A stretch of DNA of 30,508 nt, taken from positions 1 through 30,508 of the IMG/VR virus record IMGVR_UViG_3300037258_001212; one strand, written 5' to 3'. The position numbers and the translations under genes were made by a program. The DNA is from a virus. The notes beneath the pieces were generated by a model that was given only the letters and a program-made list of their open reading frames with translations, ran no database searches and was not told the DNA's origin. Positions 1 through 30,508 of the stretch are shown here, piece after piece; the first letter of the stretch is position 1; the number at the start of each line of letters is the position of its first letter.

Positions 1-1278
1 ATGGCTAATCGTACCGTTACCCTCATTCGCAACGCTAATATCCCCGGTCTCGGCTGGCGTCGGGGCACCCTTATCAAGTCAAAGAATGGCCGCTACAAGG
101 ATGGCTATATGCTTTTCAACGGCACCGAATACCATACCCCGCAGGGCACTTATCAAGTCCGCCACTACGACGGAGCCAAGGCCAAGTACACATCGGTTGG
201 CAACGACCTCGACGCGGCACTCACCTTCCTCGAAAAGAAGGAAGCTATGATGCAACGGGAAGCTGCGAACAAGAAGCTCGGCATCGCCGAACCAACGCCG
301 ATCCCGGATCGCAAGACTCTGGCGGAACTGGCCGCTGCGTACATCACGAAGAAGCGGTCGCCTTCACTTGATCTGACCAAGGCAAGCATCCACATCTACG
401 AGCGGACGCTCACTGGCTTCGTACAGCACGCGAAGCGGCTCTACCCCGGCGACGTGACGGAAGAGGATGTCACCGGCTACATCGACTCCCTCATCAGGGA
501 AGGGTACAGCCGGACGACTCGCGCTATGCGGTATATTTCCCTGCGTGGCTTTCTGCGGAACGTGGGTGTGGACGTAAACAAGGCCATCGAGCCGTCCACC
601 CACAAGCGGCTGTCGGAAAAGCCAGACGAAGATACGACGCCCTATACGCCCGCCCAGCTTGCCAAGCTGTTCCCGGTATGCACGCCCTACTACCGCATGG
701 TCTTCGGTCTCCTGTTGCAGACCGGGATGCGGTTCCGGGAGGCATCGCACCTGACGTGGGCAAATGTTCTGTGGGAGAAGAATCAGATTTTCGTGCCCAG
801 CACGCAGCGCATCACCAACCGGGGCAAGTTGAAGGAGTTCCGCACGAAGAACCGGAAGGGACGGGTAATCCCGATGTACCCGACGCTGAAGGCTGCATTG
901 CTCCAATGGCGTGCGCTGTACCCGGACACGATCTACGTGGTTGGATCGCTACGCGGCGACCAGCCCAACAACCATTGGATCACGTATGGAAAGAAGTTCT
1001 GGAAGGACGCGGGTCTGAACTGCGGTGTATGCGATGCATGTGCAGCGAAGGACGCGTGTGAGCAGTTTTACCTGCATAAGTTCCGTCATACTTATGCCCA
1101 CCGCTGCCTTGATGTGAATCCTGACATCCACGAACTGAGCCGCCATCTCGGCCACCACGACATCGGCGTCACGATCATTTACCTGAAGGGACGCACGTCG
1201 AACATGGCGAATGATCCGTTCGCATCCACGTTTGCTCCGGTTCCCACCGGGAAGATCGTCTCCATTAGCGTGGCTTGA
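1..1278 (+). CDS. int: Tyrosine recombinase / phage integrase
   Basis: Site-specific recombinase expected to integrate and excise the phage genome. The 425-aa protein has an N-terminal arm-binding/SAM-like part (about residues 100-200) and a C-terminal catalytic domain. Visible catalytic residues are Arg244 (TGMRFREA), His359-x2-Arg362 (HKFRH), His385 (LGHH) and the nucleophile Tyr394 (IIYLKG). A lysine-rich beta-hairpin (around residue 283) probably supplies the catalytic Lys. Unusually, a Cys cluster, C341-x2-C344-x2-C347-x5-C353, lies just before the HxxR box and could bind a metal. The window begins exactly at this ATG, so its promoter and any flanking attachment site cannot be judged. 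A strong terminator follows directly. The family call is near certain; the phage-integrase role rests on the adjoining phage genes. Confidence 0.96.
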   Translation: MANRTVTLIRNANIPGLGWRRGTLIKSKNGRYKDGYMLFNGTEYHTPQGTYQVRHYDGAKAKYTSVGNDLDAALTFLEKKEAMMQREAANKKLGIAEPTPIPDRKTLAELAAAYITKKRSPSLDLTKASIHIYERTLTGFVQHAKRLYPGDVTEEDVTGYIDSLIREGYSRTTRAMRYISLRGFLRNVGVDVNKAIEPSTHKRLSEKPDEDTTPYTPAQLAKLFPVCTPYYRMVFGLLLQTGMRFREASHLTWANVLWEKNQIFVPSTQRITNRGKLKEFRTKNRKGRVIPMYPTLKAALLQWRALYPDTIYVVGSLRGDQPNNHWITYGKKFWKDAGLNCGVCDACAAKDACEQFYLHKFRHTYAHRCLDVNPDIHELSRHLGHHDIGVTIIYLKGRTSNMANDPFASTFAPVPTGKIVSISVA

Positions 1279-1297
1279 CGCCGTCCACCCGGTACAC

Positions 1298-1328
1298 CGA
1301 CCCGCCCTTCACCGGGCGGGTCGCTTTT
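1298..1328 (+). terminator. Intrinsic terminator after int
   Basis: A perfect 10-bp stem, CGACCCGCCC (1298-1307) with GGGCGGGTCG (1314-1323), closes a 6-nt loop and is followed by CTTTT. It lies 20 nt after the int stop and 25 nt before the next gene, so int and the HTH gene are probably separate transcription units. Confidence 0.88.
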
Positions 1329-1352
1329 CTGGAACGGGCGTATTAGAGGGAT

Positions 1353-1547
1353 ATGGATACCATAGAGACTATTGAGAATTGGGGTAAGCTACTCACCGTA
1401 GATCAGCTTGCCGACCTTACCGCGATCCACGCCAAAACTTTGTATCGCTACATCCGGCTTCGCAAGCTGCCCGCCCTGCGGATCGGCGGCAATATCCGGC
1501 TCAATCCGTCAACGACCGCTGAGTGGTTGAGGTCGCGGCAGGGGTGA
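1353..1547 (+). CDS. Excisionase-like helix-turn-helix DNA-binding protein
   Basis: Small 64-aa DNA-binding protein of the MerR-like 'excisionase family' (HTH_17) type. Residues 14-60 show the family pattern: LLTVDQLADLTAIHAKTLYRYI (helix-turn-helix), then KLPALRIGGNIRLNPSTTAEWL, a winged segment ending in the typical 'W-L' helix. The ATG has a good ribosome site, AGAGGG, just upstream. It lies 75 nt after int on the same strand, behind a terminator, and is followed by another terminator at 1631. In a prophage the likely role is a recombination directionality factor, but members of this family can also be ordinary regulators. Confidence 0.8.
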   Translation: MDTIETIENWGKLLTVDQLADLTAIHAKTLYRYIRLRKLPALRIGGNIRLNPSTTAEWLRSRQG

Positions 1548-1557
1548 TGGCTTGCCC

Positions 1558-1599
1558 TGCCCTGAGGGTAACGCAGAGAGTCCCTTGAAAACTCAGGCA
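1558..1599 (+). other. Structured RNA/DNA segment after the HTH gene
   Basis: TGCCCTGAG (1558-1566) can pair with CTCAGGCA (1592-1599) with one bulged C, and an inner GGG/CCC pairing lies within. The intergenic stretch 1548-1713 has no convincing gene. The fold could be part of a 3' UTR, a small RNA or a recombination site. I checked for a tRNA here and do not find a cloverleaf. Confidence 0.35.
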
Positions 1600-1630
1600 C
1601 GGATGGTGCAGACTCGATCCACGAGGAGTC

Positions 1631-1656
1631 GCCCACCAGAACATCGGTGGGCTTTT
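1631..1656 (+). terminator. Intrinsic terminator after the HTH gene
   Basis: GCCCACC (1631-1637) pairs perfectly with GGTGGGC (1646-1652) around an 8-nt loop and is followed by TTTT. The T-run is only on the plus strand, so it ends the plus-strand HTH transcript and shields it from the opposing HEPN-like gene. Confidence 0.82.
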
Positions 1657-1713
1657 GCCATGGCCGAGAGACGCCCAGCTAGTGAATATGTGAGCGTTAG
1701 GCTCAGGGGGAGG

Positions 1714-2271
1714 TTATGGGTTTCGCTGATGGTAGAGTTCCCAGTAACGTGAACTGCCGATATTCCAAATTCTTGTGTAGTCGCGCCAATCAAGGCGTTC
1801 ATTTCTGCGGATTAATCGGATGCTCATATTCGGAACGGGTTCAGTAAGAGCCGTATTCATCCGTGCGACGTGCTGATCCCACTCGGTTTCGCCCCCCTTC
1901 GGAACGGGATATTTCCCCGCCCAAACGACGTGGTCTGTGAGGAGGTCAATAAGCTCCAGATCATCGGCATCTAGCGTCAATTGAGCCAATGACGATAACT
2001 TTTTGAGTTTATGATGTGTCGGAGGATTTTTTTTACTAACCTCCAAGATCAACGCCTTATACAGTAGTTCCAAGGCGAGACCGCAGAGCATCCGAAACAC
2101 GGAAGGACATGCAACGGAGAAGCAGTAGCCACCCTCCAGTCCTAAAAGATCGTGAATCTGATCACCTTCGTTCTGCATGGCGAACCATACTGCACCTGCC
2201 GCGCCACGCAGATCGTTCGCCCGATTGAACCAGTAGATGGACAGACTTTCTTCACGCTCGTATCGCTCCAT
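1714..2271 (-). CDS. HEPN-like domain protein, possible toxin or defence effector
   Basis: A 185-aa, largely helical protein. The middle (about residues 60-100) looks like HEPN proteins: a hydrophobic helix, FRMLCGLALELLYKALILE, a short loop, then a 'THHKLKKLSSLA' helix like the ThHdLxxL signature of HEPN relatives. The active HEPN RNase motif R-x4-6-H is not at the usual loop. An R-x5-H (Arg175 to His181) occurs at the extreme C-terminus and might serve. No SD is evident; a TAAGCT hexamer lies 6 nt before the ATG. It sits in the accessory zone between the excisionase-like gene and the phage block, a common position for defence or toxin genes. The function is inferred from pattern only; it could be a non-catalytic HEPN protein. 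Confidence 0.6.
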   Translation of the reverse strand: MERYEREESLSIYWFNRANDLRGAAGAVWFAMQNEGDQIHDLLGLEGGYCFSVACPSVFRMLCGLALELLYKALILEVSKKNPPTHHKLKKLSSLAQLTLDADDLELIDLLTDHVVWAGKYPVPKGGETEWDQHVARMNTALTEPVPNMSIRLIRRNERLDWRDYTRIWNIGSSRYWELYHQRNP

Positions 2272-2493
2272 AGAGGCAGCTTACGCTTTTCGTCTCCCGG
2301 CGTCCGTGCCGCCGCTGTGCGGTGTAGGCTTTTATCGAGGGGTGCGAGCGATGAACAATCAGACAATTGAAACCTTCGATTTGGTCACGGTTGAAGGTGA
2401 GAGCGGTGTTTGGCAACGCTGGTGTCCAAGAACACCGACCAAGCTCCATTCGGTTTATATCCGGCTCGCGGGATTATGGAATAGATCGGCACG

Positions 2494-2787
2494 CTACCGA
2501 CTGTCTACGTGTCTCAGCTTCCCATATTGCTCCTCCGTCAGCCACAGCCACACCGATCCACGCCCCTGATTGATGCCGTAATCGAGTGCCTGACGGGCTG
2601 CTAGGTCTTTCAGCGCACCGCCCCTCTCCGCCATCTCCACGACCTTGGCCGGGTCAGCAAACGTCATCGGATGCGCTGCGGGTGTCTGCAAATCCTCACG
2701 CAGGAACTGACAGTGCCATCCGCCCTTGGCCAGCATGTAGTGGAGGTAGACCTTGTGGAGGTTTCCAGATTGACGTTCGCTGCCCAT
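2494..2787 (-). CDS. Hypothetical 97-aa accessory protein
   Basis: I do not recognise the family. The protein is compact and soluble-looking, with aromatic stretches (HYMLAKGGWHCQFLRED near residues 16-32; GSVWLWLTEEQYGKL near the end) and no membrane segment. Its composition looks coding, with no long low-complexity runs. It is transcribed away from the 2826 operon, with only 38 nt between the two starts. No SD is present; a TAGTAT hexamer ends 6 nt before the ATG, so the mRNA may be leaderless. It could be a cargo protein of the accessory cassette or a small regulator of the divergent operon. Confidence 0.6.
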   Translation of the reverse strand: MGSERQSGNLHKVYLHYMLAKGGWHCQFLREDLQTPAAHPMTFADPAKVVEMAERGGALKDLAARQALDYGINQGRGSVWLWLTEEQYGKLRHVDSR

Positions 2788-2825
2788 GGGCGAATACTAA
2801 GCGAACAGGCTGTGGAGGCGGAACG

Positions 2826-3227
2826 ATGGGCGTACCGATGGACAGGAGCAACCGAGTGTTCGGGAAGTTGAGCACCGTGGAGAAGGTGTTCCCGACGCTG
2901 GAAGAAGCCACGATGGAGTTCACCGAGTACGACTTCGCCCTGAAGAAGCGTAGCGGCACTTGGAAGCTCACGTGGGATGGCGGGCTGATGGCGTGCGGCA
3001 ACCAGTTCTGTCGTAGGGGAGGCTATGAAATCGACCGTCATCTTTACGATATGGTTCGGACGCACGCAACGGAGAAGGACATCAAGATCAACTGCCGTGG
3101 CGATGAAGGCAGTCCGAAGGGGCGCAAAATCGGACGCCGGTGCCAGCATTACATTGAGGGAAAGATTACTTTGACGTACAAGCCGGAAGGCGAAACGGTG
3201 GAGGCTCAGCGTGAAGAAGACCTGTAA
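2826..3227 (+). CDS. Hypothetical protein, first gene of a coupled three-gene operon
   Basis: A 133-aa protein of unknown function. The ATG at 2826 is chosen because GGAGG lies 7 nt upstream; an open frame continues further upstream but looks non-coding. It has a basic, beta-rich character (GTWKLTWDGGLMACGNQFC) and five cysteines (LMACGNQFC, INCRG, RRCQHY) that might form a metal site. It ends in a highly charged tail. The stop overlaps the next gene by 17 nt, which implies co-expression. No nuclease or helicase motif is visible. Possibly a partner or substrate adaptor of the two downstream proteins; this is inference from linkage only. Confidence 0.62.
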   Translation: MGVPMDRSNRVFGKLSTVEKVFPTLEEATMEFTEYDFALKKRSGTWKLTWDGGLMACGNQFCRRGGYEIDRHLYDMVRTHATEKDIKINCRGDEGSPKGRKIGRRCQHYIEGKITLTYKPEGETVEAQREEDL

Positions 3228-3483
3228 GGAATGCGGGGAAGAGTTTGAATTGCTTCCCAACAAGCCGGGGTTGGCGACGGTCTGTCCGCGTTGCTCGGAG
3301 CCAACCGAGGAGCGGCGGAAACGTCAAGTAGCTGCGGAGCAGCAGAGGCACACGTCCCTCTCTGTATCTGTGCGGAAGAACGCCAAGCACCGCGAAGAAG
3401 AACGCCAACATGACATCAAGCTCGGACGAATGGGTTTCGTGCGGGTGCCCGGAAAAAGCTTCAAGGTAAGAGTGCCGAAGTGA
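3211..3483 (+). CDS. Small zinc-ribbon protein
   Basis: A 90-aa basic protein whose first 30 residues form a classic zinc ribbon: CKECG (Cys5, Cys8), then about 17 residues, then CPRCS (Cys25, Cys28). The remainder is a charged, probably helical segment (EERRKRQVAAEQQR) and a basic tail ending KVRVPK, which fits nucleic-acid binding. Translation starts at a GTG that has a strong GGAGG 6 nt upstream inside the previous gene. The stop overlaps the next start by 4 nt. Second gene of the 2826-4310 operon; probably an accessory nucleic-acid-binding component. Confidence 0.68.
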   Translation: MKKTCKECGEEFELLPNKPGLATVCPRCSEPTEERRKRQVAAEQQRHTSLSVSVRKNAKHREEERQHDIKLGRMGFVRVPGKSFKVRVPK

Positions 3484-4310
3484 GAGATTTCAAACAGTGC
3501 GTCCCGGCTGACGCACAAGCCTATTATCTCGAACTCTTCAAGCACAGAAACAGCACCGAACGTGCCAACTACGACGCGAAAATAAAGGCCATCCGCAACG
3601 TCCTTGCCGCTCAGGGCGTGCGGTCGTCTGGCTACGCCGATATGGCGTCATGGAATGCAAAGGCAGAATTTCTTGACGGTCTGGCACTTGGGCATGTGGA
3701 AGATGTGCTGGCGATCTACAGGGAGCGGGAACTGGTTCTGACACCGACCGTCTGCTCTTGTCTCACGGAGACGACGCGTGAATACCTTGACAAGGCATAC
3801 CAGAATCAACGGAAGCTCAGCGCGGACGGGATGCTCGGCTTTCGCCTCCACAACTCCTGCATCTTGCAGATGCCTACGCGGAAGTTTGCGGTCATGCCGA
3901 AGATCAACATTCTGATTGAACGTGCGAGGCTTGCAAGTATGAAGAGGAGTGACGTTCCGACCGTCCACCACACCAACATCACGCAGAACATCTCCGGCAG
4001 CCACAACAACGTGACGGCAACAGGAGACATTGCCGCTCACCAGCAGTACAACGTCAGTCAGCTTGCGATTGAACTGGAATCACTGCGGAAGGAACTGAGC
4101 CAGAATCCCACCATCGACGCAGAAGACCTCAAGTTGCTGGAGGAAGCAGAGCAAGCCGCGAAGCAGAATGATGAGACACGGTTGCAGCGTGTTTTGAAAG
4201 GCGTCAAAGCTGGCACTTGGGAAGTTGTGAAGGGCTCCGGCTTGGAGGTTGGAAAGCAGCTTCTCATTGGGTACATCCAATCAAAGTTGAACTTGCCGTG
4301 GCCGAGCTAA
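3480..4310 (+). CDS. Hypothetical 276-aa protein with an N/S/G-rich linker, possible signalling or defence protein
   Basis: Third gene of the operon; GTG start overlapping the preceding stop (GTGA). The architecture has three parts. Residues 1-160 form an alpha-helical globular domain I cannot name. Next is a polar linker, about residues 163-190, with the pattern NITQNISGSHNNVTATGD. Last is a charged helical C-terminal module (LAIELESLRKELSQN; LLEEAEQAAKQND) ending in an amphipathic segment, GLEVGKQLLIGYIQSKLNL. The 'NISGSxNNV' linker plus this kind of C-terminal module is one I associate with bacterial abortive-infection or effector-type proteins with swapped N-terminal domains, but I cannot name the family. 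No catalytic motif is visible. It abuts the Mrr gene tail to tail. Confidence 0.62.
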   Translation: MRDFKQCVPADAQAYYLELFKHRNSTERANYDAKIKAIRNVLAAQGVRSSGYADMASWNAKAEFLDGLALGHVEDVLAIYRERELVLTPTVCSCLTETTREYLDKAYQNQRKLSADGMLGFRLHNSCILQMPTRKFAVMPKINILIERARLASMKRSDVPTVHHTNITQNISGSHNNVTATGDIAAHQQYNVSQLAIELESLRKELSQNPTIDAEDLKLLEEAEQAAKQNDETRLQRVLKGVKAGTWEVVKGSGLEVGKQLLIGYIQSKLNLPWPS

Positions 4311-4322
4311 TCACAACTCGGC
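4301..4322. terminator. Bidirectional hairpin at convergent stops
   Basis: GCCGAG (4301-4306) pairs with CTCGGC (4317-4322). The 10-nt loop contains the stop codons of both converging genes (TAA at 4308-4310, TGA of the minus gene at 4313-4311). Neither side carries a strong T-run, so termination efficiency is uncertain. Confidence 0.5.
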
Positions 4323-5483
4323 AATCTCTCCAAATCGAGAACCGTCAATAAGTCGAATGTTGTTTTTCTGTGCCAAGGCGCGTGCCGCTGGCGTGAACGT
4401 GGAATTTGTGACAACACAACCTTCTGTTCCACCATAGAAAGGTATTGCACCAACGACCTCTTGCACCGCCTTGTTCCCAACAGCACCGGTGTATCGCTTT
4501 GCTTGAATTATGACTCTTCTCTCTCCCTTGATCGCGATAAGGTCTGCGCCTTGATCTCCGGTAGCAACAGTCGCAGTTACCTGCCAGCCATTGTCTAGTA
4601 GGACTTTTCCAACAGCGGTTTCAAAATCGACTCCAGACAGAAGTGCGAGTTCTTCGAGTGATTGTCTCTTGCCTTTCTGTCCTTCGTGATGTTTGACGAA
4701 TTTGTGCTTCAGCATCGCTTGAAGCCGGATGAAGCCTGTCGGAAGACCATAGGCCGTGCCATATTTCTTCAACCCTTTTCTCACTTCTATTTCGCTGTGG
4801 CCTTCTCGTCCGGCTATCTTAATGAAGCAATCGTTAACCTCCTTATCTAGTAAATGCATTCGTTCGTCACCATACTCGTCCAATACGGACACTTTCCGTT
4901 CAGCAATATCGAGAAATATGGTTACGATGTCCGAATACTCTGCTATTAATCGCTCGGCATTCTCAGTCTCCTCAACAACCTGTTTCGCTCTTTGCTCATC
5001 TGCGATCTGAGTCTCTCGTCTACGGAACCTATCCTGAATGATGCCAAGAAGCTCCTTAGCCGATTCCTCTGGAAGCTCATTTCGTTTTGCCCATCTCGAA
5101 ATAAGCCCGCTGATCCCTGAAGGCTGATGAACGATCTGCGGCACCACAACGTGAATTGCACTCACGCAACCCAGTGCAAGATTGGAAAGTTCGGTTTTGT
5201 TGTATCGGGTTCGAATGTTGACCTTGCACTCGTACTCGCGTATCACCGCTTCAATTCGCGGCTGATCCAGAAGGAACTTTACGAATGCAGTGGCAGATCG
5301 AGTGTCTTCAGATAGGGGCGGCGGTGCCTCAGTAGGGGACTTCTCTGGTGCCGCTTGTTGCGGTGCAGCAGCGGGTTGCTGGTCAACGAACAGAATGTCA
5401 CGGTATTTATCAGGGAGTGCCTTGCCCTGCTCCAGCAACCGCGCTATTTCCTGAATTTCTAATTGACCGAGAGGGGTTGCCAT
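4311..5483 (-). CDS. Mrr-type restriction endonuclease family protein
   Basis: Likely DNA-cleaving nuclease of the PD-(D/E)xK Mrr_cat class. In the 390-aa protein the C-terminal 110 residues carry the fold: FETAVGKVLLDNGWQVT (helix and Glu), GDQGADLIAI (Asp314) and VIIQAKRYTG (Gln327-Ala-Lys329), then the NKAVQEVVGA helix. The first 280 residues include a Pro/Ala-rich stretch (PAAAPQQAAPEKSPTEAPPP), a helical coiled-coil-like region and an unassigned part that may act as sensor or target recogniser. The start at 5483 is preferred to an upstream ATG because GGAG lies just before it and the upstream start would overlap the divergent gene at 5568. No methyltransferase sits beside it, so it may be a modification-dependent (type IV-like) enzyme, a defence role; a phage-DNA-processing role is the alternative. 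Confidence 0.82.
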   Translation of the reverse strand: MATPLGQLEIQEIARLLEQGKALPDKYRDILFVDQQPAAAPQQAAPEKSPTEAPPPLSEDTRSATAFVKFLLDQPRIEAVIREYECKVNIRTRYNKTELSNLALGCVSAIHVVVPQIVHQPSGISGLISRWAKRNELPEESAKELLGIIQDRFRRRETQIADEQRAKQVVEETENAERLIAEYSDIVTIFLDIAERKVSVLDEYGDERMHLLDKEVNDCFIKIAGREGHSEIEVRKGLKKYGTAYGLPTGFIRLQAMLKHKFVKHHEGQKGKRQSLEELALLSGVDFETAVGKVLLDNGWQVTATVATGDQGADLIAIKGERRVIIQAKRYTGAVGNKAVQEVVGAIPFYGGTEGCVVTNSTFTPAARALAQKNNIRLIDGSRFGEIAEL

Positions 5484-5555
5484 ATCTCTCCAGCGTGCGA
5501 AGCATTTAAGGTACTGCGAAACATCATAGGCAATATCCGTGTGAGCCGTCGAGGG

Positions 5556-5561
5556 TATACT
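5556..5561 (+). promoter_or_regulatory. -10-like TATACT immediately before a start codon (leaderless mRNA candidate)
   Basis: TATACT ends 6 nt before the ATG at 5568 and no SD is present, so a transcript from it would begin at or within a base or two of the start codon. No good -35 element is visible at 17 bp. Confidence 0.5.
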
Positions 5562-5567
5562 TCCCCC

Positions 5568-5777
5568 ATGGATACGAACGAACTTATCCGGCAACTCACC
5601 GAAGAACGGAACCGCATCGACGCGGTTATCAAGCTGTTATCTGGCACCATATACACCACCGCGAAGTATGTGGAACCCAAGACCCGCAAGCCGATGTCAG
5701 CCGCCGCACGTAAACGGATCGCGGCGGCACAAAAGAAGCGGTGGGCTGCGCGTAGAGATTCAATGACGAAGAAATAA
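5568..5777 (+). CDS. Small basic protein, probable nucleic-acid binding
   Basis: A 69-aa protein. The N-terminal half (ELIRQLTEERNRIDAVIKLL) is a predicted coiled-coil helix. The C-terminal half is strongly basic and Ala-rich (SAAARKRIAAAQKKRWAARR), like histone-tail or AT-hook-type small proteins. I have the impression that this motif is common in acidobacterial small proteins, but cannot verify that. The ATG follows a -10-like hexamer directly, suggesting leaderless translation. It is divergent from the Mrr gene, with 84 nt between starts, and precedes a second tiny gene whose SD overlaps this stop. It may be a regulator of the cassette. Confidence 0.68.
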   Translation: MDTNELIRQLTEERNRIDAVIKLLSGTIYTTAKYVEPKTRKPMSAAARKRIAAAQKKRWAARRDSMTKK

Positions 5778-5786
5778 GGAGGCAGC

Positions 5787-5963
5787 ATGTCACTGTTTCG
5801 TGAGTTGGATCAGGAAGCGAACACCGTGCAGTTCTTGTACAAGGGAGAACCGATCACACCGAAGATAAAGATGGACGATCCGAAAGCCCTGATCGAAGGG
5901 CTTGGGGGTGCCCTGAACACGGCATACAACAAACTGCGGGATGCTAACGCGGCTTCCCACTGA
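5787..5963 (+). CDS. Tiny hypothetical protein, second gene of bicistron
   Basis: 58 aa, starting ATG TCA CTG TTT and ending in TGA at 5961-5963. A near-perfect SD, AAGGAGG, overlaps the stop of the previous gene and sits 4-5 nt upstream of the start. The sequence (MSLFRELDQEANTVQFLYK, then KIKMDDPKALIEGLGGALN) looks like a small mixed alpha/beta protein. No family recognised. The strong SD and tight spacing make it a credible gene despite its size. Confidence 0.66.
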   Translation: MSLFRELDQEANTVQFLYKGEPITPKIKMDDPKALIEGLGGALNTAYNKLRDANAASH

Positions 5964-6007
5964 CTAGATAAATCAGAACTACGAAACCCATTAGTAAGCG
6001 ACTGGCC

Positions 6008-6024
6008 GCGAAAGTGCCTTTCGC
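6008..6024. terminator. Hairpin between convergent units
   Basis: GCGAAAG (6008-6014) pairs perfectly with CTTTCGC (6018-6024) over a 3-nt loop, between the plus-strand bicistron and the minus-strand 513-aa gene. A second small GNRA-like hairpin, CTAGC-GCAA-GCTAG, is at 6087-6100. No T-tract follows either, so a terminator role is only plausible. Confidence 0.4.
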
Positions 6025-6121
6025 CGATCCGAGCCAGCCATGTGCTCGTTTCTCCATAACAGCAATGAAACGCCTGTCACAGGAGACTAGCGCAAGCTAG
6101 GGTTGACGGGTGTTTCCGCGT

Positions 6122-7663
6122 TTAGCCGCCATTGCTAGGCGGGGTTCCCCATACAACGGTGTCGGGTAACGCAGAGCGGAATCCCACTTGAAACGCCATC
6201 GCCTCTTCCCGCGTCTTGAACATTGGAAGCGGAAATTCGTGCGGCGTTATTTTCCAACGGTCGCCGAAAGTGAAGCAGTGCTTGCCCCGGTAGCGTTGGT
6301 AATTGACATTGAATTCCGCACCATGCTCCCGCAGATACTTGGACAGTTTCATTGAAGCACGGGTCGTGTAGAACGTTACGGTCGGACTGCACCACGGCTC
6401 GATGTCGGCTTCAGTGACCGCATTTGACGCCTTCGCACCGGCGATGAAGGCCGCTTGCAAGAGAGCCGCGTGCGGATCGTCGCCAGCGGAACTGTCGGGA
6501 ACCGGAAGCTTGGTTAGGATCGGGTTGCCAGCCGAGGCATCGGGCACGCCCAACAGCCCCTCATCAATCGCCAGTTGGACTTCCTCAAGACGCCTGATCG
6601 CACGTGCGATCCTAGCCTCGCTGTCGCGGATCGGGTCAGCATCCACTGGACCGGAACCTTCCAAAAGATCGGCACGCATCTCGCTCAGCCGCTGGCTCAG
6701 CATCTCCTTGGGTGATCCGTACACCACCGGAGTCGGGGCGTCATCAACAGAAGCGGGCTGTATCGCGTCGTCAGCTTCATCGTCGCTTTCAGTCTTAGCA
6801 GGTAGACTACGGTTATTCCCGCCATTCCTGAGCGTCCTGAGATTGTCCTGCACCGTCCTCAGCGACAATTTGAGACCGGTACGCTTGGTGAATCTATCGA
6901 ACCACGGTATCCATTGGCCGTGCGGCAATCTTTCATTCATTTGCCAGAGCAAGGGGTACAGTTCAATCTCAAGACGTTCTTTGAACGGGCCGATAATCTG
7001 TGCGGCCTTGGCATAGATCGCACGTTCCAGTTCCTTTACATCGTCAAATACGCAATGCTGCGTATTTGAAACGGCAGCCGCAGTTTTTGGGGAAATTTTT
7101 TCTGACGATAGTATGGGTATCAACAGTCGACTAGCTGTGCTTGCTGTCATCGACCGATACTTACCCGTGGTCGTTTGCTTGAACTTCAAGCGTCCATCGT
7201 CTCTCCGGCCAAGAAACATATACGGCTGATCGCTGAGTTTATAGTTGTAGACCTGACCGGGTACTAACTCGATGGATTCCGATTCGCGTGCTGCACTGTC
7301 GAGGTACAGCTTGGTATCGGCCATGAACTGCACAATGGCTTCGCATCCAGCTATTTCCTCTGCCGTGAGGTCAACGTAACGGGAATAGTGACCGTGTTCG
7401 TACTCAGTCCTAATCTCTTCATCGGTGGCCTGACGAAGTTCCTTCTCCCAATCAGCGGGAGTGTAACTGTATTCGGCAGGAAAGTTCATATCCAAAATTT
7501 CCCACTGAGGCGGTTCATCGGGAGCGTCGAACAAGGGACAGATGTCGAGGACTTGGTGCAGGTACTCCGGCTGCACTGTGCCAATATAGCTAAAGGTGAC
7601 CCACACCCAAGCGGGACAACGCGCCTTGTTTGCTGTTGATGGCTTTGTCTTAGTCAGTTCCAT
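6122..7663 (-). CDS. 513-aa protein with DUF3102-like segment
   Basis: A large, mostly acidic protein of unknown function. The central segment, about residues 230-285 (LYPLLWQMNERLPHGQWIPW, then RTVQDNLRTLRNG), resembles DUF3102-type proteins of plasmids and phages, where 'LPHGxWxxW' is followed by a helix like those of ParB/HTH proteins. After it comes a low-complexity acidic linker with repeated 'DASAG/DSSAG'. The C-terminal 110 residues look like a separate alpha/beta domain (CFTFGDRWKITPHEF, FKTREEAMAFQVGF). It lies alone between accessory genes and the tail-tip gene. It could be a replication/partition-associated or regulatory DNA-binding protein. It is the largest non-structural unknown in the window. 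Confidence 0.65.
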   Translation of the reverse strand: MELTKTKPSTANKARCPAWVWVTFSYIGTVQPEYLHQVLDICPLFDAPDEPPQWEILDMNFPAEYSYTPADWEKELRQATDEEIRTEYEHGHYSRYVDLTAEEIAGCEAIVQFMADTKLYLDSAARESESIELVPGQVYNYKLSDQPYMFLGRRDDGRLKFKQTTTGKYRSMTASTASRLLIPILSSEKISPKTAAAVSNTQHCVFDDVKELERAIYAKAAQIIGPFKERLEIELYPLLWQMNERLPHGQWIPWFDRFTKRTGLKLSLRTVQDNLRTLRNGGNNRSLPAKTESDDEADDAIQPASVDDAPTPVVYGSPKEMLSQRLSEMRADLLEGSGPVDADPIRDSEARIARAIRRLEEVQLAIDEGLLGVPDASAGNPILTKLPVPDSSAGDDPHAALLQAAFIAGAKASNAVTEADIEPWCSPTVTFYTTRASMKLSKYLREHGAEFNVNYQRYRGKHCFTFGDRWKITPHEFPLPMFKTREEAMAFQVGFRSALPDTVVWGTPPSNGG

Positions 7664-7823
7664 GCTTACAAGTGGAGCACGACCAGCAATCCGTCGCTAC
7701 TAAGGTACTAAACTATCCCGGCGTCATCGCCGCGCCAGTCGCGGACATTGTGATACTCAAATTTATTTTTCCTGTATTTCCACTTAGGCACAGAAATATA
7801 GTTATCGTCCATTCGGTCGGCAG

Positions 7824-10682
7824 TTACGATCCTATATAAACAGCGTCTATATCAAGGTCGGCTCTTCCGGGTGTTGTCGCACCCACTCCGAGCGGATTCA
7901 CGATTCCCGTCACGGTAACCGTTGACAAGTCAGTTCCGATGGGCACGGCGATGGAGTAGGTGGTTCCAGTCAAGGCAGTGCTAAAGTCATTCACTATGTC
8001 ACCCAACGACGACGTGATTAGGACGCCGACGCCACCGCTGGGGTAGGTTGCTCCACCTTCAATAGTGGATGACGCCGTGACGTACAGGTTCAAAGCCGTA
8101 GTCGTCGTGCCGGAGGGGAAGCCGAACCATGTGCACTGGCCGTAATCCTGAAGAAAGCCACTGAGGTCGTTGTCTCCGCTGACAGTGGCATACCCCGCAG
8201 GTGAATTCAATAGACTGGCCGCGTTGAGTGTTGTCAGACTACCGCTGTCTGAAAAGCGAGTAGCATATGCCGGGAAACCCAACGTGATGCCGCCTCCGCC
8301 GCCTAGCGTGCCGTACAGTGGCGTCGTGATTGATCCGATGTAGAAATAGCCAACTCGATTGAGGAAGTCAGCCTCATTGGTCGTGGCAATCGGTGTGATT
8401 GCTCCGCCCGCGAAGGTTGGGTCAACGTAGTAAATGAAGTACAGCGTCTGCTGCGCAAGCCCCGTGATGTTGTATGCTCCGCCACTCAATACCGAAACCG
8501 ACGCCATGCCGATAATGGCTGTGAATGGGTACACGGTGATGGTCGCTCCGCCGCCCGACAAGGCTTGGGCACGCAACGATCCCTCAGCCAATGCAAGATC
8601 GGTCACGACCGAGAGCGTGATCGACACGACGTATCCGTCGATTTCGACCCACTCCGATGTCGCCCCGTTTGCTCGGCAAGAGCGGATGCGGAAGTCGTAG
8701 GTCTGACCGGCTACAACACCGGTGACGTAGAACACCGTCTGGCTGGAGTCGGCATATCCCGCGTTGAGCCAGCCCTGCGGCGTTCCACCAACGACCAGTT
8801 GGTACTGAATCTGAATCTGCGTCGTGAGGATGTCAGCCGGGGTGTCCCATTGCACTTCGACGCGAGGCGTAACCGACCCGTCCAAAGCAACCAACGCGGT
8901 CGCCGCCCCGCTGGTGAGAGACATTGATGTAGGCGGTGCTGGTGTGCCGCTCAATTGGGTCGGCGTGGCGGGCAAATCATAGACCGTCAGTTCATCGGTG
9001 CTTGGGTTCCACTCGTAGACGGACGAATCGGACTCGATCACAGTGACATGGAGCATGATCGCAAGGGCTTCCTCCCCGCCGCTGTTCGATTTAACGCGGT
9101 CGCACGTGAAGCCAACGCCGGTGACCTCTAGCGTCTTCTCCGTCCATCCCATGAATGGGAACGTGAACTGCATCACGTCGCACGGCTGAATGCGGTAGGA
9201 CGGAAGCCCCATAGTGAATGAACCCGAACCCTGCTGCCGGTTGCGAAGGAGATTTATCTTGGCGACTCGCTGTGCCTGAGTGACGGACAGAACCGTGGGC
9301 AGCGACAGTTCTTTCGGATGTTGAATGCCCCCGTCTGCGGTCAGGTATTGATCGCTGGAGAACCCATGCAGCACGTCCGCTGCGTACTCGGGGTAGTTCG
9401 TCGGCTGAAATGCAAACGCAAAGTTATTTTGTATCGAACCGTCATAAAACCCGTTGCTGTCATAGAGGTTGCCGGTGACGTTCCACGGGAAGTTCGGAGC
9501 GGTGTATGTGCCCGAGACACGGTTGAATAGATCACGGACGCTGCGGTTAGGCTTCCACTGCGGCGGAGCCAGAAGCGCGTTCTCATCCCACGTTGCGGAC
9601 GCACCCTGCCAATATGCAGGGGTGATGTACCACTCACCACCGATGCGCGAGAGTCGCCCGGCGGCTCCCGACATCATGGTCGAGAGAGCATCGCCCGGAG
9701 CCATCGACGTGTCGTAGTGCCAGTTGGTGGCGTACTGAGCTTCGTAGGTCGCACTGGTCGCGGAGAGAGCGGCTACTTCAATTTGCTCGTCGCATACATT
9801 TGCCGCAGCAATCAGTTGTGCTTGATTGACGGTGCCGTCTCCGAGGCCGAACACCGGATCAGTGATAACGTCAGCGGCGACGAGTGCCCAGTTGGTAGTG
9901 AAGCCGGTCGTGCTCGTGCGTGGATCATAGATATTGTTCTTCCCGTTGACCGTGATCCTGATTTCAGGAAAGGAAGGGAACAGGTTGGTGTTGTACTCGA
10001 TTTTGAGATACAGGTACGCACAGCCAGCTACCCACGGATAGTTGCCCTCACCGTCTTCCGCCCAATTGGCGTCGTTAGCGGTCAGGGCTCCAATGACTGA
10101 TGCGGGACTACCTGTCCATGTAGCAACGCCGGGTGAGTTCGAGCCAGCGGGGTCGGTCTGGTCGCCATAGCGAACCTCGCAGTAGAGCCCCGAATGGCCT
10201 GAGCCGCCAAAATTGTATTGCGATCCGTCCGGCCCGGTGTGGTTCGCTCCATCCGCGATCCCGCCGAAGCCCACGCCATTGCGTACAGCCCAACCAACGC
10301 CAGAACCCTGCCAGAACACTTGGCGACCATCGAGGTACAGGTTCTCAATCGAATCAATTTCGTGCCCGGCGAGGACTATCGTGGCATTCCATTGATCGTG
10401 TGAACTGCCAGTCGTACTCTGATAAATCATCACGCCGCCGACGCGCTGCTGGCCGTAGATGATCTGACGGAACGAGGCCGCTTGCCGAGTCGTGATGTTC
10501 ATCCCACGATTGCTCGTGAGGGCACCAGCAATCGCAGCGGCCTCCATCGCTACACCGCCAACAGCCATCGAAGAAATAAGGGCTAGTTCGTAGGGGAGCA
10601 ATGCCCAGCCAACGCCGGGGACGACCCAGAACAGAGCCGCTGCTCCCGCCAGTAGTGCCGCGCCTTCTATTGCTTTCGCCAT
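7824..10682 (-). CDS. Tail-tip attachment protein J (host-specificity protein)
   Basis: About 952 aa; last gene of the morphogenesis operon, at the position of lambda J/GTA gp15. The N-terminal 60 residues are hydrophobic and Ala/Gly-rich, as in J-like and lambda I-like N-termini. The following region carries the tip-J pattern: TTRQAASFRQIIYGQQRVGG, then LAGHEIDSIENLYLDG, then ADVITDPVFGLGDG. A fibronectin-III-like domain (PTSMSLTSGAATAL to EWVEIDGY) precedes a Gly/Ser/Thr-rich C-terminal beta region, probably receptor-binding. The start at 10682 is chosen because it lies 2 nt after the stop of the peptidase gene; an open frame further upstream is Arg/Cys-rich and overlaps that gene. The SD is weak, consistent with coupling. 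Confidence 0.85.
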   Translation of the reverse strand: MAKAIEGAALLAGAAALFWVVPGVGWALLPYELALISSMAVGGVAMEAAAIAGALTSNRGMNITTRQAASFRQIIYGQQRVGGVMIYQSTTGSSHDQWNATIVLAGHEIDSIENLYLDGRQVFWQGSGVGWAVRNGVGFGGIADGANHTGPDGSQYNFGGSGHSGLYCEVRYGDQTDPAGSNSPGVATWTGSPASVIGALTANDANWAEDGEGNYPWVAGCAYLYLKIEYNTNLFPSFPEIRITVNGKNNIYDPRTSTTGFTTNWALVAADVITDPVFGLGDGTVNQAQLIAAANVCDEQIEVAALSATSATYEAQYATNWHYDTSMAPGDALSTMMSGAAGRLSRIGGEWYITPAYWQGASATWDENALLAPPQWKPNRSVRDLFNRVSGTYTAPNFPWNVTGNLYDSNGFYDGSIQNNFAFAFQPTNYPEYAADVLHGFSSDQYLTADGGIQHPKELSLPTVLSVTQAQRVAKINLLRNRQQGSGSFTMGLPSYRIQPCDVMQFTFPFMGWTEKTLEVTGVGFTCDRVKSNSGGEEALAIMLHVTVIESDSSVYEWNPSTDELTVYDLPATPTQLSGTPAPPTSMSLTSGAATALVALDGSVTPRVEVQWDTPADILTTQIQIQYQLVVGGTPQGWLNAGYADSSQTVFYVTGVVAGQTYDFRIRSCRANGATSEWVEIDGYVVSITLSVVTDLALAEGSLRAQALSGGGATITVYPFTAIIGMASVSVLSGGAYNITGLAQQTLYFIYYVDPTFAGGAITPIATTNEADFLNRVGYFYIGSITTPLYGTLGGGGGITLGFPAYATRFSDSGSLTTLNAASLLNSPAGYATVSGDNDLSGFLQDYGQCTWFGFPSGTTTTALNLYVTASSTIEGGATYPSGGVGVLITSSLGDIVNDFSTALTGTTYSIAVPIGTDLSTVTVTGIVNPLGVGATTPGRADLDIDAVYIGS

Positions 10683-10684
10683 GT

Positions 10685-11140
10685 CTACACCGCCCACGCA
10701 CGCACAACGGCGGTAATCGGCAAGCGGACAAGCCCAGACGGGCTGGTGCTTACAACGTGCTTGCCGTTCAAGTGAACAACGCCAGCGAGGAGATTGGTGC
10801 CATTGCGGACGACAACGAGGTCGCCACGCTTGGCAAGCAGCGGGTGAGTATGCTCGGTTAGGCCGTGCCGGTTTGCACAATACTCGACCGCATCGGCAAC
10901 CGCCGTCTTCGGATCGTCGCCCTTGCCGGTCACAGTCTTGATGAGGGCGAATGCTGAGGCTTCGTCGTGGTAGCGGCCACGGAACTGGTCGGCGATGTCT
11001 ACGGCGGTGAATGCTTGGATTGCATTCGCGGCGAACGTGCAGCAGTCATTGACGCCCCACTCAAACGGAGCGTTCGCGTGTTGGAGCAGATGGGCGTTGT
11101 ATTCACGGGTTGCCCAATGTTGGGTTCTCTTCAGGCTCAT
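10685..11140 (-). CDS. NlpC/P60-like cysteine peptidase (DUF6950-like tail protein)
   Basis: 151 aa; probably a cell-wall peptidase carried in the tail tip, comparable to GTA gp14 and lambda K. The candidate active Cys lies in WGVNDCCTFAANAI (about residues 29-42). A 'KRGDLVVVRNG' strand and a 'VHLNGKHVVS' segment with His follow, as in NlpC/P60 and DUF6950 proteins. The ATG overlaps the stop of the 120-aa gene by 4 nt, so it is translationally coupled. It precedes tip J by 2 nt. A role in local peptidoglycan opening during DNA entry is inferred from family and position. Confidence 0.72.
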   Translation of the reverse strand: MSLKRTQHWATREYNAHLLQHANAPFEWGVNDCCTFAANAIQAFTAVDIADQFRGRYHDEASAFALIKTVTGKGDDPKTAVADAVEYCANRHGLTEHTHPLLAKRGDLVVVRNGTNLLAGVVHLNGKHVVSTSPSGLVRLPITAVVRAWAV

Positions 11141-11499
11141 CGGTAGAGGACTCCATCCCGCTTGTGGGCGAGTCCGGCAGTTACCTGCTCAGGTGTCATT
11201 GCCTTGCGGACAGCGGACGCGGTGAAGTGAGCCTTGCGGCTGGTGTGATATGCACGGCTGTATGCAGTGGAGGTGGGTTCTCCGGCCTTTAGCACCGGGT
11301 CGTGGATCAATGCCCACGCGGCCACGGCCATGACATGTTGACCGGCAGGGGTCTCAGCGGGGTTGAACCATGCGAGACGATGCTTCGCAATGAACGCGCA
11401 GTCAGCCCTGTCAACCTTAGGAGCATCGGAGGGCACTGCCAGCTTGCAAGCATCGCAGTGGTAGATGAGGCCGGTTGGTAATGTGATCGGGGTCGCCAT
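11137..11499 (-). CDS. Hypothetical 120-aa tail-region protein
   Basis: No family recognised. The start at 11499 forms a TAATG overlap with the upstream DUF2163 gene, and the stop overlaps the peptidase start. It contains CDACK near residue 15 and DCAF near residue 33, a possible two-Cys pair, then a helical, Ala-rich body (AVAAWALIHDP; AFRKAMTPEQV-like). Lying between the DUF2163 and peptidase genes, it is probably a tail-tip assembly factor or minor structural protein. There is no signal peptide. Confidence 0.65.
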   Translation of the reverse strand: MATPITLPTGLIYHCDACKLAVPSDAPKVDRADCAFIAKHRLAWFNPAETPAGQHVMAVAAWALIHDPVLKAGEPTSTAYSRAYHTSRKAHFTASAVRKAMTPEQVTAGLAHKRDGVLYR

Positions 11500-12056
11500 T
11501 ATGACCCCCAAATCAGGGCTTGGTCGTTTAGCTGCTCAACCCAACCGAAGGCAGAGTCGTTCGGGTAGTAAAGCCGCTGATCGGCGGACGTGTAACGACG
11601 GCAGGTTGGGCGTGCGAGGTCGAGCATTCTCGACTCAAGCGTCAGGGAGATGGAAATTGTGTCGGTTCCGGGAGTGACGGTCGGAACGTCAACACAGCCA
11701 CTGAACTGGAGGTAGGGTGTTCCGATGACCGTGCATTGTGGGGTGACCAGAGCGAACCAGATGTTCGCGGTCGCACCGGGCTGGATGTCTGTCAGGCATT
11801 CGCCAAGGAGAACCGGGTCGATGCCGCTCAGGGTGACCGTTGTGCCGTCTGCGGTGACTTCTACGCCCTCGTTGATCGTGCCAATGCTGCCGAGGGTGCC
11901 GACGCCGAGAAAGGTGTGGCCGTCCCAAACCAGATTGCCCGGTCCCGTCCAGACATAGACGGTCTGACTCTTGAATGTCAGTTGGACGAGCCGAGCCGGG
12001 TACACCAATCCGGCTTGCATGGCCGTGGCGAGCGTTGAATCAAGTTCTCTGGGCAC
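11499..12056 (-). CDS. Tail protein, DUF2163 / BR0599 family
   Basis: 185 aa; baseplate/hub protein corresponding to GTA gp13. Family features: N-terminal LVQLTFKSQTVYVWTG, central IDPVLLGECLTD, then 'NIWFALVTPQCTVIG', 'PTVTPGTDTISISLTLESRM', and the conserved 'LARPTCRRYTSADQRLYYPN' stretch near the C-terminus. The start is GTG (12056), with AGGAG 8 nt upstream in the stem of a hairpin (12062-12081). It is followed by a TAATG-coupled gene. Minus-strand late gene; identity is fairly secure, exact location in the tip is inferred. Confidence 0.85.
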   Translation of the reverse strand: MPRELDSTLATAMQAGLVYPARLVQLTFKSQTVYVWTGPGNLVWDGHTFLGVGTLGSIGTINEGVEVTADGTTVTLSGIDPVLLGECLTDIQPGATANIWFALVTPQCTVIGTPYLQFSGCVDVPTVTPGTDTISISLTLESRMLDLARPTCRRYTSADQRLYYPNDSAFGWVEQLNDQALIWGS

Positions 12057-12061
12057 GTTCG

Positions 12062-12081
12062 GGTCTCCTGTAAAGGAGTCC
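12062..12081 (-). promoter_or_regulatory. SD-sequestering hairpin before the DUF2163 gene
   Basis: On the minus strand GGACTCCT pairs with AGGAGACC (CTCCT/AGGAG plus GG/CC across one mismatch, TTAC loop). The AGGAG is the SD of the GTG start at 12056. Confidence 0.55.
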
Positions 12082-12094
12082 GAAAGTCAGGAAA

Positions 12095-12122
12095 TTGTGG
12101 GGTCACACCGCTCTGCTACGAT
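12095..12122 (+). promoter_or_regulatory. Candidate promoter for the plus-strand gene at 12142
   Basis: TTGTGG (12095-12100) and TACGAT (12117-12122) are separated by 16 nt, with a TGC extended -10. A start site near 12129 would precede the SD at 12132-12136. Confidence 0.42.
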
Positions 12123-12141
12123 TGCTCAACTGGAGGCTAAC

Positions 12142-12396
12142 TTGGCGATTGAACTTCAAACTGACGGCACCGGTAATGTCATTACATGCCCAATGACAGG
12201 GTGGGGAATTAAGCCGGTTGCGGAAACGATGATTCTTCTAGCTATCGAGTATGTAGACAGTCCAGAGCAACTCGAAACAGGGGAGCGCAAGCAGCTACAG
12301 GCCATACTGCACTCACACCAAGCCCTAGAGCTTGCGGAGGAACTGAAAAAGGTAGTGGCACTTCTCGAACCACCACCACTTGGTTCGTTGAACTAA
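12142..12396 (+). CDS. Plus-strand 'moron' gene inside the tail operon, unknown function
   Basis: 84 aa on the strand opposite to all flanking tail genes. The TTG start is chosen for GGAGG 5 nt upstream; the frame upstream of it looks non-coding and runs antisense to the DUF2163 gene. The product reads as a real soluble protein: AIELQTDGTGNVITCPMTGW, then ETMILLAIEYVDSPEQLETG, then a long helix HQALELAEELKKVVALLEPP. No family recognised. It has its own promoter candidate and a terminator-like hairpin at its end, the hallmarks of a moron (an added gene expressed in the lysogen). Superinfection exclusion or host-benefit roles are possible but unproven. Confidence 0.66.
   Translation: MAIELQTDGTGNVITCPMTGWGIKPVAETMILLAIEYVDSPEQLETGERKQLQAILHSHQALELAEELKKVVALLEPPPLGSLN
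12366..12387 (+). terminator. Terminator-like hairpin at the end of the plus-strand gene
   Basis: CGAACCA (12366-12372) pairs perfectly with TGGTTCG (12381-12387) around an 8-nt loop, overlapping the last codons. It is followed by TTG but lacks a T-run, so it is a weak terminator candidate. Confidence 0.35.
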
Positions 12397-12422
12397 TTGA
12401 TTTCTGCATCGTAGTTCTCCTC

Positions 12423-13070
12423 TTATCGGTACTCGATCACCGGAAATGAGAGCCGGGTCGTCCGACTGGCATCGGCAGACCACGTGCGCTTGTTTGTGGC
12501 CAATCTGAAAAGTCCCTTGGGATTGGCTGTGATGACCGGAGCCGAGGCGGCAGGAACTTCACGCAATGACGGCCAGATGTTGATGGTTGCGTTGCCATCG
12601 CTGTCGGAGTTGACAATGCCGAGCACTCGGTGGAGTCGGTACCCGACTTGGATGTAGTCGCCGGGAAGCAACAGACCGACCTTGCTGGGCGTCCAGCCGA
12701 TGGTTGTAAGCGTGTACTGGCCGAAAGAATCTACCGGGGACGCGGGACACGTTGGAGTGCCAAGTGGGTTGCCTCGCGGTGACGCTTTCATGGGGTCACA
12801 AATCTGAATGGCATTCATCATGCCCCTGCATTCCATGAGAGCAGACACCCACACGTCAGCTTCTTCTTGCGACAGCGGAGGCAGAGTCACGGTCGCGCCC
12901 CACATGTCGCCGCCGACCCAAGCCTGAGCCTGTGTCTGCTGGGTATATGGACTAGCGACGATGGCGACAGCATCCGTGAAGTTCCACTCGACGGCATTGG
13001 CTCCGTCAATGGGCGGGGTCGCCACGAGCGTCACGTCGTTGCCGTTGAGGGTGATGGTAGTCATGCTCAT
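12423..13070 (-). CDS. Probable distal tail protein
   Basis: 215 aa. Beta-rich with an immunoglobulin-like or tube-like flavour: ITLNGNDVTLVATPPIDGAN, WVGGDMWGATVTLPPLSQEE (a fold seen in phage distal tail and tail tube-like proteins), and a C-terminal LLLPGDYIQVGYRLHRVLGI segment ending RTTRLSFPVIEYR. It lies directly after the 107-aa gene (no gap) and before the DUF2163 gene, the place taken by gp12 (DUF2460) in gene transfer agents. The distal tail role is inferred from position and strand composition; it does not show an obvious DUF2460 signature. Confidence 0.62.
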   Translation of the reverse strand: MSMTTITLNGNDVTLVATPPIDGANAVEWNFTDAVAIVASPYTQQTQAQAWVGGDMWGATVTLPPLSQEEADVWVSALMECRGMMNAIQICDPMKASPRGNPLGTPTCPASPVDSFGQYTLTTIGWTPSKVGLLLPGDYIQVGYRLHRVLGIVNSDSDGNATINIWPSLREVPAASAPVITANPKGLFRLATNKRTWSADASRTTRLSFPVIEYR

Positions 13071-13394
13071 TTACTTCTCTCGCCCCAGCCGATCCATCCG
13101 TTGTTCGTTCAAACGCTGAACGTTCTCCCACTCGGGGCGAGGCACAATCGTCCGGCAAACCTCGACGAGGTTGCGCAGGGTTTCTTCCAGACGTGGCAAG
13201 ATGTCCACCTGTACCCGGTGGGACTCTGCAAGCTCGTCAACAATGGCCTCCAGCCGTGCAAGGCGCGTGGCGTTGTGAAGCGAACGGCGAACGAGCCAGC
13301 CAAGGCCGGGGATTACGGCGACGAGTGCGGGAGCCACAATACGCACGAATAGGTTGTCAGGTACAGCAGGTAGCATGGCGACGGTTGTCCTCAT
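13071..13394 (-). CDS. Small membrane-anchored coiled-coil protein (possible holin- or spanin-like)
   Basis: 107 aa. One hydrophobic segment, about residues 16-36 (FVRIVAPALVAVIPGLGWLV), is followed by a basic RR stretch and a long coiled-coil helix (LARLEAIVDELAESHRVQVD to NVQRLNEQRMDRL). Two starts are possible: 13394 or the internal ATG at 13376. It lies between the fibre and distal tail genes. A holin-like or lysis-accessory role is possible because no other lysis gene is evident, but a tail-associated membrane protein is equally plausible. No signal cleavage site is apparent. Confidence 0.58.
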   Translation of the reverse strand: MRTTVAMLPAVPDNLFVRIVAPALVAVIPGLGWLVRRSLHNATRLARLEAIVDELAESHRVQVDILPRLEETLRNLVEVCRTIVPRPEWENVQRLNEQRMDRLGREK

Positions 13395-13421
13395 AGTGAT
13401 TGGGAGCCTTCAAACGGGGGT

Positions 13422-15458
13422 TTACTGCTTTGCATTAGCAACGGCGAAGCGTGCAATGAGACTGCCGAACATCTGACCGCCCAATGTGTTGGGGTGGATG
13501 GTGTCGAGCGTCGTGGTGCCCCAGTTGGTTGAGTTAATGCCAGAGGCCATCGACGCATCCAACACGGGCCAGCCATACATCCCACCGAACACAGCTTGTT
13601 CCGCTGCGATGATGTCGGTGAGTGTGCTGCCTGTAACGCGGCTCTGAAGATACGGTGTGACGGCGATAATAGTGGGCTGCACGGTAGGCGCATTAACCGC
13701 AATTGCAGCCTCAATAGTCGCGGCCACGAATTTGCAGTCCCCGTAGAAAGTAGTAGATGTTCCACCGAACGTGCTGGCTGCATCTGATGGAGTGCCGAGC
13801 GTGTCCCCGCCATCGTTCGTGCCGAACTCGACAACGATGAGCGATGCACCTGCAATCAACACGGCCACGTCTGCAACGGATGTAGACGCGCCGAACGCGC
13901 CAATCATGGCAACGCCACCACCGCCTGACATTCCCGGCGCACCGCTGAGTTGCAACACGGACGCAAACGACGGCGTGTAGTACAGGCCGAACGTGATGGA
14001 GTCTCCGAAGATGAACGCGGTTTTACCAGAGAACGGATTAGCAGTGCCGATGGATGCAGCGACGGTGGCAACTTTGCCATCCACGGTCGTCTGGTCGTAG
14101 ACATCGCCACTTTGATATGGAGAAGGCACAACAGTGCCATGTACCCACATAAGAGTGGCAAAGTCGCCGGTTCCGTAAGATACGCGGAAGTAAGCTGACC
14201 CGGCGGGTGCTGTGATGGTTGTGGTGCCTAAGACCGGAGTTCCCGTCGAAACACCTGTTATGAAGTTGAACGATTTGTCGTAGAAGAAAGCGGCGTTGCC
14301 AGCCGTATTGTTATTCGTCGTGCTTACCGATTGCCCCGGCACAACTGGCATCATGTCCGTAGTCGAGTAGCCCGACTGAGCGGTCAACGTGCCGCCTGAG
14401 TCGTAGTAGTCAGTCACCTTGCGACCGACGCGAACGAGATTGTTTACGGAGAGAGCCTGTGAGGAAACCTTGTTTAAGTCGGCTGCAACAGGCAATGCAG
14501 CAAGCATGGTGTTGGTGGCACTTTCGTCGTACACGTAACCACTGACATAGGTGCCGGGTACAGAGGAACCCCCCACAATCATTAGCGTGCCGACGACGGA
14601 CTGACCCGTGAAGCGCATGAAGAACGCACCGGAGGGTACGGTGACAGTGGTAGATTGACTACCGTCGTAGCTCAGTACGCTGCCACCAACCCCAGAGTAG
14701 TAAAGGACGTTGTAAGGCGCGGACGAAAACGTGATGGTCTCACCCGCCATGACCGGCATATAGTCGCTGCTGCTATAGCCGCTTGTCGTGGGGCTGGTGA
14801 TCGGAATGGGTGTGCCACCGTTCGACCCATCTGAGTTGAGATAGTTGTCAGTGCTTGCCGACAGGTACTTGTAACGATTTGCGGTCAAGCTCACACGGCT
14901 CAAGCTGTCACCAAGCTGTTCCGCCGTTACCCCACCACCATCAGCCCCAGTGGCACCCGTGGCACCCGTGGCACCTGTCGATCCGGTCGAACCGGTTGCA
15001 CCTGTTTCACCCTGTATACCTTGGATGCCTTGTATACCTTGCGGCCCGGATTGGATCGTGACCATCGTTCCCAAATTGGGGACGAAGGTGTCGAGACTGA
15101 ATGAGGCTCCAGATGGCTGAATGACGTAGCCGACCCCGAGGATATTGGTTCCCGTGTTGGGGTCGATGATTTCGACAGCGTAGCCAATGTTGGCGGGGTT
15201 GGTCAGGGAAACGTCAGGCAATTGGGGAGCGATGTCCGATCCGTCTGCGGTGATAACGCCATCCACGACCGGCCACGAGTATGGCTTGCTGACCATCTGG
15301 CCGGAACTGGTGCCGCCGACTCGAAAGCTGATGGGCGAGCCCGTGTTTGTATTGATGGCAGTGAACTGAATCTGGCCGGTCGCCAGTAGCTGGCCTTGCA
15401 ACGTGCCGTAGATGTTTGAACCCGTGATGAGGGTGTAGCCGGATGCGGCGGTAGACAT
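13422..15458 (-). CDS. Tail fibre/receptor-binding protein with collagen-like repeat and SGNH hydrolase domain
   Basis: 678 aa. Domains in order: an N-terminal beta domain (about 1-135, probably attachment to the tail); 13 Gly-X-Y triplets at residues 138-176 (GPQGIQGIQ... GATGATGAD), a trimerising collagen-like shaft; a duplicated beta domain (about 230-325 and 355-460, both with SGY(S)-x-x-D-x-MPV at the start and ending VxVYD-like); and a C-terminal SGNH/GDSL hydrolase. Its catalytic blocks are GDSI (485-488), GTND (546-549) and DTIH (652-655, catalytic Asp/His). It probably binds and de-esterifies a surface glycan. The start at 15458 is ATG; a hairpin holds the AGGGAG SD 10 nt upstream. 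Confidence 0.85.
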
Positions 15459-15467
15459 AGGTGTTTC

Positions 15468-15486
15468 GCTCCCTACAAGAGGGAGC
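15468..15486 (-). promoter_or_regulatory. SD-sequestering hairpin before the fibre gene
   Basis: On the minus strand GCTCCCT pairs perfectly with AGGGAGC over a CTTGT loop. AGGGAG is the SD of the ATG at 15458 (about 10 nt spacing). Confidence 0.6.
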
Positions 15487-15499
15487 AAAAGTCACAGAA

Positions 15500-15769
15500 T
15501 TAGTGGGCAGTCGAAGGGCGACGTGCTCGCTGCTCATTGACTGCCTTCACGCTTCCAGCGACCAGATGCGGAGCGGCGGCAGCGATGCCACGCTGCACGG
15601 CAGCTTCTACCTGTGCTGGGTCGTTCGAGCCACGGGCGTCAATGTTCCAGTGGTGGGTTGTGCTGCCACCGAGACCGGACAGTTTGTAGTTTGGCGTGAC
15701 ATAACCACGGGCGGAGATAATCTCCGGTCCGTGTTCGCCGACCAATCGCCGGCCCGTCCATATAGCCAC
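15500..15769 (-). CDS. Frame-displaced C-terminal end of tape measure protein
   Basis: This reading frame carries the normal tape-measure ending that the main frame loses: VGEHGPEIISARGYVTPNY, then a Gly/His stretch and NDPAQVEAAVQRGIAAAAPH. The main frame gives GGYMDGPAIGRRTRTG instead; moving +1 at 15742-15743 restores GGYMDGPAI-VGEHGPEI, the typical form of this conserved motif. The segment up to the 15500 stop is intact and ends just before the fibre gene region. The coordinates mark the whole open frame; only the part below about 15742 is expected to be tape measure. Either a mutation, an assembly base error or a programmed +1 shift. Confidence 0.7.
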   Translation of the reverse strand: MAIWTGRRLVGEHGPEIISARGYVTPNYKLSGLGGSTTHHWNIDARGSNDPAQVEAAVQRGIAAAAPHLVAGSVKAVNEQRARRPSTAH

Positions 15770-18218
15770 CCGAAGCGAAGCCGGGGAGGATCGTTTTCAG
15801 CAGCCCACCGAATACCCCGCCGAGCTTGCCCGCAGCAGTGCCGGTGACCGAGCCGATGCCTTTTGCCACTGAATCCACGCCCGAGGCCATCCGCACATAC
15901 ATCGGATTAGAGGAAGAGCCTAGCTGTGCTCCCTTGCCGAGGCCGAACATGCCGAGGACTGAACTCTCGGCCTTATTGAGGCCGGTGCTGGCAACGCCAC
16001 GAAACAAGGACTCGCCGACACCTTTGAAGTTCGTCCGTTTGCCCATCATCCCGTTCAGGATTTGCTCATTCAGGCTTGTTAGCGTCGATGTGACGAGTTC
16101 ACGCATTTGCTTGGCGGCGTCGTGGGACGCTGCAACAAACTCCTCCAGACCGTCCTTTGCCCCGCCGAGCGCGGTGGAGCTATTAATTGCCCACTGATCG
16201 CTGACAGTCGTGCGAGAGGCTGTACCAGACACGGTTGCGATCTGAGCGTCCAACTCTTTGCCCTTGCCATCATCCAAATCCTGTTGGGTGAGCGCGGCTT
16301 TCTTGCTTTGAAGGATGGACAACTGGGCAGCATAGTCCGCTGCGTGATCTGCCGCCGCTTGGATCGCAGCATCGTGCTTCGTGAGAGCACCGGTGGATAC
16401 TTCATGCTCCCGCGTAAGGGCATTCAGAGAAAACGTGTTCTTCAGGTTCGCTTCGTCGAGCTTTGCCTGTGCAGCGGCCATGTGAGCGGCTTGCTCGTCC
16501 AATGTATCGGAGAGCCGCTGTGCGGTCTCATCCCAACGCTGGATGGTCTCTGCATTCTTCTTGGCCTCGGCGTCGAGCTTGCGTCCGGCCTCATCGAGGG
16601 CACGGAGCCATGCTTGGTTCGCATCGGCGAACTTGCTGAGTGCGAACTGATGGACTGCCTCGGCGACCTTTCCGGTGCCCTTTGCGGTCGCGTCAGCCAG
16701 TCGTTCCCAAAACGCGACCGTCTCACCGACCGTGACTTCATGGTCAGCCTTCAGGGCTGTGAACTGTGCCTCCATCGCCTTCGTTTTCTCGGCAATTTCT
16801 TTTGAAGTCTTGTCTCCGCTGGTGATGTCGCCCACTCCAGTGAAGCCGGACGTGTCGCCCCGCTGCGCGTTGCGTTGGCGGATCGCATCCATAATCGACC
16901 CGACTTGATCGGTCTGCGAAGGCTTGTTCAGACCGAGGGAAGACAGGAGCATATCAATGGACTTGCGCTGGTACTTCGTGGAATCGGCCAACAGGCCGCT
17001 GCCGAGCTTGGTGAACGTGCCGCCCGTAACGATGGCTGCAACGCCCGTGGCGGCTGCGGCCAAGTCGTAAACTCGGAAAGCCGCAAACTCAAAGGCACGA
17101 CCTATGCCCACCCCGATGTCCCTGAATGCCTCCATGGCACCGTTGCCGCCTGAGACGGTGTTGAGAATCTTATCGAGGGCAGGGAGCAAGCCCTCCGTGA
17201 AGGCCAGTCCCGCACCGGTAGCTTCCTGCCCCAATTCCTTGAGCCGCTGTTGGGTGTGCTCCAGAGCCTCGGCGGTTTCAGAATCCAGCATGTTGCCGGT
17301 TCGCTGAGCGGCGTCGTGGTACTCGTCCCAATGTTGGCCAAGTTCGATGATGGTCGGGATTTGGTCGGCACCGCTCTTGCCGAGCAAAGCGGTGGCGAGT
17401 TCTACGCGGCGGATTGGCGACTCGGTTGCTGCAAGGGTATCGGCGAACTTCTTGAACGCAACTTCGGCACCGTCCTGCCGACCGGCAAGCTCAGTGGCAT
17501 TGAGGCCAAGAGCCTTCATGAACGCAGAAGCCGTCTTGTTGCCTTCAGTCGCCTGACCGATGGTTTTATCCATCTTCGCTACGGCACTGGTCATGCCGTC
17601 AAAGTCCCCTCCTGTGACTGTTGCAGCATAATGCAGGGTGGATAGGGTCTCGACAGCGAGGCCGGTCTTCGCTGAGGCACGCTGGATCGTTTCACCGAAC
17701 TCTAGGGAGGCTTCGACAGCCTCGCGCATCTTGTTGACGAGGACTCCGGCGACGATGCCCGCCGCAGCTATGCCAGCCGTTGCGCCGGACATAGACTCAG
17801 TGATTCCCAAGCTGCCCAGATGTTCGGACAAGCGGTCGTGGAGATAGCCCCCAGTGCTCTGCGATTCCTTTTCAACAGCCGATGCCTCAGCCAGCCGCAT
17901 CTTGGCCGCTGTGAGGCGTTGCAGGGAAGCGGCCTGAGCGTTAGCGGCTGTGGCACCGTCGAGGTATCCACGGTTGATGTAGGTCTGAATTTTACCGTTG
18001 TCGGCGTATGCGGCCTTTTCGTCGGCCTTGGCTTTGACGATACGGAGACTTTGAGCAGAGACGGTATCGCCAGAGAATTTGGCAGCAAGAGCCTGTGCCT
18101 TCGCAGCCTGTTGGGCATCAATGGCGGCTTGCCGAGCGGAGGCACCGACACGAGCAATTTGTTTTGCCGCTGATTCAGCACCTGTCGCAGATACTTTGAT
18201 GTCTAGTTCGTTAGGCAT
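15639..18218 (-). CDS. Tape measure protein (main frame)
   Basis: Determines tail length and spans the tail tube. The main frame gives 859 aa: a coiled-coil start (SARQAAIDAQQAAKAQALAA), a hydrophobic segment near residues 145-165 (ATAGIAAAGIVAGVLVNK), the phage_tail_MAAB-like region (FGETIQRASAKTGLAVETL to LGKSGADQIPTIIELG), long helical Ala/Lys/Glu-rich stretches, and Gly/Ala-rich segments near the end (GKLGGVFGGLLKTILPGFA). The frame is broken near 15742, so the last 34 residues after GPAI are probably not authentic and the full protein would be about 906 aa. The start overlaps the gp10-like gene stop by 8 nt. Tape-measure identity is firm. Confidence 0.9.
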   Translation of the reverse strand: MPNELDIKVSATGAESAAKQIARVGASARQAAIDAQQAAKAQALAAKFSGDTVSAQSLRIVKAKADEKAAYADNGKIQTYINRGYLDGATAANAQAASLQRLTAAKMRLAEASAVEKESQSTGGYLHDRLSEHLGSLGITESMSGATAGIAAAGIVAGVLVNKMREAVEASLEFGETIQRASAKTGLAVETLSTLHYAATVTGGDFDGMTSAVAKMDKTIGQATEGNKTASAFMKALGLNATELAGRQDGAEVAFKKFADTLAATESPIRRVELATALLGKSGADQIPTIIELGQHWDEYHDAAQRTGNMLDSETAEALEHTQQRLKELGQEATGAGLAFTEGLLPALDKILNTVSGGNGAMEAFRDIGVGIGRAFEFAAFRVYDLAAAATGVAAIVTGGTFTKLGSGLLADSTKYQRKSIDMLLSSLGLNKPSQTDQVGSIMDAIRQRNAQRGDTSGFTGVGDITSGDKTSKEIAEKTKAMEAQFTALKADHEVTVGETVAFWERLADATAKGTGKVAEAVHQFALSKFADANQAWLRALDEAGRKLDAEAKKNAETIQRWDETAQRLSDTLDEQAAHMAAAQAKLDEANLKNTFSLNALTREHEVSTGALTKHDAAIQAAADHAADYAAQLSILQSKKAALTQQDLDDGKGKELDAQIATVSGTASRTTVSDQWAINSSTALGGAKDGLEEFVAASHDAAKQMRELVTSTLTSLNEQILNGMMGKRTNFKGVGESLFRGVASTGLNKAESSVLGMFGLGKGAQLGSSSNPMYVRMASGVDSVAKGIGSVTGTAAGKLGGVFGGLLKTILPGFASGGYMDGPAIGRRTRTGDYLRPWLCHAKLQTVRSRWQHNPPLEH

Positions 18219-18681
18219 ACTTCTTCACCGTCTCTTCCAGCACTTTCTGCATGGCTTCCTCAGCCGGGTGCAATGCCGCCTCGTAGCCAGTCCGAATGAA
18301 TGGAATGGCCGCGACTTCGCCGATGACCGTGCCTCCGGCACGGGCTCGGCCACCGGCCACAATTCGGTGTCCGTATTCGAGCCATCGAGCGACGTGGGCA
18401 ACATGCTTGTCCGGACCGACGCGGGCGGTCACTGGTTCGTCTTTTGTCATGTAAACGTGAATGCCATCGCGGACAGCACCGGGAGGCAGGGCATTGGAGC
18501 CAGCGAGTTCTTCCTGAAGTACAGGAGCGCGTTCCACCACCGCATCTTTGAAGACGTTGGCACCGGCACGCACCATTCGGACTTGTGCGGGACGGGCGAG
18601 GTCTCTGGCAAGTTCATCCATCTTGGCCGCGAGAGCGTCGAAGCCAGCGAAGTCATACGAGATGGATGGACAGTCAGCCAT
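18211..18681 (-). CDS. HK97 gp10-like tail/neck protein
   Basis: 156 aa. Pattern typical of HK97-gp10 family tail components: 'DFAGFDALAAKMDELARDL' N-terminal helix, 'GANVFKDAVVERAPV', 'ARVGPDKHVAHVARWLEYGH' and a C-terminal 'AIPFIRTGYEAA'. In relatives this protein closes the tail-terminator region. It is coupled to the G-T chaperone by a TAATG overlap and overlaps the tape measure start by 8 nt. In most HK97-like phages it lies before the major tail gene; here it follows the chaperones, an unusual order. Confidence 0.68.
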   Translation of the reverse strand: MADCPSISYDFAGFDALAAKMDELARDLARPAQVRMVRAGANVFKDAVVERAPVLQEELAGSNALPPGAVRDGIHVYMTKDEPVTARVGPDKHVAHVARWLEYGHRIVAGGRARAGGTVIGEVAAIPFIRTGYEAALHPAEEAMQKVLEETVKKYA

Positions 18682-19064
18682 TACGATCTTTTCCTACTCA
18701 GGTCAGGGAACATAGCGCGGATGCTCTGAGCGATTGCCTTCCGCCGCTTATGCGTCATTCGCTTCGACGTGGACTGGATACCTCGCTTGCGTGTCTCCCA
18801 TTGGCTCGGCATAAACTCCTTCGGAGCCATCGGCTTCGTGGGCGACCGGAACCCGGTGTTGACGACCGCCGAAGTAAGCTGTGCCAGCATGAATTCAGCG
18901 TGGTCACGTTCGGATGCACGGTAAGCGTTATGCCGGATCAGCAATGCATCAAGCTGACGCGGCGTCATCGCGTAGAACTCGTCGGGATTCAGTTGCAAGT
19001 CATATACAGCCGCCGACCAAAACCGCAGCCACAACTCCTCGTCGCTTAGGGTTGTGGCTGGCTG
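18681..19064 (-). CDS. Tail assembly chaperone T domain, reached by -1 frameshift
   Basis: This frame has no credible start of its own: TTG at 19034 lacks a properly spaced SD. It opens before the G stop and encodes QPATTLSDEE, then LWLRFWSAAVYDLQLNPDEF, MTPRQLDALLIRHN and a basic C-terminus. This is the typical T part of G/G-T chaperones, which recruit tail tube and tape measure. A -1 slip at the AAACCCC heptamer (19070-19064) would fuse 122 G residues to 127 residues here, giving a 249-aa G-T protein. The stop (TAA) overlaps the next ATG. Confidence 0.78.
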   Translation of the reverse strand, partial: QPATTLSDEELWLRFWSAAVYDLQLNPDEFYAMTPRQLDALLIRHNAYRASERDHAEFMLAQLTSAVVNTGFRSPTKPMAPKEFMPSQWETRKRGIQSTSKRMTHKRRKAIAQSIRAMFPDLSRKRS

Positions 19065-19429
19065 GGGTTTTCCTTGGCATCCTTATCCGCCTTGGGGATG
19101 CACGCGCTATAGGCGTCTCCCACGGCGTCATAGATACGTCCCAACTCGGGAATACTGATGAGCTTCTCCACCTCTACCGGAGTAATGTCCGGCTGGTGGG
19201 TAAGCATCGCAGCATAGAGCAGAGCCACAATTGTCTCAGCGTCCATATCCACGTAGAGAGCCCGAAGCAGATTGACCGCGATGCCAGCAGCGCGGAGCTT
19301 TGCCTGTGCATGAGCCATCGCGGCGAATGTGAAGCACAGATAGAACTCCTTGCCGTCGAGGATCAGGGGAATCTTGGGCAGTGTCGGATCAAGTTCTGGG
19401 TTCCCGGCGACTTTGCCTCTCTTCGCCAT
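19046..19429 (-). CDS. Tail assembly chaperone G
   Basis: 127 aa; assists tail tube assembly, not part of the virion in relatives. ATG at 19429 in a TAATG overlap with the tail tube stop. Core features: 'PKIPLILDGKEFYLCFTFAA', 'GIAVNLLRALYVDMDAETIV' and 'LLYAAMLTHQPDITPVEVEK', as in GTA/lambda-type chaperones. It ends with a charged/Pro-rich tail (KEN-PSQPQP) containing the slippery site. The 4-gene order (tube, G, G-T, then tape measure after gp10) supports the call. Confidence 0.8.
   Translation of the reverse strand: MAKRGKVAGNPELDPTLPKIPLILDGKEFYLCFTFAAMAHAQAKLRAAGIAVNLLRALYVDMDAETIVALLYAAMLTHQPDITPVEVEKLISIPELGRIYDAVGDAYSACIPKADKDAKENPSQPQP
19064..19070 (-). other. Programmed -1 frameshift site AAACCCC
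   Basis: On the minus strand the heptamer A-AAC-CCC matches X-XXY-YYZ in the G frame (codons AAC CCC), and slipping to AAA CCC preserves both pairings. It is 5 codons before the G stop. Downstream GC-rich, GGCUGCGG-like segments might add a stimulatory structure, though none is obvious. Confidence 0.6.
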
Positions 19430-19914
19430 TAGCTCGTCACCGTCCAAACGCCGTCGATTTCAACCGTGTAGGAAATCTCCGATGCCTTGGTGAGGTCGAT
19501 GTCGAACCCACCGGCTTCAGTGACAATGCCAGAGAAGGCGATCATGGTGCCAGTCGTCACTGGCGGCGAGGAATACTCGTAAACTTCCTCGTCCACGGGA
19601 AGCTGAATCTGGAAGTCGTAGGGAACGGTGGACGCAGCAGCAGCAAGCATTGCGGCCTGACCGGCGTCATTTGGAACCTGTAGGACGGTGAAGGTGAATG
19701 TGCCGTAGTCAGGCAACGTCGCCATCTTGCGTTTCGCCGGAGTGGCAAAGTTCGACACATCGACGGTTGGAACCTTGATGCCCGAGAACTTGGCGGTTGT
19801 GACTTCGCCGACTGGAGTGAATGTTTCGGACATACCGGGATATCCGGTAGGGAAACCGATAGACACTGTCGTGCCGATGGCGAGAGAAGATGCTTTGGAT
19901 GGTGATTGCGACAT
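19429..19914 (-). CDS. Major tail tube protein
   Basis: 161 aa. Forms the tail tube. Beta-rich profile with 'IGTTVSIGFPTGYPGMSETF', 'VGEVTTAKFSGIKVPTVDVS', the 'GTFTFTVLQVPNDAGQAAML' strand and C-terminal 'GFDIDLTKASEISYTVEIDG', matching lambda V/HK97-type tube proteins. The ATG has AGGAG 7 nt upstream, in the arm of a stable hairpin. It directly precedes the G chaperone by TAATG overlap, the expected order. Strong expression would be expected. Confidence 0.8.
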   Translation of the reverse strand: MSQSPSKASSLAIGTTVSIGFPTGYPGMSETFTPVGEVTTAKFSGIKVPTVDVSNFATPAKRKMATLPDYGTFTFTVLQVPNDAGQAAMLAAAASTVPYDFQIQLPVDEEVYEYSSPPVTTGTMIAFSGIVTEAGGFDIDLTKASEISYTVEIDGVWTVTS

Positions 19915-19921
19915 GGTGAGA

Positions 19922-19957
19922 CTCCTATAGGCGGGGGATAAATTGCCCTCGTATAGG
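19922..19957 (-). promoter_or_regulatory. SD-overlapping hairpin before the tail tube gene
   Basis: CCTATA (minus 19957-19952) pairs with TATAGG (19929-19924) with an inner six-position stem (one A/C mismatch) and a GC-rich core. The SD AGGAG at 19926-19922 starts within the 3' arm. It may also act as a terminator/processing stem after the preceding gene. Confidence 0.55.
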
Positions 19958-19980
19958 GGTCAGGTAGTTCAAAAAAGTGG

Positions 19981-20349
19981 CTATCCGTTGTAGAGGACGT
20001 AGAACTCGCAGACCGCTCTATACTGGCGAAGCTCGTCGTTAAAGAAGTCCTGATTCATAAGGTATGAAATGGACATCGAGCCCGACGTATAGCCGCTAAG
20101 AGCAGTCACCACGGCATTCCGTAAGGTCACGGCTTCGAGGTAGGTATTCGACCAGCAATTAACTTCGAAGCGATGACGTTGGTTGCCACGGGTCTTGAAG
20201 GTTGGTGTATTCGAGCCAGCGATGATCCGGTAGTCGATGGCGGGGAGCGTCGGCGTGTCCGGGAGTGCAGCAGGATACACGCGTGTTTCGCATATGGCGG
20301 TCACGGCTGTGGCGGTCGAGATTGCAGTGTAGAAATCGGTCTCGACCAT
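19981..20349 (-). CDS. Tail completion protein, DUF3168-like
   Basis: 122 aa. ATG at 20349 in a TAATG overlap with the adaptor gene; a longer in-frame reading upstream overlaps that gene and looks non-coding. Pattern typical of DUF3168: 'ISTATAVTAICETRVYPAAL', 'LPAIDYRIIAGSNTPTF', 'HRFEVNCWSNTYLEAVTLRN' and 'YRAVCEFYVLYNG' at the end. Members terminate the tail tube and connect to the head. The next gene is the tail tube, 66 nt away, with a hairpin in between. Confidence 0.78.
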   Translation of the reverse strand: MVETDFYTAISTATAVTAICETRVYPAALPDTPTLPAIDYRIIAGSNTPTFKTRGNQRHRFEVNCWSNTYLEAVTLRNAVVTALSGYTSGSMSISYLMNQDFFNDELRQYRAVCEFYVLYNG

Positions 20350-20705
20350 TAGGCGTCCTCGTCGAGCGAATAGCAGATGAGCAGGATTTCTTTGTTTGCG
20401 CGGTTGGGGTTCAGCACCGACTGAATCTCCAGCGTGTGTGTGATCCGCGTAAACGGATCGGTGTAGACGACACGCATGTTGGGTTGAATGACGACTTGAT
20501 ATTGCCACCGGATGGACACACGATAGGTGTTCTTGCCGACGAACTCGGCGGTGGAATAGATCAACTGGGAACGCTGGAAATCGACGTTCGCCCAGCAGCA
20601 AAGCACGGTCGTCCACTCTTGCAATTCCTGCCCAGCCGCATCTTGTGAGGTGGTCTGGGACTGAATTGCGATGGGTGTGTTGTAGTCGCTTGTGCGTGTA
20701 CGCAT
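20349..20705 (-). CDS. Head-tail adaptor (head closure) protein
   Basis: 118 aa, family of phage head-tail joining/adaptor proteins (SPP1 gp16-like, Phage_H_T_join). Features are 'DYNTPIAIQSQTTSQDAAGQ', the W-strand 'EWTTVLCCWANVDFQRSQ', 'GKNTYRVSIRWQYQVVIQPN' and 'RITHTLEIQSVLNPN' with a final short acidic end. ATG at 20705 is 8 nt downstream of the connector stop; its TAA overlaps the next ATG. Structure role inferred from family and neighbours. Confidence 0.8.
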   Translation of the reverse strand: MRTRTSDYNTPIAIQSQTTSQDAAGQELQEWTTVLCCWANVDFQRSQLIYSTAEFVGKNTYRVSIRWQYQVVIQPNMRVVYTDPFTRITHTLEIQSVLNPNRANKEILLICYSLDEDA

Positions 20706-20713
20706 GACGACCC

Positions 20714-21382
20714 CTATCTGTACCCGAACATCGACACACGTTCGGTATCGAGCAGGGCGTTGACGCCGAGTGGAATGTTCTTGAGCGGTAGCTCCGAGGA
20801 GTTCTCCCGGTTTGCGTACCAGTGGGCGACAAGCAAGAGAATCGCAAGCACGATTGTGTGTGGGCAGGTGTTGACCTCGACGCCGTCACCATAAGAACCC
20901 GCGACAAATGTGATCGCCACGGAGCCGGGGATATAGGTTGTAGACTCCGGCCAGATGTTGCCCCATGAGGGAGCGATCCGACCGGGGGTGGAAGTGGTGT
21001 CTACGTTGTATGCGGATGAGGGAACCGTCTGCATGGTGCCCGTGCCGTCAATGTAGGTGATCGACGTGACCGAGACGAGATTGGCACGCGGTATGTCAAT
21101 CGTCAGCTTGTCCCAAAAGAAGAATGGATAGTCGGTACGGGCGGCGGGGTTCAGACTGCTTTCGCCCCATGACAGGGGGAAGAAATCCATCGTGCGCTTC
21201 CACGTTTGGTTGAAGAACGCCCGGTGAGTATATTTCTCGCAGTAGGCACGGGCGGCGGAGATATAGATGGCGATGAGCGCGTCGTCGTTCGGGTAGCCCA
21301 CACGAAGGTGTTCCTTCGCCGTCGCCACGCTGACGGGCTCCACGGCTGGCGGTGTGACGAGTTTTAGACCGAGGGGTGGCAT
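20714..21382 (-). CDS. Head-tail connector protein (gp6-like)
   Basis: 222 aa. The N-terminus 'PVSVATAKEHLRVGYPNDDA' followed by 'LIAIYISAARAYCEKYTHRA' is the hallmark of gp6-like phage head-tail connectors, which sit under the portal. The middle is beta-rich (LVSVTSITYIDGTGTMQTVP), and the C-terminal helix 'HTIVLAILLLVAHWYANREN' is also family-typical. It starts 3 nt after the stop of the 73-aa gene. The GYxGD-style loop is 'GSYGDGVEVNTCP'. Confidence 0.87.
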   Translation of the reverse strand: MPPLGLKLVTPPAVEPVSVATAKEHLRVGYPNDDALIAIYISAARAYCEKYTHRAFFNQTWKRTMDFFPLSWGESSLNPAARTDYPFFFWDKLTIDIPRANLVSVTSITYIDGTGTMQTVPSSAYNVDTTSTPGRIAPSWGNIWPESTTYIPGSVAITFVAGSYGDGVEVNTCPHTIVLAILLLVAHWYANRENSSELPLKNIPLGVNALLDTERVSMFGYR

Positions 21383-21385
21383 GGG

Positions 21386-21607
21386 TTACGAGCGAATGGC
21401 TTTCTCACGCTTGGTGCGTGCCGGTGCGGTTGCAAACTCTTTGGCGGCTTTCTCCGGTACCGGGACGGGAGTGAGTTTCCAGACCTGAGCATTGCCGCTG
21501 TCTACCCACTTCTGGCCGATGGCGTCGTCAACGTCGAGCAATTCGTTCCTAACGAGCGCACGATTAGAGAGAGCGGAAGTGAAAGTCTTTGTAATGCGAA
21601 CGAGCAT
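21386..21607 (-). CDS. Small head-region protein, unknown
   Basis: 73 aa between major capsid and connector genes. N-terminal 'MLVRITKTFTSALSNRALVR' and 'ELLDVDDAIGQKWVDSGNAQ' resemble small head-associated proteins found at this spot in HK97-like phages; the C-terminus is rich in Pro/Ala/Lys (PVPEKAAKEFATAPARTKRE). Its SD is AGAGG. A strong hairpin separates it from the capsid gene. Possibly head-tail joining; no firm function. Confidence 0.65.
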   Translation of the reverse strand: MLVRITKTFTSALSNRALVRNELLDVDDAIGQKWVDSGNAQVWKLTPVPVPEKAAKEFATAPARTKREKAIRS

Positions 21608-21629
21608 TTGAAGCCTCTATAAACGCCCG

Positions 21630-21661
21630 AAGGTGCGACCCCGGTTGTGAGGCCGCACCTT
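21630..21661 (-). terminator. Stable hairpin after the major capsid gene
   Basis: AAGGTGCG (21630-21637) pairs perfectly with CGCACCTT (21654-21661), with additional CC/GG pairs inside. On the minus strand it lies 13 nt after the capsid stop and before CGGGCGTTT. Likely a partial terminator or mRNA-stabilising stem that raises capsid expression over the downstream genes. Confidence 0.6.
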
Positions 21662-21674
21662 ACAGGGCGGGTGG

Positions 21675-22877
21675 TTACGAGTGGGTGACCAGCTTCAGGA
21701 TCGGGTGGGTTCCGGCGTCGGTCGATGCGCCACCGACACGGGTGTAGGCGACGAAGCCCACTTCCAACGTGTCCATGTAGCGTTCGTTAAGCCGCACGAA
21801 GCTCATGTCTCCATCGGTGCGGAGCAGGTAGCCCTGTGCAAAGTCGCCGTAGAGGATTCCGGCGTTGCCAGCGACGTATGCCGAAGGCAGCGACTGGTTG
21901 AGCACGATAGGCCGACCGAGGATATGGTCGAGCACGCCTGAGTTCGGATTTGGAATGAACAGAGGGCGACCGAGACCATCGACCAAGCCCATCACATTGG
22001 AACGGGTGGTGGAGGACATTACCCACGAGGCGTTCGCCTCATAGGACGGGTCAAGCGCGGAGTAGCACGCCGTGAAATCGTCATACACGACCGTACCGGC
22101 AGTTGCGGATGTAGCACCGAGAGTCGCACCAGATACGACGGATGCGATATTGGAACTGTTACCCAGCGTGATGTACTGCTCCAAGCCACGTGCGTAACGA
22201 ATGCCAAACTTGGTGCGAAGCCAAGAAGCTAAGTCAAACGAGGCGTCGTCGAGTTCCTGCAACGAAACCTTGACGAGCGTGGCAATCGTGTCGGTGTACA
22301 TGAGAAACCCACCGAACGTCGGGTCTGAATTGGTCGGAGGCGAGGAAGTCGTGGTGTCCAGCAACTGCGAACCTTCACCAAGCGTGACAAGAATGTTTGC
22401 ATTGTCATTGCTAGTCGCAATTTTGATGGGGGCACCGTTGTTGTTTGTCACCTTCTTGCCGACAACGTTAATCATCTGACCGACGTACTTAGTCGCGTCG
22501 ATGACGTTCTGGTTGTAAAGCTGCGGGATGATGGCTCCGCCAGTTGCTGAGGAAGTGGTGAGCAGATCACGCTTTTCACCGGTGCGGAAGTAGTGCTCGA
22601 AGGCACGCATCTCACCGGCTTTTTCAGCGTCACCGGCTTCGGGGGTGCCCCGAGGCGGACGGACGGTTGACCGAAGTTCCGACTCCACCTGAGCGATCTT
22701 TTCGGCAGTGGTGATGTCAGCCGCGAGAATGTCTGCGTCGGCAAGCATCGCATCGACCTTAGTCCGCGTCTCTGCGGCCTTGGCCTTGTCTTCCATGTGG
22801 CTGATGGTGAGGGACAGGTCGCGTGCGTCAGTGACGAGCTTTACTCGCTGCTCCTTGAGTTCTTGAATAGTAGGCAT
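21675..22877 (-). CDS. HK97-type major capsid protein
   Basis: 400 aa. The first ~110 residues form a coiled-coil delta/scaffold domain (IQELKEQRVKLVTDARDLSL), expected to be removed by the S78 protease. The mature part begins near 'GEKRDLLTTSSATGGAIIPQ' and shows the HK97 pattern: 'VVGKKVTNNNGAPIKIATSN', 'YTDTIATLVKVSLQELDDAS' and 'YARGLEQYITLGNSS', with 'HILGRPIVLNQSLP' in the C-terminal half. Start at 22877 is chosen for an AGGA SD; an in-frame upstream start has no SD. Hairpins lie on both sides of the gene. Confidence 0.95.
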   Translation of the reverse strand: MPTIQELKEQRVKLVTDARDLSLTISHMEDKAKAAETRTKVDAMLADADILAADITTAEKIAQVESELRSTVRPPRGTPEAGDAEKAGEMRAFEHYFRTGEKRDLLTTSSATGGAIIPQLYNQNVIDATKYVGQMINVVGKKVTNNNGAPIKIATSNDNANILVTLGEGSQLLDTTTSSPPTNSDPTFGGFLMYTDTIATLVKVSLQELDDASFDLASWLRTKFGIRYARGLEQYITLGNSSNIASVVSGATLGATSATAGTVVYDDFTACYSALDPSYEANASWVMSSTTRSNVMGLVDGLGRPLFIPNPNSGVLDHILGRPIVLNQSLPSAYVAGNAGILYGDFAQGYLLRTDGDMSFVRLNERYMDTLEVGFVAYTRVGGASTDAGTHPILKLVTHS

Positions 22878-22879
22878 TG

Positions 22880-22912
22880 TGTTGTCCTGTTTGTGAATTC
22901 GCAGGATCAACA
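22880..22912 (-). promoter_or_regulatory. SD-sequestering hairpin before the major capsid gene
   Basis: On the minus strand TGTTG-A-TCCTG pairs with CAGGA-CAACA, ten base pairs with one bulged A and a 12-nt loop. It holds the AGGA SD and ends 3 nt before the ATG at 22877. Confidence 0.65.
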
Positions 22913-22953
22913 CGACCCCAGCCGTGTGCCTCTGCGTGGGCGGTGTGGGGTCG
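22913..22953 (-). terminator. Hairpin between protease and capsid genes
   Basis: CGACCCCA (22913-22920) pairs perfectly with TGGGGTCG (22946-22953); the 25-nt loop can form extra GC pairs. It adjoins the SD hairpin, giving a tandem stem structure. It lacks a T-run, so a transcript processing or stability role is as likely as termination. Confidence 0.45.
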
Positions 22954-23009
22954 CCATTGAAGGCACAGCACTGGGCTGACCGACACCGTCTACTCAGGGG
23001 TCTGGTAGT

Positions 23010-23693
23010 TCATTTATTTGCTAACGTCGCCAAGGCGAGGCGAATCCGTAGATCGAGATTCAGGTTGGCTTCGCGTTCGTCATCGTCGGTAGTGGGATCA
23101 GCCGACCGTGTGTCTGGCTGGTCGGGGCAGGAGCACTGCTCGTCGCCCGCATCCCTCTTGGCCAGCTTCGTCCGAATTTCAATGGGTGCGTTGCGGAGGC
23201 TGAGCGAGGTATCCGGGTAGGCCGGGAGGCACGTCACAGTGATTTCGAACAGATCGACATCCAGCAGCGTGCGAACTGCGTCTCCCGAAGCGTCTTCGCC
23301 CCATGTGTCGTTCTGGCAAATGAAGCCGAACGAGCATCCCGAGATGTCTCCACGCTCGATGAGCACGATCAGGTCTGCGGCTGTAGTTGTGTCGGGGAGG
23401 ATGACCGAGAAGGCCAGTCCATTATTGTCGGTGTTGAGTGACAGCGTGCCCGAGACCGTGCGGCCAAGCACAAGTGAGGTGTCATGGCTATAGAGGCACA
23501 GTACGTCGGGGTTCTCCGTGAGAGTGCGGGTAAATGCGGACGGCGACACAATCTCGAACCAGCCGCCCATATCCACGCTGGGCGAATTGAAGACCGCAGC
23601 GTAGCCCGTCAGAACACGCTGCCCTTTGTCGTTCGTGGCGATACGAAGCTCGGTCGGCTTTATCTGTCGTACTTCATGCTTCACTGGGTTCAT
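23010..23693 (-). CDS. HK97 family prohead protease (S78)
   Basis: 227 aa. Cleaves capsid delta domains during head maturation. Family signatures: 'LTGYAAVFNSPSVDMGGWFE', catalytic His70 in LYSHDTSLVLGR, and Ser121 in GDISGCSFGF, with 'LFEITVTCLPAYPDTSLSLR' following. A short, Asp/Arg-rich C-terminal tail (after about residue 180) with CSC is not part of the core. The start overlaps the portal stop by 20 nt. Position before the capsid gene is canonical. Confidence 0.93.
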   Translation of the reverse strand: MNPVKHEVRQIKPTELRIATNDKGQRVLTGYAAVFNSPSVDMGGWFEIVSPSAFTRTLTENPDVLCLYSHDTSLVLGRTVSGTLSLNTDNNGLAFSVILPDTTTAADLIVLIERGDISGCSFGFICQNDTWGEDASGDAVRTLLDVDLFEITVTCLPAYPDTSLSLRNAPIEIRTKLAKRDAGDEQCSCPDQPDTRSADPTTDDDEREANLNLDLRIRLALATLANK

Positions 23694-25440
23694 GGGATAC
23701 TCCTATCTCTTGTTCAGCGGCGAAGGCTGCTGCATCGCGGCGGATATTGATAACGAGGGATCGCACTGCCTTTGCGAATTCGGTGCCGACAGCAGACTCG
23801 GCGTCATCAGCGGTGTATGTTTCCGCTCTCTTGGCAAGCGACCGGCAGACGGTCTCGACGTGCCTATCGAGCGCGGCAGACGGCATCATCGTCAGGTGGT
23901 TCTGGCTCATCGCTGTATCTTGGGCAACGTCCGCGATAGACCTCAGAACGGGCGCAAAGAGTGCGGCAACGGTCTCGAAATCCCGCTTATCACGCTTCAA
24001 TAGCCGCCCAAATGCATCGCGGTAGATGCTTATATAGGCGGTTGTGTAGCGTCCCAGCATCGAACGTTCGGCTGCGGTAGGTGTGGCATCGTCGTGGCTG
24101 TTGCCGTCGCCGAGAAGAGGCTGATCGCCGATGGGCTGATCCTGAACACTTTCGGTGTCGAGTAACCGGTCAGCGTTTTGCATGTTGACCGGCACCCAGT
24201 AGGTGTCGCCAACCGGACCGATCGGATTCCAGCCAAGCTCTGTACGAATGTCGTTGGTGGACAGCCATCCCCACTGTTTGCCAGCGGCGTATCCAGCGGC
24301 TTGGGATTCCGTGTCGCCCCTCAACCTTTCGGTCACATCGAATTGCACTTCGAAGCGGCCTGAGTTCCGGCCAATGGTAGGCAGGAGCTTGCGGGTGACC
24401 TCGGATTCCAACCGAGACAGATAGGGTCGAATGCAGTCGGTGATGAATTCCCGTGAAGCGTTTTCTGCGTTCGCGTTCGACAGCTTGGTGGTGTCTCCCA
24501 CCATATGTGGGGGCACACGAAAAATAGCGCAGATTTCAGAGCGTTGAAACTGACGCGCCTCGATGAACTGGGCGTCTTTGTTGTTTGTCGAAGTCGGCGT
24601 GTATTTCCAATCGCCGGGGAGCACGGCTGTAGACCCCTGTTTGTCCCCGCCCTGAGTTCTGTTCCACGAATCCTTCACAGCCTTGATTGCGTCGTCGTCG
24701 AGGTCAGAGGTCGTGGACAAGATTCCACCGGGACGAGCACCATTCCCAAAAAATCGAGCACCGCTCTTCTCCGCCGCACGAGCGAGGCCGATGCCCTGAC
24801 GCGCAAGCTGGATCGGAGAGAAGCCCTTCATGCCGTCGAAACTGAACAGCGGGCAATGAAGGATGTTCGCGGCGGGGATACGGCGAGTCCTACCGTCCGT
24901 CATTCCATCTGTGGTCTCGTAGATCACATCGCCGGGGGTTCCGTCTGGCTTGGGTGGGAGCCGCTTGGGCTCCGTCAGGTCTGGCCGCAACGGCCAGATG
25001 GCGACCGCACGGCCACCCTTGTCTCGCTGAATCTCGGCATACGCGTTGCCGGTAAGAGCTAGGGAGCCGGAGAAGCTCTCCCAAAAGGTAAACGCGGTCA
25101 TTTCAGGGTTCGGAGCGACACCGAGGAGATAGGTCAGGTCGTGGTCTGGTGCATCCTTCCGGCCTTGATCGGTTAGTTCGAAAACCCGGACGGGTAAACT
25201 GGCGACCGTCTCACTGATGACCCGGACGCATCCGTTGACCGTCGCCTGTTGGAGCGCAGTGAGGATGGTGACTTGTTCCCCGGACGCCGTGGGTTCAGCA
25301 CCTGACGCCCAAGCTAGAAAGCCGGAAGTCGAAAGCGGAATGGCGGGATTATTGAGCGGGTCGCTACGGAGTTCCAGCTTGGTGATGTCTGGGGAGCGGA
25401 GTTCGGATGCGAATTGTGTGATGGCTGACTTGATGCCCAT
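23674..25440 (-). CDS. HK97-type portal protein with C-terminal extension
   Basis: 588 aa, a dodecameric DNA-entry channel in the capsid vertex. Core features: 'ATVNGCVRVISETVASLPVR', 'YLLGVAPNPEMTAFTFWESF', 'KGFSPIQLARQGIGLARAAE' and 'RVPPHMVGDTTKLSNANAEN', the usual portal motif, then 'LRGDTESQAAGYAAGKQWGW'. HK97 portals are about 400-450 aa; the residues beyond about 455 form a helical extension (YTTAYISIYRDAFGRLLKRD). Two in-frame starts exist: 25440 (MGIKSAIT) and 25461 (MRRDSLR); both lie in a palindromic hairpin. The former seems the natural N-terminus. Confidence 0.92.
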   Translation of the reverse strand: MGIKSAITQFASELRSPDITKLELRSDPLNNPAIPLSTSGFLAWASGAEPTASGEQVTILTALQQATVNGCVRVISETVASLPVRVFELTDQGRKDAPDHDLTYLLGVAPNPEMTAFTFWESFSGSLALTGNAYAEIQRDKGGRAVAIWPLRPDLTEPKRLPPKPDGTPGDVIYETTDGMTDGRTRRIPAANILHCPLFSFDGMKGFSPIQLARQGIGLARAAEKSGARFFGNGARPGGILSTTSDLDDDAIKAVKDSWNRTQGGDKQGSTAVLPGDWKYTPTSTNNKDAQFIEARQFQRSEICAIFRVPPHMVGDTTKLSNANAENASREFITDCIRPYLSRLESEVTRKLLPTIGRNSGRFEVQFDVTERLRGDTESQAAGYAAGKQWGWLSTNDIRTELGWNPIGPVGDTYWVPVNMQNADRLLDTESVQDQPIGDQPLLGDGNSHDDATPTAAERSMLGRYTTAYISIYRDAFGRLLKRDKRDFETVAALFAPVLRSIADVAQDTAMSQNHLTMMPSAALDRHVETVCRSLAKRAETYTADDAESAVGTEFAKAVRSLVINIRRDAAAFAAEQEIGVSHEPSEA

Positions 25441-25461
25441 GCGTAAGGAGTCCCTACGCAT
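25439..25461 (-). promoter_or_regulatory. Hairpin spanning both candidate portal start codons
   Basis: ATGCGTA and TACGCAT are a 7-bp inverted repeat, with inner GG/CC pairs around a bulged base. It contains the ATG at 25461 and touches the ATG at 25440; the AGGG between them may be the SD of the second. It could set the choice or rate of initiation. Confidence 0.5.
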
Positions 25462-25492
25462 GAATCCGGTAGTCAGCAAACTTCGGGTGTCC

Positions 25493-27163
25493 CTACATCA
25501 CGAAGGGGGCGAAGCGTTTCTTGTTGGCTATGGGGACAACCATTCCTCTGCCCAACGCCGAGCACAGGGCACTCACGCCGTCGATGCGTTCGCGGGACTT
25601 ACCTTTGTCAGGCTTCATCAGGCCGGTTGAGCCGACATCGGCGACCGTGTTTGAAATCATCCACGCAAGGACAGGGTTTCCACCGTGGGCTAGCTCGCGG
25701 CGGTTGACTAGTTCGATCAGCCGTGTCATCGGGGCATTCATACTGACGTTGCCCTGCCGGAAGGGAACCATCGTCAGTCCGTCGCCGCTCAGGCGGGTAT
25801 ACATCTCCGTCATCCGCCAATCGTCATAGACGGCTTCCTTGATGACGTATGTGGCCGCAAGTTCCCTAATCTTTCCGTACACGAAGTTGTGGTCGATATA
25901 GTCGCCGGGAGTCAGACAGATCAGCCCGTCGTGAGCCCATGCGTCATAGGGCACCCGATCCAGCTTCGCCCGCTTGGTGATCGAATCTTGGGGCAGAAAG
26001 AAGAAGGGAAGCACCGACCATTTCGGATCGTCGCCGAAGGGTGGGAATAGTAGGACGACCGCAGTGATGTCCGTTGTGCTGGAGAGGTCGATACCGGCGA
26101 AGCATTGCCGTCCCCGCAGCTTCTCTGCGTCCACAGGGAAATCACATGCAGCCCACTTGTCAGCCGGAATGAAGATGGATTGCGCTTCCGTCCAGACCGA
26201 GAGGTTGAGCCGCAGGAATGTCAGCAACTCCACCGGGTCTGATTTGGCTCTATTGGCCTGTGCCCGGAGATTCTTGATGGACACAGCATGGCCGAGTGAT
26301 GGGTTTGCTTTTATCCAATTGCGTTCATCTTCCCAGTCGTCGCCATCGTCAAGTCCACATATCCATGAGAACCACGTGTCATCCTTAAGCACGCCCTCCA
26401 GCACCTTGATGCTGTACTCCCGCTGACGCCATGCGACCGATTGCCGGTCGTACCCGGAATTTGTGATCGCAAATAACATCGGATCAGGCCACTTGCCGAG
26501 GGCAGTGGAGAAGGCATCCCACACCTCGGCGGTCGGGTGCAGATGCAACTCATCGAGGACGACAAAGGACGGGCGGGAATTGCTGAAGATAGTTTTAGCT
26601 TCGGCTGAGCAGGGTTCGAACTTCGCAGCGGTGCCGGGAATGTGGAGGTTGTTGCGGTGGCTCCTGATTCTCTTTTTGAGGGGGGTGGACTTTTGCACCA
26701 TCAGGTCGGCTGTATCGAACACGACCTTTGCGGTCTTCCGATCAGTCGCAGCCGCGTATACGTTCGCGCCTTTTGTGCGAAGTAGCTCGTAGACGCACAG
26801 AGCCGAGGCGATGGTTGACTTCAGGTTGCCACGGCTAATCTCGGAGTAGGCGAACTTAAATCGCCGTAGCCCGGTCGATGTCCAAGTCCAGCCGTACAGG
26901 ATGAAAAGGAACGCTGCGATCCACGGCTCAAGGACGAATGGCTTGCCGTCATATTTACCAGCAGTGCCAACGATGTAGGTTTCGATGAATTGGATAACAT
27001 GCAGACCGAACTCCGGGCGGAACTTCAAGTCACGAAGATGGCCGTCAGCCAGATCATGGCGATGGGATTCGCACGCGAGACGCACCCACTTGCTTGTAAT
27101 AACGGAGCCATCGAGAACCCCCGCAATGTATGACTCCGCCTTATGTTGAATTTCGTCGCTCAC
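25493..27163 (-). CDS. Terminase large subunit (HK97/P27-like)
   Basis: 556 aa; packaging ATPase and nuclease. Residues 104-120 contain the P-loop-like SEISRGNLKSTIAS, in which the usual GKS/T is replaced by LKST, a variation seen in this terminase type. Walker B is VVLDE (about 201-205), followed by LHLHPTAEVWDAF. The C-terminal nuclease domain begins near 'CFAGIDLSSTTDITAVVLLF', with metal-binding Asp, and contains 'VYDDWRMTEMYTRLSGDG'. The likely start is GTG (27163), without a clear SD. It follows the 62-aa gene by 32 nt. Confidence 0.93.
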   Translation of the reverse strand: MSDEIQHKAESYIAGVLDGSVITSKWVRLACESHRHDLADGHLRDLKFRPEFGLHVIQFIETYIVGTAGKYDGKPFVLEPWIAAFLFILYGWTWTSTGLRRFKFAYSEISRGNLKSTIASALCVYELLRTKGANVYAAATDRKTAKVVFDTADLMVQKSTPLKKRIRSHRNNLHIPGTAAKFEPCSAEAKTIFSNSRPSFVVLDELHLHPTAEVWDAFSTALGKWPDPMLFAITNSGYDRQSVAWRQREYSIKVLEGVLKDDTWFSWICGLDDGDDWEDERNWIKANPSLGHAVSIKNLRAQANRAKSDPVELLTFLRLNLSVWTEAQSIFIPADKWAACDFPVDAEKLRGRQCFAGIDLSSTTDITAVVLLFPPFGDDPKWSVLPFFFLPQDSITKRAKLDRVPYDAWAHDGLICLTPGDYIDHNFVYGKIRELAATYVIKEAVYDDWRMTEMYTRLSGDGLTMVPFRQGNVSMNAPMTRLIELVNRRELAHGGNPVLAWMISNTVADVGSTGLMKPDKGKSRERIDGVSALCSALGRGMVVPIANKKRFAPFVM

Positions 27164-27195
27164 TCAATAAGAGGGCGAAAGTCGGAAAACTACTA

Positions 27196-27384
27196 CTACT
27201 TCTTGCGGGACGGCGGTGTCCAACGTTTGCTGGGTGGCCGTGGTGGCATCTCGACGTGCGGCAGCGAATTCAGATGCGGAGCAAATCCCCAATAACATTC
27301 GTCAGGCTTGCGATAGGTCAGGAAAAATTGCCGCACCAGCAGCATCTCGAAGGCGGTAAAAACAGAACTAAGCGTTTTGACCAT
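27196..27384 (-). CDS. Small protein between terminase subunits
   Basis: 62 aa. The ATG overlaps the TerS stop (TGATG), so it is translationally coupled. N-terminal 'TLSSVFTAFEMLLVRQFFLT' is an amphipathic or semi-hydrophobic helix; the C-terminus is Pro/Lys/Arg-rich (VEMPPRPPSKRWTPPSRKK). No family is recognised. It might assist the terminase or be a virion component; the coupling is the main evidence that it is real. Confidence 0.6.
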   Translation of the reverse strand: MVKTLSSVFTAFEMLLVRQFFLTYRKPDECYWGFAPHLNSLPHVEMPPRPPSKRWTPPSRKK

Positions 27385-27881
27385 CAGTTGACTCCATGGA
27401 TGTCAGCGGTATCCACACTCTTTGTCATGCTCATAAATTCCTCAAACGGATCTTCGGCCACGGCTACAGGTGCAACCTGAATACGTGATCGGGATGCCGG
27501 GGTCATGCCGAACTCCACTAGGAATTTGCGCATCAGGTCGAGGGCAGTGTTGGCAACGCCCACAAAAGGATTTTGGATGGGATACCCAGACTTGGGTGAT
27601 TTGATGACTGCACCAAATTTCTGAACCTGAGTGTCGGCATGAACCCACCGGCTCCAAGCTGAGCAATAGGCAGCGAGGGCCGCACGATCAACGGACGTGA
27701 GGAGGCCGAGGCTAGTTAGCTCTTTGCTGATCCGTCGCCATTCCTTTTTCGCATCGGCGTCCAGATGGGACGGGCATGTGGGCGTACCCGTAGGCTTCGG
27801 CTCCCGGCGATTGAGTGGCCGGTGGCCGGGGTTGCCAGCGAGTTCTTTGAGGGCGGTTGGTTTGGGCTTGCGTCCGGGCAT
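27384..27881 (-). CDS. Terminase small subunit, P27 family
   Basis: 165 aa; recognises phage DNA for packaging. The start at 27881 (MPGRKPKPTALKELAGNPGH) is the classic P27 N-terminus; a longer open frame upstream overlaps the methyltransferase gene. 'KKEWRRISKELTSLGLLTSV' and 'DRAALAAYCSAWSRWVHADT' follow the family pattern, and the C-terminus 'ANTALDLMRKFLVEFGMTPA' (oligomerisation helices) is also typical. Its ATG overlaps the TGA of the preceding gene. The next gene is coupled. Confidence 0.93.
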   Translation of the reverse strand: MPGRKPKPTALKELAGNPGHRPLNRREPKPTGTPTCPSHLDADAKKEWRRISKELTSLGLLTSVDRAALAAYCSAWSRWVHADTQVQKFGAVIKSPKSGYPIQNPFVGVANTALDLMRKFLVEFGMTPASRSRIQVAPVAVAEDPFEEFMSMTKSVDTADIHGVN

Positions 27882-29065
27882 CAGAGACGCTCCGCTTTCT
27901 TGCCGGTCAAGGTCTCCCAGCGGGCAACGATCACGTCGCAATAGCGCGGATCGAGTTCCATCAGGTTGGCCGTTCGCCCGGTCTGTTCGCACGCCATGAG
28001 GGTGGAACCGGAGCCGCCGAAGAGGTCGAGCACCCATTGGCCTTTGAGGCTGCTATTGGCGAGGCAATACTCGATCAGGGCGACCGGCTTCATTGTGGGG
28101 TGCTCGGTGCTTCGGGAAGGCCGGTCAAATTCAAGCAAGGTGGTCTGTTTGCGGTCGCCATGCCACGTGTGCGCCGCACCGGGAGCCCAGCCGTACAAAA
28201 TGGGCTCGTGCTTCCACTGGTAGTCCCCGCGCCCCAACACGAGGCTATTCTTCGCCCACACGAGGCATGACCGGAGAGACCAGCCAGCCTCCATGAAAGA
28301 AGTGCGGAAATGGTGGCCTTGGAGGTCGGCGTGGGCGACATAGATCGCTCCGCCCGGCTTGGTAACCGCTAGGGCGGCAGCGAATGCGTCATGGAGGAAC
28401 TGCCTGAAGCGGTCATCGTCCATTGAGTCGTTCTGGATGCTCAGGGCATCCTTGGTCTTTCCCTCATAGGCGACGTTGTAGGGTGGGTCAGTCCAGACCA
28501 TATCGGCCTTCTCACCGTCCATGAGTCTGGCCACATCGGATTCGACAGTTGCGTCACCGCAAAGGAGACGGTGGTTTCCGAGCAGGATCAGGTCGCCAAG
28601 CTTGGTGACGGGATCGGCAGGAGGCTCCGATACATCGTCCTCGTCTTCAAGGCCGATAGAGCGGGGAAGGATGCTATTGAGTTCGGCGTCCGTGAAGTAT
28701 GGCTCCAAGTCCATCTCCTCGGCAAGTTCGCCAAGGACATCGGGATTCCATTCCAGACCAAGTTCGGATGACCGGTTGTCGGCGATGGCAAGCTGTTTGG
28801 CTTTGTCATCAGCCGACAGGTCGAGGTCAATGCGTTGGACTGCGATGAGTTGGGTGCCGTCAGTGGGGACGACGATAACGTCTTCGAATCCGGCAGCGGC
28901 GGCATTGGACGCGGTTTTGTTGCCCGCGATAATGACGCCATGCTTGTCGATCAGTATGGAACGACCGGCGCCGAATTCTTTGAGGGAATGTTCGACCGCA
29001 GCATTGCCGCGTTTCGTGCCCTTGTTGGCGTTTCGGGAATCTTGTTGGAGTTCGCTAAGCTTCAT
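27881..29065 (-). CDS. ParB-like/DNA methyltransferase fusion
   Basis: 394 aa. Residues 1-100 form a ParB/sulfiredoxin-like domain (MKLSELQQDSRNANKG, then GRSILIDKHGVIIAGNKTAS). The C-terminal part is a DNA amino-methyltransferase with the catalytic motif DPPY (193-196) before the SAM motif FGGSGS (from residue 349), the beta-type order of N6-adenine or N4-cytosine enzymes. It probably protects phage DNA from host restriction or marks packaging sites. It overlaps TerS by 1 nt, so it is part of the late operon. No SD is visible; the region 29066-29314 upstream holds an antisense small gene. Confidence 0.9.
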   Translation of the reverse strand: MKLSELQQDSRNANKGTKRGNAAVEHSLKEFGAGRSILIDKHGVIIAGNKTASNAAAAGFEDVIVVPTDGTQLIAVQRIDLDLSADDKAKQLAIADNRSSELGLEWNPDVLGELAEEMDLEPYFTDAELNSILPRSIGLEDEDDVSEPPADPVTKLGDLILLGNHRLLCGDATVESDVARLMDGEKADMVWTDPPYNVAYEGKTKDALSIQNDSMDDDRFRQFLHDAFAAALAVTKPGGAIYVAHADLQGHHFRTSFMEAGWSLRSCLVWAKNSLVLGRGDYQWKHEPILYGWAPGAAHTWHGDRKQTTLLEFDRPSRSTEHPTMKPVALIEYCLANSSLKGQWVLDLFGGSGSTLMACEQTGRTANLMELDPRYCDVIVARWETLTGKKAERL

Positions 29066-29082
29066 AGGTTCAAAAATCTGGT

Positions 29083-29111
29083 TTGCGTCCGGGAGTCCAG
29101 TGGGCTAGAGT
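29083..29111 (+). promoter_or_regulatory. Candidate promoter for the 28-aa gene
   Basis: TTGCGT (29083-29088) and TAGAGT (29106-29111) are 17 nt apart. Transcription from near 29118 would place GGGAGG at the 5' end of the mRNA. Matches are partial (three and four of six). Confidence 0.35.
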
Positions 29112-29132
29112 GGTTGGCGGGAGGCGACTTAA

Positions 29133-29219
29133 ATGGCAACGGTCTTGCTCGTAGTTCTTGTGGCAGCTTGCACGGTTGGGCGGTTGGTCTATATGTCACG
29201 CCTTGCCAGTAAGCGATAG
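29133..29219 (+). CDS. Tiny hydrophobic peptide
   Basis: 28 aa, ATG with a perfect GGGAGG 8 nt upstream, ending TAG at 29217-29219. The first 12 residues (MATVLLVVLVAACTVG) form a hydrophobic helix with a lipobox-like LVAAC; the tail is basic (MSRLASKR), a topology typical of small membrane peptides. It lies antisense in the gap before the methyltransferase operon, between 29066 and 29314, where no other gene was found. Its size makes a chance open frame possible, but the SD and promoter candidate support it. Confidence 0.5.
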   Translation: MATVLLVVLVAACTVGRLVYMSRLASKR

Positions 29220-29314
29220 CCTCTCCTTCTCGACAGACTCAGAAAATACCCCCGGCCTCCCAAATCGCGGGATGGTACGCGCCATCAGAGCGCGGTCAAC
29301 ACAGGCGGCGAATC

Positions 29315-29746
29315 CTACGTTTCGAGACCCCTATCCCTACATGCAATAGTCAGAAAGTTTTTTTCACTAGCGACAGCGACAGGAATCAATCGGTCTCGTT
29401 CGGTCTTCGCTCGATGGCACGCACGGCAGAGAGATTGCAAGTTGTCCATGTCGAGCCGTAGGTCTGGAGCCGCGTGCAGGGGAGCGATGTGATCCACATC
29501 GACTGCCGCTGTTGGGTGTTCTTGCCTCAGACATTCCTGACAGAGGTACTGATCGCGTTTCAATGCCCGGAGCCGGACGCGTTGCCATGCACGGTCGTAT
29601 CCCCGACTCGCTGCTGTGCCACGCCAACGGTCGTACAGCCGTTCATTGGTGACGGCCTGATGTGCATCGCAGTAGCCGTTGCCGCTTGGCGGGACAAGCT
29701 CGGGGCAAGGTTGGCGGCGACACGGACGTGATGGAGCGGTTGGCAT
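29315..29746 (-). CDS. HNH endonuclease
   Basis: 143 aa. Carries an HNH domain: zinc cysteines C69-x2-C72 and C107-x2-C110, catalytic D85-H86 (VDVDHIAPL), N102 (DNLQ) and H111. A second zinc-binding-like part is at the N-terminus (C9, C14, C26, H29). HNH proteins next to terminases take part in packaging-linked DNA cleavage in HK97-like phages; here 249 nt separates it from the methyltransferase-TerS operon on the same strand. A 6-bp hairpin, CTACCG-CGGTAG (29750-29765), precedes the start, with no clear SD. Confidence 0.9.
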   Translation of the reverse strand: MPTAPSRPCRRQPCPELVPPSGNGYCDAHQAVTNERLYDRWRGTAASRGYDRAWQRVRLRALKRDQYLCQECLRQEHPTAAVDVDHIAPLHAAPDLRLDMDNLQSLCRACHRAKTERDRLIPVAVASEKNFLTIACRDRGLET

Positions 29747-29832
29747 CTACTACCGGGTTCGGTAGGTGGGAAATGAACTGTGGCGATCCTTGTTGCTCAA
29801 GAAGGTACTTTCTGTAACCGCCTTTGGCTTCT

Positions 29833-29887
29833 GGGTTTTAGGCCGTGTTTCTTAGGGTTTTCCACCTATATGGCAGGGTTTTCCACC
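29833..29887 (+). repeat. Three GGGTTTT boxes, 22 and 21 bp apart
   Basis: GGGTTTT occurs at 29833, 29855 and 29876; the last two extend to the identical 13-mer AGGGTTTTCCACC. The spacing is two helical turns, so all lie on one face of the helix. Part of the box (TTTTCCACC) resembles a DnaA box (TTWTNCACA) with a changed last base. They lie in the 197-nt gap between the divergent HNH gene and the plus-strand zinc-finger gene; likely regulator or initiator binding sites. Confidence 0.55.
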
Positions 29888-29943
29888 GCTCACGGGTTCG
29901 ATGCATGGTGTAGGTTTATACCCCTCGGAGGATTATCACGCTC

Positions 29944-30171
29944 ATGCCGAATAGACCGACCGATGATGATGTACTTCGCTACGCAATTTCATTGAGAGTT
30001 GCACCGGCACAACTGTTCCCGCGCCATGCAGTACAAGAGGTCGAATGCACACAATGCCACGCACTACCCGGTAGACCCTGTATGAGTCGAGGACGCGCCC
30101 GCAAATCCAATCACCTTGAAAGGGTGTTCGACAGAGCACGTGAATTCCTTGTATCCCGATCAAGGGGCTGA
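29944..30171 (+). CDS. Small zinc-finger protein
   Basis: 75 aa. C-terminal half holds VECTQCHALPGRPCMSRGRA followed by KSNHLERVFDRA: a CxxC plus C and His, a pattern common in small phage or actinobacterial zinc-binding proteins, probably DNA-binding. The N-terminal half (PTDDDVLRYAISLRVAP) is helical. ATG at 29944; GGAGG lies about 13 nt upstream, farther than usual. Located just after the GGGTTTT repeats, which might be its own operators. A regulator role is inference. Confidence 0.65.
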   Translation: MPNRPTDDDVLRYAISLRVAPAQLFPRHAVQEVECTQCHALPGRPCMSRGRARKSNHLERVFDRAREFLVSRSRG

Positions 30172-30226
30172 ATTTCGTAAACAAAGTTCGGACATCTTTT
30201 AATCTTCGTGTCGAAGGTGGACAACA

Positions 30227-30508
30227 ATGGCAAATTATTTCGTTCGAGTGGAGTTGATTGGATCGCCGAGTGCGGAAGTCTATACCAAGCTGCACGCATT
30301 GATGGCTTCAAATGGCTTTGCACAACAAGCTGTCGGAGACAATGGGAACGTAGTCAATCTACCCCACGCTACGTACTTTGGGACGGCTAATACCGATTGC
30401 GCGACCGTCGCAAAGATTGTGCATGATGAAGCACAGGCGAAGGTATGGACTATGGCAAGAGTATTGGCCATTCAATGGAGTGCATGGCAGCAATACAGAG
30501 AGGGCTGA
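30227..30508 (+). CDS. Hypothetical 93-aa protein (possibly DUF2622/GhoS-like)
   Basis: The protein begins MANYFVRVELIGSPSAEVYT, then LHALMASNGFAQQAVGDNGN and a LPHATYFGT strand, followed by a VRDLA-like 'VAKIVHDEAQAKVW' helix. I associate this ferredoxin-like layout with DUF2622 (GhoS-type antitoxin/RNase) relatives in phages and enterobacteria, but only by pattern. The ATG has GAAGGTGG upstream. A neighbouring GhoT-like toxin was not found. The window ends exactly at its stop codon, so neighbours downstream are unknown. Confidence 0.6.
   Translation: MANYFVRVELIGSPSAEVYTKLHALMASNGFAQQAVGDNGNVVNLPHATYFGTANTDCATVAKIVHDEAQAKVWTMARVLAIQWSAWQQYREG

Follow-up and report, generated by a model that had tools for sequence, protein, structure and literature searches.

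A conserved structured leader RNA precedes the major capsid gene in phages of Acidobacteriota

The window analysed here is the whole of one 30.5-kb virus record (IMGVR_UViG_3300037258_001212), from a soil phage with a GC content of 57%. Its late genes, from the terminases through the central fibre, lie on the minus strand. The genes and the features at the capsid locus are as follows.

Minus strand, in series: small and large terminase, portal, head protease, HK97-type major capsid protein (MCP), adaptor, tail terminator, tail tube, tape measure, fibre-like protein, distal tail protein, DUF2163-like tail protein and central fibre
21675..22877, minus strand: MCP gene, HK97 type (phrog_10, E 2e-59)
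21624..21669, minus strand: strong hairpin directly 3′ of the MCP stop

The hairpins that follow the MCP gene in relatives mostly carry no U run. A DNA search of phage records with the window gave no match, and its protein matches to phage records were all below 60% identity. Among named genomes, the nearest MCP relative belongs to the Granulicella sp. dw_53 prophage L038 (55% identity), and more relatives were found in genomes of Granulicella's order. Because these relatives sit in Granulicella and in genomes of the same order, we infer that the host of the window is acidobacterial (Terriglobales-like).

The initial annotation had described stems that include or overlap the Shine–Dalgarno (SD) sequence before five late genes, encoding the DUF2163 protein, the fibre, the tail tube, the MCP and the portal. 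All five are present in the sequence, on the minus strand. The 7-bp fibre stem indeed lies over the fibre SD; the stem before the MCP gene is present as well, with 11 bp and one bulged A rather than the 10 bp reported. Of the two portal starts given (25440 and 25461), homology supports 25440 and not 25461. The four stems outside the capsid locus are listed below.

15468..15486, minus strand: fibre SD hairpin, 7 bp, window-specific
19922..19959, minus strand: stem near the tail-tube SD, not conserved
25438..25461, minus strand: stem over the portal start, not conserved
12065..12078, minus strand: CTCC/GGAG stem at the DUF2163 start, probably a recent junction, not conserved

Folding of the −55 to +10 region against 300 dinucleotide shuffles gave z scores of −3.0 for the fibre, −2.3 for the portal, −2.3 for the MCP, −2.2 for the tail tube and −1.5 for DUF2163. 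Four of the five leaders are thus more structured than shuffled sequence (z −2.2 to −3.0); the DUF2163 leader is weaker at −1.5. Most of the 17 other starts in the window scored between −0.8 and +1.4, and low values were also obtained at three of them (g21607, −5.95; g19034, −3.6; tail terminator, −1.8); the contrast between the five leaders and the other starts is partly one of selection, since the five had been chosen by eye for their stems.

Conservation of the stems in homologous phages, which had been named as a test, is lacking for the portal, tail tube, fibre and DUF2163; the MCP stem lies at the end of a much larger structure whose conservation is well above chance. The orthologous leaders of these four genes gave z scores of −0.6 to +1.4, and their SD regions were mostly as open as in shuffles; at the fibre SD, a short stem of 4–5 bp is kept only in L006 and L008 (by eye). 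The DUF2163 gene directly adjoins the distal-tail gene in L038, L031 and L003, and the window carries a 99-codon plus-strand ORF (12097–12396) between the two. The DUF2163 leader is therefore probably a recent, window-specific junction. As four of the stems lack conservation, a single mechanism for the five leaders was rejected. The proposal that late-protein stoichiometry is set by mRNA structure at the SD accordingly fails for the portal, tail tube, fibre and DUF2163; for the MCP, a role of mRNA structure is strongly supported. Chance folding, to be expected locally at 57% GC, is hardly credible as the origin of all five stems: it suits the portal, tail tube, fibre and DUF2163, whose orthologous leaders are unstructured, and is excluded for the MCP by covariation and genomic context. 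The main conserved feature before the MCP gene is a four-helix leader upstream of the SD, which the initial annotation had not described.

This pattern was recognised by reading the MCP leaders of 30-odd relatives upstream of the SD. The stem noted before the MCP gene is the 3′ end of an RNA of about 100 nt in the protease–MCP intergenic region, in which a closing helix, P1, surrounds the hairpins P2 and P3 and is followed by P4. In the window, the elements are:

22896..22989, minus strand: MCP leader RNA, P1–P4 (R1 match 44.8 bits, E 7.9e-6; R2 match 35.3 bits; both models have the window among their seeds, and these scores are therefore not independent)
22941..22988, minus strand: P1, CGGTGT (22988–22983)/ACACCG (22946–22941) plus GGT (22981–22979)/ACC (22951–22949)
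22966..22978, minus strand: P2, hairpin CAGC-CCAGT-GCTG
22952..22965, minus strand: P3, hairpin TGCC-TTCAAT-GGCG, hexaloop 22961–22956
22900..22936, minus strand: P4, CGCAG/CTGCG (22936–22932/22904–22900) plus ACACG/CGTGT (22927–22923/22914–22910), register read from the sequence

The helices were assessed by pair counting in A6, a model-based alignment of 36 divergent leaders. P1 (A6 helices 1 and 2) is paired in 90% and 84% of cells, with both-side changes in all 11 of its pairs; its outer helix reads CGGTGT/ACACCG in the window, GCTTAG/CTAAGC in L017 and GCAAGG with CCCTTGC in L025. P2 (helix 3) is 93% paired, with both-side changes in 4/4 pairs. P3 (helix 4) is 98% paired and has a nearly fixed GC/GC stem, while the pair that closes its loop alternates between G-C, C-G and A-U. 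The loop is TTCAAT in 20 and TTCGAT in 5 of the 36 leaders, giving UUCRAU for the family. P3 is followed by a GCNGCAANGAAGC-like linker, then by P4 and, in many leaders, by GUCCUGC. P4 (helices 5–7) is weaker than P1–P3, being 69–81% paired, with both-side changes in 11/11 pairs, and is missing or reduced in L002 and L096. The 3′ end of the leader lies about 20–95 nt before the MCP start codon. P3 resembles a T-loop (tRNA T-arm-like, a 7-nt UUCRANY loop closed by G-C), an assignment that was rejected because the loop has six nucleotides and its closing pair varies. Pairing of the P3 loop with other loops or the linker was inconsistent (by eye) and was likewise set aside. A short upstream ORF in the leader (MNYQTPE in the window) was not seen in the relatives looked at.

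In A6 as a whole, 85% of pair cells hold standard pairs, 28 of the 30 pairs show changes at both positions in one or more sequences, and the covariation score is 0.486, compared with 0.07–0.09 for shifted partners. Because the model-based alignments (A3 and A6) lean toward their own structure, two alignments made from sequence only provide stricter tests, which are not blind, as the structure was read from these same leaders. In A2 (17 leaders, MAFFT), covariation was 0.360 versus 0.10–0.15 when partners were slid by 1–3 columns, 20/25 pairs changed on both sides, and none of 500 shuffles matched the observed value; in A5 (27 leaders), covariation was 0.376 versus 0.09–0.13. RNAalifold on A2 recovered P3 and missed P1, P2 and P4, since these are partly out of register in that alignment; the hand-read structure was then assessed by pair counting. 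GU cells outnumber AC cells by 101:41 in A6 and by 60:21 in A3, which points to the coding-strand RNA as the folding species. The lengths of the leader domains differ by single bases, which makes a coding explanation less likely. By this comparative evidence, the leader is an RNA fold that is conserved on the coding strand and belongs specifically to the MCP gene.

Independent copies were obtained in several searches. R1 matched leaders outside its seed in L002 (27.5 bits), in L039 (35.9 bits, with the P4 region skipped in the alignment) and in the Terriglobales prophages L059, L054, L066 and L056 (51.5 to 34 bits). R2 matched four leaders outside every seed (L142, 75.5 bits; L125, 59.6; L149, 46.4; L067, 33.2), L126 and L141 being copies of L125. 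A scan that takes no account of the capsid gene, in which the P3 sequence was run against 2.9 million viral contigs, returned 29 contigs, 15 of which were confirmed by R1 (28–75 bits, E<0.01): L089, L091, L106, L097, L110, L098, L104, L096, L084, L090, L101, L086, L105, L095 and L087. Two of these, L089 and L091, are contigs of the seed members L024 and L025; the other 13 are new, among which L084, L090 and L101 share one leader sequence. In all 15 confirmed contigs, the leader immediately precedes an MCP gene belonging to the same capsid family, and the downstream MCP was identified in 13/13 new contigs (hmmsearch E 3e-28 to 2e-101). Pattern matches scoring below 20 bits (L083, L088, L092, L094, L099, L102, L107, L108, L111 and others) were treated as chance.

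The leader occurs once per phage. Each confirmed copy that was checked shares its strand with the MCP gene and immediately precedes it, the fixed position and strand looked for in a cis-leader. In Acidobacteriota genomes (396 sampled evenly across the phylum and 398 across the family), matches were found only at prophage capsid loci, under strict filters by which weak copies are lost. On the MCP tree, the leader is present in 36 of 61 rows, spread over a deep clade, and its gains and losses amount to about 10 changes versus 19.5 when shuffled; absence on this tree means below detection, and true losses may be fewer. As judged from these genomes and contigs, the leader is kept before the capsid gene by many Acidobacteriota phages and prophages.

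The initial annotation had drawn attention to masking of the SD, and in the window two elements bear on it:

22885..22888, minus strand: MCP SD, AGGA
22879..22913, minus strand: P5, SD-masking helix, GTGTTG(A)TCCTG (22913–22902) with CAGGACAACAC (22889–22879)

In the window, L006, L008, L010 and L012, GTGTTGTCCT or a near-identical strand can pair with AGGACAACAC at the SD, with a pairing energy of −16 to −23 kcal/mol and with 12 to over 60 nt between the strands. On the MCP tree the five make up a single supported group (98/99); L125, 68% identical to L010, has only 5 bp of P5 (by eye). No double compensatory change was found among the clade members, and the pairing therefore rests on conservation of both strands. 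Outside the clade, the pairing of each SD with its own anti-SD was no better than with permuted partners (p = 0.83). The predicted SD-masking helix is thus limited to the window's clade. UCCUGC was considered as a family-wide anti-SD and rejected, as it is conserved also where the SD is not complementary (L056 and L059) and the permutation was negative outside the clade.

P4 and P5 are mutually exclusive, because the 3′ strand of the former overlaps the 5′ strand of the latter. In the predicted fold of the window, forcing P1–P4 costs 7.8 kcal/mol relative to the P5 state and raises the unpaired fraction of the SD from 0.00 to 0.32. In L006, L008, L010 and L012, the cost relative to the P5 fold is 3–5 kcal/mol, and the SD is unpaired to only 0.05–0.15 with P1–P4 forced; it stays mostly paired through 5 bp (GUCCU/AGGAC) and lid hairpins, and any switch would therefore be partial in these members.

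The most likely function of the leader, as suggested by its position and conservation, would be to set MCP output in cis. How it might do so allows several readings, among which our tentative choice, at somewhat less than an even chance, is that a binder reads P1–P3 and, in the window's clade, holds P4 against P5. A sequence-specific binder would recognise the P1–P3 core with its UUCRAU loop; a host or phage RNA-binding protein is the candidate, a small ligand being less likely. The bound leader would hold P4, SD masking would be weakened or removed, and MCP translation would be allowed. In the unbound leader, P5 would form and MCP translation would stay low. The simplest mechanism for the window's clade would thus be a translational switch, off by default, between P4 and P5; in other clades, the same core would work via a different output step. 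When the whole family is considered, a module for mRNA processing and stability is nearly as likely as the switch. The leader would then keep the MCP message stable for long and capsid output high, and it is possible, though doubtful, that a nuclease cuts the single-stranded flank just 5′ of P1, that P1–P4 caps the new 5′ end and that the hairpin after the stop guards the 3′ end. Such a module is favoured by a family that shares no common SD-masking platform, by the hairpin that immediately follows the MCP stop in most relatives while its stem sequence differs, and by an RNWUU-type motif (AAGUUU/AAGAUU) that precedes P1 in 27/35 leaders versus 16% of random 21-nt windows, drawn from the whole of the same contigs. 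We take this motif to resemble published RNase E preferences. However, the window itself lacks it, and a plain stabiliser would need neither a conserved loop nor a near-invariant P3.

Three other readings were weighed. A feedback loop, with P1–P3 as an RNA operator for the MCP (through the delta domain at its N terminus) or for another head protein, is unlikely; if true, it would match capsid synthesis to head assembly, as the coat proteins of RNA phages do. A transcription signal before the MCP gene, either antitermination (put/nut-like) or a pausing RNA, is quite unlikely. Several hairpins with no evident switch, inside a long late operon, would be compatible with it, but the leader occurs only before the MCP gene and in no case where the late operon begins, and no terminator-like site was found between leader and MCP. 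A search of window positions 21500–23200 for an intrinsic terminator or attenuator (G+C-rich hairpin plus U run) found none, and no promoter was found in the MCP leader. A small-molecule riboswitch could be imagined from the compact junction core, the variable downstream platform and the P4/P5 exclusion in the window's clade; it is very unlikely, as the leader is only ever found before a structural gene, has no Rfam match, and would place a capsid gene under an unexpected control by a metabolite.

The MS2-type operator hairpin, at the start of the replicase gene, binds coat protein. The MCP leader is similar in having a hairpin with a conserved loop and a variable stem linked to capsid production; it differs in having four helices, in preceding the capsid gene itself, in belonging to a dsDNA phage and in having a hypothetical binder. 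Gene 10 of T7 has a structured leader, its own promoter and a terminator. Here too the capsid cistron has a structured leader on its 5′ side and a structure on its 3′ side, whereas no promoter or terminator was found at the MCP leader; the likeness is one of layout.

Investigation of Rfam 15 with the window and seven relatives showed no match at the gathering threshold and none near it with a relaxed E-value. No report of such a capsid leader was found in the openly accessible literature, which was the scope of the search. The MCP leader is probably, although not certainly, new. Among phage-carried RNAs, the manA and wcaG motifs are candidate cis-regulators found by comparative genomics and associated, in cyanophages, with genes for metabolism, exopolysaccharide and photosynthesis (PMC2864571). 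The MCP leader is likewise a structured candidate cis-regulator in phages that emerged from comparative genomics; unlike these motifs, it precedes only the major capsid gene and occurs in phages of Acidobacteriota. Structured RNAs of Acidobacteria include Acido-1 and Acido-Lenti-1, which are listed as not cis-regulatory (PMC2864571); the leader shares their acidobacterial setting, and the Rfam scans gave it no match. For each portal ring, a tailed phage has to make hundreds of capsid subunits, although the head genes share one operon. A conserved leader restricted to the MCP gene over a deep capsid tree is a concrete RNA that could set the capsid-to-portal ratio. It occurs in viruses of a dominant soil phylum, and direct tests are possible in prophages of cultured Terriglobales, for example the one in Granulicella sp. 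dw_53.

A compact hairpin that adjoins the Shine-Dalgarno sequence of the major capsid protein (MCP) gene on its upstream side was recognized by eye in several leaders (L002, L017, L025 and L054) that lack P5, the SD-masking helix of the window's clade. The sequence AAGUUU or AAGAUU is conserved immediately 5′ of P1, the closing helix of the MCP leader, in relatives of the window; it is not present in the window's own MCP leader. In most relatives, as in the window, the MCP stop codon is immediately followed by a hairpin; the stem sequences of these hairpins are unrelated. The distal-tail gene and DUF2163 adjoin without a gap in several relatives, whereas in the window a plus-strand ORF, for which a Pfam search returned no match, separates them.

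L003 9857-9880, example of the AAGUUU/AAGAUU flank, just 5′ of P1
21624-21669, minus strand, strong hairpin immediately 3′ of the MCP stop codon
12097-12396, plus strand (opposite strand), 99-codon ORF between the distal-tail gene and DUF2163
27881-29065, minus strand, protein with matches to ParB-like and DNA methyltransferase families, preceding the terminase genes
4311-5594, minus strand, Mrr-type restriction endonuclease domain (PF04471, E = 1.7e-28)

Follow-up and report, generated by a model that had tools for sequence, protein, structure and literature searches.

Does the tape measure gene of the uncultivated virus IMGVR_UViG_3300037258_001212 end where its open reading frame ends? In the window, that is, the whole stretch of DNA analyzed (the 30,508 bases of the record), the main tape measure ORF runs from 18218 to 15639 on the minus strand and codes for 859 aa. 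The initial annotation had proposed a frame break in the C-terminus of this protein, and we found that homology to relatives indeed leaves the main frame at I825 and resumes in the +1 frame. The first base of the record is that of the integrase ATG (phrog_1) and the last is that of a stop codon, both exactly, a coincidence of record edges and gene borders that suggests a provirus cut to these borders. The minus strand carries the structural genes: small and large terminase, portal, protease, capsid, adaptor, and head closure in the head part, followed by tail terminator, major tail protein, a chaperone pair, an HK97-gp10-like protein, the tape measure, a collagen/GDSL fibre, the distal tail protein, and the central fibre. 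Outside this operon, the minus-strand gene at 27881-29065 codes for a DNA methyltransferase fused to a ParB-like domain (phrog_498, PF01555), a combination already known from phages. The minus-strand gene at 4311-5594 carries a C-terminal Mrr-type restriction endonuclease domain (PF04471, E 1.7e-28) and is possibly a provirus-borne defence gene; family searches with the adjoining frame at 6122-7663 (513 aa) gave no significant match.

The in-frame part of the tape measure (residues 1-825, 15744-18218, minus strand) was assigned by three lines of evidence. A Tape_meas_lam_C domain (Pfam PF09718) is found at residues 683-750 (E 3.6e-7, 30.6 bits against a cut-off of 23), the main frame matches PHROG profiles of tail length tape measure families, and the protein of one relative, L010, is 41% identical to it across residues 1-825. 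The gene shares with lambda-type tape measures, of the lambda gpH kind, the same C-terminal domain and the gene order, after the major tail protein and the chaperone pair and before the tail-tip genes, and its VGExGPE end is that of its relatives. However, in this record only, the frame is broken 80 codons short of the end, and the conserved C-terminal end is present in the +1 frame and not in the main frame. Hence, it is the integrity of the gene that fails and not its kinship. The whole gene, from 18218 to 15500 on the minus strand, looks mosaic: the similarity of residues 154-435 is to a prophage of Acidobacteriaceae bacterium TAA 166 (L007, 46%) and that of the later part is to the relative L004 (52%), the first part of the L004 protein having no comparable match.

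The break itself can be placed precisely. The main frame reads GGYMDGPAI and then enters an Arg-rich tail of 34 residues, GRRTRTGDYLRPWLCHAKLQTVRSRWQHNPPLEH, while the +1 frame goes on as LVGEHGPEIISARGYVTPNYKL until a stop at 15500, so that the normal end, VGEHGPEI...RRPSTAH, is intact but out of frame. In BLASTP comparisons with L004, residues 477 to 825 of the main frame align at 52% identity, with no match beyond I825, and the +1 frame aligns at 54% identity starting with its own residue 9. The two matches meet at residue 694 of the L004 protein, which confines the break to one codon, and switching frames there gains or loses 0 residues relative to L004. The codon of I825 occupies 15746-15744 and that of the +1-frame Val 15742-15740, leaving the single base 15743 between them as the break point on the minus strand, as located by sequence and the L004 alignment. 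It had been proposed that removing one base at 15742-15743 restores a protein of 906 aa; this position holds, but coordinate arithmetic gives 905 residues for the joined frames. Based on homology and codon score, the natural C-terminal end of the tape measure spans 15500-15742 (minus strand, 80 codons and a stop), and its stop lies 41 bases ahead of the likely ATG of the next gene (15458). The main-frame tail (15639-15743, minus strand, 34 codons and a stop) has no match among relatives after I825 and a codon score that disqualifies it as a genuine coding end; its stop at 15639 would put 180 bases ahead of the same ATG. An 89-aa ORF starting at GTG 15769 was listed for the +1 frame, and its first eight or so residues are mere frame overlap, without homology in most relatives.

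If the break belonged to the family, relatives should carry it as well. Five viral contigs were found through the +1 end and at least 23 more through alignment of ends; further relatives came from tape measure alignment or from the capsid. Repeat loci of the same contigs (L037, L039, L040, L041, L044, L046, L049, and L008) were removed before counting. Among the matches listed, all 35 loci with a +1-end match have it within a single long ORF that is open for 416 codons or more ahead of the match; the shortest opening (416 codons) is that of L025, which is cut by its contig edge. Main-frame and +1-end matches share one ORF in all 22 loci that have both, again among the matches listed; an ORF was counted as shared when the one containing the +1-frame match also enclosed the best main-frame match. 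The most complete example is L010, with residues 1-825 and then the +1 end within one ORF of 861 codons. None of the 35 listed loci with a +1-end match shows the break. The match values of L010 and L038, and those of L042 and L043, are pairwise identical, so that these loci may be near-copies and the independent counts may be nearer 33 and 20 than 35 and 22. L033, L034, and L036 match neither the main nor the +1 frame, and L009, which has the motif in one frame and no significant match, was left out of the count. L007 and L008, which are the same DNA, match residues 154-435 only and have a tape measure without the VGExGPE end, which makes them uninformative on the break. As relatives carry both parts in one ORF, the Arg-rich tail of 34 residues is an out-of-frame translation. 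None of the relatives examined combines the extra base with a conserved main-frame terminus, a result opposite to the one that would have refuted the initial reading.

These relatives are distant, the closest being about 40-60% identical in protein among the matches listed. A search for exact 27-base matches detected no near-identical viral contig in the searched set, which may omit near records, and neither the main frame nor the +1 end had a tblastn match in 50,697 phage records.

By itself, the openness of the +1 frame is little proof, because 1173 of 9416 off-frame 80-codon windows in the genes of this record (12.5%) are open. It is homology and codon usage that raise this frame above chance. 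We trained a codon model on twelve other genes of the record, holding out the tape measure, and scored the 33 codons past the break, obtaining -11.22 for the main frame, -2.15 for the third frame, and +7.26 for the +1 frame. In the tape measure body, no in-frame window out of 790 scores as low as -11.22 and, in each wrong frame, none of 790 windows reaches +7.26, the windows being overlapping and not independent. Past the break, the main frame scores like a wrong frame and the +1 frame like coding sequence. The initial reading of the +1 frame as the normal tape measure ending, open to 15500, is in agreement with both the homology in relatives and these scores.

Altogether, the break is very probably an accidental one-base indel in an otherwise ordinary tape measure gene. 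A single-base indel would have broken the lambda-type frame 80 codons short of the natural terminus, in this record alone, and the sequence as given would yield 825 normal residues and 34 meaningless ones before the stop at 15639, with the conserved end kept intact and out of frame. Since this end has gained no stop and has kept its codon usage, the indel is likely to be recent or an artefact. A single event across 30 kb is compatible with an error as well as with a mutation, and we give the two near-equal weight.

The chance that the base is an error of the assembled record, the gene being intact in the viral DNA and the base count of the contig wrong, is only just short of even. The break is the sole one found in the record, and the frame downstream shows no decay. 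It also sits in a short inverted repeat (GCCGGCGATTGGTCGGC) that forms a hairpin in the predicted fold, and short inverted repeats are places where copying and sequencing can slip. On the other hand, the site offers a GG pair and no long homopolymer, so that no obvious error-prone run explains the break, and indel errors are uncommon in short-read assembly. Slightly below an even chance is a real and recent mutation in this provirus copy, by which the conserved tape measure end would be lost and normal tails no longer made. The record resembles a trimmed provirus in its integrase ATG start and stop-codon end, and proviruses gather lesions of this kind; against a mutation, the other structural genes that can be checked are intact, so that decay does not extend further.

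Comparison with the available relatives revealed no other broken gene in the record, which speaks against both general decay and generally poor sequence. Two further breaks were suspected and rejected. One was at the end of the capsid gene (21675), where L033 has the following frame (21616-21389) fused to its capsid; in L034 and L035, this stretch forms an ORF of its own. The other was in the tail gene at 12056-11499, suspected since only the last half of its PHROG profile is covered. An AGGAG stands ahead of this gene's own start, and inspection by eye revealed no profile-like reading upstream in any frame. In L017, its counterpart and the distal tail gene form one ORF, indicating that the family is not wholly uniform at this junction. 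Within the minus-strand tail operon, a plus-strand ORF (11968-12396) separates the distal tail gene from the tail gene that follows, whose start it overlaps; its BssS-like match is weak (E 0.034) and below the cut-off. Three locus ORFs matched by two frames of the record, antisense to tail or capsid genes, were taken as coding-strand shadows. As for L033, its head protease is split across two overlapping frames (L033:4259-5048) and its capsid ORF extends into the next small gene; these features indicate that the L033 record probably has frame breaks of its own.

A programmed +1 frameshift yielding two tape measure forms in this lineage is, in our judgement, very improbable. Both frames are open across the overlap, and phage structural genes offer a precedent: in Listeria phage PSA, cps and tsh are expressed through +1 shifts at a CCC codon immediately ahead of a pseudoknot or a stop (PMC5009743). 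The tape measure break shares with PSA the +1 direction and the location in a structural gene; however, neither the CCC codon nor the pseudoknot or stop of PSA was seen here. Judged by eye against the sites named in PMC5009743, the codons at the break (GCG ATT GGT CGG CGA) contain no CCC_UGA-like site, and no stop stands beside it, the 0-frame stop being 34 codons downstream. The RNA fold at the break, in a pseudoknot-free model, is mildly better than that of shuffled sequences (z -1.70, 12 of 200 shuffles as stable). The arrangement occurs in 0 of the 22 listed relatives with both parts, all of which use one ORF; a family-wide programmed shift is not supported by such a distribution. The open-licence literature searched held no report of a frameshift inside the end of a tape measure gene.

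The likely programmed shift of this family lies upstream, in the same operon. In lambda, the tail chaperone gpG/gpGT is made with a programmed -1 frameshift, and a pair of this type is present here at 19447-18681 (minus strand), with frames at 19447-19046 and 19082-18681 in a -1 arrangement. All 15 relatives tested, each with the two parts on the same strand, show overlapping frames with the second at -1 relative to the first. Seven of these 15, and this record (AAACCCC, 19070-19064), have an X_XXY_YYZ heptamer in the 0 frame, and no strict heptamer was found in the other eight. This pattern points to a probable programmed -1 frameshift of the lambda gpG/gpGT type that joins the chaperone frames at the slippery AAACCCC. 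Unlike this pair, with its -1 direction, conserved arrangement, and heptamers, the tape measure break has none of these features; judging from the arrangements compared, the predicted chaperone shift is kept through evolution in this family and the tape measure break is not.

The distance of the closest relatives, about 40-60% identical in protein, leaves room for a shift peculiar to this lineage. In that case, ribosomes would shift +1 at some rate to make a short and a full tape measure protein, the end domain being rationed like the T part of gpG/gpGT, a scenario to which we assign a very low probability. Lineage-specific recoding of this kind is highly doubtful, as no signal in the sequence supports it. 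Among the three explanations offered initially, truncation and base error both stand, and a conserved programmed +1 shift is not supported, given the 22 single-ORF relatives and a break at which none of the described +1-type slippery elements of phages was seen. Least credible of all is an independent small gene initiated at GTG 15769: the 89-aa ORF exists, but the same stretch is the end of one protein in relatives and, by eye, no Shine-Dalgarno-like sequence precedes that GTG.

The preferred reading, an accidental one-base indel, matters mostly for how this record is annotated. The Arg-rich tail of 34 residues should not be taken for a genuine protein terminus, and the record should be flagged for a frame break in its tape measure gene. 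The break opens no new question of recoding. If the base is really in the DNA, loss of the conserved tape measure end would leave a tail-defective copy, one that is probably unable to make normal tails.
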